Origin: Caulobacteraceae bacterium
GTDB taxonomy: Bacteria; Pseudomonadota; Alphaproteobacteria; Caulobacterales; Caulobacteraceae
Assembly: GCA_025450315.1 (NCBI GenBank)
Contig: JANWHQ010000031.1
Coordinates: forward strand, 1-64,000
Direction of reading: 5' to 3'
DNA: 64,000 nt
Positions 1-64,000 of this stretch are shown here, in pieces. The notes under the pieces were generated by a model, which did not search any database, had not been told where the DNA came from, and saw nothing but the letters and a program-made list of their open reading frames with translations. How positions within the stretch are numbered: the first letter of the stretch is position 1; the number at the start of each line of letters is the position of its first letter. Both the position numbers and the translations under genes were made by a program.

Positions 1-168
1 CCCCTGATGGACACCACCGTGCTGGTGGTCGCCGCCGACGGGGAGGATACGCGCGGTCCGGCCGCCCTGCGCGACGCCATCGAACAGGCCGGCGGCCGCT
101 GCGCGGGCCTGGTCTTCAACCGCGGCCGCATCGAAGCGCCGGGATTCCTGAAGGCGCTGCTGCCTTAG
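1..168 (+). CDS. C-terminal fragment of a CpsD/HfsB-like polysaccharide tyrosine-kinase-family ATPase
   Basis: The window opens inside this gene; the last 55 codons are visible and end at TAG 166-168. The fragment reads like the end of a ParA/BY-kinase fold: a hydrophobic strand (TVLVVAA), a segment where a chosen helix follows (GPAALRDAIEQAGG), then the strand GLVFNR, which matches the 'G-hydrophobic-N' end of CpsD/CapB kinases. The gene converges on the hfsEFGH-like operon with a gap of only 9 bases. In Caulobacter crescentus the hfsDAB genes face hfsEFGH in this way, so HfsB is the likely identity. Family assignment rests on a short fragment and the neighbourhood; no catalytic motif is inside the window. 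Confidence 0.5.
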   Translation, partial: PLMDTTVLVVAADGEDTRGPAALRDAIEQAGGRCAGLVFNRGRIEAPGFLKALLP

Positions 169-177
169 ACGGGGTCG

Positions 178-933
178 CTAGACGACGCCCACCCGCCGGC
201 AGCCCTCGGCGACGGTGACGATCTCCGCGCCGCCGGCCAGGGCCTCGTCGAGCAGGCGCGCCAGGGCGGCCGGCGTGCAGCCGAACGGCGAGGGGTCTTC
301 GCGGACGTCGTGCGTGTAGAGGATCAGCCAGGCGCGTTGGGCCAGGGCGCGCCTCAGCCAGCCGCGCGCGGCTTGTTCGCCGGGCGGCCCCTCGATCCCC
401 ACGGCCGGGGCCTGGTTGAGGTCCGAGCCCCGGTCGATCAGGCCGTGATGCAGCGCCCGCAGCAGGGAGAAGCGCGAGCCGAGGGCCGCCTTGGCGGGGG
501 TCGAGACGTCGCCATAGGGATAGGCGAAGGTTCGCGGCTCGGGCGCGCCCAGCGCCCGCAACGCTTCCAGATTCCGCTCCACATCGCCGGCGGCGAGCCC
601 GGCCGGCGCCTGACCGCAGTCGAGGTGCGAGAAGGTGTGGCAGCCGATCTCGTGGCCGGCGTCCAACAGCGCGCGCAGCTGGGCGGCGTCGGCGTTGCGG
701 CCCATCGGCCCGTCCTGGCCGGCCAGGCCCATGGAGATGAAGTAGGTCCCCTTCGCGCCCCGCGCCTCGAGGATCCGAGCGCCATCCACGGCGGCGCTGA
801 CCGGCGCGTCGTCGAACGAGATCGACACCATCGGGCCGCCGGCCCTCCGGGGGGCGGCGCGGCGGGCCTGAAGCCGCGCGATCCGGCGACGCAGCTTGCC
901 CTTCAGCGACCGATCCGCGCCATAGACCTCCAT
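178..933 (-). CDS. hfsH: HfsH-like polysaccharide deacetylase (holdfast synthesis)
   Basis: A 251-residue NodB-type (CE4) deacetylase. The metal/catalytic motifs are visible: FDD at residues 40-42 and HTFSH at 99-103 (the H-x3-H metal ligands), followed by FAYPYGD. In Caulobacter, HfsH partly removes N-acetyl groups from holdfast polysaccharide, which the adhesin needs for anchoring and strength. There is no obvious signal peptide; the N-terminus is basic (SLKGKLRRRIARLQARR). The ATG at 933 overlaps the stop of the upstream GT2 gene (TGATG), so the genes are translationally coupled, last in a four-gene minus-strand operon. A longer open frame runs upstream, but it is antisense-like arginine-rich sequence overlapping the GT2 gene, so this start is preferred. 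Family is certain; the hfs name rests on operon order. Confidence 0.85.
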   Translation of the reverse strand: MEVYGADRSLKGKLRRRIARLQARRAAPRRAGGPMVSISFDDAPVSAAVDGARILEARGAKGTYFISMGLAGQDGPMGRNADAAQLRALLDAGHEIGCHTFSHLDCGQAPAGLAAGDVERNLEALRALGAPEPRTFAYPYGDVSTPAKAALGSRFSLLRALHHGLIDRGSDLNQAPAVGIEGPPGEQAARGWLRRALAQRAWLILYTHDVREDPSPFGCTPAALARLLDEALAGGAEIVTVAEGCRRVGVV

Positions 934-1892
934 CAGATGGCCCGGGCGGTGACGGCCACGCGGTAGAGCCGCATGCAGAAGGCCCTCAGGCGCAGCGGCC
1001 CGCCCTCGGCCAGGGCGACCGCCTTCAGCGCCGGCCGCCAGAGCGCCGGGAAGGGAGCCAGCTTCATCAGCCGGGCCAGTCGATAGGTCGGGTAGCGCCG
1101 CACGATGTCCGGATGCGCGCGCAGCAACCGGGCGAAATTGGCCGCCGACTGCTCGTACTTCATGACGATGATCCGCGCCGGATCCAGGCCCAGGTGGGTG
1201 GCTGGATTGTCGATGTGCAGGATCGGGTGCTTGCGCGCGACGCGCACGCCCCACTCCACGTCTTCCCAGCCCCAGCCGGTGAAGCCTTCGTCGAAGCTTT
1301 CGGCCTCGAACACGTCGCGGCGGATCAGGAGATTGGAGGTGAAGACGAACTTCGCCGGCGTCTTGCGCCGGCGCGCGGCCGGGGCGCAGTCCGAGCGCAT
1401 CGCCATCCGGCGATGCAGCCGGTGTTCGGGGACGTCGGGCGCCTGCTTCAGCGAGAAGCCGCCGAACACCACCGGCGGGGTCTGCGGACCCAGCAGCTCC
1501 AGATAACGGCGCAGGAAATCGGGCGCGTCGGGCAGCATGTCGCTGTCCAGGAACAGCAGCTGGGCCGAACGGGCGTGGCGGGCCAGGCGGTTGCGGCCCC
1601 TGGAGCGGCCTTCGTTCCTGGGCAGCTGCACCAGCAGGGTGGGCAGGGTCATGGCCTCCACCGCCGCGCCCACGTGGCGGGCCAGTTCGTCGTCGCCCGC
1701 GCCATCGTCGAGCAGCACGATCTCGACCGCGCCGCCCAGCACGGGCGCTTCGAGGTCGAGCGCGGCGATCAGCCGGCGCGGATCGTCGTTCAGGAACGGG
1801 ATCAGCACCGACAGCCTCGGCCGCGCGCCCATCCAAGCGGCGTTGTCGAGGGTCCATTCCTGGATGGGCCAATCCTGGACTGGGGCGTTCAT
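933..1892 (-). CDS. hfsG: HfsG-like family 2 glycosyltransferase
   Basis: A 319-residue inverting GT-A glycosyltransferase of family GT2. It begins the fold at residue ~28 (RLSVLIPFLND), has the nucleotide-binding acidic stretch VLLDDGAG, the DxD-type motif LDSDMLPD, and the C-terminal acceptor/catalytic element GWGWEDVEWG typical of GT2 enzymes (the ED catalytic base region). In Caulobacter, HfsG adds a sugar to the undecaprenyl-linked holdfast repeat. It overlaps the flippase gene by four bases (ATGA) upstream and hfsH by one base downstream. Sequence composition matches its neighbours. The specific sugar cannot be read from sequence. Confidence 0.85.
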   Translation of the reverse strand: MNAPVQDWPIQEWTLDNAAWMGARPRLSVLIPFLNDDPRRLIAALDLEAPVLGGAVEIVLLDDGAGDDELARHVGAAVEAMTLPTLLVQLPRNEGRSRGRNRLARHARSAQLLFLDSDMLPDAPDFLRRYLELLGPQTPPVVFGGFSLKQAPDVPEHRLHRRMAMRSDCAPAARRRKTPAKFVFTSNLLIRRDVFEAESFDEGFTGWGWEDVEWGVRVARKHPILHIDNPATHLGLDPARIIVMKYEQSAANFARLLRAHPDIVRRYPTYRLARLMKLAPFPALWRPALKAVALAEGGPLRLRAFCMRLYRVAVTARAI

Positions 1893-3343
1893 GCGGGCGC
1901 TCCCTGCAAGGCCTGAACCATGTGACGCCGGCGCGAGCGGATGCCCGCCGCGTCCAGCGCGAAGGCGCAAAGGCCGTAGACCACCACGCCGGCCCCGGCC
2001 TTGGCGAACAGCTCCAGGGCGCCGCCGCCGCCGACGGGGACCGATCGCACGGCCGCGGCCATCACCGCCGTGGCGAGGCCGCAGCGGACCAGAGCGCTCC
2101 ACGGGATCGGCAGAGGCATGGCGCGGCGTCCGATGGCGAAGGAGGCGATCGCGCCGATCACATAGCTGGCGGTGGTGGCCCACATGGCGCCGTCCAGGCC
2201 GAAGCGCGGGATCAACAGGAAGGTCAGGCCGAGGTTCGCCGCCGCCGGAACCGCCATGGCGGCCAGCAGCAGCCTGGTGCGCCGCGCCAGGGTGAAGGCG
2301 GTGTGCAGATAATAGGTGGTCAGGCCCGCGAACAAGCCGCTGGCGGCGATCCAGGGCGTCACCCTCGCCGCCCCGTCCCTCAGGCCCTCGCCGACCAGGA
2401 TGCCGGCCAGGGGATGGGCGACCAGCGCCAGCCCCACGGCGGCGGGCAGGCAGATCAGCAGCATCAGCGAGGCCTGCTCGCGCGCGGTCTCGCGGAGGGC
2501 TTCCAGGCCGCCGCGCTCCAGCGCCATGACGGCGGCCGGCCCGCCGGCCGCGCCCAGCCAGATGAAGAGCACGTCCAGGGTCCGGTTCGAGAGGCTGTAG
2601 CCGGCATGGTAGACGCCCACGCTCTCGGGGCTGAGGAAGCCCGCCAGCATGAAGCGGTCGGTGGTGGCCAGCGCCAGCGACAGCACCAGCGACAGCGCCA
2701 CCGGCGCTCCATAGTGCAGGTATTCGCTGACGCGGGCGCGCTCGGGATGTCCTCGCCGCGCCAGGCCGATCTCGCCCGGCAGCACGAAGGCCACGCAGGC
2801 CAGGGCGGCCAGGCCCGCGCCCAGCAAGGGCGCCGCGCCGCCCAGGCCCAATGCCGCCAGTCCCGCGCCGATGACGAAGGCGCCCGAGTTCTGGCCGATG
2901 TCGAGCAGGGCCGAGGGCCGCACGCGCCCGGCCGCGCGCCAATGTTCCTGGGCCAGCTTGGCCAGGCTGCGCAGCGGCACACAGACGAGGCCCGCCGCCA
3001 CCGCCCCCTTGAGCGTGGGACCCAGCGGCAGCAGCCACGCCGCGGCGCCGGCGATCACCAGGAAGACCGCCGCCAGGACCGCGAAGGCGCGGTAGATGGC
3101 CGCGAAATGATCCTCGATCCGGCCGGCCTCGGCCTCGTGGGCGTAGAAGCGGGCCATGGCCGCCTCCAGCCAGGTGAACACCAGGGTGTGGGCGAGGCTC
3201 GCCGCCGAGAAGGCCACCGCATAGGCGCCGTAGGCCGCCGGGCTCAAGAGGCGGGTGAAGGCCACCACGCTCAGGAGGCCGACGATCCCCTGGACCACAT
3301 TGGCCGGCAGGTAGCCGACCAGTCCGCGCCAGAACATCATCAA
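1889..3343 (-). CDS. hfsF: HfsF-like polysaccharide flippase (Wzx type)
   Basis: A 484-residue polytopic membrane protein of the MOP/Wzx flippase family. Hydrophobic segments run from the N-terminus (VVQGIVGLLSVVAFTRLL) through to the C-terminus, about 12-14 helices by eye, with the family's early motif RLLSPAAYGAYA. It would move lipid-linked holdfast repeat units across the inner membrane in a Wzx/Wzy-type pathway. The start overlaps the end of the glycosylphosphotransferase gene by four bases and its end overlaps hfsG by four. The first codons read MMMFW, so the exact initiator among three successive ATGs is uncertain. Flippase family is clear; the hfs name follows from gene order. Confidence 0.85.
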   Translation of the reverse strand: MMMFWRGLVGYLPANVVQGIVGLLSVVAFTRLLSPAAYGAYAVAFSAASLAHTLVFTWLEAAMARFYAHEAEAGRIEDHFAAIYRAFAVLAAVFLVIAGAAAWLLPLGPTLKGAVAAGLVCVPLRSLAKLAQEHWRAAGRVRPSALLDIGQNSGAFVIGAGLAALGLGGAAPLLGAGLAALACVAFVLPGEIGLARRGHPERARVSEYLHYGAPVALSLVLSLALATTDRFMLAGFLSPESVGVYHAGYSLSNRTLDVLFIWLGAAGGPAAVMALERGGLEALRETAREQASLMLLICLPAAVGLALVAHPLAGILVGEGLRDGAARVTPWIAASGLFAGLTTYYLHTAFTLARRTRLLLAAMAVPAAANLGLTFLLIPRFGLDGAMWATTASYVIGAIASFAIGRRAMPLPIPWSALVRCGLATAVMAAAVRSVPVGGGGALELFAKAGAGVVVYGLCAFALDAAGIRSRRRHMVQALQGAPA

Positions 3344-5016
3344 CGCACCGCGACCTTGTCGCCCAGCAGGCAGGGGACGGTCATGGCCAGGATGTAGAGG
3401 TCCAGCCAGAAGGACTGGCGTTCGATGTACTGCACATCCAGCTCGACGCGCCGGCGCACCGCCTCGGGGGTGTCGACCGGCCCGCGGGAACCCTGGATGG
3501 CCGCCCAGCCGGTGACGCCCGGCTTCAGGCGGTGCCGGTGGGCGTACTCGGCGACCAGTCGGGCGGACTCCACCTCGCCGGTCTTCATGCCGATGGCGTG
3601 GGGGCGAGGCCCGACCAGCGACATCTCGCCCTTCAGCACATTGATCAGCTGGGGGAGCTCGTCCAGGCTGTTCCTGCGGATCAGGCGGCCCATGCGGGTG
3701 ACACGGTCGTCGCAGGCCGTCACCTGGCGCGCGCGGCCGTCGTCGCCGGGATCATGGCGCATGGTCCGGAACTTCCAGACCACGATCTCCTCGTTGTTGA
3801 AGCCGTGGCGGCGCTGGCGGAACAGGACCGGGCCGGGGCTCTCCAGCCGGATGGCCAGCGCCAGGCCCAGCATCAGGGGCGAGGCCAGCGCCAGCGCCAG
3901 CGATCCCAGCGTCAGGTCCTGGACCCGCTTCCAGAAGCTGCGCGCCTCGTCCGGTGGCTCGCCGGCCAGGGGCGCGAGCTGCGACTTGGCCAGCTGGTCG
4001 ATGGAGTCGCCCGAACGTTCGGCCTCGAAATCCAGGAACAGGCAGACCGGATTGGGCAGCACCCGCAGCCGCTCCATCAGCTGGCGCACCCGGCCCTGGG
4101 CGCTGGACGGCACGGTGACCACGATGCGGTCGACGTAGGGGATCAGGCGGTTGTCGGTCAGGCTCTTGGTGTCGCCCAGCACCGGCACCCCCATCACCTC
4201 GCGCGGCGAGCGGGACAGCCGGTCGTCGAACACCCCCAGCACGCTGGCCTCGCGGGTCCGGATCAGCGCCTCGATCAGCCGCTCGGCGTTCCGGGTGGCG
4301 CCCACCACCACCAGATTGCGGGTCAGCCGCCCTTCGGCGCGCCAGCGTCCCACCAGCCGCCGCCACAGCAGATGGGCCAGATAGACCGCCGAGAAGGATA
4401 GGCCGAGCCAGAGGTAGAGCTGGGCCGCGCCGGCGGCCGAAAAGGGCGGCCGGCGGACCAGGAACGCCACCACCGCCGCGGCGGGGACGAAGGCCGCGGC
4501 CAGGCGGACGAGATGCCTCGCCAAGCTCTCGCGGCCCTCGAAGCGATAGGCGCCCGCGAGCTTCAGCGCCCACAGCAGCACGCCCGCGCCCAGCGCATAG
4601 GGCAGCACCGCTCCGACGCTCGCGCCGAACAGGCCGCCATGCAGCGACAGAGGTCCCACGATCAGGGCCAGGACCAGCACCAGGGCGCCGTCGCCCAGGC
4701 GGAAGGCGCGCTCCCAGCTCTTGCCGTCGATGCGGGCGCGCGAGGAGGTCAGCTGCGGGGGTCTAAGCGGTCCGCGCCGTTCGCCGCGCCGGCGCTCGAC
4801 ATTCGGCTGGGCGGCGCCGGTTCGGCGGCGCTCCTGCTTCTTGGCGATGGTCTTCTTGGTCGAGGTCCGGGCCGCCGCGGCGGGGGCCTGGACGGCCGCC
4901 AACGGCTTCACCTCCGCGTCGGCCGGTTCGGCGGCGAGCACGGGGTCTGAAGTCTCGGACGGGAGGCGTCGGGCGGCTGCAGTCATGGCGGGGCGCAAAG
5001 GCGGGCCCCAAATCAT
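3340..5016 (-). CDS. hfsE: HfsE-like undecaprenyl-phosphate hexose-1-phosphate transferase
   Basis: A 558-residue polyprenyl glycosylphosphotransferase (WbaP/WcaJ type) that should start the repeat unit by loading a sugar phosphate onto undecaprenyl phosphate. Layout: a ~100-residue low-complexity basic leader, about four or five membrane helices (residues ~110-230), a CoA-binding-like Rossmann region (NLVVVGATRNAERL), then the C-terminal catalytic bacterial sugar transferase domain with LESPGPVLFRQRR, KFRTM, and LDELPQL...GEMSLVGPRP. It is first of the operon hfsE-F-G-H. Start: ATG at 5016; a second in-frame ATG at 4986 is equally possible since neither has a clear Shine-Dalgarno. The tRNA-Ser lies just upstream on the other strand. 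Confidence 0.85.
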   Translation of the reverse strand: MIWGPPLRPAMTAAARRLPSETSDPVLAAEPADAEVKPLAAVQAPAAAARTSTKKTIAKKQERRRTGAAQPNVERRRGERRGPLRPPQLTSSRARIDGKSWERAFRLGDGALVLVLALIVGPLSLHGGLFGASVGAVLPYALGAGVLLWALKLAGAYRFEGRESLARHLVRLAAAFVPAAAVVAFLVRRPPFSAAGAAQLYLWLGLSFSAVYLAHLLWRRLVGRWRAEGRLTRNLVVVGATRNAERLIEALIRTREASVLGVFDDRLSRSPREVMGVPVLGDTKSLTDNRLIPYVDRIVVTVPSSAQGRVRQLMERLRVLPNPVCLFLDFEAERSGDSIDQLAKSQLAPLAGEPPDEARSFWKRVQDLTLGSLALALASPLMLGLALAIRLESPGPVLFRQRRHGFNNEEIVVWKFRTMRHDPGDDGRARQVTACDDRVTRMGRLIRRNSLDELPQLINVLKGEMSLVGPRPHAIGMKTGEVESARLVAEYAHRHRLKPGVTGWAAIQGSRGPVDTPEAVRRRVELDVQYIERQSFWLDLYILAMTVPCLLGDKVAVR

Positions 5017-5133
5017 CGCAGCCCGAAGTGAGCCGGCCGTTAACAGGGCGAACGATCGCGGGCTCCTCGCCGCAGGGGCCCGAGCGGCTATTCCCCAAGC
5101 GGTCCGGCTCGGCTATCTACCGGCTCCCACTGG

Positions 5134-5226
5134 GGTGACGTGGCCGAGAGGCTGAAGGCGGCGGTTTGCTAAACCGTTATACGGGGATAACTCGTATCGA
5201 GGGTTCGAATCCCTCCGTCACCGCCA
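5134..5226 (+). tRNA. tRNA-Ser, anticodon GCU
   Basis: A class II tRNA with encoded CCA. The acceptor stem GGTGACG pairs with CGTCACC over seven pairs, followed by discriminator G and CCA (5224-5226). The anticodon stem-loop is CGGTTTGCTAAACCG, giving GCT in the loop, so it reads AGC/AGU serine codons. A long variable arm (about 5177-5199) and a T loop with GGTTCGAATCC are present. No integrase or duplicated tRNA 3' end was seen in the window. Confidence 0.97.
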
Positions 5227-5308
5227 GTTTTCACAAGCCATTCGGAAGCAGGGCGCAGCGGGTCTGCCCCCCGGGGCGATTCCGGATCGGTTTCCCGATC
5301 CCGCCAGG

Positions 5309-6199
5309 TCAAACGGTCTCCACGTCCCAGCGCTCCAGCCTGGTCGTTTGGCCGGCTCCAAAGCCCATGGCTTCGTCGAACTTCCTGGCCCACTTGCCGG
5401 CCAATGCGAGATTGTCGGGATCGCCCGTCAGACACTCCTCGATTCGGTCCCGGTAGAAGCCCATCAGCCGCGTCCGAAACGCCTTGAATGTCTCGCCGGA
5501 ACCCCGACTCGGGCCCGGCGTGACGTGCGGCGCCAACAGCCGGCCCTTTCGCCTGAGGGTGTAGAAGACGGTATCGCAGCCCGTCTCATAGGCGAGGAAC
5601 GGGGTGCTTGCGGACACCGGGCAGTTCGCGCCCAGCAGTTCGATCGATCCGGCCGGCTTTCCGAACGGCCCGTCGGGCGCGACATAGACGGCGTGCCCCT
5701 CGTTGAGTGTGCGCATGGCGGCGAACAGGGCCGCGCCGGAGTCGCTCGCCGCCAACATGCGGAATTTCGGCGTGGTCTTGATTCCAATGATGACGCCTCC
5801 GTCCATGCGGCCGGCGAAGAAGTGCTTGAGCATCGTGGTGAAGCCGCCGTGAAAGGTCAGAGCGAGGACGCCCCGGGGAGACGACATCGCCCGCACCGCC
5901 TCGTCCGCCGCGTCGGGATCGAACAGCGTGCTCACCCGCGCCGGGTTATGGTGGCGGAAGAAGTCCTTCAGGACGCACTCGGCGCAAGTCGCCACGTGCG
6001 CGCGCCTCGTCCAGGCGTCCTGGGACGGTTTCGGCTCGCGAACGTGGCCGTAAAGATAAGCCAGCACCGGATTGGGTTCGAGGACGTCGGCCACCAGCGC
6101 CGCGTTCTCGAAAATGAGATGAGGGTCGTCCGGGCGAGACAGATTCGCGTACATCCACTGCCTTGTCGGATCGCCGGGGTAAGCGGTGGCCGAGTCCAT
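5309..6199 (-). CDS. LPLAT-like acyltransferase paralogue A
   Basis: A 296-residue protein that I read as a lysophospholipid-acyltransferase-like (HtrB/DUF374-type) fold. The signs are a strand ending in a histidine (LALTFHGGF), a middle segment of small-molecule-binding type (GVIIGIKTTPKF), and the pair VYVAPDGPFGKP and PGPSRGSGETF. The position five residues after the histidine, normally an acid in H-x4-D/E enzymes, is threonine. It is clearly paralogous to the gene at 7315-8232 over its whole length, sharing FENA, AYLYG, SSPRG and RLMGFYRDRIEE. It has no membrane segment. It is divergent from the TylF methyltransferase. Probable role: transfer of an acyl group, perhaps from the nearby ACPs, to a sugar; this is inference. 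Confidence 0.6.
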   Translation of the reverse strand: MDSATAYPGDPTRQWMYANLSRPDDPHLIFENAALVADVLEPNPVLAYLYGHVREPKPSQDAWTRRAHVATCAECVLKDFFRHHNPARVSTLFDPDAADEAVRAMSSPRGVLALTFHGGFTTMLKHFFAGRMDGGVIIGIKTTPKFRMLAASDSGAALFAAMRTLNEGHAVYVAPDGPFGKPAGSIELLGANCPVSASTPFLAYETGCDTVFYTLRRKGRLLAPHVTPGPSRGSGETFKAFRTRLMGFYRDRIEECLTGDPDNLALAGKWARKFDEAMGFGAGQTTRLERWDVETV

Positions 6200-6509
6200 G
6201 GTTGCCTGATCTTCCCTCCTCAACGGCGCCGGACGCCAAGTCTTACCCCATGAACTCGACCGATTGCGACGTCGATCGGGTTCGACCATCTTCACGCGTC
6301 GGCCGAACGCGCCGGCGCATCCGCCGCCGGCTCGATCTGGCATCGGCGTGACGGGCTCCGCCCGAGGATTCGGCGCCCGTTCGAGGCTCGGATTCGTCGG
6401 GTGTGATGACGCCCGGCCGCCGGTTGACAGTGGGTCGGCGGTCTGCTGTGACGTCCGGACGTGTCTTGTCTAGGCGGCATCCTGGTCAGCCTTTGGAGCA
6501 GGTTCTCCG
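6200..6509. other. Divergent intergenic region, 310 bases
   Basis: This gap separates paralogue A (minus) from the TylF methyltransferase (plus). I see no credible coding frame in it. Its right part holds the candidate promoter listed separately. A GGAG at 6495-6498 is a weak, rather distant Shine-Dalgarno for the ATG at 6510. Confidence 0.6.
6424..6452 (+). promoter_or_regulatory. Candidate housekeeping promoter upstream of the TylF methyltransferase
   Basis: TTGACAG at 6424-6430 and GCTGTGAC at 6445-6452 are separated by 14 bases. This resembles the Caulobacter sigma-73 consensus (TTGACGS, 10-14 bases, GCTANAWC) with one mismatch in the -35 and two in the -10 element. It would place the start of transcription about 50 bases before the methyltransferase gene. 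It is a by-eye match only. Confidence 0.4.
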
Positions 6510-7292
6510 ATGCCCCTGAAATCGATCGCGGCGCAGTCTGCGGAACTCTATTTGGACCTTTTGAAGCGGTCCTTGACCAACACCCTATTCAATATCGAGC
6601 CGGACGCGTTCGAGGGCAGCACGCCGCGATACGTCGAGGCGGCGATCACCCACTACCAGCAAGGCCCGGCGGTCTCGATGCTTCCGCTCGCCCGCCTGGA
6701 CAACCTTCAGGCCTGCGTCGTGGACGTGGTGGAGCGGCGGGTCCCGGGCGATCTCGTCGAGACCGGTGTCTGGCGGGGCGGGGCCGTCATCTTCATGCGG
6801 GCCCTGCTTCGCGTGCTGGAGGTCACCGACCGCCTTGTCTGGGCCGCTGACAGCTTCGAGGGTCTGCCCGAGCCGGATCCCGAGAAGTATCCGCGCGAGC
6901 ACCAAGCCTACAAGAGCGCGGCCATGACGAAGTACTACAACCATCTGGCGGCGTCGCTCGACGACGTGAAGCGGAATTTCGCCGCCTACGGCATGCTCGA
7001 CGACCAGGTCAGGTTCCTGAAGGGCTGGTTCAAGGACACCCTGCCGGACGCCCCCATAGGCGCCATCGCGGTGCTGCGCCTGGACGGCGACTACTACGAA
7101 TCCACCCGCGACGCCCTGACCAGCCTCTACGATCGGGTCTCGCCGGGGGGCTACGTCATCGTCGATGATTACGGCGAGGATTCCTGGACCTACTGTCGCA
7201 AGGCCGTGGACGAGTTCCGCGAGGCGCGCGGGATCACCGATCCGTTGATACAGGTCGACAAGCCGTGCAGCTACTGGCGCAAGAGCCGGTGA
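6510..7292 (+). CDS. TylF/MycF-type SAM-dependent O-methyltransferase
   Basis: A 260-residue macrocin-O-methyltransferase-family (TylF) protein, a group that methylates sugar hydroxyls in antibiotics and surface glycans. Motifs seen: the SAM-binding strand/loop ETGVWRGGA, the acidic AADSFEGLPEP, and the metal-binding region LRLDGDYYESTRDAL followed by YVIVDDYG. Length fits the family. It is 22 bases upstream of LPLAT-like paralogue B and the ACP, forming a three-gene plus-strand unit. It probably methylates a sugar of the glycan built by this region; the acceptor is unknown. Confidence 0.85.
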   Translation: MPLKSIAAQSAELYLDLLKRSLTNTLFNIEPDAFEGSTPRYVEAAITHYQQGPAVSMLPLARLDNLQACVVDVVERRVPGDLVETGVWRGGAVIFMRALLRVLEVTDRLVWAADSFEGLPEPDPEKYPREHQAYKSAAMTKYYNHLAASLDDVKRNFAAYGMLDDQVRFLKGWFKDTLPDAPIGAIAVLRLDGDYYESTRDALTSLYDRVSPGGYVIVDDYGEDSWTYCRKAVDEFREARGITDPLIQVDKPCSYWRKSR

Positions 7293-7314
7293 TCGCGCCG
7301 ACGGTCCGCGCGTG

Positions 7315-8232
7315 ATGGGGCAAGATCCACAGACGACGGCGGAGGCGGCGCCCGACCCTCGCCCCCTGAAGCGGCAGGCGCTCTACGTGAACGTGGACAA
7401 CCCGGCAGACGTGGACCTCCTTTTCGAGAACGCCGAGAAGGTCGCCGACACCCATGGACCCTGGCCGGTGCTGGACTATCTCTACGGTTTCGCCCGAGAG
7501 CCGAAACTCCCGCGCGAGGCCTGGACGCGACAGGCGCTGGTCGCATCGTGCATCGAGTACCTGCTGGAGGACTTCTTCTACAACACCCCTCCTTCGAGCA
7601 TGACGGGCCTGTTCGATCCTGAGGGGCTGGGCGAAGCGGTGAAGGCGCTGTCCTCGCCGCGAGGCATGGTCGCCCTGGCCTTCCACGGGGGCTTCGGCGT
7701 GAACCTGATCCACTTCTTCGCCGCGTTCGTGGACGATGGCCTGATCATCGCCCCCAAAGCGCGGCCGGCGTTCCGGTCCCTCAGCGCGAAGGACCCCGCC
7801 CCGACGCTTATGGAATCCCTGCGCGCCCTGGGCGAGGGCCGCACCGTCTGCGTTGCGCCCGATGGAGAGGTCGGCAAGCCCCGCGGTACGATCCAGCTGT
7901 TGGGGGCGGAGTGCGCGGTGAACGACGGCGCTGCGTACCTGGCCTTTGAGTCCGGCTGCGATACGGCCTGGTCCGCCATGCTGCGAAAGGGACGGCTGTT
8001 CACCCCAATTGTCGTTCCCGGCCCCAGCCGCGCGCCCGGCGAGAGCTTCAAGGGATTTCGAACCCGGTTGATGGGCTTCTATCGGGATCGGATCGAGGAG
8101 CACTTCACCGGCGCTCCCGAGAACCTCGCCATCTCCAAGGGATGGCGCAGGCGCCTGAAGGCGGCGATGGCGCGCCAGGCCGCCAACCTGCCGACAACCG
8201 GCGCCACAACCGAAGGGACGTCGCCCATATGA
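7315..8232 (+). CDS. LPLAT-like acyltransferase paralogue B
   Basis: A 305-residue paralogue of the protein encoded at 5309-6199, with the same order of motifs: LLFENAEKVAD, LDYLYG, LSSPRGMVALAFHGGF, CVAPDGEVGKP, VPGPSRAPGESF and RLMGFYRDRIEE. As in paralogue A, the residue five after the histidine is not acidic (valine here). The gene's TGA overlaps the ATG of an acyl carrier protein (ATGA), so the two products are made together, which supports an ACP-linked acyl donor. A GTG at 7312 directly precedes the chosen ATG and could also serve. The family call is from motif reading; a divergent member of another fold cannot be excluded. Confidence 0.6.
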   Translation: MGQDPQTTAEAAPDPRPLKRQALYVNVDNPADVDLLFENAEKVADTHGPWPVLDYLYGFAREPKLPREAWTRQALVASCIEYLLEDFFYNTPPSSMTGLFDPEGLGEAVKALSSPRGMVALAFHGGFGVNLIHFFAAFVDDGLIIAPKARPAFRSLSAKDPAPTLMESLRALGEGRTVCVAPDGEVGKPRGTIQLLGAECAVNDGAAYLAFESGCDTAWSAMLRKGRLFTPIVVPGPSRAPGESFKGFRTRLMGFYRDRIEEHFTGAPENLAISKGWRRRLKAAMARQAANLPTTGATTEGTSPI

Positions 8233-8474
8233 CGCGGGACGAGATTCGCACGCTGATCCAGGACATCCTGGCGGATCTTCTGGATCGGCCGTCGCTGGTG
8301 GTCGCCGACAGCACCGTCGCCGATGACGTCGCGGACTGGGACAGCATCAACCACGTCAGGCTGCTGATCGCGATCGAACGGGAACTGGGGTTCCGCTTCA
8401 CGAGCGAGGAGCCGGCCGGTCTGTCCAACGTGGGTCAGCTCGTGGACCTCGTGCAGGCGAAGCTGAACGGGTAG
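8229..8474 (+). CDS. Acyl carrier protein 1
   Basis: An 81-residue acidic carrier protein. The phosphopantetheine attachment motif is DWDSINHV with Ser39. It overlaps the upstream LPLAT-like gene (ATGA). It is strikingly similar to the ACP at 10526-10792: both read TVADDV.DWDSINHVR in the middle and NVGQL.DLVQAKL at the end. This indicates a duplicated carrier serving one pathway, with FkbH encoded between the two. It is not the fatty-acid AcpP, whose motif is DSLD. Confidence 0.9.
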   Translation: MTRDEIRTLIQDILADLLDRPSLVVADSTVADDVADWDSINHVRLLIAIERELGFRFTSEEPAGLSNVGQLVDLVQAKLNG

Positions 8475-8579
8475 GGCGTCCGGCCCTCCGAAGGCCGCGC
8501 GGACATCGGCTTCAACCAATCGAACAATCTCCGCCGCGGCTTCCGACGCCCGGCGGCATCGCGGACCTCGCCGTTCCGC

Positions 8580-10511
8580 TCAAGCGTCCGGCGGCGCAGG
8601 ATCGGCGGGCGCTCGCCGGCGGCCGGATCCGTCCACAATCTCCATGGGAAGCGCCGGGGCCGTCCAGGCCGCCAGGTCCAGCTCCCAGACGCTGCGGCCG
8701 GAAGGGTCTGCACCGGTCTGCGCAAACCCGAGCTTTCGATAATGGTCCGCCACCATGCCGTTCTTGGCCGTGGGAACGTAGGTCCCGATCAGCCTTGCCG
8801 CCCCCGCCCCGCGCGCTGCGGCGACGACGGTCGCCAGCATCGCCTCTTCCACCCTGCGGCCGAGCACGCGGCAGCTCATGAGCCAGGTGTCGATGTCCCA
8901 GGCCGACGCCGTTTCGCCGAGATCCCGGCAGATCACGACCCCGATCATGCCCAGGTCCCCAAAGCGATCGCTCAGGCGCGCCTGCAGCGAGAAGACGGCG
9001 CTGTCCGCCTCCATCGCGGCGATCTCCGCCTCGGTGTACCGACGCGTCGTCAGGTTGAACTGGTTGGTCTTGTTGATCAGCTGGGTGACCCGCTGGCGAC
9101 CGTTGGCGTCGAAGGACGAGAACCGGATCTGCATCAGCAGCGAGGCGAGATAGTCGCCGAGGTCGCGGGACTGGGCCATCACCTCGGCGCGCTGCGCGTC
9201 CTTGGCGTAGGATTCGGCTCTGAGCCGGTCCTCCGCGGAAAAGGACACCGCCTCGAAATAGCCGGCGGCGCTGAGGTGCGAGGCGTAGAGGCCAGGGTCC
9301 TGCGGCAGCTCCGGCACCGCGACCTCCGGGAGCGCCGCGCGCACCTGGGCGCGCTCGGCGGGGTTGTCATCGAGCAGGACCAGCGCGTCCAGCCCGATGT
9401 TCAGCGCCTTGGCGATGGCCTCGAGATTGCTCGGCTTGTCCAGCCAGTTCGCCTGGAAGGCGGAGATGTGGGTCTCCCTGAGGATCATCTCCGGATGCTC
9501 GCGAAACGCGGCGCGCGCGACGGCGTCGTCGTTCTTGGAGCACACCGCCAGCATGACGCCGCGGTCCCGCAGATCGGCGGCCGCCCGCTGGACGGCCAGG
9601 AAGGCCTCTCCCTTGGCGTCGCCCTGTCCGAGCTGGATGCCGGCGAGCCCGTCGTCGCCGATGACCCCGCCCCAGATGGTGTTGTCGAGGTCGAGCACCA
9701 GGCACTTGCGGGCCTTGCCCCGGATCGCCCCGATCAGCCGCCCGAGCATGTCCGCGTAGAGGCCGAAAGCCTCGGCCGCGAAGGGAAGCTTGTAGGCGGC
9801 CCATCTGACCGGATCGAACCAATGATCCGTCCCCACGCGCTCGGCCAGGGCCGCAACGTCCAACAGGTAGCTTCCGGTCTGCTCGGCCAGCTCCACGATC
9901 CGGCTGTTGGCCTCCTCGCACATGGCCCGGACCGTTCCGCGCACGCGCCGGTCGTAGTTGCCGAACAGGGTCGCGGCAGGGACGGGGATCGTCTGCAGGA
10001 TCGCTGGCGCGCCGCACGAAGCGCGCAGGGCCTCGACGACCGAGCCGAGCCGCCCGAGGGCGGCCGCGACGCGCTCGCCGGCGGGCTCTTCGAGCGCCGG
10101 CCGGTCGAGATCGAGCCAGCGGTGGTCGACGGCCAGCAGCACCGCATCGGGGCCGGCGGCGTTGATTTCGGAGGACGGATCGAGCGCCTGCTGCATGACC
10201 TGGTCGTAGGGCGCCGTCACCAGCTCCACAGCGACTCCGTGCCTCGCCGCCGAGGCTGGAATGAAGTCGTTCAAGAGGTCGAAGGTCGCGTTGGAGAGGA
10301 CGCCGAGCCGGAAGGGCGCCAGCGGATGGAGGCCGCCGCCGTCCCTGAGCCGCCGCTGGATGACGCGTGACAGCGCCGCCGCCTGACGGGCCGAGAGCCT
10401 CGCGCCGGCGAGGGCCTGCACCCCGCGACCGGCGGACGCAACGGCCTGCAGAGCCCGACAACGCTCGATGAAATCGTCGGGCGCCGCCGGGAGCCAAGGC
10501 AGCTCGATCAT
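8580..10511 (-). CDS. FkbH-like HAD-IIIC phosphatase/acyltransferase
   Basis: A 643-residue FkbH-type protein. An N-terminal ~260-residue region of SGNH-like/FkbH-N type (FRLGVLSNATFDLL) precedes a HAD domain whose nucleophile motif is VLDLDNTIWGGVIGDDG around residue 272, with CSKND and LDDNPAERA as later HAD motifs. A GNAT-like C-terminus follows (FGDLGMIGVVI, SCRVLGRRVEEA). Known FkbH proteins dephosphorylate 1,3-bisphosphoglycerate and load the glyceryl group onto an ACP thiol. The gene is 14 bases downstream of ACP 2, its likely partner. A glyceryl- or lactyl-like unit on ACP, later moved to a sugar, is the simplest reading. Start ATG at 10511; the longer frame upstream is antisense-type sequence over the ACP. 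Confidence 0.88.
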   Translation of the reverse strand: MIELPWLPAAPDDFIERCRALQAVASAGRGVQALAGARLSARQAAALSRVIQRRLRDGGGLHPLAPFRLGVLSNATFDLLNDFIPASAARHGVAVELVTAPYDQVMQQALDPSSEINAAGPDAVLLAVDHRWLDLDRPALEEPAGERVAAALGRLGSVVEALRASCGAPAILQTIPVPAATLFGNYDRRVRGTVRAMCEEANSRIVELAEQTGSYLLDVAALAERVGTDHWFDPVRWAAYKLPFAAEAFGLYADMLGRLIGAIRGKARKCLVLDLDNTIWGGVIGDDGLAGIQLGQGDAKGEAFLAVQRAAADLRDRGVMLAVCSKNDDAVARAAFREHPEMILRETHISAFQANWLDKPSNLEAIAKALNIGLDALVLLDDNPAERAQVRAALPEVAVPELPQDPGLYASHLSAAGYFEAVSFSAEDRLRAESYAKDAQRAEVMAQSRDLGDYLASLLMQIRFSSFDANGRQRVTQLINKTNQFNLTTRRYTEAEIAAMEADSAVFSLQARLSDRFGDLGMIGVVICRDLGETASAWDIDTWLMSCRVLGRRVEEAMLATVVAAARGAGAARLIGTYVPTAKNGMVADHYRKLGFAQTGADPSGRSVWELDLAAWTAPALPMEIVDGSGRRRAPADPAPPDA

Positions 10512-10525
10512 CGAACCCGCCACGG

Positions 10526-10792
10526 CTAGGGCGCGACTTCGGCCAGCTTCGCCTGCACCAGGTCGAGCAACTGGCCGACATTCTCGATGCCGCCGACCTC
10601 CCTGGTGGAGAATTGGAAGCCCAGCTCCTCCTCGATGGCCACGAGGAATCTGACGTGGTTGATGCTGTCCCAGTCTTCCACATCGTCCGCGACGGTCGTC
10701 TCGGTGATTTGCAGATCGTCGATCTCGAGGATCTCGCGGAGGATCTCGTTGAGTTTGTTCAGTAAGGCGGTGCGGTCCAAGCGGTTCTCCAC
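10526..10792 (-). CDS. Acyl carrier protein 2 (partner of FkbH)
   Basis: An 88-residue carrier protein with DWDSINHV and Ser43 as phosphopantetheine site. It lies 14 bases upstream of the fkbH-like gene and 42 bases downstream of the methyltransferase gene on the minus strand. It is a close paralogue of ACP 1 at 8229-8474 (most positions after residue 30 are the same or similar). The pairing with FkbH matches glyceryl-ACP systems of polyketide clusters, but no polyketide synthase is present here. Confidence 0.92.
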   Translation of the reverse strand: MENRLDRTALLNKLNEILREILEIDDLQITETTVADDVEDWDSINHVRFLVAIEEELGFQFSTREVGGIENVGQLLDLVQAKLAEVAP

Positions 10793-10834
10793 GGTTGGGG
10801 CCGGGCGGGTGGCCGCGCCGGCAGGGCGGCGGCC

Positions 10835-11776
10835 TCAGCCGCGCCTGAGGCCGGTCACGACGCACGAGATCGCCAGTTTGCGCCGCGTGGCCTTTTCGAT
10901 CGTCGTCCCGGTCATCGGAAACGCCGTTGCATGTTCGACCTCCAAGCCGGCGGCCTTGACCAGCTCGCAGGCGTGGTCGGCCGAGTCCACGAGGAAGAGA
11001 TGGTCCGGGGCGGGGCTGTTGGCCGGCACGTTGACCCAAACCCTGCCGCCGGGCTTCAGCCAGCCCTTGATCGCCTCCAGGGCCCGAACGGGCTGCTCGA
11101 GATGCTCCAGGACCTCGCTGAGCACGATGCTGTCATAGAGCCGCGGCGGTTCTGCGCCCGAAGTGTCGAACAGGTCCTTCAGGACGAGATCGACCGGGCG
11201 GCGGACTCCCAGCACGTCCAACGCCGCCCGGGTGTTGGCGATACTGGTGGGTGACACGTCCCACGCGGTCACCGAGCCGATGCCGGGGCGCGACGCGGCG
11301 AGATAGAGCAGCAGCCCGTGGCCCGGCCCGATCTCGAGATGATCGGCGCCGGAGGCAAGCGAGGGCAGATATTCGCGCAGGTATTGATCCAGCGCCTGGG
11401 CATGGTTGGACCACATGACGCCCGAGAGCAGAAGCCCGTTCATGTAGCGCTCCATGAACGGTCCGTTGGCATAGACTTCCCGCGCCGCCTCCTCCAGCGT
11501 GCTGAGCCGATATCGCCCGTGGCGGCGGAAGTGGAGCTCTTCCGGAAGGACGATGGCCTCGCACAGGAATCGGTAGTCCTCGCAAAGGCCCTCGAGGCCG
11601 CCGTGGGCATGGAGCGCCAGGCGGAGGATCAGGCCGGCGATCTGATCGGAGGACCGCAGGACCTCCGGCGAACGGCCATCGATGCTCTTGCGCGCGAACA
11701 TCTCGTGTTCCGGCCATGCGCCGAGGATGGCGCTGACGATCTGGTCGAGATGGGGATAGTCGGCAAGGCCGTTCAT
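10835..11776 (-). CDS. SAM-dependent class I methyltransferase
   Basis: A 313-residue protein with a ~130-residue helical N-terminal region and a C-terminal class I methyltransferase fold. The SAM motif I is HLEIGPGHGLLLY (residues ~143-155), with VTAWDVSP as the acidic end of strand 2 and IVLSEVLEHLEQP as motif IV (methyltransf_11/12 type). The start ATG overlaps the stop of the VOC gene (ATGA). Its place before ACP 2 and FkbH suggests it methylates the ACP-bound acyl unit or the final sugar. The substrate is not readable. Confidence 0.85.
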   Translation of the reverse strand: MNGLADYPHLDQIVSAILGAWPEHEMFARKSIDGRSPEVLRSSDQIAGLILRLALHAHGGLEGLCEDYRFLCEAIVLPEELHFRRHGRYRLSTLEEAAREVYANGPFMERYMNGLLLSGVMWSNHAQALDQYLREYLPSLASGADHLEIGPGHGLLLYLAASRPGIGSVTAWDVSPTSIANTRAALDVLGVRRPVDLVLKDLFDTSGAEPPRLYDSIVLSEVLEHLEQPVRALEAIKGWLKPGGRVWVNVPANSPAPDHLFLVDSADHACELVKAAGLEVEHATAFPMTGTTIEKATRRKLAISCVVTGLRRG

Positions 11777-12216
11777 GACGCAGCGGCGTAGATGTGCTCG
11801 TGATCCCACGCCTCGATCATCTCGACGACAAGCCGGGACGGGCTCACAAAGAACTGTATGGGACGTCCGCCATAAGCCACCGCGGGCCTGGGCTCGGAGG
11901 TGCGCGACCAGCCCGCAGCCCGCAATCGGGCCCCGGCCGCCTGGAGGTCGGGAACGCGGTAGGCGACATGGTTCAGGATCGCCTTGCCCGTCTTCAGCGC
12001 GGCATAGACCGGGCTCTGCTCGTCGAGCGGCTCGAGGATCTCGAAGCAGACGCCGGCGGGATCCAACCCGAATTGGAGGCGAACGCCGTTCACCGGATCG
12101 GAAATCTCCTCCGTCCACCGGCTGACGCCCAGGCCGCCAGCGATGTGCCGGCGCCCCACCTCCAGGCGCCTGACCACGACGCCGAGATGGTCGAAGCGAA
12201 GCTCGTTTACCACCAT
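11773..12216 (-). CDS. VOC (glyoxalase/methylmalonyl-CoA epimerase-like) protein
   Basis: A 147-residue vicinal oxygen chelate protein of the methylmalonyl-CoA epimerase/glyoxalase type. Two beta-alpha-beta-beta-beta modules are visible, with metal ligands at expected positions: FDHLGV (His), RLQFG (Gln), LNHVAY (His) and VVEMIE (Glu). Such proteins epimerise or isomerise small acyl thioesters. Being first in the operon VOC-methyltransferase-ACP-FkbH, it may act on the ACP-bound acyl unit. Start chosen at the only local ATG (12216); an upstream non-ATG extension looks non-coding. Confidence 0.8.
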   Translation of the reverse strand: MVVNELRFDHLGVVVRRLEVGRRHIAGGLGVSRWTEEISDPVNGVRLQFGLDPAGVCFEILEPLDEQSPVYAALKTGKAILNHVAYRVPDLQAAGARLRAAGWSRTSEPRPAVAYGGRPIQFFVSPSRLVVEMIEAWDHEHIYAAAS

Positions 12217-12533
12217 GACGCCTTGCGCTCGGCCGCCCCCGCTGAGCCTCTTCCCTTTTGCGCCCGACGAGGCGACGGGAAAGGCCGCCACGCCGTTACA
12301 ACTGCTCGATGCAGGCGCGTCAAGCACGGCGCCGTCGAGGCCGCCCCGGCGGGGCGGTTGTGGTCGTGTTCTCGTCCACCGTCAGGGGTCGGGGCGTGAT
12401 GCAACCTCGCCGTCCTGGATGCGGGCCAGCTTCAGCCGACGCCATCCTGAAGCGGCGGCCGGCGCCTGCGCTGTTCAAGTCCTTGAACCTGGGGAATAGT
12501 GCCGGCGTTCCTCACGCCTTCGGAAGGGGCCCC
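12217..12533. other. Divergent intergenic region, 317 bases
   Basis: This gap separates the VOC operon (minus) from a small secreted-protein gene (plus). No credible coding frame was found. It contains the perfect 16-base palindrome at 12473-12488 noted separately. Confidence 0.6.
12473..12488. promoter_or_regulatory. Palindrome, possible operator
   Basis: GTTCAAG-TC-CTTGAAC is a perfect inverted repeat with 7-base arms and a 2-base centre, 45 bases before the ATG at 12534. The size suits a dimeric regulator site, but no regulator gene is adjacent. Confidence 0.3.
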
Positions 12534-12893
12534 ATGAAGCCGATCCTCCTGGCCGCCGCCCTGCTGCTGGCGCCCGGCCTCGCCCTGGCGCAGGACCTGT
12601 CCGGAGCCTGGACCGTCTCCTCCAGCGTCGGGGCCACGCCGATCACTGTCAGCTGCACCCTGGTCCAACAGGGCGACGCCCTGTCCGGATCCTGCGCGCC
12701 CGCCGGGGGCGAACCGACGGCGTTCAGCGGGGGCGCCGTGAAGGGGACGCACGCCAGCTGGGGTTACGACGTCGCCTTTCGCGGACAGCCCTCGCATGTG
12801 GGATTCGACGCCGAGGTCAGCTCGAACACGTCCATGAAGGGCATGCTGACGCTTGGGACGAGGCCTTCGCCCTTCACCGCGGTGAAGCAGTAG
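12534..12893 (+). CDS. Small exported protein of unknown function
   Basis: A 119-residue protein with a clear signal peptide: MKPILLAAALLLAPGLALAQ, with cleavage probably after ALA. The mature part starts DLSGAWTVSS, and is rich in beta-forming and small residues. It resembles short periplasmic lipocalin-like or 'LSGAW' domains, where a first strand contains GxW. Two cysteines (C after VS and C after SGS) could form a disulfide. The upstream GGAAGGGGCCCC acts as Shine-Dalgarno region. Function unknown; not obviously linked to the glycan genes. Confidence 0.8.
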   Translation: MKPILLAAALLLAPGLALAQDLSGAWTVSSSVGATPITVSCTLVQQGDALSGSCAPAGGEPTAFSGGAVKGTHASWGYDVAFRGQPSHVGFDAEVSSNTSMKGMLTLGTRPSPFTAVKQ

Positions 12894-12914
12894 GCGGATT
12901 TCGACCGGTCCAGG

Positions 12915-14804
12915 ATGCCGAGCGCCAGTCTCATCGAGCCTCCCCCGACCGACCTTGCGGCCGCCGCCGGATCCCTGGACGCCGAGCTGAGCCGCCTCAA
13001 AGCGCTCGGCGAGAACGATCCCCTGGCGGGCGCCACCGCCTGCAAGGCGGCGCTGAGGACCTGGCCGCGCTCCGCCGAGCTGTGGTCGCTCCGCGGTCTG
13101 CTGTTCGTCCAGGCCGGGCTGCGCGCCAAGGCCGAGGTGACCCTGGCCGTGGCGCTGGAGCTGGCGCCGGGCGATGTGGCGGCGCGCCTGGCGCTGGCGA
13201 GGCTATGGCTCGAGCGGGGGCGGCCGGCCGCGGCGCTGGAGCTGATCGAGGCGGCGCCCCCTCGGCCGAAAACCCAGCGCAAGCTGCTCTATCGGGCGGC
13301 CCGGCTGGCCATCGAGATCGGCGACTTTCACGCCGCCATCGGCAGGCTGGAGCCTGCGCTGGGCGGGGCCCGGGAGCCGACCTTGAGGGCGCTGCTCGAT
13401 CAGGCGCAGCGCCTGCGGGCGGCCGACACGGCTGCCGGCCTGCGGGCGCAGGACAAGCGGGTCTATCTCACGGGCGTCGAGAAGCTGGTCATGGGAGAGC
13501 CGGCGGCGGCCGAGGCTCTGTTCGGCGCGGTCGTCGCCAGCTCGCCGAACTATGCGCCGGCCTGGGCCGGGCTGAAAGGCGCGCGGCTGGCCCAGGACCA
13601 GGCGGCAGAGATCGACGGCGCGCCCGGACCGATCCGACCGTTTCTGGAGCGCAGGTTCAGTGCTCGCGGCCTGATTTTCGATCCCCGGGAGGTCGTGCCC
13701 GAACGGCCCCGCGCGGAGGCGCTGACCGAGGTGTTCGCTCCGGATGCGCTGAGCCACACGCCGGATTCCTGGCTGCGTCTGGATCCGGTCGGCGAGCCGA
13801 TGACGCTCGGGCCGACCATCACGCTCGGCGGTCCGGGCGACGAGATGCGGCTGCCGTTCGCGGCCAGCGAAACCTTCGTGGCCGGTCTGGACCAGCCCGC
13901 GCTGTTGGGCCGCGGCATCGCCATCGACCGGACGGGCGCGCGGATCGCCGAGCTCGCCGGCCATCACGGGCCGGACAAGTCCTCGGCCTTCCAGGTCGGA
14001 CGCGCGATCGGCTTCGATCGGGCGGTTTTCCGCGACGGCGCCGCTCCGGTTCGTTTCGTCGACGAGCCGGCGTTCCTCATGGCGGGTCCCAGCGACGGCG
14101 CCTTCGGGGACTGGATGACCAATTTCCTGCCCCGTCTCAGCCTGGCGAGGCGCGCCGGCGTGGATGCGCGTCTCGTGATCCGCTCGGCCAGCCAGCCGTT
14201 CGTGCGCCAGACCCTGGCGTTTCTGGGCGTCGGTCCGGACCGGATCCTGGAACACGACCCCGCCGGCGTCACGCTGTTCCGGCGTCTCTACGTTCCGTCC
14301 TGGCCCATGCCGAACCGACGCCGGGCCATGGCGGGGCTGATGGCCGCCCTTGACGTCGCGGCCTCCGAGGCGAAAGGGCCGAGCCGCCTCTATCTGTCGC
14401 GCGAGCACATGGTCCCGCGGCCGCTGATCAACGAGGCCGAGGTGCGGGCGCGGTTCGAGGCCCACGGGTTCCACACGATCCATCCGGAGCGGCTGTCCCT
14501 TGCGGCTCTGCACGCGCTTCTGAGCGGCGCCGACCATGTGGCGGGCCCCTATGGCTCGGCCTTCCTCAACCTGGCCTTCTGCGCGCGCAAGCCGGCCTGC
14601 CTGGTCTGCGCGCCGGCCTACTACCTCGGCTTCCAGCGGGAGGTGACCTTGTGGCTCGGCGCCATGGGGGCTCCGTTCGGGCTGTTCCTCGGCGAGAACG
14701 ACGGCCAGCCGCCGCGCCGTGACGGCCCCTGGAGCGTGGACCTCGTCCGCCTCGAGGCGGCCATCAGCCGGTTCCTGCAATCACCTCCCGCAGCACCTCG
14801 ATGA
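12915..14804 (+). CDS. TPR-GT61 family glycosyltransferase
   Basis: A 629-residue protein with tetratricopeptide repeats over residues ~20-210 (for example AELWSLRGLLFVQAGLRAKA) and a C-terminal GT61 (DUF563) domain. The GT61 signatures are YLSREH at about residue 492, then INEAEV, FEAHGFHTIHPE, and GPYGSAFLNLAFC at about 544. GT61 enzymes transfer pentoses, GlcNAc and other sugars to glycans or proteins. The TPR part may recruit a protein acceptor. Its 3' end overlaps the end of the convergent aminotransferase gene by 41 bases. Confidence 0.85.
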   Translation: MPSASLIEPPPTDLAAAAGSLDAELSRLKALGENDPLAGATACKAALRTWPRSAELWSLRGLLFVQAGLRAKAEVTLAVALELAPGDVAARLALARLWLERGRPAAALELIEAAPPRPKTQRKLLYRAARLAIEIGDFHAAIGRLEPALGGAREPTLRALLDQAQRLRAADTAAGLRAQDKRVYLTGVEKLVMGEPAAAEALFGAVVASSPNYAPAWAGLKGARLAQDQAAEIDGAPGPIRPFLERRFSARGLIFDPREVVPERPRAEALTEVFAPDALSHTPDSWLRLDPVGEPMTLGPTITLGGPGDEMRLPFAASETFVAGLDQPALLGRGIAIDRTGARIAELAGHHGPDKSSAFQVGRAIGFDRAVFRDGAAPVRFVDEPAFLMAGPSDGAFGDWMTNFLPRLSLARRAGVDARLVIRSASQPFVRQTLAFLGVGPDRILEHDPAGVTLFRRLYVPSWPMPNRRRAMAGLMAALDVAASEAKGPSRLYLSREHMVPRPLINEAEVRARFEAHGFHTIHPERLSLAALHALLSGADHVAGPYGSAFLNLAFCARKPACLVCAPAYYLGFQREVTLWLGAMGAPFGLFLGENDGQPPRRDGPWSVDLVRLEAAISRFLQSPPAAPR

Positions 14805-15897
14805 CCCGCCCCACGTGCTCGTCTGGCAGCTCGGGATAGATCGGCAGGCTCAGGATCTCCCCGGCGAGCTGCTCGGTCACGGCCAGGCCCGAAGGCCCGA
14901 TCGCGATTCGATTCCGATAGGCCGGCTGCAGATGGACCGGCAGAGGATAGTGCAGGGCGGTGGCGACGCCCCGCTCGGAGAGCGCGGCTCGGGTGCGGTC
15001 GCGATCCGCCAGGCGCAGCACATACTGGTGGTACACATGGCGCTCGCCGAGCCCCTCGGCGGGAAGCCGCAGATCGAGTTCCGCCAGGCCTTCCGCATAG
15101 GCGCGGGCGATCGCGCGGCGCCGTTCGTTGGCCTCGCCCAGCCGTCTCAGCTTGATCCGCAGCACCGACGCCTGCAACTCGTCCAGGCGCGTGTTCATGC
15201 CGGGCTCGTCGCTGACGTAGCGTCGCCGCCAGCCGTACTCCCGCAGCGCACGGCAGCGTTCAGCCAGCGCATCGTCGTCGGTGACCAGCACGCCGGCGTC
15301 GCCGAGCGCCCCGAGGTTCTTGGTCGGATAGAGGCTGAAGGCGGCCAGGGCGCCGAAGCGGCCCGCCTTGCGCTGGCCCAGAGCAGCGCCGTGGGCCTGG
15401 GAGGCGTCCTCCAGCACCGCCGCGCCATGCCGCTCCGCGATGGCGGCGATCTCGCCCATGGCCGCCGGCCGCCCGTAGAGGTGCACCGGAATCACCGCCC
15501 TGATCGGCAGCGGCGGGCGGGCGAGCAGCGCCGCCAGGGCGGCCGGATCCATGTTGAAGCTGTCCGGCTGGACGTCCACGAGGACGGGCGCGGCGCCCGC
15601 CAGTTCGATGGCGGCGATGGTGGCCGTCGCCGTGTGGGAGGCGCTCGCCACGCCGTCGCCCGGTCCGATCCCGAGCGCCTTCAGCCCCAGCACGATGGCG
15701 TCGGTGCCGCTGGCCGTCCCGATCGCATGGCCGGCCCCCAGGAAGGCCGCGAACTCGCGCTCGAACGCCTCGACCTGCGGCCCCAGGATGTACGCGCCCT
15801 GGTCCAGCACCCCGGCGATCGCGGCGTCGATCTCGGCCTTCTGGGCGAGGTAGCCGGCCCGTGGGTCGGCCTGCCGGACCTGGGTCTGGTTCGTCAC
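14764..15897 (-). CDS. DegT/DnrJ/EryC1/StrS sugar aminotransferase (FdtB/QdtB-like)
   Basis: A 377-residue PLP enzyme that aminates a keto nucleotide sugar. Motifs: AIGTASGTDAIVLGL (phosphate-binding region), DASQAHGA, and SLYPTKNLGALGD with the PLP-linking lysine, then GMNTRLDELQAS. The last motifs are closest to FdtB/QdtB-type enzymes that make 3-amino-3,6-dideoxyhexoses. The GTG start at 15897 overlaps the stop of the epimerase gene (GTGA), coupling the two. Its end overlaps the convergent GT61 gene. The product is a nucleotide-linked amino sugar for the glycan. Confidence 0.9.
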   Translation of the reverse strand: MTNQTQVRQADPRAGYLAQKAEIDAAIAGVLDQGAYILGPQVEAFEREFAAFLGAGHAIGTASGTDAIVLGLKALGIGPGDGVASASHTATATIAAIELAGAAPVLVDVQPDSFNMDPAALAALLARPPLPIRAVIPVHLYGRPAAMGEIAAIAERHGAAVLEDASQAHGAALGQRKAGRFGALAAFSLYPTKNLGALGDAGVLVTDDDALAERCRALREYGWRRRYVSDEPGMNTRLDELQASVLRIKLRRLGEANERRRAIARAYAEGLAELDLRLPAEGLGERHVYHQYVLRLADRDRTRAALSERGVATALHYPLPVHLQPAYRNRIAIGPSGLAVTEQLAGEILSLPIYPELPDEHVGRVIEVLREVIAGTG

Positions 15898-16880
15898 AGG
15901 TAGGCCTCGAGTTTGGGCCGGTAGAATTCGAGCGTGCGCTGCAGGCCATCGGCCAAGGCCGTCCGGGGCAACCATCCGGTCAGGCGGCGGAACAGGCCGT
16001 CGTCGGCGTAATAGTCGCCGATGTCGATCCGCTTGCGCTCGGACGGGAATTCGCAGACCTCGAAGCGGGCGTCCGCCAGCCGGGCCAGCAGCCGCGCGGT
16101 TTCTCCCAGGCTGATCCTCTGCGGCAGCCCCGAAAGGTTATAGGCGCCGCCTTCCACCTCGGGACGGGCGGCGGCCAGCAGCAGCGCCTCCACCACGTCC
16201 TCGACATAGGAGAAGTCGCGCAGCTGGTCCCCGCCCCAGACCTCGAAAGGCCGACCCTGCAGGGCGTCCCGGATCCAGACGCCAAGGAAGGTCTGGCGAG
16301 CGTCCTTGATCCGCATGCGCGGCCCGTAGGTGTTGGTCAGGCGCAGGGCCACGGACTTCAGGCCGTAAACCCTCGAATATAGCAGGTGATAGGTCTCGGC
16401 GGCCAGCTTGTGCACGCCGTTGATGTCGACCGGCCGCAGGGGGTGGATTTCGTCGACCGGCAGATAGTCCGGCCGGCCGTAGATCTGGCGGGTGGAGGCG
16501 AACACCACCTTGGCGTCCGGCGCATGGGCGCGGCAGGCTTCCAGCAGGCTGAGCTGGGCCCTGCAGTTGAGTTCCAGGTCGGTCTGGGGGTCGCGCATGG
16601 AGTCCAGGTGGCTGGTCTGGCCGGCGAGGTTGAACACCAGCGCCTGGCCCGGAACCACGCGGGCCAGGAGATCGCCATCGCGCAGGTCCCCGATCTGGAC
16701 ATCGACCCGCGCTTCCAGGCCCTCGATGTTGCAGCGAAGGCCGCCCTGATGCGGCTCAAGCGAATCGAGCAGGGTCACGCGGGCGCCAAGGCCGACCAGC
16801 CGCCGGGCCAGGTTGGAGCCGATGAAGCCCAGGCCGCCGGCGACCAGCACGGGCGCCTCCGACAGGTCGAAATTCGCCAT
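15894..16880 (-). CDS. NAD-dependent epimerase/dehydratase, extended SDR, with Asn in place of catalytic Tyr
   Basis: A 328-residue extended short-chain dehydrogenase. The NAD-binding glycine motif is VAGGLGFIGSN (residues ~14-22), with NLAGQTSH and SSTRQIYG-like strand 5 (FASTRQIYG) following. The catalytic YxxxK element reads NGVHK within DINGVHKLAAE: lysine is kept but tyrosine is asparagine. Downstream RLTNTYGPRM and QLRDFSYVED are typical of nucleotide-sugar epimerases. Homologous 'ING.NK' forms are known to me from surface-glycan clusters, so this is likely a subfamily rather than a dead enzyme. It probably provides the keto sugar for the overlapping aminotransferase gene. Confidence 0.85.
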   Translation of the reverse strand: MANFDLSEAPVLVAGGLGFIGSNLARRLVGLGARVTLLDSLEPHQGGLRCNIEGLEARVDVQIGDLRDGDLLARVVPGQALVFNLAGQTSHLDSMRDPQTDLELNCRAQLSLLEACRAHAPDAKVVFASTRQIYGRPDYLPVDEIHPLRPVDINGVHKLAAETYHLLYSRVYGLKSVALRLTNTYGPRMRIKDARQTFLGVWIRDALQGRPFEVWGGDQLRDFSYVEDVVEALLLAAARPEVEGGAYNLSGLPQRISLGETARLLARLADARFEVCEFPSERKRIDIGDYYADDGLFRRLTGWLPRTALADGLQRTLEFYRPKLEAYL

Positions 16881-17077
16881 CGGCTAGCGGCCGCACACCG
16901 GCCGGCGACACGGCCCGACCATTGATTTCCCCCACACGGGCGAAGGCTTGGACGAGCCGACGGCAAAGATCAATGCGGCAAGAAATCGGGCGCCGCGGGC
17001 GGCGGCCGGAACGATCGTTTCGCCTCGCCGACGGCTTGGCCGCGGCCGGGCCGACGAAGTCACCTAAGCTGTTGTAA

Positions 17078-17092
17078 TTAAACTATCATTAG
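17078..17092 (+). promoter_or_regulatory. CtrA-like box (TTAA-N7-TTAG)
   Basis: TTAA at 17078-17081 and TTAG at 17089-17092 with a 7-base spacer match seven of eight positions of the CtrA consensus. The site sits in an unusually AT-rich island (17070-17103), 83 bases before the secreted-protein gene at 17176. Confidence 0.4.
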
Positions 17093-17175
17093 CGATAGCA
17101 ATGTTCGCGCCCCGCAACTATCGGACGTGTCGGGGGTTTATGGGGTGTCAGGTCGGGGCCTGAACAGAGGCCGAC

Positions 17176-17688
17176 ATGAGATTCACCCCCCTAATGCTCC
17201 TTCTTGGATGCGCCGCCACCGCCGCAAGCGCGGCGCCCGCGCTGGCCCAAGGTCTTCTGGGCGGAAGCCTGCCCACGTCGAGCCAAGGCGCCTTGGCCAA
17301 CAGCGGGAACCTGACGCTCGTGCCGGGCGCGGCCGTCGCGTCGACGACCGGCACGACGCCGAACTTCCCCGGCGATCCGCACCAGTCGACGACCCTGGTC
17401 AAGGCCGGGGCCGGCACGAGCGGCGCCACCGCGGCCGTCAACGGCGGCGATCTGGCTCCGGGCGTCGTGGTCAACAAGACCGTCGCCACCCCGGCCGCGG
17501 CGCACGCCGGCGCCAACCGCAACGTTTCGGCGATCGTGGAGGCCGGGACGCAACAGGACAACAACCTGCAGAGCGGCTTGCTGGGCCGCGCCATCGTCAC
17601 CAGGAACAACGGCGCCCAGCAGACGACCACCTTCCGGCAGGTCGATCTGAACGTCCCCAAGGCGTTGAACAACGTGAATCCGCGCTGA
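17176..17688 (+). CDS. Exported protein of unknown function, Asn/Thr/Ala-rich
   Basis: A 170-residue protein with a signal peptide ending near ALAQ (residues 1-25). The mature chain is rich in G, A, T, N and V with little charge (for example NSGNLTLVPGAAVAS, GANRNVSAIVEAG, TRNNGAQQTTTF) and has no cysteine, suggesting an extended or beta-rich secreted or surface protein. The Shine-Dalgarno AGAGG at 17166-17170 has good spacing to the ATG. I do not recognise the family. It stands alone between the epimerase gene (divergent) and the glycosyltransferase at 17896, with a CtrA-like box upstream. It could be a cell-surface structural protein; function is not inferred further. Confidence 0.75.
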   Translation: MRFTPLMLLLGCAATAASAAPALAQGLLGGSLPTSSQGALANSGNLTLVPGAAVASTTGTTPNFPGDPHQSTTLVKAGAGTSGATAAVNGGDLAPGVVVNKTVATPAAAHAGANRNVSAIVEAGTQQDNNLQSGLLGRAIVTRNNGAQQTTTFRQVDLNVPKALNNVNPR

Positions 17689-17895
17689 GGACAGCCGAGG
17701 TTGCGAACGCCGGCCGGCGGACCTCTCGTCCGCCGGCCGGCGCCGTTTCGGGGCCGCGGGTCCTGAGCAACCCGGGTCCTCCGCCGTTTGCGCGGCGCGG
17801 CGCGACCAAGCATATATGCGCGAAGCCGGTTCCCGGTCGGGGCGGCCGGCGCTCCTCCAGTCCGATTTCAGGAGGAGGGACCTTCGCGAGGATCC

Positions 17896-18909
17896 ATGAG
17901 CGGTGACAAGCCGGACGGGGAAGGTCCGGTTCCGAAAGACGCCCAGATCACGCTCGTGACCGTCGTGATCGAGAAGCATTACCCCTACATCCAGGACCAG
18001 CTCGACCTGATCGACGCGCTCAATCCCGGCGCCGACTTCAAGCTGCTGGTCGTCGACAACGCCGCCCATGCGGGCGGCGGTTTGACCTCGCCCGACCCCC
18101 GCGTCCAGCTGATCCCCGGCTTCGATCCCGCGCCGCTGCCTCTGGAAGGGCGCGGCAGCTATCATCACGCCCTGGCCCTGAACCAGGCCGTCCCGCTGGT
18201 CGGCACGCGCTACATGCTGGTGATGGATCCGGACTTTTTCGTCATCCGCCCAGGCTGGATCGACGCGTGCATCTCGTACGTGCGGACCCGCGACCTCGGC
18301 TTCTTCGGGGCGCCCTGGCACTACCTCTCGTACCGCAAGTGGCGATACTTCCCTTGCGTGCACTTCCTGCTGGTCGACCTGCACAGGACCCCCGCGGCCG
18401 AGCTGGACTTCACGCCCGCCATCGTCGAGGACCGACGGTGGCTGAACTCGCCGGCCGCCCGGTGGCTCAAGAAGCACCTGCCGAGACTCTATAACCGCTC
18501 GCTGGTGGAGTCGCGCCGCGACACCGGCTGGCGGTTGCGCCGGCTGAAGGGACGGGGGGCTTCGGAGGTGCTGCAGCCGGTGCTGAGCATCGAGCGGGAG
18601 CTCAGGGCTCCCAAGCACCTGAGGCACGAGCGGGGCCGGTCGTTCGAGCGCCTGCTGCCGCGCCGCTGGAGCTATCTGCCTGCGCCGGGTTCCTACGTGG
18701 AGCCCGAGGCCGTGCCGGAGTTCCAGCGGGACGAATACGACCAGCTCAGCCCTGAGATGTTCGCCTGGCGGGGCGAGGCCTTCGCCTTCCACATGCGCCG
18801 CAACATGCGCGACAAGACCAAGGGCCGGACCGAGGCCGACGCCCTCGGCGACGAAGCGGCGCTGAACGGTCTGCTCGCCCGTATCCGGGCGACCGGCGGG
18901 GCCTGCTAG
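17896..18909 (+). CDS. GT-A-like glycosyltransferase (stand-alone homologue of the C-terminal half of 32360-34960)
   Basis: A 337-residue protein that looks like a GT-A glycosyltransferase. The N-terminal strand ITLVTVVIEKHYP leads into LLVVDNAAH, then MLVMDPDFFVIRPGW (DPD as DxD, around residue 107), FFGAPWHY and YFPCVHFLLVDL. These align with the C-terminal half of the 866-residue protein at 32360 (VVIDPDLYVIRPNW, FGVPWNP, YFPCTHLMILDL). Later AFHMRRNMRDK matches FHVRGELHRK. A GAGG Shine-Dalgarno lies four bases before the ATG. The stop overlaps by four bases the end of the convergent GT-B gene at 18906. Confidence 0.75.
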   Translation: MSGDKPDGEGPVPKDAQITLVTVVIEKHYPYIQDQLDLIDALNPGADFKLLVVDNAAHAGGGLTSPDPRVQLIPGFDPAPLPLEGRGSYHHALALNQAVPLVGTRYMLVMDPDFFVIRPGWIDACISYVRTRDLGFFGAPWHYLSYRKWRYFPCVHFLLVDLHRTPAAELDFTPAIVEDRRWLNSPAARWLKKHLPRLYNRSLVESRRDTGWRLRRLKGRGASEVLQPVLSIERELRAPKHLRHERGRSFERLLPRRWSYLPAPGSYVEPEAVPEFQRDEYDQLSPEMFAWRGEAFAFHMRRNMRDKTKGRTEADALGDEAALNGLLARIRATGGAC

Positions 18910-19982
18910 ATCGCGGGCTTCTCCAGGAAGAAGCGGTCGAGCGCCTCGAACGCCTTGATCTTCAGCGCGGCGTTGGGATCGCCGACCGGCGGGGGCTGCC
19001 GGAGCTTCAGCAGCGCGGCCCGCACGTCGACGCTGTCCTTGGGATCGACGACGATGCAGTAGGGCTGGAGTTCCTCGGGCAACCGGGCGGCCAGGCGGGG
19101 AGAGGCGAGCACCCAGCAGCCGCAGAGCACCGCGTCCAGGACCTTGGTCTTGAACCCCCGGCCCAGATCCGACAGCGCCGCCATGGCGGACGCACCGCAG
19201 AGCGCCAAGACCAAATCGTCCACCACGCCCAGGCGCCGGACGTCCGGGGTGAAGCTGCGGTGCTCGGAGATCTCGCGGCTGGTCGCGCCTGCCGCCTCGA
19301 ACCTCCATCCAGCTCCGTCATCGCCGGCCGCGCTGACGAAGCGCATGAACTGGATAAGGCTGTCGTCAGTCACCGGCCCGGGATGGGCCGAAAGGACGCA
19401 GAGGATGCGCCGGTCCGACCTGGGCCCCGCTGCCCGGGCCTGGGCGATCCGGCGGGCGTAGCCGGACGCCACGAAGTAGGGCGCGTAGCCGACTTGACCC
19501 TTGAAGCCGAGCCGCCGCCAGTAGCGCTGGGCGGCCTGGCCGGACTCGATGGTGAGGATGTCGTCGGCGAAGGCGGCCGCTGCGACGTCGCGGCGCCCGA
19601 ACACCTCGATGTTGTTCTTCAGCGCCCGGTGCAGCTTCCCGAAATAGGGCCATTCCCGCAGCGCCCGCACCGCGTCCCGCCGGTGCGGGATCTCGGAATT
19701 GTGCGACCTGAGCGCGAGCCTGGCCTCGGGCCAGCGCTGCCTCAGCCAGCGCCAGACGGGCTCGTCGACCGAGGCGTCCACCAGGATGTGGGTGAAGCGA
19801 TCGGCGGCATGCGCCGACAGCGCCTGGGCGATGTCGCCGGTCTTGCGGTTGAAGCGGACCAGCGCGTTGTCGATGCCGCGCTCGGCCAGATACTCGCGGC
19901 GTCCCAGGATGTCCTTGGTGCTGCCGTGCTCGGCGAAGCCGGGCGCCTGGAAGTGATGGGGCGCAATGTGGAGAAGCTTCAT
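18906..19982 (-). CDS. GT-B-like glycosyltransferase (stand-alone homologue of the N-terminal half of 32360-34960)
   Basis: A 358-residue protein with a GT4-like GT-B layout. The N-terminus LLHIAPHHFQ and HGSTKDILGRREYL, then LRSHNSEIPHR, ILTIESGQAAQRYW, LCVLSAHPGPVTDD, and RLGVVDDLVLALC...LSDLGRGFKTKVLDAVLCGCWVL. The last element corresponds to the nucleotide-sugar-binding end of GT4-type enzymes. Each motif has a counterpart in residues ~23-395 of the 32360 protein (LLHLVPHS, HGSTKDVVGRHQYF, SHNSELPHR, GRGFKTKILEAILCKCWVL). It converges on the GT-A-like gene with a 4-base overlap. Sugar donor and acceptor unknown. Confidence 0.75.
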   Translation of the reverse strand: MKLLHIAPHHFQAPGFAEHGSTKDILGRREYLAERGIDNALVRFNRKTGDIAQALSAHAADRFTHILVDASVDEPVWRWLRQRWPEARLALRSHNSEIPHRRDAVRALREWPYFGKLHRALKNNIEVFGRRDVAAAAFADDILTIESGQAAQRYWRRLGFKGQVGYAPYFVASGYARRIAQARAAGPRSDRRILCVLSAHPGPVTDDSLIQFMRFVSAAGDDGAGWRFEAAGATSREISEHRSFTPDVRRLGVVDDLVLALCGASAMAALSDLGRGFKTKVLDAVLCGCWVLASPRLAARLPEELQPYCIVVDPKDSVDVRAALLKLRQPPPVGDPNAALKIKAFEALDRFFLEKPAI

Positions 19983-20265
19983 GGTCGCCGGGCAAGTGGA
20001 TCAGCCTGGGCGCAGGGGCGGCCGAAGATGCCTCCGCGCGTGCGGCGAAGTCATAGGGTCAACCGGGGCCCGTGACGAGCCGGTGTGTCCGCGGGCATGG
20101 CCTGATGGTTGGAATGGTGGCCTGAATTCGGATAAGGGGGCGGCTGGGGCGATCCTTGCCGAGCCTGTTCAGCTTGATGATCGGTAGGCTGTTTGAAACG
20201 GAGTTGCTGGTGAGGTCCGATCCGCAATCGCCTTTGCCGATGGCAGGCCGCGGCCGGCGCAGCTG

Positions 20266-23200
20266 ATGTCCGTGATCGACTGGGGCGCGCGCCAACGCGC
20301 CAAATTCGCCCTTCGCGCGGCCGACCGCCTCAGGAACTCCGGGGCGTTCGACAAGGCCGTGGCCGCCTACGAGCGGGCGGCGGAGCTCGACGCGGGCCTG
20401 AAGCAGCAGGCCTTGGAGTCGGCGTCGGTGCTGCTGATCGAGCAGCGCCGGCCGGCCGAGGCGGCGCCTCGGCTGCAGGCCCTGGTCGCGCTCGACAAGA
20501 AGAACGCGGACAACTGGCGCCGGCTCGCCCGGGTCCTGCGCGAGACGGGCGATCGCAGAGGCGCCATCAAGGCCTGGCGGCGCGTGATCGACGTGGAACC
20601 TCGCGATATCGAGGCCAACCAGGCCCTGGTCGAGATGCAACCCGAAGCGGCGGCCGAATCGATCGAGCCTCTGCGGATCGTGGCCGAGGCCGCCTGGCCG
20701 GCCGATCCGAAGCCTCAACGGCGCCTGGCCAGGCTGCTGGCCGACCACCACCGGGCCGATGACGCGCTGGACGCGTGGCGGCGGATCCTGGAGGCCCAGC
20801 CGGGCGACGTGGAGGCCCACGAGCGGTCGGCCAATCTCCTGGAGGCCGCGGGCCGCAAGGCCGAGGCTGCGGTCCACCTGGCGGCGGCCGCCGAAGCCAC
20901 GCCGTCGAAGGTGAAGCTCTGGCGGCGCCTGGCGAAATTGCTCGAGGAGACCGGATCCGGCCCCGACGCCTTCCGCGCCTTGCAGCGGGCGCTCGAAGCC
21001 GACCCCGGCGACGTGCAGGTCCACGCCAGCCTGGCCCGCCTGCTGGAAGACCAGGGACTGAAGGCGCGGGCCCTGAGCCACGTCCGGGCCATCGCGGAGG
21101 CCGGCAAGGACACCGAGGCGTGGCGGCGGCTGGCGCGTCTGGCGACCGAGCTGTCGCGGCCCGACGACGCGGTGGCGGCCTGGCGGCGAGTCTTGTCGCT
21201 GGCGCCTGACGACCGGGAGGCCCACCACGCCATGGCCGGGCTGCTTCAGGCCGATCCGGCCCGCGCGGTCGAGCACCTGAAGGCGCTGGCCCGCGTCACT
21301 CCCAAGAAGCCCGAGGTCCAGCGCAACCTTGGCCGCGTGCTGATGGAGCTCGGCGATACGCCCGGCGCGATCGAGACCTGGCGGCGGCTGCTCAAGCTGG
21401 ACGAGCACGACATCGACGCCCATGCCGCGCTGGCCGAGTTGCTGTACGACCGCAAGGGCATGGCCGCGCCCCATCTCGAGGTCCTGGCCGAGCGGGGTCC
21501 CGATCCGGCCGGCGCCAGCCTCAGGCTCGCGCAGCTGCTGATCCGCACCGGCGACAGGGCGGCGGCGCGCCCCCACCTGGAGCGGCTGCTGGCGGCGGAT
21601 CCGTCCAACGCCCCGGTGCGCGAGGCGTTGGCCCAGGTGCTGCTGGACCTGGAGCTGTTCGCCGAGGCGGCGACGCATCTGCGCGCGATCGCCCTCGCCG
21701 CGCCGGACAAGCCCCAGGGCTGGAAGCGGCTGGCGGACAGCCTGCGTCGCTCGGGCGACCTGGCCGCCGAGGCCCAGGCCTGGCGCCATGTGCTGGCGAT
21801 CGCGGAGGACGATCCGCAGGCCCACGAACGGCTGGCGCACTTGATGATCGAAGCCGGCCGGCCCGCGGAGGCGGCCGCGCACTTCCGCGCCCTGGTCCAG
21901 GCCTTGCCGGACAACGCCAAGATCTGGCGGCGCTATGTGCGCGCCCGGCGTCAGGCCGACGAAAGCGTCGAGGAGCTGGCGCTCTGGCGCGAGGTGCTGG
22001 GCGTCGCCGGTCACGGCGAGTTGGAGAGCCAGCTCAAGCGGGCCGAAGAAGCGGTCCGCCGCAACCAGGACCTCAAGCATGAGCTTCAGGGCGTCGGCGC
22101 CGAGCTGAAGCGCGAGCGGGGCGCTGCGCAGCATGCGCTGACGCGCCTGGAGCGCGAGGAACGCGCCCACAGCGAGACCCGGGAGCTCTACAAGGACGAG
22201 TTGAAGCGCGAGCGGGGCGCCACCCATCAGGCCCTGACCCGCCTGGAGCGCGAGGAGCGCGCCCATCGCACCATCCAGGGCCTCTACAAGGACGAGGTCG
22301 CGGAGCGTCGGCGGCTGGCCGCCGAGCTGCAGGAAAGCGCCCAGCGCCAGCGCCAGGCAGAGGCGGAAGAGGCCAGCCATCTGATCGCGGGCCGGCTAAT
22401 CGGACTTCTGGAACCCATGGCCGGCGCGGAGGCCTCGGCCGCCTCCCAAGCCGACGAGGCCGCCGCCTATGTCGAGGAGAGCCTCCGGGCCGCCGCGGCC
22501 GCCGGGGCGCTGGTGGTGGCGAGCGAAGCCGATGCGCGGCTGGCGGGGGTGGGGGTGACCTCCCTGGCCGATCTGCCGGCCAAGCTGCGCGGCCGCGGGT
22601 CCAGGCTGGTGATCCTGGCCGACCGCAACGCGGGGGTGCGAGCCGAGATCCGGGAGAGCCTGGCCGGCAAGCGCGGCCTTGGCGTGCTGGACCTGTTCGA
22701 GCTGGTGATCCGTCGCGCCGCCGGCCTGGAGGACCCCCGGGGCCAGGTCGAGCCGGTGTCCGACGACGTCTGGCCGGCCCGGCCGCTGATGGTCATGTGC
22801 TCGGACGACAGCCTGCGCGACGCCGTGGCGGAGTCGATCCGCAAGGCCACCGACCTGGCCATCGCGCCGCTGTTTCCGATCGCCCTGGCCGCAAAGGTCC
22901 TGGCGCGCGAGCTCGACCTCGACGACTGGCTGGCGGCCGCCTGGTCGGCGCACGGCCGGCCGCGCGCCTTCGGCTTCCAGTTCGATCCTGAGACGCTGGC
23001 CTTGTTCGCCCGCGAGGTCCGCTCGGGCCGCGCCCCGGTGATGGCCAAGGTGTTCCGCCGGGCGACCGCGCTGCACCTGGCCTGGAGCGACAAGGCCCTG
23101 TTCGCCGCGGCCGAACACTTCGCCCGCTCGGGCGAGGGTGTGGGCGCCGACTTCGACGCCGGCGACGCCCAGATCGAGGTCAAGACCTACAAGCGCCTGA

Positions 23201-24813
23201 TCGCGCGCGACATGCTGCTGGAGAATGCCTTCGAGCAGCTCGGCAAGTTCAGGCCAGCCACCGCCAAGGCCTATCGGGAGCTGTTCGACAAGCCGGCTCT
23301 GGGCCGCTTCTGCCGGGACGCAGGCCTGTCGCTGGGCGTTGCGGGCTTCGCCGAGGTCGAGGAGAAGGCGCTGGGGTTCACGCCCTCGGCAGAGCTGCTC
23401 CGCACTGGCCGCCTGATCGGCAAGGCGGTGGACTCCCTGACCGCCGCGCGCGAACCGGAGGCGCCGCCCCAGGGTCTGCTGCAATACGGTCTGGGCCGCT
23501 CGCTCGAGGCCCTGGGCCGCCATGCGGAAGCGCTGCGGGCCTATCAGGACGCCGTCGCCAGCGCGCCAACCTACTTCCCCGCCCGCGCCGCCGCCGCGCG
23601 CTATCTGGAGCTGGCCGGCCGGCCAGCCGAGGCCGAGCGTCTGCTGCGCCAGGGCCTGGGCAATGGCACGCCCGATCCGGACGTGCAGGAGGGCCTGCTC
23701 GACTTCTATCAGCGCAACGCCTCGCCGCGGGGCGTGGCGGCCGTCTCGCGGCTGATGCTGAAGCGCGGCCAGAGCCGCCCGGCCATCACCGCCCCGGCGC
23801 TGGTGGAGCTGGGCCGCTGGCGTGAGGCCGAGCCGCTGTTGAAGACCCTGTCCGCGCGGGTCGCCGGCCAGGACAATTTCGTGAACGACCTCACCGACCT
23901 GCCGGAGCTGGCCCGGGAGCTGGAGAGGCTGAGGGCGGCCGCCGAGGGCGGCGGCGCAGGCGCCGAGCTCAGGTTCGCCGAGGCGCTGAGGCGGCTGGGC
24001 AGGCTGGACGAAGCGCTGCCCTGGTATCGTCGGGCTCTCGCCGATCCTGGCGTCCTGGAAGCCGAGACCGGCGTCGGGGCCGAGGTCCGCCCGCGGTTCC
24101 TGATGGTTGGACCGCCGCGCACGGGCACCACCCTGCTGCGCCGGCTGTTCGACCTGCACCCCAAGATCGCCGCGCCCTCGGGCGAGCTCTTCTTCTTCTC
24201 CAACCGCACCGGACAGCGCGCCGGCAGCAACCGCCAGAGAGCCCCGCTCTCCTGGTATCTGGGCGCCTTCAAGGCCGCCGCCGAGCGCAAGCCCGACGCC
24301 AGGCTGATCGGCGAGAAGACCCCGCACTATTTCTCGACCTCCGACGCGCAGATGGCTTTCGCCAGCCTGTTGCTGCCCGACGTCAAGATCATCGCCACCC
24401 TGCGCGATCCGGTGGTGCGCGCCTGGTCGGAGATCAAGGTGCAGCGCCGCGCCACCGAGGCGGAGATCGTCGCCGCCCTCAGCGAGGGCGCGTGGCCCAA
24501 CTGGCTGGCCGAGATCGTCGACGCCGGCCGTTATGGGGCGCACCTGAAACGCTGGCTGAAGCACATCAGGCCGGACCAGCTGCTGCTGGTCGACTGCGAT
24601 GCTCTGGAGACCAATGTGGTCGAGGAAGCCGGCCGCATCTTCCGCTGGCTCGGCGTGCGCGAGCTGGGGAGGCGGCAGGTCGAGGGCCTTCAGCAGGGCT
24701 GGAACAACCGCACCGAGAACTTTGCGCCCAGCGCCGAAGTCGAGGCACTGCTGCGCGGCGCCTATGGCGACGAGCCCTGGCGCGCGGCCGAGGTCGGTCC
24801 CGAGCTGGGTTAG
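20266..24813 (+). CDS. Giant TPR protein with coiled coil and sulfotransferase domain(s)
   Basis: A 1515-residue protein. Residues ~1-585 are paired TPRs in a ~67-residue alternation (for example LARLLEDQGLKARAL, AWRRVLSLAPDD, EAHERLA). Residues ~590-705 form a charged coiled coil containing a 32-residue tandem repeat (LKRERGA...LTRLEREERAH). Residues ~840-1050 read like a divergent Stf0-type sulfotransferase, a weaker call. More TPRs lie at ~1070-1240. Residues ~1275-1515 are a standard PAPS-dependent sulfotransferase: VGPPRTGTTLLRR (5'-phosphosulfate loop, near 1280), GEKTPHYF, and ATLRDPVVRAWSE (3'-phosphate binding). No signal peptide, so cytoplasmic. It may sulfate a glycan or protein held by the TPRs. 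Confidence 0.85.
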   Translation: MSVIDWGARQRAKFALRAADRLRNSGAFDKAVAAYERAAELDAGLKQQALESASVLLIEQRRPAEAAPRLQALVALDKKNADNWRRLARVLRETGDRRGAIKAWRRVIDVEPRDIEANQALVEMQPEAAAESIEPLRIVAEAAWPADPKPQRRLARLLADHHRADDALDAWRRILEAQPGDVEAHERSANLLEAAGRKAEAAVHLAAAAEATPSKVKLWRRLAKLLEETGSGPDAFRALQRALEADPGDVQVHASLARLLEDQGLKARALSHVRAIAEAGKDTEAWRRLARLATELSRPDDAVAAWRRVLSLAPDDREAHHAMAGLLQADPARAVEHLKALARVTPKKPEVQRNLGRVLMELGDTPGAIETWRRLLKLDEHDIDAHAALAELLYDRKGMAAPHLEVLAERGPDPAGASLRLAQLLIRTGDRAAARPHLERLLAADPSNAPVREALAQVLLDLELFAEAATHLRAIALAAPDKPQGWKRLADSLRRSGDLAAEAQAWRHVLAIAEDDPQAHERLAHLMIEAGRPAEAAAHFRALVQALPDNAKIWRRYVRARRQADESVEELALWREVLGVAGHGELESQLKRAEEAVRRNQDLKHELQGVGAELKRERGAAQHALTRLEREERAHSETRELYKDELKRERGATHQALTRLEREERAHRTIQGLYKDEVAERRRLAAELQESAQRQRQAEAEEASHLIAGRLIGLLEPMAGAEASAASQADEAAAYVEESLRAAAAAGALVVASEADARLAGVGVTSLADLPAKLRGRGSRLVILADRNAGVRAEIRESLAGKRGLGVLDLFELVIRRAAGLEDPRGQVEPVSDDVWPARPLMVMCSDDSLRDAVAESIRKATDLAIAPLFPIALAAKVLARELDLDDWLAAAWSAHGRPRAFGFQFDPETLALFAREVRSGRAPVMAKVFRRATALHLAWSDKALFAAAEHFARSGEGVGADFDAGDAQIEVKTYKRLIARDMLLENAFEQLGKFRPATAKAYRELFDKPALGRFCRDAGLSLGVAGFAEVEEKALGFTPSAELLRTGRLIGKAVDSLTAAREPEAPPQGLLQYGLGRSLEALGRHAEALRAYQDAVASAPTYFPARAAAARYLELAGRPAEAERLLRQGLGNGTPDPDVQEGLLDFYQRNASPRGVAAVSRLMLKRGQSRPAITAPALVELGRWREAEPLLKTLSARVAGQDNFVNDLTDLPELARELERLRAAAEGGGAGAELRFAEALRRLGRLDEALPWYRRALADPGVLEAETGVGAEVRPRFLMVGPPRTGTTLLRRLFDLHPKIAAPSGELFFFSNRTGQRAGSNRQRAPLSWYLGAFKAAAERKPDARLIGEKTPHYFSTSDAQMAFASLLLPDVKIIATLRDPVVRAWSEIKVQRRATEAEIVAALSEGAWPNWLAEIVDAGRYGAHLKRWLKHIRPDQLLLVDCDALETNVVEEAGRIFRWLGVRELGRRQVEGLQQGWNNRTENFAPSAEVEALLRGAYGDEPWRAAEVGPELG
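22102..22293 (+). repeat. Two tandem 96-base repeats in the coiled coil
   Basis: Units 22102-22197 and 22198-22293 encode two 32-residue copies beginning ELKRERGA and ending LYKDE. They are mostly identical in DNA. They extend the coiled coil of the TPR-sulfotransferase by one in-frame duplication. Confidence 0.85.
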
Positions 24814-24915
24814 CCCCGGCCGGAAGCCCTCGAGCATCTCGGAAGCGCTGACTCCTCAGCGGGGGCGCGCGCCGTTTCATCGGCGGCCACGAGCCGGACC
24901 AGACTGGCGGCCGGT

Positions 24916-26178
24916 CTAGCTGGGCGGGATCGGTTCTGGCCCCAGCACCGTCAGGATTTCGTCGAGCAGCCGCCTGTCGACCGTTTCCCGATAGACCACC
25001 GGCATCTCGACGAGCCCCCATCTGGCGTTATGGACCAGGATGTCGTCGACTTCCTCTTCCATGCGCTTGAGCTTGGCTTCGTCCAGGCTGCACAGCCGCC
25101 GGACCTCGTCCACCACCATCTCGAACCGCACGGCGGGGTCGAGCTCCCGGTCGTAGCCCTCTTGGAAGTAGCCGGGGAAGGTTCTGAAACCCAGCTCGCG
25201 GATGAGCTCGAGCGACCCGGCATTGCCGAGGACGATGAAGGGATGGAAGCTGAGGAGCGGCTTGAGGCTCTTTTCGGTGATCCGCCGGGGCCCTTCCATT
25301 TCCGTTTCCGAGACGACCGTGAACCAGGAGTCGTCGTGCTCCCGCAGGTCCATGTCGTAGTAGGGGGCCTTGATCCGGTTCGGATCGGTCTTGGTGCGGG
25401 GCAGCTCGCCGAACAACACTTGCCCATGCCCGTCGAGCTCAGGAACCAGCTGGGCCAACCGGGCCGGCTTGTCGCCCCATCCCTCCACCGAGTTGAGATA
25501 ATTGACGAACTTCCTGAGTTGGGTGGCGCGGTGGCCGCGAAGTGAGAACCCGCCAAATGAAATATGTCCAAGATCCCAGATTTGATCCTGGATTAGCTGC
25601 AACAAGAACAACGTCTTGTGAAATCGCGGGGTGAAGTTCAGGCACAAATATCGCTTGTTACGGTGCGCCGCTCGAGAGCGGTAGAATTCAAGTCGCCGGT
25701 CGAATACTCTCTGTCCTTTTGTGGGAGAGCTGCGAAATATAAGAGAAATATAATAGTCGTAATTGAGAACGGTGACGGGTTGTTTCCAGCCAAGATCGCG
25801 ACAATGAGCGAGATAGTTGGCGCGATAGCTGCGATCCTGCGTGACGTAGACGCACCGGCTCGGCGGTAGACCTGTTCTCTCGATGTAGGAATGAAGCTGC
25901 GCCGTACGGCTCGCCGAATGCACCATCCCTTCGCCTGAACAGTCGAAGACCACCGCCGTCAGGCCTGACTTGACCCAGTCCACGAGATCGGGCGGAAGGC
26001 GGAATCGATCGGACGAAAAGTCCAGATGCCCCTTGCCGTCGGCCACAACCAACAGATCGGGAGGGCCGGCCATGTGTTCTTCGAGATCGAGGAGGCATAT
26101 CTGATCTGTCATCAGCTGAAAGAGGGTCTTCTCGGAGGTGACCCGCAAGACGCTGACTTTTCGACCGTTGATCGCCAT
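24916..26178 (-). CDS. Unknown protein with GT10-like C-terminal motif, low-GC insert
   Basis: A 420-residue protein I cannot name with certainty. The C-terminal third has VVSETEMEG...ITEKSLKPLLSFHPFIVLG and ELGFRTFPGYFQEGYD. The E...TEK...P...G pattern recalls the nucleotide-binding end of GT10 fucosyltransferases and of phage/viral proteins of unknown function. The N-terminus (KVSVLRVTSEK) has no signal peptide. Part of the gene, about 25560-25860, drops to ~42-43% GC by hand count in two 60-base lines against ~70% around it, a sign of recent transfer. Start: ATG at 26178; an upstream TTG at 26202 is possible. It lies between the two TPR-sulfotransferases, so a sugar-related role is likely but unproven. 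Confidence 0.6.
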   Translation of the reverse strand: MAINGRKVSVLRVTSEKTLFQLMTDQICLLDLEEHMAGPPDLLVVADGKGHLDFSSDRFRLPPDLVDWVKSGLTAVVFDCSGEGMVHSASRTAQLHSYIERTGLPPSRCVYVTQDRSYRANYLAHCRDLGWKQPVTVLNYDYYISLIFRSSPTKGQRVFDRRLEFYRSRAAHRNKRYLCLNFTPRFHKTLFLLQLIQDQIWDLGHISFGGFSLRGHRATQLRKFVNYLNSVEGWGDKPARLAQLVPELDGHGQVLFGELPRTKTDPNRIKAPYYDMDLREHDDSWFTVVSETEMEGPRRITEKSLKPLLSFHPFIVLGNAGSLELIRELGFRTFPGYFQEGYDRELDPAVRFEMVVDEVRRLCSLDEAKLKRMEEEVDDILVHNARWGLVEMPVVYRETVDRRLLDEILTVLGPEPIPPS

Positions 26179-26355
26179 CGACGGCACTGTTAGCCCAGCC
26201 AAACGGCGGGGCGCAACCTGGCGGCGGCGGCCGATGATCGTCGTGGAGATGACCGAGAGGGGCCGCCATGAATCCGATCACAGTCGTTGCCCAACCGGCT
26301 CGCGCATTGCTACTCACGCGCACGAGCATGGGGCGATAACCGAAAGCTTCAGTGG

Positions 26356-29300
26356 ATGATGGATGTTGTCGACAAAGCCGTCCCGTCGCCCTCCGCGGAT
26401 GAGACCGCGGCGGACGGGATCGCCGGGCGCCGGGCGCGGGCCCGGGATCTCGGGGCGGCCCAGGATGTCGAGGGGGCCGTCGAGGCCTGGCGGCAGGTCC
26501 TCGCGCTGGACCCGGCAGACCGCGAAGCCCATTTGAGGTTGTCCGAGCTGCTTTACGACAACGAAGCCACCCGTCCCCAGGCGGTACAGCACCTACGGAT
26601 CGCCGCGCAGCGCGACCAGGGCAAGGTGAAGCCGTTCCAGCGTCTGGCGCGGGCCCTGGAGGCGGCCGGCGAACTCGACGAAGCCATCGATGTCTGGACC
26701 AAGGTGCAGGCGAAGGTTCCCCATGACCTGGAGGTGCAGGAGCGTCTCTGCGCGCTGCTCTCGACCCGCGGCCGTTGGCTCGAGGCGATCCCTTATCTGC
26801 GGGCGGCGGCCGAGCGGGACGGATCCGCCAAGGCCTGGCACCGCCTGGCGCGGGCCTATGATGCGATCGCCGACGCCGAGGGGGCGATCGAAGCCTGGCG
26901 GACGGCCTGCGAGATCGACCCGAGCATCTTCGAGCCGCACGACCGCATGGCCGACCTGTTCACGACCGCCGGCCGGCTGGCCGAAGCCATCCCTCATTTG
27001 CGCGCCGTGGCGGAACATGACGGCGTGGCCAAGGGCTGGCATCGCGCGGCGCGGGCGTACGAAGTCGTCGGCGACGCCGAGGGGGCGATCGATGCCTGGC
27101 GGACGGCCTTGGAGATCGACCCGAGCATCTTCGAGCCGCACGACCGCTTGGCCGACTTGCTCACGGCCGCGGGACGGCTGGCCGAAGCCGTCCCTCACCT
27201 GCGCGCCGTGGCGGAACATGACGGCCTGGCCAAGAGCTGGCATCGCGCGGCGCGGGCCTGCGAAGGCGTCGGCGACGCCGAGGGCGCCATAGATGCGTGG
27301 CGCACGGCCAGCGAGATTGATCCGACCGTCGCCGAACCTCACGAGCGCCTGGCCGAGCTGCTGACGGACAAGCGGCCGATCGACAGCATTCCCCATCTGA
27401 GATGGCTCGCCCAGGCGGATGGGGCAAAGGTCAAGGTCTGGCAGCGGCTGGCGCGGGCGCTCGAGCAGGCCGGCGATCTGGCCGGATCCGTCGACGCCTG
27501 GAAAGAGGTGGCGGCCCAGGCGCCGACCGACGCGGAAGCTTCGCTCAAGCTGAGCCGAGGATTGCCCAAGCTGGGCCGCTGGCTGGAAGCGATCCCCTAT
27601 GCGGAGGCCGTGGCCCGCAAGACCGGCGACGACGTCAAGGTCTGGATCAATCTCGCCCGACTGCTGAAGCGCGCGGGCGCGTCCGAGGAAGAGCTGCGCG
27701 CGTGGCGGCAGGTGCTGTTCCTGGATCCCCGTTCGGTCGAGGCCCACTCGCGCCTGGCGCACCTGCTCTGGACGTCGGACCGCAAGAGCGAGGCCGCCGA
27801 GCACATGAAGGCCCTCGCCGGCCTGGCGCCCGGCGAGATCGGCCGCTGGAAGCAGCTGGCGGCGGCCCTCGAGGACATCGGCGATCAGACCGGGGCCATA
27901 GGCGCGTTGCGCAAGGCCCTCGCCATCCGACCTGAAGACGTCTCCAGTCACGAGAGGATGGGCGAGCTGCTCCTGGCTCTTGGACGAAAGCCCGAGGCCG
28001 TCCAGCACATGCGCCGCTACGCGGAGCTGTCCGGCGAGCGGACCAAGCCGTGGCGCAATCTGGCGCGACTGCTCGAGGAGCTAGGGCGCGAACGGGACGC
28101 GGCGAGGGCGTGGCGCCGTGTGCTGAAAGTCAGCGAGTCGGACTCCGAAGCGCATGAGCGCCTGGCCAGCCTGTCCGGGAGGGAAGGCGACAAGGCCGGC
28201 GCCATCCGCCACATCGAGGCCCTGGCGCGCATCGCTCCCAAGGACGCGGCCGGATGGGACCGGCTGGCGCGGGCGCGGGCCGACGTCGGCGACCTGGCCG
28301 GCGCGGTCGAAGCCTGGCGCCTGGCGCTGGCCGCATCCGAGGAACCCGAATTCCACACTCAGATCGGCATCGCCCTGCTGCCGCTCGACCGCAAGCCCGC
28401 CGCGCTCGAGCACTTCCAGAGAGCGGCGGCGCTGACGCCCATGGAGGAACGCCGCTGGCGGCATCTGGCCCGGTGCGCCCAGGACGTCGGCGAGGCGGCG
28501 GTGGCCGCGGACGCCTGGCGGCAGGTGCTGGCGCTCACCGGAACCGACGAGGAGGCCCGCGAAGGCCTGCTGGCCCTGGGCGGCTCGCGCGAGGAAGAGC
28601 TTTCGGTCCAGAGCGACGCCGGATACGCCGCGGCCCTGTTGCGCTTCTGGGGCGAGATCTCGGCGCGGGAGGAGCCCCACCGCGAGAGCGTTCGCCACAT
28701 CGCCAGCGAGCTGGCGAAGGTGATCGGCGGGCTGACCGGCTTTGCCCGCATCACCCATCCGGAATCGATCGGACGGCGCCTCGAGGCGCTGGACCGGATC
28801 TTCCGCGACCCCAGATTCGCCAGCCTGGCGGCGGCGAGGCCCGACGACATCCAGGAGGTGCTGTCCGGCCTGGAAGGCGATGGCGCCGCCCTGGCTCAGC
28901 AGGCCCTCATGGCGGCGGGCCCCGACCTTGCGCGCGCCCTGATTGCGGCGCCGGCCGGTTCCGCGGCGAGGTTCGCCGTCGACGAGACCCAGGCCCGCGC
29001 CCTGCGCCTGGGCCCGGATCCGGCCTTCCAGCGGCCGGTGCTGATCTGCGGCTTCCACCACTCCGGCACCCGTGTGCTGGCCCAGGCGCTGCAGGGCGCC
29101 GGCGTGTTCCAAAAGATGAACACACCCTCCCTGGAATGGACCTACGTCCAGTGGCTGAACACCATCATGCTGCCCGGCTGGACCGACGTCGAAGCGATCC
29201 GAGCCTTCGATCCGCAGGCCGCCGCCGCGTTCATTTCGCAGGACGAACTGGCCTTCCGCCTGGCGGCGGCGGGATACGGCGGCCAGGGACCCTGGGCGCA

Positions 29301-29769
29301 CAAGGACCCTCGCAATTCCGTCACCGCCGGCGCCTGGCTGAAGGCCTTTCCTGGCTTGCGCATCGTCCACATCACCCGTCAGCCCGACGACGTGCTCGGC
29401 ACCCTGCCAGGGCGATATGCGCGCTATTCGCCGGGCGGGAAGTCGCCGCAGGAGACGCTGGACTTCTGGTCGGCCCTGTGGACGTCCTACCTGGACGCCA
29501 CCCGTGCGGCCATGGCCGGCGCCGCCCACAGTATCGAAGTCACCTTCGAGGACCTCTGCCGAGAACCCCGGGCGGTCATGGGCCGCATCGCCAAGGCGCT
29601 CGACCTCGATGTCAGGCTCAGCGCCACGGACATTGCTGGCCTCGGCCTCAATCCGGAAAAGATCGGCGAGCACCGGCTGTGGCTCGACCGGGGCCAACTG
29701 GACGGCGACGATCTGGCGCGCCTGCAGGCTCTTGGAGCGGCTTCCCTGCCAGGGAGCGGGCGATCTTGA
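26356..29769 (+). CDS. Second large TPR-sulfotransferase
   Basis: A 1137-residue protein: TPR pairs fill residues ~20-760, a linker with no clear motif covers ~760-890, and a C-terminal sulfotransferase-like domain begins at ~893 with VLICGFHHSGTRVLAQAL (5'-phosphosulfate loop) and continues with WAHKDPRNS and IVHITRQPDDVLGTL (3'-phosphate region). The GFHHSGTR loop is a less common variant. The TPR unit is like that of the 20266 protein, and three units at ~26880-27482 are nearly identical. Start: ATG 26356 or the next ATG at 26359; upstream codons to 26287 are in frame but lack a start signal. The FkbM gene follows 30 bases later. Probably a cytoplasmic PAPS-dependent enzyme acting on a TPR-bound target. 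Confidence 0.85.
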   Translation: MMDVVDKAVPSPSADETAADGIAGRRARARDLGAAQDVEGAVEAWRQVLALDPADREAHLRLSELLYDNEATRPQAVQHLRIAAQRDQGKVKPFQRLARALEAAGELDEAIDVWTKVQAKVPHDLEVQERLCALLSTRGRWLEAIPYLRAAAERDGSAKAWHRLARAYDAIADAEGAIEAWRTACEIDPSIFEPHDRMADLFTTAGRLAEAIPHLRAVAEHDGVAKGWHRAARAYEVVGDAEGAIDAWRTALEIDPSIFEPHDRLADLLTAAGRLAEAVPHLRAVAEHDGLAKSWHRAARACEGVGDAEGAIDAWRTASEIDPTVAEPHERLAELLTDKRPIDSIPHLRWLAQADGAKVKVWQRLARALEQAGDLAGSVDAWKEVAAQAPTDAEASLKLSRGLPKLGRWLEAIPYAEAVARKTGDDVKVWINLARLLKRAGASEEELRAWRQVLFLDPRSVEAHSRLAHLLWTSDRKSEAAEHMKALAGLAPGEIGRWKQLAAALEDIGDQTGAIGALRKALAIRPEDVSSHERMGELLLALGRKPEAVQHMRRYAELSGERTKPWRNLARLLEELGRERDAARAWRRVLKVSESDSEAHERLASLSGREGDKAGAIRHIEALARIAPKDAAGWDRLARARADVGDLAGAVEAWRLALAASEEPEFHTQIGIALLPLDRKPAALEHFQRAAALTPMEERRWRHLARCAQDVGEAAVAADAWRQVLALTGTDEEAREGLLALGGSREEELSVQSDAGYAAALLRFWGEISAREEPHRESVRHIASELAKVIGGLTGFARITHPESIGRRLEALDRIFRDPRFASLAAARPDDIQEVLSGLEGDGAALAQQALMAAGPDLARALIAAPAGSAARFAVDETQARALRLGPDPAFQRPVLICGFHHSGTRVLAQALQGAGVFQKMNTPSLEWTYVQWLNTIMLPGWTDVEAIRAFDPQAAAAFISQDELAFRLAAAGYGGQGPWAHKDPRNSVTAGAWLKAFPGLRIVHITRQPDDVLGTLPGRYARYSPGGKSPQETLDFWSALWTSYLDATRAAMAGAAHSIEVTFEDLCREPRAVMGRIAKALDLDVRLSATDIAGLGLNPEKIGEHRLWLDRGQLDGDDLARLQALGAASLPGSGRS
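26881..27483 (+). repeat. 201-base tandem repeats within the TPR region
   Basis: Copies start at 26881, 27082 and 27283, exactly 201 bases (67 codons) apart. The first two differ at few positions (both encode IDPSIFEPHDR); the third is more diverged. The pattern shows recent in-frame duplication of a TPR pair. Confidence 0.85.
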
Positions 29770-29799
29770 TGTCCGGGCGCAAGTGAGGGCAGCGGCGAA

Positions 29800-30525
29800 A
29801 TGAGTGACGTGAACCAGGACCTGTCCCGCTTCACCTTGGAAATCCGGCACACGATGGTCGGAGCGCTCAAGGTCATCCACGATCTGGGCTGGCAGCCTGG
29901 GGCGGTCATCGACATCGGGGTCGCCACCGGAACCGCAGGGCTCTACCAGTTCTGGCCCGACGCGACCTACTGCATGATCGAGCCGTCGCCAGCGTCCATG
30001 CCCTACATGGAACGCTTGAGCTCCCGGCTGTCGAAGGCGGTGATCTTCAACGAGGGCGCCAGCGATCGCACCGGCGTGGCGACCGTCGCCAAGCACCCCG
30101 AGGTGGTCAACGTCCTGTTCGCGGACAAGCCCAAGTGGGAGGCTATCGAGGTACCGGTGCGGCCGTGCGACGACATGGTGGCGGAAGCGGGTCTGGAGGG
30201 CCCCTATCTCTACAAAGTCGACACCGACAGCCACGAGATGGAAATCCTGCGCGGCTCGGAGCGGACGCTTGAAAAGTCCGACGTCGTGATCATCGAACTG
30301 AATTTCTTCAACGTGCTCCGGGGCCGCGCCCTTCCGGGCGATATCCTCATGTTCCTGCTGGAACGGGGCTTCCAGCCCTTCGATTTCGGCGACCGCAACT
30401 ATGCCGCCTCGGGGGTCTTGAGGGGGCTCGACTTCGTCTTTGTCCGCAGCGACAGCGAGCTTTTCGAAGCTGCATTTCGCAGCACCGGCAAGACGCGAGG
30501 AGATCGGACCAAGGTCAAGTGGTAG
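29800..30525 (+). CDS. FkbM-family methyltransferase
   Basis: A 241-residue SAM-dependent FkbM-type methyltransferase. Motif I is VIDIGVATGTAGL, the strand 2 acid lies in YCMIEPSPAS, and the family hallmark 'KxDxxxHExxxLxG' reads YKVDTDSHEMEILRGS (the usual Gly before HE is Ser). FkbM enzymes O-methylate sugars or polyketides. It is 30 bases after the TPR-sulfotransferase on the same strand, probably co-transcribed. The acceptor is unknown. Confidence 0.85.
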   Translation: MSDVNQDLSRFTLEIRHTMVGALKVIHDLGWQPGAVIDIGVATGTAGLYQFWPDATYCMIEPSPASMPYMERLSSRLSKAVIFNEGASDRTGVATVAKHPEVVNVLFADKPKWEAIEVPVRPCDDMVAEAGLEGPYLYKVDTDSHEMEILRGSERTLEKSDVVIIELNFFNVLRGRALPGDILMFLLERGFQPFDFGDRNYAASGVLRGLDFVFVRSDSELFEAAFRSTGKTRGDRTKVKW

Positions 30526-30657
30526 CCGCCCCAGGGCGCGCGGCGGCAGGCGATGCGGCGATGAGGAGGCTTGCCGTCGGGCGTCTCCCGCCCGAGTTGA
30601 CCACCCGTAGGCCGGCTGCTAGCCGCATCGACAGGGTGGCGGGCCCAGTGAGAGCTC

Positions 30658-32256
30658 ATGGCTCAGATTGACGATCTTCTCGGCGCGGCGGAGTGGGCGC
30701 GCGCCCGCGAGGCGGCCGCGGGCGGTCCGCGTGTGCTGCTGGCCACCAGCATGGGGGGTCTCAACCACGGCGCGATGACCGACAAGGCGCTGGCGATCGC
30801 CCTGACGCTGCGCGGGGCGGCGGTGGACATCTTCCTCTGCGACGGCGCGCCGGCCTGCCAGCTGACCAAGATCGGCAAGGAATCCCCGGCCAAGCTGATC
30901 GAGACCGATCGCCGCATCCGGTGCCCGGCCTGCACCGATATCGGCCAGACCGTTTTCGCGCCGCTGGGCCTCAGGGTGCTGCGGCTGAGCGAGTTCCTGA
31001 CCGAGGCCGATGTCGAACAGGCGAGGTCGCTGGCCGTCGGGGCCGACATCTCCAAGCTGGTGGATTTCACCTTGAACGGCTGGCGGGTGGGCGAGCACGC
31101 GCGGGCCGGGGCGCTCAGGTACTTCGCCCGGGGCGATCTGGCGCGCGAGCCGCAGAGCGAGGGCGTAGCCCGCACCTTCCTGCAGGCGGCCATCCGCAGC
31201 GCCCTCGCCTTCGACCGCATCCTGAGCCAGAACGACTACGTCGCGGTCAGCGCCAACCATGGGATCTACACGCCTCAGGGCGTGATCGGCGAGGTGTCGC
31301 GCAAGCGCGGCGTCAGGGTGGTGAACTGGAACCCGGCTTATCGGAAGCACTCGTTCGTGTTCAGCCACGGCGACAGCTACCACCGCACCATGATCACCGA
31401 GGACGTCTCCACCTGGGAGGACCTCGACCTCGACGGTCCCCGCGCCTCGACCATCACCGACTATCTGCGCGATCGCCGTCAGGCCAAGGGCGACTGGATC
31501 TGGTTCAACAACTCGGGGGATACCTCGCGCGACGAGATCGCTCAGCAACTGTCGCTCGACGACCGGCCGATGGTCGTGGCCCTGACCAGCGTGGTCTGGG
31601 ACGCCTGCCTCCACTACGACTCCAACGCCTTCGAGAGCCTGCAGGACTGGCTGTTCCAGACGGTCGAGTACTTCGCCTCCCGGCCCGACCTGCAGCTGGT
31701 GATCCGGGTGCATCCGGCCGAGGTGACCGGCTTCGTCAAATCCAGGGACAAGATCGCCGACATCCTGGCCGATCGCTTTCCCGAGCTGCCCGAGAACGTC
31801 CACGTCATCAGGCCCGACAACACCCTCAGCACCTATTCGCTGATCGATCACGCCAACGCCGTCCTGGTCTACAGCACCAAGACCGGCATCGAGGCCTCCG
31901 CCCAGGGCGTGCCAGTGGTCGTGGCGGGCGAGGCCTGGATCCGCAACAAGGGCTTCACCCAGGACGCGTCTTCGCCGGCGAGCTATCGCGAGATTCTCGA
32001 CCGGCTGCCCCTTGAGGGACGCCTTTCGGAGGCGGAGCGCGAGCGGGCGATGCGCTATGCCTACCACTTCTTCTTCCGGCGGATGATCGAGCTGCCTTTC
32101 CTGGTCGACACCGGGCCGGCCGAGTTCGATATCCAGGTCGACACGCTGCGGGACCTGGCGCCGGGCGGGCAGGGGGGGCTGGACCAGATCTGCGAAGGCA
32201 TCCTCTCAGGCGCGCCGTTCGTCTACGACAAGCTCGAGCCGGCGCCGGCGGTATGA
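30658..32256 (+). CDS. Capsule-type GT-B glycosyltransferase
   Basis: A 532-residue protein with a two-domain GT-B layout. The N-terminal domain begins RVLLATSMGGLNHGAMTDKAL and IFLCDG, with a cysteine motif RCPACTD near residue 85 that may bind metal. The C-terminal domain has LQLVIRVHPAE, VHVIRPDNTLSTYSLIDHANAVLVY, and GIEASAQGVPVVVAG, which match capsule polysaccharide biosynthesis proteins (KpsC/KpsS-like and surface carbohydrate GTs). It is 132 bases downstream of the FkbM gene and 103 bases upstream of the GT-B/GT-A fusion gene. Transfer of a sugar to an intracellular glycan is likely; donor unknown. Confidence 0.75.
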   Translation: MAQIDDLLGAAEWARAREAAAGGPRVLLATSMGGLNHGAMTDKALAIALTLRGAAVDIFLCDGAPACQLTKIGKESPAKLIETDRRIRCPACTDIGQTVFAPLGLRVLRLSEFLTEADVEQARSLAVGADISKLVDFTLNGWRVGEHARAGALRYFARGDLAREPQSEGVARTFLQAAIRSALAFDRILSQNDYVAVSANHGIYTPQGVIGEVSRKRGVRVVNWNPAYRKHSFVFSHGDSYHRTMITEDVSTWEDLDLDGPRASTITDYLRDRRQAKGDWIWFNNSGDTSRDEIAQQLSLDDRPMVVALTSVVWDACLHYDSNAFESLQDWLFQTVEYFASRPDLQLVIRVHPAEVTGFVKSRDKIADILADRFPELPENVHVIRPDNTLSTYSLIDHANAVLVYSTKTGIEASAQGVPVVVAGEAWIRNKGFTQDASSPASYREILDRLPLEGRLSEAERERAMRYAYHFFFRRMIELPFLVDTGPAEFDIQVDTLRDLAPGGQGGLDQICEGILSGAPFVYDKLEPAPAV

Positions 32257-32359
32257 CCGGCGTCGCGTGGGGCGCGTCCGCAGGTCGCCGGGCGGATGGG
32301 TTGTCACGCAGATGGCCTGCCGCTAGATTCGAAACACATCCAGAACGGGGCAGTCTTGC

Positions 32360-34960
32360 GTGACCGAAGTTGAGAGGGTCGGCCGGTTAGGCTTGGTTCG
32401 CGAGCACGTCGGGACCCGCGGCAATATTCACCTGCTGCATCTTGTCCCGCATTCTATTGGGTCGGAGGACTTTCGTCTTCACGGCAGCACCAAGGACGTC
32501 GTCGGACGCCACCAGTACTTCCGCGAGCGGGGCATTTCCTACGACATCTTCTATCACCGGCGGAACGTCGATCTTCTGAAGAAGGTGCTCGCCGGCGACG
32601 ACCTGCCCGATTACACCCACATCCTGGTCGACGGCTCCTTCACCTTCGCCGACTGGAAGCACCTGCGCCGCCGATGGCCGACGGCCAAGCTGATCTTCCG
32701 CTCGCACAATTCCGAGCTGCCGCACCGGGTCGACACGGTGCGCTCCCTGGCCTTCGTCGCTCCGACCGACGACATGGACCGCCAGGCCCAGGACAAGATC
32801 GACGCGCGACTGAACCGGCGCATCTTCCTGGATCGGGATATCGCGGCGGCCCGCTTCGCCGACAGCATCATCACCATCGAGACCCTGAAGTCGGCGTCGC
32901 GCTATTGGGCCTGGCTGGGGTTCACGGGCGAATTGGTCGAGGTCCCCTATTTCCTCTCCGATGACTACGTCGCCGAGATCGAGGCCGAGGCGGCCCGCCA
33001 GGCGGGGGGCCGGCGCAAGTGGCTGGTCGCGGTCATGTCGTCCCACCCGGGAGCTCTCACCTACCACGGTCTTCTGGCGCTGCATCAGGCGGTCACCAAC
33101 CTCGGAGACCGGCGCGCGGACTGGCGCTTCCGCGCGACCGGACGTTCGTTCTGGATCAAGAACCATCCGGCCTACTCGCCGCGGGTGAAGCCGCTGGGGG
33201 TGGTCGACGACCTCTACAACCTGATCGCCCTGTCCCGCGCGGTGGCCGTGCTCTCCGACCTCGGGCGCGGATTCAAGACCAAGATCCTCGAGGCGATCCT
33301 GTGCAAATGCTGGGTGCTGGTCACGCCGACGCTGTACCGGCGTCTGCCGGATGCAGTGCGGCCCTATTGCCTGATCGTCGACCCCGACAGCCCGTTCGCG
33401 CTTGATGAAGCCCTGGACCGGGTCGAGCGCAAGGACTGGCCGGGCGGGAATCCCAACGCGATCATGCGCTCGAGCGCCTACCACGCGCTGGACACCATCC
33501 TGCTGGGTGAGCCGCCGGCGGCCGACGTCAAGGGCGCCTCCTTCGACGAGCCCGTCGCCGGAAGCCGCAAGTCGATCCCAAAGCCCTGGAACCAGATGTT
33601 CTCGGACGACGCGCACGCCGCCTCGTTCTGCACGGTGCTGACGCCTCTGCACAAGAAGGTCGCCGCGCACAACTGGGAGATGGTGGCCAAGCAGAATCCG
33701 GCCTTCGATCCCAAGTGGTATATCGTGGACAATCACGACGTCCACATGGCCAGCAAGAAGTCCACGGCTTTCCTGCGCAAACTGAAGGACATCCGCGGCA
33801 AGCCCGGGCGCGAGATCCGCGACCTCTATCTGCAGCGGGCCAAGGAAGAGTATTACGACTACGGCGATATCGCCGATTACTTCCCCGGCGCGGACCTCAT
33901 CGACGGCTGGTCGCTGGACCAGACGTTCGACTTCTATTCCGCCAAGCTGGATTCCACGCCGGCCGAGCGGCCGGAACACGAGCGCCTGCTGCGCAAGTTC
34001 CTGGCCAGCTACCACCACGCCTCGGGGCTGAACCTGTCGCTGGAGCGGGTGCGCTCGAAGTATGCGGTGGTGATCGACCCGGACCTCTACGTCATCCGGC
34101 CCAACTGGCTCGACGACGTCATCACCCACATGCAGGAGCATGACCTGGCCGCCTTCGGCGTGCCGTGGAACCCGCGCTGGTACTGGAAATACAGGTACTT
34201 CCCCTGCACCCACCTGATGATCCTGGACCTGGAGAAGTGCCCCTTCCGCCAGGACATCCTGGCCCCCGATCTGGTGCGCTACGGCCAGAAGTTCACCTCC
34301 AAGTTCTGGATGGAGCAGATGCGGCTCCGCAAGGAGGATCCCGAGGCGGCCAGGAAGCACCTGAGGTCCGATCTGCCGCGCGCCTTCGCCGAGGACCTGA
34401 AGCAGCGGCGGACCATCGCCGCCTCCGGCGACACCGGCTACGGCCTGATCGAGGAGTTCAAGCACAACCCGGCGCTGCGCTATGACTCCGCCACGCCGGT
34501 CTTCTCGCTGGACATGGGCTTCCAGCCACCGACGGTGAGCCCGCTGCAGCGCTCCATCGACCACCTGTTGCCCGACAGCTTTTCCTACCTGCCCAAGCGC
34601 GCGGGCTCGATGTCCGAGCAAGGCTTCGACTCTTTCGGGCTGCCCGACTGCCGCCAGTTCGGCTGGGAGGAGTTCCTCTGGAAGGGCGAGCCCTTCGCCT
34701 TCCACGTCCGCGGCGAACTGCACCGCAAGCCGGTGGGCCGCACCGACGACGTCCAGGTGCTGAACGTCTTGAACGCCATCATGCGCCAACAGGGGGCGAC
34801 GCCGGTGGCCGACAACACCTGGTGCGGGGCCGACCTGATGGCGACAGAGCAGAAGTCCTGGCACTACCTGGACGCCGAATATGCCGAGAAGCGCGCCGAG
34901 TTGCTGGGCAAGGACGAGCAGCCTCAGGAAGAGCCGCCGACCGAGGTTTCCGCGGCATAG
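32360..34960 (+). CDS. GT-B/GT-A two-domain glycosyltransferase fusion
   Basis: An 866-residue protein made of two parts that exist elsewhere in this window as separate convergent genes. Residues ~23-395 match the GT-B-like protein of 18906-19982 (HGSTKDVVGRHQYF, SHNSELPHR, GRGFKTKILEAILCKCWVL). Residues ~420-840 match the GT-A-like protein of 17896-18909 (VVIDPDLYVIRPNW near 570, YFPCTHLMILDL, FAFHVRGELHRK). The start is GTG 32360 by homology (the conserved LLHLVPHS begins at residue ~24). Such fusion suggests the two activities work together, adding two sugars in turn or serving one linkage. No membrane segment was seen. Confidence 0.85.
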   Translation: MTEVERVGRLGLVREHVGTRGNIHLLHLVPHSIGSEDFRLHGSTKDVVGRHQYFRERGISYDIFYHRRNVDLLKKVLAGDDLPDYTHILVDGSFTFADWKHLRRRWPTAKLIFRSHNSELPHRVDTVRSLAFVAPTDDMDRQAQDKIDARLNRRIFLDRDIAAARFADSIITIETLKSASRYWAWLGFTGELVEVPYFLSDDYVAEIEAEAARQAGGRRKWLVAVMSSHPGALTYHGLLALHQAVTNLGDRRADWRFRATGRSFWIKNHPAYSPRVKPLGVVDDLYNLIALSRAVAVLSDLGRGFKTKILEAILCKCWVLVTPTLYRRLPDAVRPYCLIVDPDSPFALDEALDRVERKDWPGGNPNAIMRSSAYHALDTILLGEPPAADVKGASFDEPVAGSRKSIPKPWNQMFSDDAHAASFCTVLTPLHKKVAAHNWEMVAKQNPAFDPKWYIVDNHDVHMASKKSTAFLRKLKDIRGKPGREIRDLYLQRAKEEYYDYGDIADYFPGADLIDGWSLDQTFDFYSAKLDSTPAERPEHERLLRKFLASYHHASGLNLSLERVRSKYAVVIDPDLYVIRPNWLDDVITHMQEHDLAAFGVPWNPRWYWKYRYFPCTHLMILDLEKCPFRQDILAPDLVRYGQKFTSKFWMEQMRLRKEDPEAARKHLRSDLPRAFAEDLKQRRTIAASGDTGYGLIEEFKHNPALRYDSATPVFSLDMGFQPPTVSPLQRSIDHLLPDSFSYLPKRAGSMSEQGFDSFGLPDCRQFGWEEFLWKGEPFAFHVRGELHRKPVGRTDDVQVLNVLNAIMRQQGATPVADNTWCGADLMATEQKSWHYLDAEYAEKRAELLGKDEQPQEEPPTEVSAA

Positions 34961-34984
34961 GCCGCCGGCCGGAACCTGGAGCGG

Positions 34985-35800
34985 CTAGGTGAACGCGGCG
35001 TAGCGCCGGTAGTACTCGAACGGGGTCAGCTGTTCGGAAAAGTACTTGTAGGTCGACTCGGGGTCATACCAGCGAAGATTGAAGTGCTCCGCGACCGTCG
35101 GGTGGATCGGTACGTGGATGTCCCCCATGCCGCCCGAGGGCCAGCTCAAGTCGCTCTCGGGAGCCGGAACATCCAGGGCGTCGTAGATGGTCTGCCGCAT
35201 GTAGCGCAGCATCGGCGGGGAGGGATGGTTCCTGGTCACGAAGAGCTGCTTTTCGCGGAAGTTGTCGTAGACGTATTTCCCGAAGGGAATGTCCGCGCGC
35301 TGATCCAGCTGCTCGGCCTTGGCGAGGTTGATCTCGTAATACCGCTGAAGATCCGCCTTTTCGCCGATGTTCATTTCCAGCCACCGACGGGCCGCCTTTT
35401 CGGGAGTGTCGCCGGCGTCGAGCGACTCGAGAATGGTCCTGTCGCCGTAGGGAAACGGGCCAGCGGGGTATTGTTCTGTCGGCTTGTTCCGGGGGTCGTT
35501 GACCTCCATCGGCCAGAGGATGTTCATCCATAGGATCGGGAAGGTGATCACCCTGCAGTCGGCCGGGATGTGTTCCTTGTTGGCCAGCGGCGGGGCCTGG
35601 TGGCTGATCTGCTCCAACAGGACCGCGCATTTGGCGAAGTCCTCCATCTCCAGCGGTTGCTGTTCACGCGTCTTGAAATTGCGAAACCGCAGCAGCCGGT
35701 ATTCGCCGTGCAATATCGGGCTCTCGACCAGCGTCTTGTAAATAAAGGACGCCTGGCAGTTGCCAGATACGATTATGGTGCGCCTGTTACGCTTATCCAT
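34985..35800 (-). CDS. WcbI-family polysaccharide biosynthesis protein A
   Basis: A 271-residue WcbI-family protein. The family's GNCQ motif is at the N-terminal beta strand (IIVSGNCQASF), followed by VLLEQISHQAP and FPILWMNILWP. WcbI of Burkholderia capsule loci binds CoA and is thought to be an acetyl- or acyltransferase. It is a paralogue of the gene directly upstream (35810-36670), 9 bases away. The last gene of a ~9 kb minus-strand block that also encodes an ACP and an AMP ligase, so an acyl transfer to sugar is plausible. Confidence 0.85.
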   Translation of the reverse strand: MDKRNRRTIIVSGNCQASFIYKTLVESPILHGEYRLLRFRNFKTREQQPLEMEDFAKCAVLLEQISHQAPPLANKEHIPADCRVITFPILWMNILWPMEVNDPRNKPTEQYPAGPFPYGDRTILESLDAGDTPEKAARRWLEMNIGEKADLQRYYEINLAKAEQLDQRADIPFGKYVYDNFREKQLFVTRNHPSPPMLRYMRQTIYDALDVPAPESDLSWPSGGMGDIHVPIHPTVAEHFNLRWYDPESTYKYFSEQLTPFEYYRRYAAFT

Positions 35801-35809
35801 TACCGGCCC

Positions 35810-36670
35810 TCAGTTCGACAATGGGTCCACGACCAGCGACGGGTCAGGGTCCGCGTGCTCGGCCAAGGAATTGGCCGCATAACGCAGGTAGTACTCCCGC
35901 GCGGCCAGCCGCTCGGTATGGAAGCGATGGGCGGCGTTTGGATCGTACCACTTGAGGCCGAAGTGGCTCGCCACCGAGGGGTGCACGGGAACCTGGATGT
36001 GCCCCATCCCGCCGGACGCTTCGACCAGGTCGCTCTTGGGCGGCTCCACGCCGATGGCCTCGAAGATCTTCTGTCGAAGCTCGAACAGCAGCGGAACGGA
36101 CGGATGGTTGCGCGTCTCGAACATCTTGGTGTCGACGAATCTGTCAAAAACGTCGCGCGCCAGGGGCACCTCCGCGCGCTCGTCGAGGAACTCGGCCTTC
36201 TTGAGGTTGATCTCATGGAAGCGGGGCAGATCGTAGAGCTGATCAAGCGGCGAGGCGAAGAAACGGTCGACCGCCTGCTCGGGTGTCAGGCCTTCGTTGA
36301 GAAACTCCAGGATCAGCCGGTCCCCATAAGGGAAACGGCCGCCGGGATAGTCCGGCTCGGGCGTGCTGCGCGGATCGTCGATCATGGTCGGCCAGAGGCT
36401 GCTGCCCCACAGGATGGGAAAGCGGACGATCCGGCAGTCGCCCGGGACGTCCTGCTGGTGTGGCAGCTCTGGCGCCTTGTGGGCGATCTGCTCCAGAAGG
36501 ATCGCGCATCGGGCCACGTCCTTGGCCTTAAGCTCACCCTGGTTGTTCTTCCTGAAGTTGCGGAAGTAGATGATGTCGTAATCTTCGCTGAGTTCCGGGC
36601 TTTCCTGCAGGGCGCGGCAGAGGAAGTTGCTCTGGCAATTTCCAGCAACGATCAGACTGCGGTTAGCCAC
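35810..36670 (-). CDS. WcbI-family polysaccharide biosynthesis protein B
   Basis: A 286-residue WcbI-family protein with IVAGNCQSNF at the N-terminus, AILLEQIAHKAPELP, and FPILWGSSLWP. It shares most motifs with the next gene (34985-35800), including RNHPS and GGMGHI/GGMGDI with HPTVA/HPSVA segments, so the two arose by tandem duplication. The GTG start at 36670 overlaps the end of ACP 3 by eight bases, a strong sign of coupled translation. It may transfer the acyl chain that ACP 3 carries. Confidence 0.85.
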   Translation of the reverse strand: MANRSLIVAGNCQSNFLCRALQESPELSEDYDIIYFRNFRKNNQGELKAKDVARCAILLEQIAHKAPELPHQQDVPGDCRIVRFPILWGSSLWPTMIDDPRSTPEPDYPGGRFPYGDRLILEFLNEGLTPEQAVDRFFASPLDQLYDLPRFHEINLKKAEFLDERAEVPLARDVFDRFVDTKMFETRNHPSVPLLFELRQKIFEAIGVEPPKSDLVEASGGMGHIQVPVHPSVASHFGLKWYDPNAAHRFHTERLAAREYYLRYAANSLAEHADPDPSLVVDPLSN

Positions 36671-36944
36671 CCCCGCCCCCCGACGCCCTGGTCCCCACGA
36701 TCAAGTCGACCAGATCGCCCACGGTGTCGAGGTCGAACACCTGATCCATCGGCAAGCGCACGGCGAAATGCTTCTCGATCGCCAGCAGAAGGACGGTGTG
36801 GGACAGGGAGTCCCATCCGTCGACGTCGGGCGCCGTGGTCTCCCTGTCGATCTGGGCGTTCGGCTGGTGGAAGGTCGCCCGGATCAGGGACGTGACCTGG
36901 CCAAGAACGTCGTCGGCTTGCGAGCTCGGCGGGGCGCTGTTCAT
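36663..36944 (-). CDS. Acyl carrier protein 3
   Basis: A 93-residue carrier protein. The phosphopantetheine motif is GWDSLSHT, with Ser46. Hydrophobic helix III and LDTVGDLVDL match the ACP fold. It sits 11 bases downstream of the AMP-ligase gene, which would charge it, and overlaps the WcbI gene downstream. The Gly-rich C-terminus (ASGGGGG) is unstructured. It is distinct from ACPs 1, 2 and 4 in sequence. Confidence 0.9.
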   Translation of the reverse strand: MNSAPPSSQADDVLGQVTSLIRATFHQPNAQIDRETTAPDVDGWDSLSHTVLLLAIEKHFAVRLPMDQVFDLDTVGDLVDLIVGTRASGGGGG

Positions 36945-36955
36945 CTTGTTTCCCA

Positions 36956-38614
36956 CTAGGACCGCCCGTAAGCTTCCAAATACTTGGCCTGATTGGAAGA
37001 CCTGGCGATCTTCCCGCTCGTCGTCTTCACCAGCCATCCGGCCGGAACGAGCTTAACCGCCCGTGGCAGAAAGCCGAAATGCTCGAATATGGCCGCGCGG
37101 GCGGCCCGGACGATCTGGGGGTGGCTCGCCGCGTCCGCGTCGCTCTCGGCGAGGAGCACCAGCTCCTGGCTGCCGGTTTCGCCGCTCTCGATTCCCAGGG
37201 CGATGCACCGCCCGGGCTTGATGTCCGCCACGGTCTCGTTGACCGCGATCTCGATGTCGTGGGCGAAGACGTTGCGGCCGTTGAGGATCAGGAGGTCGTC
37301 GTTGCGGCCCAGCAGGAAGAGCTCGCCGTCATGGGCGAAGCCGACGTCGCCGGAGTGGTACCAGCCGTCGCGGATCCGGGCGGCGTTGAGGTCGGGGCGG
37401 GCGACATAGCCGCTGAACATGTAGCTGGCCTGGATGCAGACCTCGCCGACTTGGCGATCGGCCAGGATCTCGCCGTCGGGGCCTTCGATCCTGATCTTGG
37501 CGCCCGAGATGGGACGGCCCACCGACAGGACCTCGCGGCCTCCCTCGGCGCCAGGGGGCCATTCGGCGGCCCGGCCGAGGCCCAGCTCTGCGGCGTCCAG
37601 GTTGAGTGTACGGGGAGGGCGGGTCACGGTCTGGGTCACGGCGAACACCGCTTCGGCCATGGCGTAGCATACCGCCAGCTGCCGCTCGGTCACGCCCAGG
37701 CGGGCGAGGGCTGCGGCGAACAGCCTCAGGCTGTGGGCGTAGCAGGGCTCGGAGCAGTCGATGAAGGCGCGGACGTGGGAAAGGTCGGCGTCGAAGTCCT
37801 CGGGAAGGGTCCGGACCAGGTGATGCAACGCGAAATTCGGCAGCCACGCCAGGGTCCCGCGCCGCTCGGCCATGGCCGACAGCATCAGGCTCGGCTGAAC
37901 CACCCACTCGAAGGCGTCCAGCGAGACAAGGGGGACGCCGGTCAGCAGCGGCAGCATGAAACAGGCGATCAGCCCCATGTCATGGTAGAGCGGCAGCCAG
38001 GAGACGATGACGTCGTCGGCCTTGAGCTCGAGCGCCGCCGAGTAGCGCTCGATCTGCTCGCACACCGCGGCGTGGGAGAGGGCGACGCCCTTCTTCAGGC
38101 CGGTGGTGCCAGAGCTGTACTGGATGAAGGCGGTGGTCGACGGATCGATGGCGCGGGCCGGCGGCTGGGCGGCTGCCCGGGCGTCCGAGGGCGTGAACAC
38201 CCGCAGCCGCGGGAACCGCGCGCCGAGCTCGGCGGCGTTCTCGGGGTAGGTGACGGCGATCCCGATGGCGGTCTGCTCGAACACGTCGCGATGGTTGCGC
38301 CAGTAGAGCTGCGGGTCCTGGCGGGGCGAAGGATGCGGCATGAAGCTGGGAATGCAGCCGTGCAGGATGGCGCCCAGGAACGCGTAGTAGAGCTCCGGCG
38401 AGTGCTTCAGGACGATGGCGACCTGCCGCCCCTCCGCCACCTCTCCCGAGGCGAACATCGCGGCGTAGCGGTTGGATCCCTCCAGCAGGTCCGCATTGGT
38501 CAGGGTCGTCTCGGCGCCGCGGGCCCGGAAATGGCAGAACACCGCCTCCGGGGCGTCCTCGGCGCGTCGCCTGAGCGCGGCGACGATGTCGCGCAACGGC
38601 GCGCGCGGCTGCAT
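36956..38614 (-). CDS. AMP-dependent acyl-ACP/fatty-acyl-AMP ligase-like enzyme
   Basis: A 552-residue adenylate-forming enzyme. The AMP-binding P-loop is YSSGTTGLKKG around residues 165-176, with SWLPLYHDMGLI next, the A5-like YAMAEAVFAVTQ, and GWYHSGDVG...LFLLGRNDDLLILNGRNVFAHDIE as the C-terminal core; the final lysine motif TTSGKIARS is present. The YHDMGLI motif is typical of fatty-acyl-AMP ligases that load ACPs directly. ACP 3 directly downstream supports that. The start ATG at 38614 overlaps the stop of the GT-B gene (TGATG). Substrate chain unknown. Confidence 0.88.
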   Translation of the reverse strand: MQPRAPLRDIVAALRRRAEDAPEAVFCHFRARGAETTLTNADLLEGSNRYAAMFASGEVAEGRQVAIVLKHSPELYYAFLGAILHGCIPSFMPHPSPRQDPQLYWRNHRDVFEQTAIGIAVTYPENAAELGARFPRLRVFTPSDARAAAQPPARAIDPSTTAFIQYSSGTTGLKKGVALSHAAVCEQIERYSAALELKADDVIVSWLPLYHDMGLIACFMLPLLTGVPLVSLDAFEWVVQPSLMLSAMAERRGTLAWLPNFALHHLVRTLPEDFDADLSHVRAFIDCSEPCYAHSLRLFAAALARLGVTERQLAVCYAMAEAVFAVTQTVTRPPRTLNLDAAELGLGRAAEWPPGAEGGREVLSVGRPISGAKIRIEGPDGEILADRQVGEVCIQASYMFSGYVARPDLNAARIRDGWYHSGDVGFAHDGELFLLGRNDDLLILNGRNVFAHDIEIAVNETVADIKPGRCIALGIESGETGSQELVLLAESDADAASHPQIVRAARAAIFEHFGFLPRAVKLVPAGWLVKTTSGKIARSSNQAKYLEAYGRS

Positions 38615-40059
38615 CAACTGGCGGCCGCCTTGGCGGGGGATGTTGCATCCGCCTTCTGGGCCACGCCCTCCGACCTCGCCCTATGGGCGCGCGCCAGCTT
38701 GAGGGCCACCTCGCCCACCACGTCGCCGGCAGGGCGGCCAAGGCCATTGGGACGGGCGAAGGCCACGGCGAACTTCTTGCGTTTGCCCGCCTTGTCATCC
38801 TGTCCGGCCCGCACCTTCTGCAAGCCTCCGACGAAGTCTCTGAGGGTGTTGCACAGGAACATGGCCCGACTCTCCTCGAGGTAGCGGAAGTGGACCGCCG
38901 AGGACTGGGTGTTCTTGTACTGCTTGACCCTGACGGTGAAGGTCGGGACGTCCGCCAGCACCGAGTCGATCATGGCGCTGGTGTTGATCCCCAGCGAGCC
39001 GATGCAATGGGCGAACGAGGCCCGCATCATGCCGAAGTCCTCGCCCGTTTCGGGCAGGGCCCCGCCTTCAGGCCAGACCTTGATCTCATCGCTGACGATG
39101 GCGGGATAGATCTCGGCGTTCGCCGGGTGAGGCCGCACCAGGATCTGGCAGTCGGCCAGCGTCTCGCTCGCCTTCAGCTTGCCGTGCACCGCGCTGATGA
39201 ACCAGGTCTCGTCGGCGGCGATATTCTTGGACGAGCCGAGGTAGAGCAGGATCGGCCGCTTGGGGTCTAGGCCCACGGTCCGGCAGAAGGTCTCGCGGTC
39301 GATGATATCGGTGGGCGAGGTGAACCATTTGTCGAAGAAGGGCGATCCGGTGACCTTGATCTCCTCGGGCTTCAGCCCGTGGACGGCGGCGGCGTCGGCC
39401 TGCTGATAGGCGTTCCAGACGTAGAGCAGGTCCGGCTTGACGTGGAACAGGCCCTTGGTCGACAGGTTGTCCCAGCTGATGGTCAGGGCGGTGACCGGGA
39501 TGCCGAGCTTCTTGGCGGCCTTGGCGTATTCCACCTCTTCCGAATAGCGCAGGTTCTGCGGCGAGCAGATCAGCAGGTCCGGCCGCCGGCTCTGGATGAA
39601 TTCGATGATCGCCGGATCGGGCGGCACGAGGTCCTCGATCCATTCCAGGATCTTGCCGGTGATCGGCCACTTCAGGATCGCCTCGGCGAAAGGCAGATTC
39701 AGCCGCGCCTTCCAGGCGTCGCTGAGGTAGGCGCGCCACCGCTTGATGTAGAACGGCGTCGTTTCCGGCCGGGTCACATAGCTGCGATAGGTCCGCAATT
39801 CCCGTAGTTCGAAGATGAACGACCGGAAGCGGTCCTCCCGCCGCTTGAGCCAGCTCATGCGGAACGAGGGATACCTGGCGGTGAAATTCTCGATCACCGT
39901 GCGATCGATGCCGCGGAGCCACTTGGAGCTCCACTTCTTGTCGAGCAACAGTTCGACCCGGCCGCCTCGCTCGATGATGGAGGCCAGCACGGTCTCGTAA
40001 TAGGAGAAGTGGCCGATCGAGCGGCCGACGAACAGAATTCGCGGTCGGTTGCTCTTCAC
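38614..40059 (-). CDS. GT-B-like glycosyltransferase (surface carbohydrate/CDP-glycerol transferase-like)
   Basis: A 481-residue protein whose N-terminal Rossmann strand reads RILFVGRSIGHFSYYE. Later come PDLLICSPQN, TISWDNLSTKG, KVTGSPFFDKW, ILLYLGSS and CQILVRPHP, which fit CDP-glycerol glycerophosphotransferase-like or surface-carbohydrate GT-B enzymes. The GTG start at 40059 follows a strong purine-rich run GGGGGTGGGTAGG; an ATG at 40098 in frame is possible but leaves a non-conserved-looking leader. Its stop overlaps the AMP-ligase start. An Ala-rich tail ends the protein. Sugar or polyol donor not identifiable. Confidence 0.75.
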   Translation of the reverse strand: MKSNRPRILFVGRSIGHFSYYETVLASIIERGGRVELLLDKKWSSKWLRGIDRTVIENFTARYPSFRMSWLKRREDRFRSFIFELRELRTYRSYVTRPETTPFYIKRWRAYLSDAWKARLNLPFAEAILKWPITGKILEWIEDLVPPDPAIIEFIQSRRPDLLICSPQNLRYSEEVEYAKAAKKLGIPVTALTISWDNLSTKGLFHVKPDLLYVWNAYQQADAAAVHGLKPEEIKVTGSPFFDKWFTSPTDIIDRETFCRTVGLDPKRPILLYLGSSKNIAADETWFISAVHGKLKASETLADCQILVRPHPANAEIYPAIVSDEIKVWPEGGALPETGEDFGMMRASFAHCIGSLGINTSAMIDSVLADVPTFTVRVKQYKNTQSSAVHFRYLEESRAMFLCNTLRDFVGGLQKVRAGQDDKAGKRKKFAVAFARPNGLGRPAGDVVGEVALKLARAHRARSEGVAQKADATSPAKAAAS

Positions 40060-40168
40060 CCTACCCACCCCCAGGAACGACGCCCGGTCGCCGCCCATCG
40101 GTTGGGTGGATAGGTCGCCGCGTCGGCGAAGACAAGAAGTCCAGCGCCCCGCGCGCACGGATGAAATG

Positions 40169-41104
40169 TCACGCCGGCTCGAACAGGCACTGGATGATGT
40201 GGCGGCTGCCGCTGCGGACAAAGCCGCCCCGGTGCACGCCGTTGTTGTCGAACAGCACGACGTCCTTGCCGGGTCCGCAGAGCACGCGCTCCTTCGACAG
40301 CATGGCCAGGGCCTCGGGCTCGTCGCCGTTGAGATAGGGTCCGAACAGGGCGTGCACGCGGAAGGCGTCCGGCAGGGAGACGAACAGCGGGACCGGCAGC
40401 TTCAAGGTGTCGTTGGTCTTGCGGGCGATCAGCTCGAAGCTGGTCAGGACCTTGTGGGTGCCGGGCACATAGCGCATGGGTCCCTGCTCGGGGCCCACCT
40501 CGCTCATGTAGATCAGCACCTTCAGGCACGGCCAGACGTCGCTGTCGATGTGCCAGTAATCGGTTTTCAGGGCGGGAAGGCCATCGTCGTCGATCGGGCC
40601 ATAGCGCCTGGCGGTTTCGTCCTGGTTGTTCACCTGGGCGAACAGCTTCCTGATCTTCACCGGCGTGCGCAGATAGCCCCTGGCGACCTCATAGACGCCG
40701 ATCGCGTCCAGGGCCTGGTTCACGACCTTGTAGAGCGGCCCGTGCTCGGACCGTTCGAACATCACGTTCATGTGCCGGAACTTGGGTCTGCCGGCGAACG
40801 CGCGGATGCTCTCCTCGATGCCCGCGAAGGTGGCGGCCGTCGCATCGGCCATGCGGGCCTTGAGCTCGGCCGGGACCGTCAGGAGCGCGACCCCGTCGCG
40901 CTGGATCTCGTCCAGCACGGGCTGGCCGGATGGCGTGTCGGACCCGTAATCGGGATAGCCGACCTTCAGCCAGCTCTCGTAGCTCCTGGTGAACGCGGGA
41001 AGGAACAACGACAGACCGTCGGCCTCCCGCGACGCCTCCGAGGATTCGTCCGGGAACGCGAATTTCGGGTGGCGGCGATAGTCGGGGTTGGGGAGGACGA
41101 ACAT
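40169..41104 (-). CDS. Phytanoyl-CoA dioxygenase-like (PhyH) oxygenase A
   Basis: A 311-residue Fe(II)/2-oxoglutarate-dependent oxygenase of the PhyH type. The iron facial triad is visible: HIDSD (H-x-D) and, later, NNGVHRGGF (distal His), with SGSRHI containing the arginine for 2-oxoglutarate. Between them VLIYMSEVGPEQGPMRYVPGTHK is characteristic of PhyH. These enzymes often hydroxylate lipids, amino acids or sugars in glycan and natural product clusters. It ends 109 bases before the GT-B gene and is 4 bases downstream of the FkbM gene. Substrate unknown. Confidence 0.85.
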   Translation of the reverse strand: MFVLPNPDYRRHPKFAFPDESSEASREADGLSLFLPAFTRSYESWLKVGYPDYGSDTPSGQPVLDEIQRDGVALLTVPAELKARMADATAATFAGIEESIRAFAGRPKFRHMNVMFERSEHGPLYKVVNQALDAIGVYEVARGYLRTPVKIRKLFAQVNNQDETARRYGPIDDDGLPALKTDYWHIDSDVWPCLKVLIYMSEVGPEQGPMRYVPGTHKVLTSFELIARKTNDTLKLPVPLFVSLPDAFRVHALFGPYLNGDEPEALAMLSKERVLCGPGKDVVLFDNNGVHRGGFVRSGSRHIIQCLFEPA

Positions 41105-41108
41105 CGAC

Positions 41109-41867
41109 CTAGTCTTTGGCCCCCGTGGCTTCCATCGCTCGGCGGGCCTGCGATTCCTTGACCAGCATCGATTGAGCCGACTGTTCCGGGCTCTTGTGGC
41201 TGCGTTGCTGGCGCAGGATGCAGTCGGCCTTAACGAAGACGGCGTCGAACATGTAGAGCGCGCCGTCGACCTGGCGGTATCCGGGCTCGACGAACTCGTA
41301 GAACACGAAGCCCTGGCCATCCATGTAGTTGAACAGGTCCATCATGCTGGCCCGGCCCTTGGGATGGTTCTCGGCCCAGGTGCCGATCTCGAGGATCATC
41401 ATGTCGGTCTGCTTGAGGCACTCGGTCGCGCCCTGCAGGACGTGCAGCTCATGGCCCTCGACGTCCAGCTTGATCAGGAACGGCGGCGGCGGCTGCAGGT
41501 CGGCGACCACCCCGTCCAGCGTGACGACGTCCACCTTGCGGTATTCCGCGTCTTCCTTTTTGAACTTTGTATGGAAGCTGGAGCCGGTGACGCCCCGGCG
41601 GACCACCATCTTCAGGCGGCCGGGGACGTCGCCCGCCGCGGCCACCATGTAGGTCGAGCCCGGATGTTCGTCGCAGAACTTCTGCATGACCGGCTCCATC
41701 TCCGCGACGGGCTCGATCAGGATGTTGCGGGTGCCTTCGAAGACCTCGAACAGCCCCAAGGTGCCGTAGGCGAAGCCCACGTCGATGATGGTCCCAGGTC
41801 TGAAGCCGATGCGCTTGGCGTTCTCCAAGGCGGCGCGCTTGGTCAGACGTTCGATTTTCACAGCCAT
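41109..41867 (-). CDS. FkbM-family methyltransferase 2
   Basis: A 252-residue FkbM-type SAM methyltransferase. Motif I is IIDVGFAYGTLGLFEVF; NILIEPVAEM follows, and the hallmark is FLIKLDVEGHELHVLQGA. It lies 73 bases after the broken hldE, and 4 bases before the PhyH oxygenase gene. Start chosen as ATG 41867. It may O-methylate a sugar in the glycan made by this block. Confidence 0.88.
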   Translation of the reverse strand: MAVKIERLTKRAALENAKRIGFRPGTIIDVGFAYGTLGLFEVFEGTRNILIEPVAEMEPVMQKFCDEHPGSTYMVAAAGDVPGRLKMVVRRGVTGSSFHTKFKKEDAEYRKVDVVTLDGVVADLQPPPPFLIKLDVEGHELHVLQGATECLKQTDMMILEIGTWAENHPKGRASMMDLFNYMDGQGFVFYEFVEPGYRQVDGALYMFDAVFVKADCILRQQRSHKSPEQSAQSMLVKESQARRAMEATGAKD

Positions 41868-41940
41868 GCGTGCATGCCCAATGGTGGCGCTCTGGGGCCT
41901 TATAGCCGATCCGCGCATGAGCGGGAGAGGGCGGCTCGGC

Positions 41941-43381
41941 CTATCGCGATGGACGTCCGCCCCGCCGAACCAGATCGGTGGTGGAGTGCCCGAGGGCAAG
42001 CGGCGACAGCACCAGCCTGCCGCCGTAGGACGCCACCACCTCGGCCCCCACGACCGTTTCGGCGGCGTGGTCCGCCCCCTTGATCAGCACGTCCGGCCGG
42101 ATGAGCTCGATCAGCGCCAGCGGCGTGTCCTCCTCGAACAGCACCACCAGATCGACGCAGCGCAGGGCGCCGATGATCGCCGCCCGCGCCGCCTGCGCTT
42201 GCAGAGGACGCTCCTCCCCCTTCAGGCGGCGCACCGAGGCGTCGGTGTTCAAGGCGACAATCAGCCGGTCTCAGGCGTCCTTGGCCGCCTGGAGCAGCTG
42301 CACATGGCCTGGATGCAGCAGGTCGAAGCAGCCGTTGGCTAGGCCGACGGCGAGCCCCTGCGAGCGCCAGCCCTCGCGGATGAGGGCGGCCTCCTGCCGC
42401 TCCACCAGCCGGCCCGGAGCGGGCTCGCGCGGCGGGGCTCCAGCCAGGGCCTGGGCCAGTTCCTCGGGCGCCAGGGCGGAGGGCCCGCTCCTGGCGACCG
42501 CCACGCCGGCGGCGGCGTTCGCGAGCTGGGCGGCTTGGATCAGCTCGGCGCCCGCGGCCAGGGCCAGAGCGCAAACGGCGATGACGGTGTCGCCGGCGCC
42601 GGAAACGTCCCGGACGGCCTGGGCGCGCGAGGTTTCGCGCCAGATCTCCTCCTCGCCCTGGAAGAGCGCCATGCCCTGTTCGGACTGGGTCACCAGGACC
42701 GCAGCGCCAGTCGCTCGGCCGGCCGCCCGCGCCGCCCGCAGGATCGAAGCCTCGCTGTCGCAGGGTTCGGACGTCGCCTGGGCCAGCTCGGCCCGGTTGG
42801 GCGTCAGGACGGTCGCGCCCCGATAGAGGCTGAAGTCGGGATGCTTGGGATCCACCAGCACGGGGACCCCCCGATCCCGGGCCGCGGCCAGAACGCGGGA
42901 CATCAGTTCGGCGGTGACCACGCCCTTGGCGTAATCGGAGACGACGACGCAATCGCACCCGTCGAGCTGGGCCTCGGCCGCTTCCATCAGCTCGCGGCCG
43001 GCGTCGGCGCCGACCCCGATCGTCTCCCGGTCGACCCGCAAAAGGTGGCGGTCGGCGGCGAGGTAACGGGTCTTCCGGATGGTGTGGCCCCTGGGATCGG
43101 TGACCAGGGCCGCCCGCACCCCGGCTTGCCGGATCAGCCCTGGAGCCGCTCGCCCGCCGCATCCGGTCCGATGACACCGACGACGACGGCTTCGCCCCCG
43201 AGGCTTGAGACATTCATCGCGACGTTCGCGGCCCCACCCGCGCTCCAGCAGTCGGCATTGACGTGGAGCACCGGGACCGGCGCGCCGGCGAGGTCCGATC
43301 GGTCGTTCCCGACACGTAATGGTCGACCATCACGTCCCCGATGACGAGGACCCGCCGCCCCTGAAGTTGCTCGATCAGCAT
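41941..43381 (-). pseudogene. hldE: hldE pseudogene (bifunctional heptose kinase/adenylyltransferase), three lesions
   Basis: The minus strand encodes pieces that align in order with the whole of HldE (RfaE): an N-terminal kinase start (LQGRRVLVIGDVMVDHYVSG), APVPVLHVNADCWSAGGAANVAMNVSSL in another frame, RKTRYL...LLRVDRE and DVSGAGDTV in a third segment, then NGCFDLLHPGHV and DRLIVALNTDASVRRLKG of the adenylyltransferase. The pieces are split by an apparent 1-base loss at about 43280-43291, another at about 43134-43141, and an in-frame TGA at 42271-42273. HldE makes ADP-D-glycero-D-manno-heptose. The intact gmhB lies just upstream. Several lesions in one gene argue for decay, though assembly error is possible. 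Confidence 0.85.
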
Positions 43382-43399
43382 GTCAGGCCCTTGGCGGCG

Positions 43400-44005
43400 C
43401 TAGAGCGGCAGCAACGGCAGGCCGTCGAGCAGCGACTTCGCCGTGACGACCCGGAAGTCCCCCCTCGGCCCGGCTGGCGCCGGGTCGGCGCGGTCGTCCG
43501 CATCGGGGACCGTCCCGACTCGCAGTCCGCCCGCCAGACCGGCGGCGCGACCGGCCTCGAGGTCGCGCGCCCGGTCGCCCACGATCCAGGAGCGGCCCAG
43601 GTCCAGGCCCATGCCGTCTGCGGCGGCCAGCAGCATGCCGGGCCCGGGCTTGCGCCAGGCGTGCGCCGCGCGCCGAAACGCGCCCAACCCCTGGGGATGA
43701 TAGCCGCAGGCCAGCACCGCATCGAGCCAGGCGCCGGCCGCCGCGAGCCGGCGCTCGATCTCGGCCTGGACCGCCTCGAACGCGGCCCAGTCGTAATAGC
43801 CGCGCGCCACCCCGGACTGATTGGTCACCACGACCACCGGCGCGCCGCGGCGATTCAGCGCGGAGATCGCCTCGGCCGCTCCGTCCATCAATCTCACCTG
43901 CCGGGGATCGGACAGATAGCCGGGATCCTCCACGACGACGCCGTCGCGATCGAGGAACGCCGCCCCGGCGCCCCGGCGAGGGAGCGGCGATGCGGGCGGG
44001 CGCAT
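43400..44005 (-). CDS. gmhB: D-glycero-D-manno-heptose 1,7-bisphosphate phosphatase (GmhB)
   Basis: A 201-residue HAD-IIIA phosphatase. Motif I is FLDRDGVVVED (two Asp), motif II VVVVTNQSGVARG, then the YHPQG...RKPGPGML segment typical of histidinol-phosphatase/GmhB proteins, and IVGDRARDLEAG as motif IV. GmhB removes the 7-phosphate in ADP-heptose synthesis. It is first in the minus-strand block and sits 18 bases before the broken hldE. ATG 44005 is chosen; a GTG at 44035 would add ten residues. It appears intact though its pathway partner is not. Confidence 0.88.
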   Translation of the reverse strand: MRPPASPLPRRGAGAAFLDRDGVVVEDPGYLSDPRQVRLMDGAAEAISALNRRGAPVVVVTNQSGVARGYYDWAAFEAVQAEIERRLAAAGAWLDAVLACGYHPQGLGAFRRAAHAWRKPGPGMLLAAADGMGLDLGRSWIVGDRARDLEAGRAAGLAGGLRVGTVPDADDRADPAPAGPRGDFRVVTAKSLLDGLPLLPL

Positions 44006-44052
44006 CCAGCATCCCAATGCATCCACCAGCCCCACCGCGCGCCCGCGGCCCC

Positions 44053-44068
44053 GCCGTTCAAGAACGGC
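44053..44068. repeat. Inverted repeat upstream of gmhB
   Basis: GCCGTTC-AA-GAACGGC is a perfect 16-base palindrome with 7-base arms, in the 219-base gap between gmhB (minus) and the PhyH-like gene (plus). It could be an operator; no partner regulator was seen. Confidence 0.3.
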
Positions 44069-44224
44069 CGTCAGGCTAGCGGAGTTGGCCCCGGACCGCC
44101 ATCGAGGCTCAGCCGGCGAGGAGCGGGGCCTTCCGAGGCGCGCGGCGCGCTGTTAGAACAGGCTCAGCCCAGCCAAGCTGGACAGGGCGCAGGCGTCTTG
44201 GGCGCGGCCGCCGGAGCCGATTTC

Positions 44225-45226
44225 GTGAAATACTCCATCTTCAAGCAGACGCTGCCGTACAACTACCGCAAGCTCTTCGTCGAAGGGTACCAGCACGTCA
44301 CCGTCGACAACGAGAAGTGGTCGCTCTCCCTGCGCGACCGGGCGCTGGTGGGTTCGCTGTCGCGCACGCTCAACGCGCCTAAATATCTGGCGCGCCGGAC
44401 GCTGAAGTCGCTCGCCGGCGCCGGCCACAAGCCGATCGCCGAAATGAAGGACGGCTACGCGCTCTGCGACGGGGCCGATGTTCCCGGCATGCGCGAGGCG
44501 TTCGCGGTCTGCGAGGAGAAGCTCGCCATCTATCTGGAGTACCTCCGGTCTGGCGGAGCGCTGCCGGAGGGCGTCAATCCGGAGAAGTACCGCGAGGAGA
44601 TGGCCAAGACGGCCACCGATCCCCTCAAGCACGTCCCCTACCGCTACGACCGCGACGCCGCCGAGGCCCTGCTGCGGCCGTTCCTGTCGCCGCAGCTCTA
44701 TCTGACCGCCGCCAACTACCTGGGACTGCTGCCGGTGCTGGCGTCCGTGCGGATCGTCTATTCGCCGAACGAGGCCTCCGACGGCCTGCGCAGCTCGCAG
44801 ATGTTCCACGTTGACCCGGAGGGCGCGCGCCAGGTCAAGGTGTTCGTCGCCGCCCGCAGCGTCGGGCCGGAGAATTCACCGCTCACCTTCATCCCCGAGC
44901 ACCACACCTGCCGGCTGATCGAGAGCGGGGGGACCTTCACGGGCCGGCGGGTCAAGGACTTCAAGCTGGCCAAGCACGTGCCGGAGTCCGAATGGGTTTC
45001 CCATGTCGGCGATCCGGGGCGCACCGTGTTCGTCGATACCTCGCGCTGCTTCCACTACGGCAGCCGGCCGAGTCCCGCGCCGCGGCTGCTGCTCTACGCC
45101 CAATACCTCGATCCATTCTGCTCCATGTTCGACGCCCATGGTCGGATCCGGAAGAAGCTGGGGATCAAGTACGGCTTCCATCAGCCGAAGACGATCGTCG
45201 AGCGATATCTGCTGAGCCGAGACTGA
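44225..45226 (+). CDS. PhyH-like Fe(II)/2OG oxygenase B (divergent)
   Basis: A 333-residue protein with the hallmarks of a PhyH-type oxygenase but more divergent than the 40169-41104 one. FHVDPEG gives the H-x-D pair, SPLTFIPEHH resembles the PhyH loop, and VFVDTSRCFHYGSR provides a distal His with nearby Arg. The GTG start at 44225 begins VKYSIFKQTLPYNYRKLF; the longer upstream frame lacks support. It is on the plus strand, divergent from gmhB. It may hydroxylate a sugar or lipid of the glycan system. Function beyond the fold is not claimed. Confidence 0.65.
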   Translation: MKYSIFKQTLPYNYRKLFVEGYQHVTVDNEKWSLSLRDRALVGSLSRTLNAPKYLARRTLKSLAGAGHKPIAEMKDGYALCDGADVPGMREAFAVCEEKLAIYLEYLRSGGALPEGVNPEKYREEMAKTATDPLKHVPYRYDRDAAEALLRPFLSPQLYLTAANYLGLLPVLASVRIVYSPNEASDGLRSSQMFHVDPEGARQVKVFVAARSVGPENSPLTFIPEHHTCRLIESGGTFTGRRVKDFKLAKHVPESEWVSHVGDPGRTVFVDTSRCFHYGSRPSPAPRLLLYAQYLDPFCSMFDAHGRIRKKLGIKYGFHQPKTIVERYLLSRD

Positions 45227-45475
45227 TCGAAGCGCTGCCCTGGCCTTCGACCTGGCCGCTCGCCGCGCCCTGGGCGCCCGTCGCGCCGTGAGATCAACCC
45301 GTTCCTGAGCCGATCATCCGGACGCCAGGATTTGGCCGCCATGGCGCGAATTCTTCACGCGGCGGAATTCCCATCACGCCATGATGGAAATATAGTGCGA
45401 GCAAAAGGGGGGAGCGGCGCCAAGCGCTGCGAGCGGCCGAGATCGGCCGCCGGCGCACAGGAAGGGAAGACGTCA

Positions 45476-46699
45476 GTGACAAGGATTCGCAAGATCGCTC
45501 TGTTCGCGGCGGTGGCCGGCCTCACCTCCGGCCTCTCGCAAGCCGGGGCCCAGCCCGCCCCGGGCCCCGCCGCCGGCCCCAACGCCAGTTCGGGCCGCGC
45601 CCCGCCGCGCCCGCCCCGGTTCGGCAGGGTGATGACCCCCCGCGGCGCACTCAGCTTCTCCTACGAGCTGCTGCCGCCGCAGAACGAAGCGGAGCTCAGG
45701 GCCAAGGATCCCCAGCTCTACGTCCTGCCGCCGGTGCCGCACAGCTACGTTCCCAAGAAGACCGCTTGGGGCGATCCGGACCTGCGGGGCATGTGGCCGG
45801 TCGATTCGATCGGCGGGCTCTATCTCCAGCACCCGCCGTCGATGGGCGACCGGTTCTTCCTGAGCGACCCCGAATACAAGGTCGTCGCGGCCTCGATGGA
45901 ACGCTCGCGCGAGGCGCCCGCCAAGGAGACCAAGTCCGGCAAGCTCGGCATGGGCAACTGGGTGGAGATGACCGGCGCGGGCCGGCGCACCGCGATGATC
46001 GTCGATCCGAAGAACGGCGAACTGCCCGACCTCACCCCCGAGGGCAAGCGCCTCGCAGCCCTGGGCCGCTCCAGTTGGGTGCGGGGCCAGACGTTCGACT
46101 GGGTGACCGACTTCGACAGCTGGGACCGCTGCATCACCCGCGGCTTCCCCGCCTCCATGCTGCCGTTCCGCTACAACAACGGCGTCCAGATCCTGCAGTC
46201 CCCGGGCTATGTGGTGATCAACCTGGAGATGATCCACGACGCCCGCATCATCCCGCTGGACGGCCGGCCGGATGTCCCCAAGGGCGTCACCAGCTGGATG
46301 GGCTTCAGCCGGGGGCACTGGGAGGGCAATACCCTGGTGATCGAAACCGACCACATCCGGCCCGGCGCCTCGCCCCTGAACATGGCCACCCTGGGAGCGC
46401 CTGCGAACAACGTCATCCCGATGAGCCCGCAGGCGCACGTCACCGAACGGCTCACGCCCATCGACGCCAACCACATCACCTACGAGATGACCTATTCCGA
46501 CCCGGTCATCTGGACCGCACCCTTCACCCTGCGCGTCAACTGGACCCGGAACGACAAGTACAAGTTCTTTGAATACGCCTGCCACGAAGGCGACGTTCAG
46601 GTCCGCAACTACATCCACGCCAACCACGCCGAGCGGGCGAAACAGAAGGAGGCGGCGCTGCAAAGGGCCGAAGTCCACAAGGGGACCACGCCCGCGTGA
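45476..46699 (+). CDS. Exported protein of unknown function
   Basis: A 407-residue protein with a signal peptide (IRKIALFAAVAGLTSGLSQAGAQ) followed by a Pro/Ala-rich linker. The body has WGDPDLRGMWP, FSRGHWEGNTLVIETDHI and NHITYEMTYSDP, typical of a family of exported proteins of unknown function common in Caulobacter, sphingomonads and acidobacteria. The Shine-Dalgarno AGGAAGGGAAG precedes GTG 45476. The end holds basic helix EAALQRAEVHK. Not evidently part of the glycan system. Possibly two hairpins (46751-46784) end its transcript. Confidence 0.8.
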   Translation: MTRIRKIALFAAVAGLTSGLSQAGAQPAPGPAAGPNASSGRAPPRPPRFGRVMTPRGALSFSYELLPPQNEAELRAKDPQLYVLPPVPHSYVPKKTAWGDPDLRGMWPVDSIGGLYLQHPPSMGDRFFLSDPEYKVVAASMERSREAPAKETKSGKLGMGNWVEMTGAGRRTAMIVDPKNGELPDLTPEGKRLAALGRSSWVRGQTFDWVTDFDSWDRCITRGFPASMLPFRYNNGVQILQSPGYVVINLEMIHDARIIPLDGRPDVPKGVTSWMGFSRGHWEGNTLVIETDHIRPGASPLNMATLGAPANNVIPMSPQAHVTERLTPIDANHITYEMTYSDPVIWTAPFTLRVNWTRNDKYKFFEYACHEGDVQVRNYIHANHAERAKQKEAALQRAEVHKGTTPA

Positions 46700-46750
46700 C
46701 GCCTGGCGGAAGCCGCCTTCCGGATCCATTTCGACGCCTGAATCCGACCG

Positions 46751-46784
46751 AAGGCCGCAGGCCTTCCGAGCGCCGCCTCGGCGC
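46751..46784 (+). terminator. Two adjacent hairpins after the exported-protein gene
   Basis: AAGGCC-GCA-GGCCTT at 46751-46765 and GCGCCG-CCT-CGGCGC at 46770-46784 are perfect short stem-loops 52 bases past the stop at 46699. They lack a T-tract, so an intrinsic terminator is only possible, not certain. Confidence 0.35.
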
Positions 46785-46848
46785 GTCAGGAGCCCTGGAA
46801 ATACAGTGGGTTAGCCGTTGTTCGGCGGCCGTCAGCCAAAGCTTATGG

Positions 46849-46863
46849 TTAATCCCGCCTTAA
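46849..46863 (+). promoter_or_regulatory. Perfect CtrA box (TTAA-N7-TTAA)
   Basis: TTAA at 46849-46852 and TTAA at 46860-46863 are separated by exactly seven bases (TCCCGCC). This is the full CtrA consensus half-site pair. It lies 58 bases before the ATG of the KAS III-like gene at 46922, in the only AT-rich spot of a GC-rich gap, so it is well placed to control the whole downstream cassette in the cell cycle. Confidence 0.65.
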
Positions 46864-46921
46864 GGCTTCGCCCAGACTATCGATCGGGGCGAGTCCGCGT
46901 GGTGCGGGCGGCGGATTGGTC

Positions 46922-47935
46922 ATGGCGGCTGGCAAAATCACGGCGATCGCGAGCCAGTTGCCCGAGGGCGTGCTGACCAGCGAGGCGCTGGCCGAACTCT
47001 ATCCTGGCTGGCCGCTCGCCAAGATCATCGACAAGACCGGGGTGCGCGAGCGGCGCATCGCCGCCGTCGACGAGACCGCCCTGGACCTCGGCGAGAAGGC
47101 GTCGATCAAGCTGCTGGCCGAGACGGGGACCGACGCCGGCGAGATCGACTTCGTCGTCTTCTGCACCCAGACGCCTGACCACGCCCTGCCGGGCAACGCC
47201 GTCCTGCTGCACCGGCGGCTCGGGCTCAGGCCCGACTGCGGCGTGCTCGATTCGGGGCTCGGCTGCTCGGGCTTCGTCTACGCCCTGGCGGTGGTCGAGG
47301 GGCTGATCGCCACCGGCGCGGCCGATTGCGTGTTGCTGGTCACCGGCGACACCTATTCCAAGTTCATCCACCCGCTGGACCGCAGCGTGCGCACCCTGTT
47401 CGGCGACGCGGCGGCCGCCACCCTGGTCCGGCGCGCCGCGGACGACGAGCGCGCCATCGGCCCCTTCGTCTTCGGCGCCGACGGCCGGGGGGCCGAGAAC
47501 CTGATCGTGCCGGCCGGCGGCGCCCGCCTGGCCGCGCCCGCCGGCGAGCTTGAGCTCGAGCCCGACGATTTCGGCAATGTGCGCGGGCCGGCCAACCTCT
47601 ACATGAACGGCGCCGAGGTGATGGCCTTCGCGCTGAAGGCCGTGCCGGAGGCGGTGGCCAAGCTCCTGGCCAAGTCGGACCGCTCGATCAACGACTACGA
47701 CCTGGTGGTGCTGCACCAGGCCAGCGCGCTTCTGCTCGACAAGCTGCAGCGCAAGCTCGGCGTGGGCGACAACCGCTTCGTCCGCCGTCTGGAGCTGTGC
47801 GGCAACACCGTTTCCTCGACCATCCCGCTCGCGCTCGAGCCCCATCTGCAGGAGGTCCAGGCCTCGCCGCGCCGCGCCCTGCTGGTCGGATTCGGGGTCG
47901 GCTACGCCTGGGCGGCGGCCGAGATCCTGATCTGA
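46922..47935 (+). CDS. Beta-ketoacyl-ACP synthase III-like enzyme 1
   Basis: A 337-residue FabH-type (KAS III) condensing enzyme. The catalytic triad is present: Cys115 in GLGCSGF, His in VLHQAS, and Asn in CGNTVSST. The oxyanion and dimer elements TGDTYSKF and FGDAAAATLV are in place. FabH-type enzymes condense an acyl-CoA with malonyl-ACP. Start ATG 46922. It is followed after 10 bases by ACP 4. In the P. aeruginosa flagellin glycosylation island equivalent synthase genes precede ACP and reductase genes, which suggests production of a short 3-oxoacyl-ACP for amide-linking to an amino sugar. Confidence 0.9.
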   Translation: MAAGKITAIASQLPEGVLTSEALAELYPGWPLAKIIDKTGVRERRIAAVDETALDLGEKASIKLLAETGTDAGEIDFVVFCTQTPDHALPGNAVLLHRRLGLRPDCGVLDSGLGCSGFVYALAVVEGLIATGAADCVLLVTGDTYSKFIHPLDRSVRTLFGDAAAATLVRRAADDERAIGPFVFGADGRGAENLIVPAGGARLAAPAGELELEPDDFGNVRGPANLYMNGAEVMAFALKAVPEAVAKLLAKSDRSINDYDLVVLHQASALLLDKLQRKLGVGDNRFVRRLELCGNTVSSTIPLALEPHLQEVQASPRRALLVGFGVGYAWAAAEILI

Positions 47936-47945
47936 GGAGAGACAC

Positions 47946-48170
47946 ATGGACGACTTCACCGCGGGCCTTGCCGAGATCTTCGAGGTCGACGACAGCGAAA
48001 TCGCCCCGGGTTTCGACCTGGAGAGCCACAACTGGGATTCCCTGGCGATCGTGTCGGTGATCGCCCTGGTGGACAGCTGCTTCGGCAAGCTGCTCAACGG
48101 CAAGGCGCTGGCGCAGTGCAAGACGGTCTCGGACATCGAGGCCCTCGCCAACCAGGCCGAGGCCGCGTGA
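47946..48170 (+). CDS. Acyl carrier protein 4
   Basis: A 74-residue carrier protein. NWDSLAIV holds the pantetheine Ser32. It is encoded between two KAS III genes: 10 bases after the first, and overlapping the second by four bases (GTGA). A GAGGAGAGA Shine-Dalgarno precedes the ATG. Its sequence differs from the fatty-acid AcpP; it is likely the dedicated carrier of this cassette. Confidence 0.92.
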   Translation: MDDFTAGLAEIFEVDDSEIAPGFDLESHNWDSLAIVSVIALVDSCFGKLLNGKALAQCKTVSDIEALANQAEAA

Positions 48171-49240
48171 CCTTCCAGCCTCTGCAGTCCCCCACGGCGA
48201 CGGGATCGCCCGGTTTCGCCCTGCCCGGCGTGCGGATGCGCGGCGTGGTCAGCGTGGCGCCCGAGCGGCGCATGGACAACGCCGACTTCACGGGCCGCTT
48301 CGGCGAGGACGCGGTCCGCGACGTGACCCGGATGATCGGGGTCCAGACCCGCTATTGGGTTCCGCAGGGCCAGACCACCTCCGATCTCTGCCTGATCGCC
48401 GGCGAGCGCCTGCTGGAGCGGCTGGACTGGGCGCCGGGCAGCGTCGATGCGTTGATCTTCGTGTCCCAGACCCCGGACCAGCGGCTGCCGGCCACCGCCT
48501 GCGTGCTGCACAACCGGCTGGGCCTCGCCGCCCACTGCCAGGCCTTCGACGTGGGGCTGGGATGCTCGGGCTATGTCTACGGCCTCTGGCTGGCCTCGAC
48601 CCTGATCACCGCCGGCTGCGGCCGGGTGCTGCTGATGGCCGGCGAGACCTCGAGCCTGCTGATCGATCCCGACGACCGCGGCACGGCGCTGCTGTTCGGC
48701 GACGCCGGGACGGCGACGGCGCTGGAGCGCGACGACGAGGCGCCGGTCACCACCTTCGTGCTGGGCACCGACGGGGGCGGCGCGGGCAACCTTATCGTGC
48801 CGGCGGGCGGCTTCCGCGAGCCGGTCCAGGACGCCCGCCGCCAAGGCCCGTTCAATCCCGATCATCTGTTCATGGATGGCGGAGAGGTGTTCGCCTTCAC
48901 CCTCAGAGCCGTGCCCAAGCTGGTGGCCGAGACCCTGGCCCATGCCCGCTGTGCGGTGGAGGACGTGGACGCCTTCGTCCTGCACCAGGCCAACCGCTTC
49001 ATGCTGACCCACCTGGCCAAGAAGATCGGCGCGCGGCCCGAGCAGGCGCCGATCAACATCGACCGCTTCGGCAACACGTCGTCCGCCACCCTGCCGCTGG
49101 TGCTGACCACCGACCTGGCCGAGCGGCTGATGGCGGCGCCGGCGAAGATCGCCCTGGTCGGCTTCGGGGTCGGCTATTCCTGGGGCGCGGCGTTGATGCA
49201 GACCAGCCCCCTGGGCTGCGCCGAGACCATCTACCTGTGA
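48167..49240 (+). CDS. Beta-ketoacyl-ACP synthase III-like enzyme 2
   Basis: A 357-residue KAS III-type enzyme, related to but distinct from the gene two places upstream. Catalytic Cys133 in GLGCSGY, His in VLHQAN and Asn in RFGNTSSAT are all present, so it should be active. GTG start 48167 overlaps the ACP stop; a later in-frame ATG exists within the N-terminal extension (RMRGVV). Two synthases with one ACP and one reductase suggest an unusual acyl chain built by more than one condensation, or a heterodimer. The GTG at 49237 of the next gene overlaps its stop. Confidence 0.9.
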   Translation: MTFQPLQSPTATGSPGFALPGVRMRGVVSVAPERRMDNADFTGRFGEDAVRDVTRMIGVQTRYWVPQGQTTSDLCLIAGERLLERLDWAPGSVDALIFVSQTPDQRLPATACVLHNRLGLAAHCQAFDVGLGCSGYVYGLWLASTLITAGCGRVLLMAGETSSLLIDPDDRGTALLFGDAGTATALERDDEAPVTTFVLGTDGGGAGNLIVPAGGFREPVQDARRQGPFNPDHLFMDGGEVFAFTLRAVPKLVAETLAHARCAVEDVDAFVLHQANRFMLTHLAKKIGARPEQAPINIDRFGNTSSATLPLVLTTDLAERLMAAPAKIALVGFGVGYSWGAALMQTSPLGCAETIYL

Positions 49241-49995
49241 TCTTCGCCCCGGACGCCATGGCGGGCCGCACGATTCTGGTGACCGGCGCGAGCTCGGGAC
49301 TGGGCCTGGCGGCGGCGCGGATGATCGCCAGCTGCGGCGGCAAGGTCGTTGGCGTCGGCCGCGACCAGGTCAGGCTGGACGCGGCGATCGGCGGGCTCGC
49401 CGGCGAAGGGCACCTGGCGCGGATCTGCGACGTGTCGGACGCCGACGCGGCGGCGGCGCTGGTGGGCCAGGCGTCCAGTGACGCCGGCGGCCTGCACGGC
49501 CTGTTCCATTCCGCGGGCGAAGGCCTGATCCTGCCCGCCCGGCTCACCAAGCCCGCCAATGTCCAGGCCGTGTTCGGCGCGGCGGTGAACGGGGCGTTCG
49601 GCCTGGTGCGGGCCGCGGCGCGGGCGGGGGTGATGGCCCCGGGCTCGTCCCTAATCCTGATGTCGTCGGTGGCCGCCCACCGGGGCCGCGCCGGCATGGC
49701 GGCCTATTCCGCGGCCAAGGCGGCGATCGAGGGGGCCGCGCGCGCCCTGGCGGTGGAGCTGGCGCCCCGCGAGATCCGGGTCAACGCTCTGGCCGCCGGC
49801 GGCGTCCAGACGCCGATGAACGACCGCATCACCGCCAATCTCGCCGATGGCGGCGTCGACGCCTATGCGGCGGCCCATCCGCTCGGCATGGGGCGGCCTG
49901 AGGACGTGGCCGCCGCGGTGGTCTTCCTGCTCTCGCCCGCCGCCCGGTGGATCACCGGCACGGTCATGGTCGTCGATGGGGGATATTCGGCATGA
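49237..49995 (+). CDS. SDR-family 3-oxoacyl-ACP reductase-like (FabG-like)
   Basis: A 252-residue classical short-chain dehydrogenase. Cofactor motif TGASSGLGLAAA, active-site NAG-equivalent HSAGEG, catalytic Ser/Tyr/Lys as SSVAAHRG...AYSAAKAAIEGAARAL, and the C-terminal GGVQTPM...WITGTVMVVDGG, all FabG-like. It would reduce the 3-oxoacyl group on ACP 4 to 3-hydroxyacyl. GTG 49237 overlaps the KAS III stop; an ATG at 49258 is an alternative. Overlaps the acetyltransferase gene by four bases downstream. Confidence 0.9.
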   Translation: MIFAPDAMAGRTILVTGASSGLGLAAARMIASCGGKVVGVGRDQVRLDAAIGGLAGEGHLARICDVSDADAAAALVGQASSDAGGLHGLFHSAGEGLILPARLTKPANVQAVFGAAVNGAFGLVRAAARAGVMAPGSSLILMSSVAAHRGRAGMAAYSAAKAAIEGAARALAVELAPREIRVNALAAGGVQTPMNDRITANLADGGVDAYAAAHPLGMGRPEDVAAAVVFLLSPAARWITGTVMVVDGGYSA

Positions 49996-50618
49996 CCGAC
50001 TATGTCCTGGTCGGCGGCGGCGGCTTGGCGCGCGAGCTGCTCGACTGGTTCGCCCCTGGCCTGGAGGGAAGCGGCTCGGGTTTCGCCGGCTATCTCGACG
50101 ACGGCGACGATCCGATGGCCGCCTTCGGCAACCGTCTGCCCCACCTGGGCGCCGTCAAGGGCCACCGGCCCAAGCCCGGCCAGCAGCTGGTCATGGCCAT
50201 CGGCGCGCCGTCGGGCAAGGCCATGGTGGCCGAGGCGCTGAAGGCGGCCGGCGCGGTGTTCGCCACCCTGATCCACCCCACCGCCTGGGTCTCGGCGTCC
50301 GCCAGGGTCGACGCCGGCGTGGTGATCGGTCCGTTCGCCCATGCCTCGGCCGACGCACACGTCGGCGAGCTGGTGCTGCAGGGCGCCTTCGCGGGCGTCG
50401 GTCACGACGCGGCGGCCGGCGCCGGCTCCTCGCTCAGCGGCTACGTGGACCTGATGGGCGGGGTGAAATCCGGCCGGGGTTGCCTGTTCGGCTCGGGCTG
50501 CCACGTCCTGCCGCGGGTGAGCATCGGCGACCGCTGCACCATCGGCGCCGGCGCGGTGGTGGTGCGCAACGTGCCGAGCGACACGACGGTCTACGCTCAA
50601 CCGGCGAGGAGCCTCTGA
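49992..50618 (+). CDS. NeuD-like acyltransferase (left-handed beta-helix)
   Basis: A 208-residue sugar N- or O-acyltransferase of the NeuD/PglD type: an N-terminal Rossmann-like nucleotide-sugar-binding part (DYVLVGGGGLARELLD) and a C-terminal hexapeptide-repeat left-handed beta-helix (ASARVDAGVVIGPFAHASADAHV, CTIGAGAVVVRNVPSD). PglD acetylates the 4-amino group of UDP-4-amino sugars; here the donor could be the 3-hydroxyacyl-ACP made by the upstream genes. ATG overlaps the SDR stop (ATGA); the Rieske oxygenase gene follows 2 bases later. Confidence 0.88.
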   Translation: MTDYVLVGGGGLARELLDWFAPGLEGSGSGFAGYLDDGDDPMAAFGNRLPHLGAVKGHRPKPGQQLVMAIGAPSGKAMVAEALKAAGAVFATLIHPTAWVSASARVDAGVVIGPFAHASADAHVGELVLQGAFAGVGHDAAAGAGSSLSGYVDLMGGVKSGRGCLFGSGCHVLPRVSIGDRCTIGAGAVVVRNVPSDTTVYAQPARSL

Positions 50619-50620
50619 CC

Positions 50621-51679
50621 ATGGCGGTTTCGACGGACGCCCTGGTGAGGGACTATTGGCATCTGGTCGCCCACCGCAGCGAGCTGGCCCGGCCCGGCGA
50701 CTTCGTCAGGCTCGACTGGATGGCGGGCGAGCTGGTCCTGCATAACGACGAGGGCGAGATCATCGCCTTCGACAACGTCTGCCCCCATCGCGGGGGGCGG
50801 TTCTTCATCGATGACCGCGGCGCCGCCCGCGCCGTCTGCCCCTATCACGGTTGGAGCGTGCGGGGCGGCGAGGTGCGCGTGGCGCGGCGCGAGCAGTTCA
50901 CCGCCTGCGACCTGGAAAAGGCGGTGCTGAACCGCTTCCGGACCCAGTGGTGCGGCGACTTCCTGTTCGTGGGAATCGCCCCGGTGATGAGTCTGGAGGC
51001 TCAGCTCGACGCCTTCGCTGCGCCGCTGGCCGACATCTCGGGCGACATCGTGGCGCCGCACGACATCTACACGATCGATTTCCAGGCCAACTGGCGGGTG
51101 GGAGTCGAGAACGCCCTCGAGGGCTACCACGTCAACAGCGTCCATCCTGAGACCCTGGCGCCGATGGCCCTGCGCGACGACGTGGACAGCTACGCCGTGC
51201 TGAATTCGGCCTATCACGCCCGCGTCGGCCACGCACGCACCGCCCGGGGGCTGGAGGACCTGCGGCGCTTCTTCGACCTCCGGGCCGGCTTCGAGGGCTA
51301 CTGCGCCTACTACCTCTTCCCCTTCGCCATGGTCTCCTCGACCTTCGGCTACTCCTATTCGATGCAGACCTACTTCCCAGCGGCCGAGCCGCACCGCAGC
51401 CGGTTCTGCACCCGCCTGTTCGCCGGCCGCCCCGCGGCGGGCGCCGAGGCTGTTTCGGACACGCTGCTGAACGCCGCCGCGCCTTTCAACCGCCAGGTCT
51501 TCGACGAGGATCACGAGATCTGCCGGCGGGTCAGCCACGGTTACGACCTGGACGCCGAGGACCGGATCTTCGCCGCCACCGAGGCGCGGGTGCGCCACCT
51601 TGCCCAGACCCTGCGCGCGATCGAAGAGGCTCAGGCGGCCTCGGCCGCGCCGCACCAGCGCTGGAACATCGCCCGGTAG
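50621..51679 (+). CDS. Rieske-type non-heme iron oxygenase
   Basis: A 352-residue ring-hydroxylating-type oxygenase alpha subunit. The Rieske 2Fe-2S ligands are Cys54 and His56 (CPHRGG) and Cys73 and His76 (CPYHGW). The catalytic iron motif ENALEGYHVNSVHPE gives two histidines; the later Asp is less easily placed. Here it is coupled (2 bases) to an amino-sugar acyltransferase gene, so oxidation of the acyl group or sugar fits better than aromatic degradation. The P. aeruginosa a-type flagellin island carries a similar 'vanillate demethylase-like' gene in the same order. No reductase gene is adjacent. Its end overlaps the GT41 gene end by 49 bases (convergent). Confidence 0.88.
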   Translation: MAVSTDALVRDYWHLVAHRSELARPGDFVRLDWMAGELVLHNDEGEIIAFDNVCPHRGGRFFIDDRGAARAVCPYHGWSVRGGEVRVARREQFTACDLEKAVLNRFRTQWCGDFLFVGIAPVMSLEAQLDAFAAPLADISGDIVAPHDIYTIDFQANWRVGVENALEGYHVNSVHPETLAPMALRDDVDSYAVLNSAYHARVGHARTARGLEDLRRFFDLRAGFEGYCAYYLFPFAMVSSTFGYSYSMQTYFPAAEPHRSRFCTRLFAGRPAAGAEAVSDTLLNAAAPFNRQVFDEDHEICRRVSHGYDLDAEDRIFAATEARVRHLAQTLRAIEEAQAASAAPHQRWNIAR

Positions 51680-53313
51680 ACGGCCTCCAGCCGTCGGGCC
51701 ATGCCGGCCTCATCGCGATAGGCGGCCGCGTCGAAGCGCGAGGGGACCCGGTCGCGCAGCGCCTGCATCTCGGCTGGATCGGCCGCCAGCGCCAGGGCCT
51801 TGGCCACATAGGCTTGCGGGGTCTCGGCCACCATCTCGGGCAGGGCCGGCGCCACCACGCTCAAGCCCAGCTTGGCGTAGAAGTCCTGGCCCTTCAGCGT
51901 CAGCACCGGCACGCCCCGGCTCAGGGCCTCCATCGAGGTGGTTCCGCCGGGGCAGGGCGTGGGGGCGAGGGCCAGGTCGATGTCGGCGAACTCGGCGTGA
52001 TATTCGGCGCCCGAGGTTCGGCCGCGGAATTCCAGGCGGTCCGGATCGGCCCCCGCGGCCAGGAACCTTGCCTGGGTGGTCAACTGCAGCACCGGGTCCA
52101 GGAAGTATTGGTATTTCAGCACCAGACGCGAGCCCGGCGCGCCCCTCAGGATCGCGGCCCACAGCTCGACGGTCAGATCGGTCAGTTTCGCGGGGTTGAT
52201 GAAGGCGCCGAAGGTGGCGTGGCCCTTGATCAGGCAGGGCGCGGGCGAGCTGCGCGGGCCGGGATCCGGGCGGAAGGCGCCGCAGGCGTCGCCCATGCGC
52301 CAGACCTCTTCTTCGAACAGCCCGGCCATGTCGTCGCCCGCGACGAAGTCGGTCTGGATCACATAGTCCATGGCCTTGAGACCGGTGGTCTGCTGGTAGT
52401 TCAGCCAGCTGGCTTGCACCGGCGCCGGGCGTTGGGCGAACATGGTCAGCCGGTTGCCGGCGTTGTGGCCCCAACAGTCGATCAGGAGATCGATGCGGTC
52501 GGAGCGGATCAGGTCGGCCGCTTGGCGATCGTCGAGCCCGCCCAGCGAGCGCATCCGCACCGGCGCGGCGAAGACTGCGCCCTCCTCGGGCTGGTTGGCG
52601 TAGGCGAAGACCTCGACATTGGTCCGGTCGTGGTGGTCGAAGATCGGCGCGATGAACTGGCGCACCTGGATCTGTTCGAAGCTCGGCGCCACGTAGCCGA
52701 CGCGCAGCGGCCGCCTGGCGTCGCGGCTGTTGGTGAAGGGCAGGGCGGGGCGGGCCGGGGCGTACTGGCTGGCCCAGCGGCGCGCGGCCGCGGCGTGGCG
52801 GGCGGGACCATCCTTGACCGCGAACATGGCCGGCAGGGCGAACTGGGTCACCTCGGCGCTCGGATAGAGCCGTCCCACGGCTTCGAAAGCCGCGACCGCC
52901 TCCTCGGCCATGCCCTGGTGTTGCAGGGAAAGCGCCCGCGACAGCAGGGTGGAAGGTTCGCGCGCGCCGGCCTCCACGGCGGCGTCGTAGGCCAGGCTGG
53001 CGAGGGCCACGTGGCCCTCTCCATAGAGCGTCCGGCCCAGATCGGCGGCATAGCCGGGGTCGCGTTGCAGCCGCTCCAGGTCGGCGCCCCACTGCTTCAT
53101 CACCAGAAGCCCGTGCAGCAGCCGGGCCTGGCCCAGCTCGGCCCTGGCCTCGTCGGCTTGGCCCGCCGCCGAGAGAGCGGCGGCCAGCTGGTAACGGGCC
53201 ACATAGTCGGTGGGCTCCTGGGCGATGCGCGCCCGGCTCTGGCCGGCCAGAAAGTCGGCGTGTCCGGCCGCGATCAGATCGCAGGCGAGGGTGGAAGCGT
53301 CCGGCTGAGTCAT
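51631..53313 (-). CDS. TPR-GT41 (SPINDLY/O-GlcNAc transferase-like) glycosyltransferase, FlmG-like
   Basis: A 560-residue protein. Residues ~1-195 are TPR-like helices (YQLAAALSAAGQADEA, TLLSRALSLQHQGMAEEA). The rest is a GT41 catalytic region: LRVGYVAPSF, QASWLNYQQTTGLKAMDY, FGAFINPAKLTD, LEFRGRT, and APTPCPGGTTSMEALSRGVPVLTL. TPR plus GT41 is the layout of FlmG, the Caulobacter flagellin glycosyltransferase. It starts 123 bases from the divergent VioA-like gene; a CtrA-like box lies between them. Its stop overlaps the Rieske gene. This is the best candidate for the enzyme that puts the modified sugar on protein Ser/Thr. Confidence 0.85.
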   Translation of the reverse strand: MTQPDASTLACDLIAAGHADFLAGQSRARIAQEPTDYVARYQLAAALSAAGQADEARAELGQARLLHGLLVMKQWGADLERLQRDPGYAADLGRTLYGEGHVALASLAYDAAVEAGAREPSTLLSRALSLQHQGMAEEAVAAFEAVGRLYPSAEVTQFALPAMFAVKDGPARHAAAARRWASQYAPARPALPFTNSRDARRPLRVGYVAPSFEQIQVRQFIAPIFDHHDRTNVEVFAYANQPEEGAVFAAPVRMRSLGGLDDRQAADLIRSDRIDLLIDCWGHNAGNRLTMFAQRPAPVQASWLNYQQTTGLKAMDYVIQTDFVAGDDMAGLFEEEVWRMGDACGAFRPDPGPRSSPAPCLIKGHATFGAFINPAKLTDLTVELWAAILRGAPGSRLVLKYQYFLDPVLQLTTQARFLAAGADPDRLEFRGRTSGAEYHAEFADIDLALAPTPCPGGTTSMEALSRGVPVLTLKGQDFYAKLGLSVVAPALPEMVAETPQAYVAKALALAADPAEMQALRDRVPSRFDAAAYRDEAGMARRLEAVYRAMFQRWCGAAEAA

Positions 53314-53360
53314 CGTTCCGCCCGTTGGATCGGCATGCGGGAAGGCTGGGCCGGGCATGG

Positions 53361-53375
53361 TTAATCCACGCTGAA
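53361..53375. promoter_or_regulatory. CtrA-like box (TTAA-N7-TGAA)
   Basis: TTAA at 53361-53364 and TGAA at 53372-53375 have a 7-base spacer, one mismatch to the CtrA consensus. The first eleven bases resemble the perfect box at 46849. A further TTAAC at 53391-53395 is nearby. The site lies between the divergent GT41 and VioA-like genes, 47 and 61 bases from their starts. Confidence 0.45.
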
Positions 53376-53436
53376 GCTTGATCCATTTTGTTAACCACGC
53401 CGTGGCGACCATCACCCCCGAACGTGAGCTCGACCC

Positions 53437-54567
53437 ATGGCCCCATCCTCGAACCTGGCCATCGCCCATCCGAGGGCCTCTCCGCAGCTCGAGCCGGTGG
53501 GGGTGGCCAAGCCTCTGCTCCCGGCCTTCGACGCGCTGGAGCCCTATCTGCGGCGCATCGATGCCAATCGCTGGTACGCCAACCTCGGTCCGCTGGTGCT
53601 GGAGCTGGAAGGCCGCCTGGCCGACCGATTCGTCCGTCCAACGAGGATCGTCACCGCCGCCAACGGCACCCAGGCCATCACCCTGGCCCTGCGCGCGGCG
53701 GGCGCGACGGACGGATTGTGCGCCCTGCCGGCCTGGACCTTCGTGGCCACCGCCCACGCCGCCCTGCAGGCCGGCCTGACGCCCTGGCTGCTGGATGTGG
53801 ATCCCGACAGCTGGATGCTGGACCCCGCCGCCGTCCGCGACGCGCTTGGCCGGGCGCCGGGCAAGGTGGCGGCGGTGGTCCCGGTTTCCGCCTTCGGCCG
53901 GCCGATGGACCTTCAGGCCTGGGCGGACTTCCACGACGAGACCGGCATTGCGGTGGTGGCCGACGTCGCGGCGGGCTTCGACGCCCTGGACCGCGCGCCC
54001 GTGCCGGTGACGGTCAGCCTGCACGCCACCAAGGCCCTGGGGGTGGGCGAGGGCGGTTTCATCGCCAGCGAGGATGCGGCGTTCGCCCAGGCGGTGCGCG
54101 AGCAGACCAACTTCGGATTCCGCGCCCCGCGGCTGTCGGAGGGGGTCGGCACCAACGCCAAGCTCAGCGAATACGCCGCCGCCGTCGGCCTTGCCGCGCT
54201 TGACGCCTGGCCCAGCACCCGCATCCGGCTGCTGCGCGCCGGCCAGCAGCTGCGCATGGCCCTGGCCCTGGATTCCAAGGTGAGCTTCCAGCCGGGCTGG
54301 GGGGTCAGCTGGGTGTCCACCACCTGTGTCGTGGGGGTCCCCGACGGCCACGCTCCGGCCCTGGCGGTGGCCGCCCAGGCGGCGGGGATCGAAACGCGGC
54401 AATGGTGGGGCGCCGGATGCCATCGCCATCCGACCTTCGCCGACCTGCCCCGGACCTCGCTGGAGGTCACCGACCACCTGGCGGTCTCGACCCTGGGCCT
54501 GCCCTTCGCCATGGACATCGCAGGCGAGGCGATCGAGCGGATCGCCCGGGCGCTCCGGACCGCCTAG
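53437..54567 (+). CDS. VioA-like DegT/DnrJ sugar aminotransferase
   Basis: A 376-residue PLP aminotransferase. RWYANLGPLVLELE, TAANGTQAITLAL, LPAWTFVATAHAALQAG and DVDPDSWMLDP are typical of VioA-type enzymes that make dTDP-4-amino-4,6-dideoxyglucose (viosamine). The PLP lysine is in SLHATKALGVGEGG. VioA homologues sit in the P. aeruginosa and P. syringae flagellin glycosylation islands. Divergent from the GT41 gene. With the KAS III/ACP/SDR/NeuD genes it would make an N-acylated 4-amino sugar. An in-frame upstream extension is not supported; ATG 53437 chosen. Confidence 0.88.
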   Translation: MAPSSNLAIAHPRASPQLEPVGVAKPLLPAFDALEPYLRRIDANRWYANLGPLVLELEGRLADRFVRPTRIVTAANGTQAITLALRAAGATDGLCALPAWTFVATAHAALQAGLTPWLLDVDPDSWMLDPAAVRDALGRAPGKVAAVVPVSAFGRPMDLQAWADFHDETGIAVVADVAAGFDALDRAPVPVTVSLHATKALGVGEGGFIASEDAAFAQAVREQTNFGFRAPRLSEGVGTNAKLSEYAAAVGLAALDAWPSTRIRLLRAGQQLRMALALDSKVSFQPGWGVSWVSTTCVVGVPDGHAPALAVAAQAAGIETRQWWGAGCHRHPTFADLPRTSLEVTDHLAVSTLGLPFAMDIAGEAIERIARALRTA

Positions 54568-54715
54568 GCGCTCGCCGCGTCGCGACAGGGCGCGGCGTCC
54601 GGAAGTGGGCGCGCGAAGCCTCCAGCCCGTCGAGGTCCGCGACCAGGGCCGCCGCATGGCCGTCTGGTCGTCCCAGCCCTCGGCGATCGGCCCGGGCGCC
54701 ATGGTTGATCGAAGC

Positions 54716-55273
54716 TTAGCCTTGCCTGGCTGGGCGCGTGCGCCGGGCCGGCGGCAGGGGCTCCGGACCCGAGAGGTCGGGGTGCTGCAGGATGTCCTCG
54801 GCCCTCAGCATCAGGGCGTCGAACAGTCGATAGACCTCGTCCTCGTCCAGGCCCGCGAGCAGCCGGCGATTGCGCGCGGCGGCCACCGGGGCGAAGCTCC
54901 GGACCAGGGCCTCGCCATCCTCGGTCAGCCGCACCAGCGAGGCGCGGGCGTCGGTCGGATGGGGCGTGCGCAGCACCAGGCCCCGCGCCTCCAGGCCCTT
55001 CAGCGAGCGGCTGATCCAGCCCTTGTCCACGTGGGTGCGGCGCGCCAGCTCGTTCACCGCCAGCGCCTCGCGGCCCAGATGCACCAGGATGCGAAGCTCG
55101 GTGTTCTTCACCCCGAAGCGCGTCTCGAACACCTGGCTGGCGCCGCGGCTGATGATCTCGGCGAGCTGCACCGCGCGCACGGTGATAAAGCCGTCCATGG
55201 CCACGTCGCCTTGGTCCCGGGCCGGGGAGGCCGCGGGAGGGCGCTTGGCGAGGTTGGGCCTGCGGATGGCCAC
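54716..55273 (-). CDS. MarR-family transcriptional regulator
   Basis: A 185-residue winged-helix regulator. LAVNELARRTHVDKGWISRSLKGLEARGLV is the recognition helix-turn-helix and wing start; DARASLVRLTEDGEAL is the wing. The GTG start at 55273 is preceded by GGAGG at good distance; an ATG at 55198 would give the more usual ~160 residues. Likely a local repressor; targets not visible. It is convergent with the aminotransferase gene and divergent from the beta-lactamase-like gene. Confidence 0.85.
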   Translation of the reverse strand: MAIRRPNLAKRPPAASPARDQGDVAMDGFITVRAVQLAEIISRGASQVFETRFGVKNTELRILVHLGREALAVNELARRTHVDKGWISRSLKGLEARGLVLRTPHPTDARASLVRLTEDGEALVRSFAPVAAARNRRLLAGLDEDEVYRLFDALMLRAEDILQHPDLSGPEPLPPARRTRPARQG

Positions 55274-55473
55274 CAGGTTCCTCCGCTGTCGACGGCCGCG
55301 GGAATCGGGACGCCATTGTCGCGGCGCGGCGCGCCTGGATCAAATCGCGCCCGACAGGGGTTGCCCCCTCTCGTTTGGCGACATCTCCGGATCGGCCACG
55401 AACGCCGGGCGGCGACTCGCCAGAAAGTCCTCTATGGATGGCGCGAGGGGCCCGTTCGTGCGTTGAGAGGATC

Positions 55474-56685
55474 GTGTCGGAACTCAAAGTCACGCTCGCC
55501 CTGGCCGCCGCCGGCCTGATCCTGGTCGCCGGCGGCGTCTCCGCCTGGATGGACCCGGCGCCGAGGCCTGGCCTGCGCGCCGCCCGCCCGGCCGCGGCGA
55601 CCCGGCGACTGGTCGACGCGCCGCCGCCGGTGCGGCCGACCCGGCCCGCGCCCGGGGCCTTCCAGGCCGACCTGGAGCGGCTGTCCAAGAGCTTCCCGGG
55701 CGACGTGGGCGTGGCCGTCTTCGACGTGAACGACGGCTGGGTCGCCTCCTGGCAGGGCGACCGGCCCTTCCCGCAGCAGAGCGTGTCCAAGGTCTGGGTG
55801 GCGGTCGGCCTGCTCGACCAGGTGGACCGCGGCATGATCGACCTGGGCCAGAGCCTGACCATCGGCCGCCAGGACCTCAGCGTGTTCTCCGAGCCGATCC
55901 AGGTCCTGGTCAAGCCGACCTTCACCACCACCCTCAGCGACCTTCTGGTCCGCGCCATCCGCGACAGCGACAACGCCGCCAACGACCTGCTCATCCGCGC
56001 CGCGGGCGGCGTGCGGCGCATCCAGGCCATCCTTGCGCTCAAGGGCGTGGACGGCGTGCGCCTGGGCATGGACGAGAAGCATCTGCAGGCGGTGATCAAC
56101 GGCCTGACCTGGAAGCCGGAGTTCGCCGGGACGTCAGCGCTGTCGCTGGAGCGCGCGCGACTGCCCTACAAGCTGCGCGAGGCGACCCTGGCCAACTACG
56201 TCACCCATCCGATCGACGGCGCCACGCCCATCGGTACGGTGGAAGGCCTGGCGGCCCTGAGCGAGGGCAAGCTGCTGTCGCCGCAGTCGACCCAGCGGCT
56301 GATCGACATCATGGACAAGGTGCGCACCGGCAAGCGCCGCCTGAAGGGCGGGCTCGAGCGCGGCTGGACGCTCGCACACAAGACCGGCACCGGCCCCGAC
56401 CTCCGAGGCGCGGCGGTGGGCATCAACGACGTGGGCCTGCTCACCGCGCCTGACGGCCACCTCTATGCGGTGGCGGTGTTCATCGCCCATACCCGCGCCG
56501 GCACGCCCGAGCGCCTGGCCTTCATGCAGCGGGTCTCCGAGCTGGTCGAGGCGAGCTGGTCGGGATCGCCCCCGCCAGCCGCCTTGCCGCCGGCGAAGAC
56601 CGCCGCGCCGAAGGCCGCGCCAGGCCATGCCAGACGCGCTCATCGCCATCACGGCCATGGGCGCAAGCCCGGGCGTCGTCATTGA
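55474..56685 (+). CDS. Class A beta-lactamase-like serine hydrolase
   Basis: A 403-residue exported protein of the class A beta-lactamase/penicillin-binding fold. N-terminal hydrophobic signal or anchor (LKVTLALAAAGLILVAGG), a Pro-rich linker, then the catalytic signature: SVSK with Ser103, SDN at 165-167, and KTG at 303-305. It therefore has all three active-site boxes. The C-terminal ~40 residues are Pro/Ala-rich then His/Arg-rich (HRHHGHGRKPGRRH), unusual for secreted beta-lactamases. GTG 55474 follows a GAGAGG Shine-Dalgarno. Role may be cell-wall remodelling or beta-lactam resistance; sequence alone does not decide. Confidence 0.85.
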   Translation: MSELKVTLALAAAGLILVAGGVSAWMDPAPRPGLRAARPAAATRRLVDAPPPVRPTRPAPGAFQADLERLSKSFPGDVGVAVFDVNDGWVASWQGDRPFPQQSVSKVWVAVGLLDQVDRGMIDLGQSLTIGRQDLSVFSEPIQVLVKPTFTTTLSDLLVRAIRDSDNAANDLLIRAAGGVRRIQAILALKGVDGVRLGMDEKHLQAVINGLTWKPEFAGTSALSLERARLPYKLREATLANYVTHPIDGATPIGTVEGLAALSEGKLLSPQSTQRLIDIMDKVRTGKRRLKGGLERGWTLAHKTGTGPDLRGAAVGINDVGLLTAPDGHLYAVAVFIAHTRAGTPERLAFMQRVSELVEASWSGSPPPAALPPAKTAAPKAAPGHARRAHRHHGHGRKPGRRH

Positions 56686-56716
56686 GGCCCTGGGCCGGCC
56701 CGGCTAGGACTTGGCC

Positions 56717-57484
56717 GTGACGCCTACGCCGCCCGACGTTCCGGTGCTCGAGGCCGCCGACCTGCACAAGGCCTATGGGGCGCTGAAGGCAGTCGACGGC
56801 GTCTCCTTTCAGGTGCGGGGCGGCGAGATCGTGGGACTGGTCGGGCCCAACGGCGCGGGCAAGACCACCATCATCAACATGATCCTGGGGGTGCTGCAGC
56901 CCAGCGCCGGCCGCATCCTGATCGAGGGACTGGACGTCGCCAGGAAGCGGAGCGAGGCGCTGGCCCGCACCAACTTTGCCGCCGTCTATGCTCCCTTGCC
57001 GGGCAACCTGACGGTCGAGCAGAACCTGCGCATCTTCGGCCTGATCTACGAGGTGAAGAACCTTTCCGCGCGCATCGAGGAGCTGCTCGGCGAGTTCGAC
57101 CTCGAGCGGTTCGCCCAGACCAAGTGCGGGGTGCTGTCCTCGGGCGAGCAGACCCGCGTGGCCCTGGCCAAGGCCATGCTGAACAAGCCGCGGCTGCTGC
57201 TGCTGGACGAGCCCACCGCCTCGATCGACCCGGCCACGGCGCGCGAGATCCGCGCCCACATCCAGCGCTTCGCCACCGGCGGGCGCGAGGCGGTGCTGTG
57301 GACCAGCCACAACATGTACGAGGTGGCCGAGGTCTGCGACCGGGTGATCTTCATTTCCCGCGGCCGCATCCTGCTGCAGGGGGAGCCCGAGGCCCTGGTC
57401 AGGGCGCATGGCGCCGCCAGCCTGGAGGACCTGTTCGTCACCGTCGCAAACGAGACGCTCGAAGGCGAACGGGCCCGGTCATGA
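56717..57484 (+). CDS. ABC transporter ATP-binding protein
   Basis: A 255-residue ABC ATPase of the drug/polysaccharide exporter type. Walker A is GPNGAGKTT, the signature reads LSSGEQTRVALAKAM, Walker B LLLLDEPTASID, and the switch His is TSHNM. Start: GTG 56717 is seven bases from an AGGA; a TTG at 56711 is the alternative. The permease gene overlaps by four bases (ATGA). Together they make an ABC-2 exporter; substrate not identifiable. Confidence 0.92.
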   Translation: MTPTPPDVPVLEAADLHKAYGALKAVDGVSFQVRGGEIVGLVGPNGAGKTTIINMILGVLQPSAGRILIEGLDVARKRSEALARTNFAAVYAPLPGNLTVEQNLRIFGLIYEVKNLSARIEELLGEFDLERFAQTKCGVLSSGEQTRVALAKAMLNKPRLLLLDEPTASIDPATAREIRAHIQRFATGGREAVLWTSHNMYEVAEVCDRVIFISRGRILLQGEPEALVRAHGAASLEDLFVTVANETLEGERARS

Positions 57485-58284
57485 GCCCGCGCCGCGCCTT
57501 CGCCATTGTCCTTCGCCAGTTCTACCTCTTGAGGGGAAGTCCCGCGCGAGTGTTTCCGCTGTTCGCCTGGGTCGCCATCGACGTGGTGCTGTGGGGCTTC
57601 ATCACCCGTTATTTCGCGGGGGTCTCGTCGCCGGGACTGCGGCTGGTGCCGGCGCTGCTGGGGGCGGTGCTGCTCTGGGGCTTCCTGACCCGCGTCATGC
57701 AGGGAGTGACCCTGGCGCTGTTCGAAGACGTGTGGTCCCGCAATTTCCTGAACGTGTTCGCCACCCCGCTCACGATCTCGGAGTATCTCACCGGACTTGT
57801 CGCCACCTCGATCTGCACCAGCCTGATCGGCCTGATAGTCATGCTGCTGGTGGCGAGCCTCGCCTTCGGCTTTTCATTGCTGAGCTACGGCCTGGCCCTG
57901 GCGGGGTTCCTGCTCATCCTCTTCCTGTCCGGCGTGGCGCTGGGGATCTTCGCATCGGGCGTCGTGCTGAGGTTGGGGCCTGCTTCGGAGTGGCTGATCT
58001 GGCCGATCCCGGCGGTGCTCTCGCCGTTCGTCGGCGTGTTCTATCCGCTGTCAGTCCTGCCCGGCTGGATGCGGGTGATCTCGTACGCCCTGGCCCCCGC
58101 CTATGTGTTCGAAGGCGTGCGCCAGGTGGCGGCCGGCCATGCCGCGCCAATGGACAAGCTGGCCCTGGGGTTGGGACTGTCGGTCCTCTACCTGGTGCTG
58201 GCCTGCCTCTTCTTCGCCGGCGTGCACCGCTACGCCCTCAAGACCGGCCTGATCGCCCGCTACAGCGCCGAGACGGTGAGCTAG
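57481..58284 (+). CDS. ABC-2 type transporter permease
   Basis: A 267-residue membrane protein with about six hydrophobic helices and the ABC-2 pattern (PLFAWVAIDVVLWGF, SPFVGVFYPLSVLPGWMRVISYALAPAYVFEG). It overlaps the ATPase gene by four bases. The SPFVGVFYPLSVLP...PAYVFEG stretch is characteristic of ABC-2 permeases of Nod/antibiotic export type. Together with the ATPase it forms an exporter. Confidence 0.9.
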   Translation: MSPRRAFAIVLRQFYLLRGSPARVFPLFAWVAIDVVLWGFITRYFAGVSSPGLRLVPALLGAVLLWGFLTRVMQGVTLALFEDVWSRNFLNVFATPLTISEYLTGLVATSICTSLIGLIVMLLVASLAFGFSLLSYGLALAGFLLILFLSGVALGIFASGVVLRLGPASEWLIWPIPAVLSPFVGVFYPLSVLPGWMRVISYALAPAYVFEGVRQVAAGHAAPMDKLALGLGLSVLYLVLACLFFAGVHRYALKTGLIARYSAETVS

Positions 58285-58330
58285 CGTCCGCCGGATGTGC
58301 TAGGTTTGGAAGGGTCAGAAGGAGCGCGTC

Positions 58331-59188
58331 TTGTCCGACACTCTCGAGATCATGAGCCCCGAGCGCCTGGACCGGCTACCGGCGGTCGAGGCCGGACTGT
58401 TCTATCTGACGCCGATGGCCGAGAAGCCCTACACCGTGGCCTATCGCACCGACGAGGCTGGCGAGCTGCCGACCAACGCCGTCTACGAGGAACGCCAGGT
58501 CGCCATCCATGACGCCCGCGCCGCGGCGGCGGGCCTGGACCTCGACCGCGAGGGCGTCGCCTTCCTGAAAAGTCCCTCGCGCGTGCGCGACTTCTACGAC
58601 GAGGCGGAGCTCGACGCCGTGGCGCACGCGGAGGCCGCCGATCTAGTGGCCCGGGTCACCGGCGCCTCACGCGTGGAGGTGTTCGATCACACCCTGCGAC
58701 GGCGCAATTCCGACCTGCCGGATCGCTCGGCCGGCGTCCCTCGCCAGCCGGTGATGCGGGTGCACAACGACTATACCGAAGGCTCGGGGCCCCAGCGGGT
58801 GCGGGACCTGATGGGCGAGGAGGCGGAAGCCCTGCTCAAGCGGCGCTACGCCTTCATCAATGTCTGGCGACCCTTGAAGGGGCCGGTGGTCGACACCCCG
58901 CTGGCGGTCTGCGACGCGCGCTCCGTCGCGCCTTCGGACTGGGTGGCCAGCGACATCGTCTACAAGGACCGCACGGGCGAGATCTACGTCGCGACCTGGA
59001 GCCCCGCGCACCGCTGGCTCTACTTCCCCAGGATGACGCCGGACGAGACCATCCTGATCAAGTGCTACGACACCCGCACCGACGTCGCGCGCTTCGCCCC
59101 CCATTCGGCCTTCACCGATCCGACCACGCCCCAGGGCGCGCCGCCGCGCGAAAGCATCGAGATCAGGACGGTGGCCTTCTTCGACTGA
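58331..59188 (+). CDS. CmcJ/NvfI-family oxidoreductase-like protein
   Basis: A 285-residue protein of the CmcJ/NvfI-like group (2-oxoglutarate oxygenase relatives, often named 'CmcJ/NvfI family oxidoreductase'). Motifs: VMRVHNDYTEGSGPQR, FINVWRPLKGPVVDTPLAVCDA, HRWLYFPRMTPDETILIKCYD and PRESIEIR. The TTG start at 58331 follows AAGGAG. Two acidic/His motifs (HNDYT and APAHRW) may bind iron. It is followed by a MoaD-like and a BNR-repeat gene on the same strand. Substrate unknown. Confidence 0.8.
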   Translation: MSDTLEIMSPERLDRLPAVEAGLFYLTPMAEKPYTVAYRTDEAGELPTNAVYEERQVAIHDARAAAAGLDLDREGVAFLKSPSRVRDFYDEAELDAVAHAEAADLVARVTGASRVEVFDHTLRRRNSDLPDRSAGVPRQPVMRVHNDYTEGSGPQRVRDLMGEEAEALLKRRYAFINVWRPLKGPVVDTPLAVCDARSVAPSDWVASDIVYKDRTGEIYVATWSPAHRWLYFPRMTPDETILIKCYDTRTDVARFAPHSAFTDPTTPQGAPPRESIEIRTVAFFD

Positions 59189-59191
59189 GCG

Positions 59192-59461
59192 ATGACCCAA
59201 GTCAGCTTCACCGAGAACCTGCGCAAGCACATCGAATGTCCGCCGGTTTCGGTGACAGGATCGACCGTGCGCGAGGTGCTGGAGGCCGTCTTCGCCGAAA
59301 ATCCGCTGCTGCGGTCGTATATCTTGGACGACCAGAGTCGGGTCCGGCGTCACGTGAACGTCTTCATAAACAGCAGGGCCGTGTCCGATCGCCGGGGTCT
59401 GACCGATCCGGTCGGTCCCAGCGACGAGGTCTTCGTGTTCCAGGCGCTCTCGGGAGGATGA
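59192..59461 (+). CDS. MoaD/ThiS-like ubiquitin-fold protein
   Basis: An 89-residue beta-grasp protein. The end is SGG, the usual Gly-Gly tail of sulfur carriers (MoaD/ThiS). DEVFVFQALSGG is the classical final strand. It sits 3 bases after the CmcJ-like gene and 1 base before the BNR protein gene. A MoaD-like/BNR pair is a recurring neighbourhood, as far as I recall; role unknown. No MoaE, MoeB or ThiF homologue is close by. Confidence 0.85.
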   Translation: MTQVSFTENLRKHIECPPVSVTGSTVREVLEAVFAENPLLRSYILDDQSRVRRHVNVFINSRAVSDRRGLTDPVGPSDEVFVFQALSGG

Positions 59462-59462
59462 G

Positions 59463-60542
59463 ATGAGCGAGCTGTTGCAGGTGGCGAGCCGCAAGGGGCT
59501 GTTCAGTTTCCGCCGCGGGCCTTCGGGCTGGAGCGCGGACGCGCCGGCGTTCATCGGCGAGCCGGTCTCGGCGGTGCTGACCGATCCGCGCGACGGGGCG
59601 GTCTATGCGGCGCTGCGGCTCGGCCACTTCGGGGTGAAACTGCATCGTTCCGACGACGGCGGCCGGACCTGGAAGGCGCTGCCGGCGCCGGCCTTCCCCC
59701 CGGCTCCGACGGCGGGCGAGGACGCCCCATCGGTCGACACCATCTGGACCCTGGCCGCCGGCGGCGCCGACCAGCCGGGCTGGATCTGGGCCGGAATCGC
59801 ACCGAGCGCCGTCTTCCTCAGCCGCGACCGCGGCGAGAGCTGGGAGCTGGTGCGCGGCCTCTACGATCGGCCCGAGCGCGAGAAGTGGTTCGGCGGCGGC
59901 ACCGAGCTGGCCGCGCCCCATTCAGTGCGGGTGGATCCGCGCGACAGCCGCCGGATCACCGTGGCGGTGTCCTGCGGCGGCGTCTGGAAGAGCGACGACG
60001 CCGGCGACAGCTGGCGCCAGGCGGGCCATGGCCTGCGCAACGCCTACATGCCCCCCGACCAGGCCTTCGACCCCTCCACCCAGGATCCGCACCTGATCGT
60101 GGCCTGCCCGGCCGACCCGGACGTGGTCTGGTGCCAGCACCACAACGGCGTCTTCAAATCCGAGGACGGAGCCGAGACCTTCAACGAGATCACCGACATC
60201 GATCCTTCGGTGTTCGGCTTCGTGGTGGCCGCGCATCCTCGGGATCGCGACACGGCCTGGTTCGTGCCGGCGGTGAAGGACGAGTGCCGCGTGCCGGTGG
60301 ACGGCAAGCTGGTGGTCACCCGCACCCGCGACGGCGGCAAGAGCTTCGAAGTGTTGGACGGCGGCCTGCCGAACAACTGCTGGGACCTGATCTACCGTCA
60401 TGCCCTGGACGTCGACGGCTCTGGCCAGCGGCTGGCGATGGGCTCGACCACGGGAAACCTCTGGGTCTCGGAAGACGGCGGCGAGCGTTGGGCCCATGTC
60501 TCGGCCCACCTGCCGCCCATCGCCCAGGTGGCGTTCGGGTAA
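59463..60542 (+). CDS. BNR/WD40-like repeat protein (sialidase-like beta-propeller)
   Basis: A 359-residue beta-propeller with several Asp-box motifs (SDDGGRTWK, SRDRGESWE, SDDAGDSWR, SEDGAETFN, TRDGGKSFE, SEDGGERWA), as in BNR-repeat/VPS10-like glycosidase-like proteins. No signal peptide. Located 1 base downstream of the MoaD-like gene. These proteins are often annotated as exo-alpha-sialidase, but the catalytic Arg triad and Tyr are not recognisable, so enzymatic activity is doubtful. Confidence 0.8.
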   Translation: MSELLQVASRKGLFSFRRGPSGWSADAPAFIGEPVSAVLTDPRDGAVYAALRLGHFGVKLHRSDDGGRTWKALPAPAFPPAPTAGEDAPSVDTIWTLAAGGADQPGWIWAGIAPSAVFLSRDRGESWELVRGLYDRPEREKWFGGGTELAAPHSVRVDPRDSRRITVAVSCGGVWKSDDAGDSWRQAGHGLRNAYMPPDQAFDPSTQDPHLIVACPADPDVVWCQHHNGVFKSEDGAETFNEITDIDPSVFGFVVAAHPRDRDTAWFVPAVKDECRVPVDGKLVVTRTRDGGKSFEVLDGGLPNNCWDLIYRHALDVDGSGQRLAMGSTTGNLWVSEDGGERWAHVSAHLPPIAQVAFG

Positions 60543-60550
60543 TTGGAAAT

Positions 60551-60583
60551 GTCCCGGAAGCCACGCGAGCGGCTATTCGGGAT
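60551..60583. repeat. REP-like palindrome 1
   Basis: An imperfect palindrome with CCCGGAAGCC and GGCTATTCGGGA arms, in the gap between convergent genes. It is the most degenerate of four similar elements in the window. Confidence 0.5.
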
Positions 60584-60621
60584 CGCGCCTCGGATCAGGT
60601 CCGGGGGCCGGCGACCTTGAC

Positions 60622-60657
60622 GATCCCGGATCTCCGCCTTGCGGCTCCGTCCGGGAT
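60622..60657. repeat. REP-like palindrome 2
   Basis: ATCCCGGA and TCCGGGAT form the outer arms and CCGC/GCGG the inner ones, with a short loop. It lies between the convergent BNR and alpha/beta hydrolase genes and may serve as a bidirectional terminator or REP element. Confidence 0.7.
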
Positions 60658-60666
60658 GGCAAGGGG

Positions 60667-61464
60667 TCAGGAGGCCAGGAACGCCATGATCGCCGGCAGG
60701 GCCTCGGGGTCCTGCAGGGTGAACAGGTGCCCGCCTTCGAAGAAACGCAACTCCGCGCCCGGGATGCGGCCGGCCAGGTTGTGCTGGGTCTCGGGCAGGG
60801 CGATGCCGTCGTAGCGGCCGGCGGCGATCAGGACGGGGCAGGCGACTTGGTCCAGCCGCTCCCAGGTGTCGTGGTCCTTGCGGGCCTCGAGCTGCCGGCG
60901 GGCGCCCTCGACGTGGCCGGGCTCGTCGGCGAACGGGGCCTGGGCGGCGAAGGCCAGCATCTGGAGGAATTCGTCGGGATGGGCCGCCGCCCACGAGGAA
61001 TCGTGGCGGGTGTCGGTGATCGGGATCATGTGCCGGGCGCGGGCCTCGCCGGCCAGGTCCTGGATCTTGTGGAAGGCGAAGGACGAGCCGCCCGCGCCGC
61101 CGGGCGAGGTGCAGGCCAGCACCAGCTTCCTCACCTTGCCGGAATGCCTCAGCGCCAGCTCCTGGGCCACCATGCCGCCGAAGGAGAGGCCGATCACCAG
61201 GGCCTCATCCCAGCCCAGGGCGTCCATCAGCCCGGCGGCGTCGTCGGCGTAGTCGGCCATCGAGTAGCGGATGTCGGGCTTGGAGGAGCGGCCCATGCCG
61301 CGCTGGTCGAAGGCCAGCACCTCGAAGCGGCCGGGCAGCGCCCCCTCGAACACCCCGGGGCGCAGCCGAAGATCGCCGCCGGTGCCGGAGATGTAGAGCA
61401 GCCGGGGTCCCGAGCCGCCCAGTTCGTAGCAGATGTCGATCTGGCCGACCCGGGCGAACGGCAT
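60667..61464 (-). CDS. Alpha/beta hydrolase
   Basis: A 265-residue alpha/beta-hydrolase-fold enzyme. The nucleophile elbow is GLSFGG with Ser94, the acid is in AAGRYDGIA, and the His in FEGGHLFTLQ. FDQRGMGRSSKP is the loop before it, as in esterases, haloperoxidases and 3-oxoadipate enol-lactonase-like members. ATG 61464 begins MPFARVGQIDICYEL. It is the last of the minus-strand set with the small protein and FAD oxidoreductase upstream. Substrate unknown. Confidence 0.9.
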   Translation of the reverse strand: MPFARVGQIDICYELGGSGPRLLYISGTGGDLRLRPGVFEGALPGRFEVLAFDQRGMGRSSKPDIRYSMADYADDAAGLMDALGWDEALVIGLSFGGMVAQELALRHSGKVRKLVLACTSPGGAGGSSFAFHKIQDLAGEARARHMIPITDTRHDSSWAAAHPDEFLQMLAFAAQAPFADEPGHVEGARRQLEARKDHDTWERLDQVACPVLIAAGRYDGIALPETQHNLAGRIPGAELRFFEGGHLFTLQDPEALPAIMAFLAS

Positions 61465-61470
61465 GGCCGG

Positions 61471-61674
61471 CTAGTTCCGGAACGGCAGGGTCAGGATGAA
61501 CAGGGCGGTCTTCAGGTCGAGGAGCTTCAGCGCCTTCTTCGCCTCCGCGGGCCTGAGACGCGCGGTCATCGGCATGGCGCCGAACACCTTGCCCTTGATC
61601 ACCAGGTCCGAGCCGTCGCGCTCGATCGAGCTGACGTCCATCAGCTCGGATTTGTCGGGCGAATAGAGCTTCAT
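61471..61674 (-). CDS. Small protein of unknown function, coupled to the FAD oxidoreductase
   Basis: A 67-residue protein beginning MKLYSPDKSELMDVSSIE and ending LKTALFILTLPFRN, with a mixed beta part (SDLVIKGKVFGAMPMTARL) and a C-terminal helix that is hydrophobic at the end. The start overlaps the stop of the FAD oxidoreductase gene (TGATG), which argues that it is really expressed. I do not recognise a family; it may be a partner or membrane-peripheral protein of the oxidoreductase. Confidence 0.7.
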   Translation of the reverse strand: MKLYSPDKSELMDVSSIERDGSDLVIKGKVFGAMPMTARLRPAEAKKALKLLDLKTALFILTLPFRN

Positions 61675-63245
61675 CAGCCTTTCGAGACCTTGCCGAAGTC
61701 GAGGTTCAAGTCGTCGAACATGGTCATGGCCGCTGCGCGGCCGGCCCCGAACACCCCGCCGCCCGGATACTGGAACGGGCCCACCAGATAGAGCCGCTCG
61801 ACGCCGGGCACGGTCCCGCGGCCAAGCTCGGGCGTCGGGCGCCAGGCGTTGGACTGGTAGGTGGTGGCCGCCACCCCGTGCAGGTCGCCCCGGCGGAAGC
61901 TGGAGGAAGTGCGCTCCATGTCGACCGGGCTGTCGACGTGCTTGGCGATGATGTTCCCCGCGTCGAGGTTCTCGATGAACTTGCCCATGTGGTTCAGCAT
62001 CACCCGGGCGTAGTCCTCCTTGGCGTCGTCCCAGGAGCGGCCCTCGGGATGGTCGTAAGTGACGTAGTCCCAGGCGTGCATCACCGCCTTGCCGTCGGGC
62101 GCGCGCGACGGGTCGTGCAGCGACAGCGAGCCCACGCCCACTAGCGGATGGCGGGCGAAGCCGCCATAGCGCAGGTCGTCGAAGCCCTGGCGCAACAGGT
62201 TGTAGTCGTTGGGCAACAGCTCGATCATCACCGCCCTGACGGGATCGTGCGTGCGGAATTTCAGCGGCTCGTTCAGGGCCGTGTGCACGGTGATGCAGCC
62301 GGGCGAGGTGATCCGGGTCCGCTCGGCGGTCTTGACCACCCAGGGGTCGACGCCCTCGACCATCTTGCCCAGGTCGTGCGGATGGATGGAGCCGATCACG
62401 CCGTCGCGGGCCTCGTATTCGCGCCCGTCGGAGGTGACCACGCTGGCGGCTCGGCCGTTCCTCACCGTCACCCTGGCGACATCGGCGCTGGCGATCACCT
62501 CGCCGCCGTGGGCCTTGATGCAGTCGATCAGCGCCCGGGTCAGCTCGCCCGAGCCGCCGATGGCCACGCCGAAGCCGAACATCTCCAGGAAGCCCAGGAA
62601 CACGAACACGCCGAAGCCGGTGGCCGCCTCGTCGGGCGAGCAGAGGTTCTCGCCGGCGATGCGGGCGAAGTGCATCTGGACCTTGGGGTGCTCGAACCAC
62701 TCCTCCAGGAGGTCGTGGATCGACATCTGCATCATCCGCCACAGCTCGCGGCCCTCGCGGCTCTGGTCCATCAGGGCGTTGGAGGCGCCGACCGGGGCGG
62801 GGGGGCTGTAGAGGCCGCCCAACAGCATCGGCATGAAGCCGGCGGCCGTCTCGGACAGGCGGCGGAATTGCTCGGCGTCCTTCTGCGAGAACTTGGCGAT
62901 CTCGGTCACGCTGCGCTCGCGGTCGCGGAACAGAGCCAGCGTCGAGCCGTCCTCGAACACGCTCATCATCGGGCATTCTGGGAAGGCGTAGCGCAGGCCA
63001 AAGCGCGACTTCAGGCCGAGGTCGTCGTTGCGGAGCAGCGGATTGCCCTGGATGAAGATGTGCGCCATCGAGTGCTGGTCGTGGCGGAAGCCCGGGACGG
63101 TCAGGGGCTTGGTGACCACCCCGCCGCCGAACCATTCGTTGCGCTCCAGCACCAGCACCTTCTTGCCCGCGGCGGCGAGATAGGCGGCGGCGACCAGGCC
63201 GTTATGGCCCGAACCGATGGCGACGACGTCGTAGGCTTGGCTCAT
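61674..63245 (-). CDS. Phytoene desaturase-like FAD-dependent oxidoreductase
   Basis: A 523-residue flavoprotein of the phytoene-dehydrogenase/PYROXD2 type. The dinucleotide-binding motif is VVAIGSGHNGLVAAAYLA at the N-terminus (GSGHNG), and the C-terminal FAD-contacting region is LYLVGPFQYPGGGVFGAGRAAA. A HisHisp-like DQHSMAHIF segment lies in between. Length fits the PYROXD2-like group of unclear function. Start ATG 63245. It overlaps the small protein gene by one base. Its role is probably lipid or isoprenoid-related oxidation, not the glycan system. Confidence 0.9.
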   Translation of the reverse strand: MSQAYDVVAIGSGHNGLVAAAYLAAAGKKVLVLERNEWFGGGVVTKPLTVPGFRHDQHSMAHIFIQGNPLLRNDDLGLKSRFGLRYAFPECPMMSVFEDGSTLALFRDRERSVTEIAKFSQKDAEQFRRLSETAAGFMPMLLGGLYSPPAPVGASNALMDQSREGRELWRMMQMSIHDLLEEWFEHPKVQMHFARIAGENLCSPDEAATGFGVFVFLGFLEMFGFGVAIGGSGELTRALIDCIKAHGGEVIASADVARVTVRNGRAASVVTSDGREYEARDGVIGSIHPHDLGKMVEGVDPWVVKTAERTRITSPGCITVHTALNEPLKFRTHDPVRAVMIELLPNDYNLLRQGFDDLRYGGFARHPLVGVGSLSLHDPSRAPDGKAVMHAWDYVTYDHPEGRSWDDAKEDYARVMLNHMGKFIENLDAGNIIAKHVDSPVDMERTSSSFRRGDLHGVAATTYQSNAWRPTPELGRGTVPGVERLYLVGPFQYPGGGVFGAGRAAAMTMFDDLNLDFGKVSKG

Positions 63246-63315
63246 GAATGGGCTCTCAATCTCGTCGCTCCCCGCTGCAGACGGGAGTCTGGTTTGCTGG
63301 CGACTTTCTATTGTC

Positions 63316-63349
63316 ATCCCGGAGAGCCGCAAAGCGGCTCGTCCGGGAT
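63316..63349. repeat. REP-like palindrome 3
   Basis: ATCCCGGA-GAGCCGC, loop AAA, GCGGCTC-GTCCGGGAT: a near-perfect hairpin of about 15 pairs. It is the clearest of the REP-like set and lies between the FAD oxidoreductase and GMC genes. Confidence 0.8.
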
Positions 63350-63376
63350 CGCCGGAAACGCATGCGTCTGCCGCGA

Positions 63377-63407
63377 TCCCCGATAGCGGCCGCGCCGCTT
63401 CCGGGGA
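63377..63407. repeat. REP-like palindrome 4
   Basis: TCCCCGATAGCGGC and GCCGCTTCCGGGGA surround CGC, a strong hairpin with an internal bulge, 27 bases after palindrome 3. The two may form a paired (BIME-like) element. Confidence 0.7.
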
Positions 63408-63425
63408 CGACGACGGAAGGGGAGT

Positions 63426-64000
63426 TCACGCCGCGGTCTTCGCGGGATGCAGCGCCGGCAGCGGAGTCTTGCCGAGGATCATGTCGGCGGCCTTCTCGGC
63501 GATCATCACCACCGGCGCGTTGGTGTTGCCGCCCACCACGCGGGGCATGATCGAGGCGTCGACCACGCGCAGGCCCTCAACGCCCCTGACCCGCAGCTCG
63601 GGGTCGACCACCGATCCCGCGTCGGCGCCCATGCGGCAGGTTCCGGCGGGGTGGTGCACGGTGCCGAGCGTACGCTTGACGTAGTCCCGGATCTGGTCGT
63701 CGGTCTGCACATCGGCGCCCGGGAACAGCTCGGCGGGCTTGTAAGGGGCGAAGGCGGGCGAGGCGAAGATGCGCCGGGCCAGCTTCAGGCCCCGCACCAC
63801 CGCATCGGCGTCGCCGGGCGCGGCCAACAGGTTGGGGTCGATCAGCGGCGGGGCGGAAGGGTCGTTGCTCTGCAGCGCGATGGTCCCGCGGCTTTTCGGA
63901 TAGAGCAGCACCGCCGTAATCTGGAAGCCGTGGCCGATCGGCAGGGGGAAGGTCATCAGCTTGCCGAGGTTGCGGCGCGCGGGCTGGAACACCAGCTGGA
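63426..64000 (-). CDS. GMC oxidoreductase, C-terminal part (gene continues beyond the window)
   Basis: The last 191 codons of a glucose-methanol-choline oxidoreductase. Characteristic C-terminal motifs are VHHPAGTCRMG (catalytic His region), VVDPELRVRGVEGLRVVDASIMP, and VGGNTNAPVVMIAEKAADMI. The FAD-binding N-terminus is past the window edge. Probably a choline-dehydrogenase-like alcohol oxidase or dehydrogenase of unknown substrate. In line with the FAD oxidoreductase upstream of its end (same strand). Confidence 0.92.
   Translation of the reverse strand, partial: QLVFQPARRNLGKLMTFPLPIGHGFQITAVLLYPKSRGTIALQSNDPSAPPLIDPNLLAAPGDADAVVRGLKLARRIFASPAFAPYKPAELFPGADVQTDDQIRDYVKRTLGTVHHPAGTCRMGADAGSVVDPELRVRGVEGLRVVDASIMPRVVGGNTNAPVVMIAEKAADMILGKTPLPALHPAKTAA

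Follow-up and report, generated by a model that had tools for sequence, protein, structure and literature searches.

Fused and Separate Transferase Genes in the Window

The window (the whole 64-kb stretch of DNA analyzed, from a Caulobacteraceae bacterium) carries a GT-B-type and a GT-A-type glycosyltransferase twice, once as two convergent genes and once as a single fused gene. The frame of the fused gene was intact and stop-free over all its 866 codons. The features of the two loci, and of the genes next to them, were as follows:

17896–18909, plus strand: separate gene of GT-A type, encoding 337 aa when read from the ATG at 17896 (ORF, BLASTP, alignment)
18906–18909, strand-neutral: CTAG palindrome that contains the stop codon of each convergent gene
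18906–19982, minus strand: separate GT-B-type gene, 358 aa (ORF, BLASTP, Pfam)
20266–24813, plus strand: TPR protein with a C-terminal sulfotransferase domain, adjoining the separate pair
26287–29769, plus strand: another TPR-sulfotransferase protein, located between the convergent pair and the fusion
30658–32256, plus strand: capsule-synthesis-like gene (PF05159), the immediate upstream neighbor of the fusion; a gene of the Parvularculaceae cluster described below is 62% identical to it
32360–34960, plus strand: fused gene, 866 aa, GTG start, encoding GT-B (GT4-like), linker and GT-A (GT2-like)
32417–33523, plus strand: GT-B domain of the fusion, residues 20–388 (PF13692 and structure model)
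33266–33292, plus strand: RGFKTKILE, residues 303–311, at the place of the GT4 EX7E motif (alignment)
33524–33607, plus strand: linker joining the domains in frame (codon-position GC, sequence)
33608–34804, plus strand: probable GT-A domain of the fusion (homology, weak PF00535 match, structure model)
34076–34084, plus strand: DPD, residues 573–575, candidate DxD metal/donor motif (alignment of homologs)

Pairwise comparisons indicated that each half of the fusion is homologous to one of the separate genes. BLASTP aligned residues 23–385 of the fusion with the product of 18906–19982 at 42% identity over 364 aa (259 bits, E 2e-83), and residues 549–814 with the product of 17896–18909 at 33% identity over 273 aa (132 bits, E 4e-38). 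A global alignment also paired the N-terminal strand of the GT-A part with the separate GT-A protein and revealed a long insert in the fusion. When 12 control proteins of the window and related loci, most of them glycosyltransferases, were compared with the fusion by BLAST, the best E value was only 0.04. In addition, leave-one-out profiles from which the fusion had been excluded scored it at 353 bits for the GT-B half and 319 bits for the GT-A half, and the best control protein reached 14.8 bits with the same profiles. Together, these data confirmed the original prediction that the halves match the separate GT-B and GT-A proteins, and the two separate genes were indeed convergent, as had been noted, with stop codons that overlap in one CTAG.

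Long antisense frames, such as that at 32387–34864 on the minus strand, face the real genes of this region. They are expected to be shadows of the high GC content at codon position 3, not genes.

Family Assignment and Predicted Folds

The Pfam family Glyco_trans_1_4 (PF13692) matched both the first half of the fusion (E 5.5e-8) and the separate GT-B protein (E 9.2e-8) above its cut-off. The match of the second half to Glycos_transf_2 (PF00535) was below the Pfam cut-off, and the separate GT-A protein encoded at 17896–18909 had no Pfam match. Searches of NCBIfam, PHROGs and PDB sequences returned no match for the transferases.

The structure model of the first half (pLDDT 79, pTM 0.81) matched the GT4 retaining enzymes MshA (3c4q), HepE (4xsu), PglA (8dqd) and PimA (2gej) with a Foldseek probability of 1.00 and E values of 1e-9 to 1e-7, and assignment of this half to the GT-B fold is well supported by the modeling. 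The model of the second half was of modest quality (pLDDT 67, pTM 0.70). Its matches to Ktr4, LARGE1 (9e1t), glycogenin (3rmv) and SpsA (1h7q) had E values of 3e-5 and weaker and low TM-scores, and a GT-A fold is likely for this half, although less firm. The resemblance to SpsA, glycogenin and LARGE1, which are GT-A enzymes of the GT2/GT8 type, is one of predicted fold and of the DxD-like DPD, with TM-scores of about 0.2–0.5 and 8–14% identity.

Conserved motifs provided candidate catalytic residues for both domains. The GT-A family keeps DPD, which was present in five of five homologs, together with DTG and, close to the C-terminus, FxxH. The GT-A half is a member of an uncharacterized family of its own. 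The GT-B family keeps G-F-K-T-K-x-L-[ED] in the alignment, and the stretch RGFKTKILE of the fusion lies at the position of the GT4 EX7E motif. In the fusion R303 replaces the first acid of the motif and the second, E311, is present; across four GT-B homologs the first Glu is R or M, and the second is E or D. Because the EX7E motif is incomplete, we labeled the first half GT4-like and not a GT4 member. GT4-like families can carry substitutions at the first EX7E position. The first half is thus like MshA, HepE, PglA and PimA in fold, but it is only 13–15% identical to them and has Arg or Met in place of their canonical first Glu.

A Tandem Pair in a Parvularculaceae Genome and Other Arrangements

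A peptide-pattern scan of a genome collection (84,980 species) identified a single further locus, in a Parvularculaceae MAG (genome G541). At this locus (L005) the genes for a GT-B protein (418 aa) and a GT-A protein (425 aa) stand in tandem on one strand, in the order of the fusion and separated by 28 bp. The GT-B protein was 38% identical to the fusion over 368 aa and the GT-A protein 37% over 413 aa. With both halves homologous to separate proteins, and with this independent split pair in another genome, the Rosetta-stone fusion claimed in the original prediction was borne out.

The genes around the tandem pair (L020) share one strand and are, in order, an ABC ATPase, an ABC-2 permease, the GT-B gene, the GT-A gene, a TPR-sulfotransferase and a capsule-synthesis-like gene. 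The window has a TPR-sulfotransferase gene beside its convergent pair, and the neighbor of the fusion is the capsule-synthesis-like gene. That these four gene types are common to both genomes is the best evidence that both transferases serve one process.

The TPR-sulfotransferases encoded at 20266–24813 and 26287–29769 are very large; a homolog of 1857 aa is encoded behind the Parvularculaceae tandem pair. Between the two TPR-sulfotransferase genes of the window, a gene on the minus strand (24916–26202) encodes a 428-aa protein with no Pfam or NCBIfam match.

The long insert in the GT-A domain was common only to the fusion and the Parvularculaceae protein, and the separate GT-A gene of the window lacks it. 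Because of this insert, the tandem order and the 62% identical neighbor, we favor the fusion and the Parvularculaceae pair as the orthologous loci. Consistent with this assignment, the GT-A half of the fusion scored 276 bits each against the Parvularculaceae protein and against a GT-A domain of genome G573, and 132 bits against the GT-A protein of its own window; the convergent pair therefore appears not to be the direct counterpart of the fusion, which refines the original prediction. In the best trees the GT-B half grouped with its Parvularculaceae counterpart (support 66/67), and the GT-A half fell close to the domains of Parvularculaceae and G573 (support 46–49), with no reliable branch, and a clade of both window GT-A copies was not rejected (p 0.36). 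We had considered discordant histories for the two halves, as by identity the GT-B half is nearer to the window copy and the GT-A half nearer to that of Parvularculaceae, and dropped the idea since the trees were too weak.

Each domain type was also observed apart from the other. In G573 the GT-A domain, 38% identical to that of the fusion, is N-terminal in a 691-aa protein (L012:1318–3393) whose C-terminal part is a canonical GT2 domain, and in genome G1040 it stands alone and adjoins a flippase-like gene. The GT-B type was absent from both G573 and G1040. In the Caulobacteraceae genome the GT-B type occurs a third time, on contig C162. No GT-A gene accompanies this copy, which lies immediately after a capsule-synthesis-like gene with 49% identity to the upstream neighbor of the fusion. 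The pairing is thus not exclusive: the GT-A module changes partners, since it is fused to GT2 in G573 and has no partner in G1040. The survey of fused and split forms suggested with the original prediction found tandem, convergent, swapped-partner and lone forms.

The capsule-synthesis-like family has three copies in the Caulobacteraceae genome (contigs C31, C162 and C132), and relatives of 38–63% identity occur in G541 (contig C70) and G573 (contig C61). In each of the latter two genomes one copy adjoins a transketolase-like gene.

The family is rare. With the fusion as query, no other genome was found among 60 relatives and 385 genomes of the class. A GT-B profile matched 2 of 398 genomes of the order (the Caulobacteraceae genome and G541) and, of 399 genomes of the phylum, only the Caulobacteraceae genome. 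The GT-A profile matched G541, G573, G509 and G1040, of which the G509 match was rejected as a generic GT2. Both genomes of the order sample that have the GT-B type (2 of 2) also have the GT-A type, two cases that are not independent, as the block may be common by descent or by transfer. There was no match for the fusion or the separate GT-A gene among plasmid and phage records, for the free GT-A of G1040 or the GT-B copy of C162 among plasmids, or for either domain profile among viral contigs.

Proposed Role and Origin of the Fusion

We consider it probable that the fused gene encodes a bidomain Leloir-type transferase, arisen by fusion of a tandem pair, that adds two successive sugars to one surface glycan. 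The GT4-like GT-B domain and the GT2-like GT-A domain would add these sugars to a growing capsule- or O-antigen-type glycan, and this class of glycan is also the probable target of the upstream capsule-synthesis-like transferase and of the clustered TPR-sulfotransferases. The convergent pair at 17896–19982 would represent an older paralogous pair, probably serving a related glycan or branch. From the sequences we infer that both domains are catalytic and that they act successively; the fusion may polymerize, or it may add only two linker or branch sugars. The joint action of the GT-B and GT-A enzymes, which the original prediction had foreseen, is probable, and the case for it is strengthened by the Parvularculaceae tandem pair, with its genes in the order of the fusion and its orthologous neighbors. 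Several observations count against this proposal: the fused form was found in one genome only, the convergent pair cannot form one operon, the GT-A domain has a GT2 partner in G573 and none in G1040, the GT-B copy of contig C162 has no GT-A partner, the trees are too weak to tell which copies are orthologous, and the GT-A model is of modest quality.

The strongest competing explanation, which we consider rather less likely, is that loss of a stop codon joined two operon neighbors neutrally. The two domains would then act in the same pathway at steps that do not follow one another, and the fusion would mainly fix their ratio. The 28 bp between the tandem genes of the relative, the short and unremarkable linker and the other partners of the GT-A domain are all consistent with such an event. 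However, the halves are conserved at about 37–42% and have kept their candidate catalytic residues, and the co-occurrence of both families in the two genomes with the GT-B type also speaks against a neutral event.

With respect to origin, the original prediction had allowed either a fusion or a split with inversion. The tandem Parvularculaceae pair supported fusion, and a split with inversion was not needed. In-frame fusion of a tandem B–A pair appears from the sequences to be the more parsimonious route, and it is the shorter path because the fused state was seen once and split states several times. Fusion of a tandem pair also means that the convergent pair requires a rearrangement of its own, and this pair looks like a diverged paralogue that was rearranged separately. 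Under the opposite scenario, a fused ancestor was cut to give the Parvularculaceae tandem pair and, after an inversion, the convergent pair of the window. The tandem pair and the fusion do agree in domain order and the trees are too weak for an exclusion, but this route is unlikely, as it requires two separate fissions plus an inversion. Moreover, the domains also occur free or with other partners, which suggests free ancestral forms, and the insert common to the fusion and the tandem GT-A is missing from the separate GT-A gene of the window.

It is very unlikely that two neighboring genes were merged into the single frame by an error of assembly or sequencing. The fused form is known from one assembly only, which consists of 164 contigs and has an estimated contamination of 5.7%. 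However, the 866-codon frame has no stop, and an artefactual join is improbable because GC by codon position (1/2/3) is uniform through the linker (0.54/0.46/0.93, with flanks of 0.66/0.44/0.88 and 0.62/0.40/0.93). A resemblance of the halves to the separate proteins through generic GT-A and GT-B folds alone, the outcome named with the original prediction as its refutation, has a negligible probability: the Pfam families that match the halves are indeed broad, and the second match is below the cut-off, but the profile scores relative to the controls have already refuted it, and the long motifs common to the halves and the separate proteins also speak against it.

Two-module transferases, fused or split, are already known in bacteria and animals, and the fusion that we favor here is a new and rare example. 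Among the O-antigen polymerases of Klebsiella, that of O12 has both transferase modules in one polypeptide, and the O4 modules reside on different polypeptides, whose interaction was seen in two-hybrid tests (PMC11231755). WbbB (O12), WbdA (O3) and the split O4/O7 systems all provide the two modules for one polymer, either fused or separate but interacting (PMC11231755). They differ from the fusion in belonging to other GT families, and the fusion has no recognized terminator module. The exostosins EXT1, EXT2 and EXTL3 (GT47 + GT64) function in heparan sulfate synthesis, and each domain is thought to add one sugar of the alternating chain (PMC9178029). A GT-B and a GT-A domain are present in one polypeptide, as is probably the case in the fusion, and the exostosin pathway includes sulfotransferases (PMC9178029). 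The exostosins are nevertheless of other families than the GT4-like and GT2-like domains of the fusion, which is bacterial; no sequence relation to them was found and none is expected, and the likeness is one of architecture, alternation being a feature of the exostosins.

By analogy with the exostosins, we speculate that the GT-B and GT-A domains could form a copolymerase, built from unrelated enzyme families, whose alternating heteropolysaccharide would be sulfated by the TPR-sulfotransferases. We regard this possibility as doubtful. If it is correct, the product would be a bacterial sulfated glycosaminoglycan-like capsule, in parallel to heparan sulfate synthesis. The locus also offers a testable pairing for two families in which this analysis found no characterized member, and the fused, tandem, inverted and swapped-partner forms are a natural set for asking why modules join or stay apart. 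Otherwise, the gene is ordinary as a fusion among polysaccharide transferases.

The next genes downstream of the fusion are two tandem WcbI-type genes (PF18588) on the minus strand, at 34985–35800 (E 7e-24) and 35810–36670 (E 5e-23). The glycan cluster also has a fatty acyl-AMP-ligase-like gene (36956–38617, minus strand), and two genes on the plus strand at 46916–47935 and 48116–49240 were KAS III-like from a reading of their sequences. The presence of acyl-AMP-ligase-like and KAS III-like genes in a glycan cluster hints at acyl decoration.
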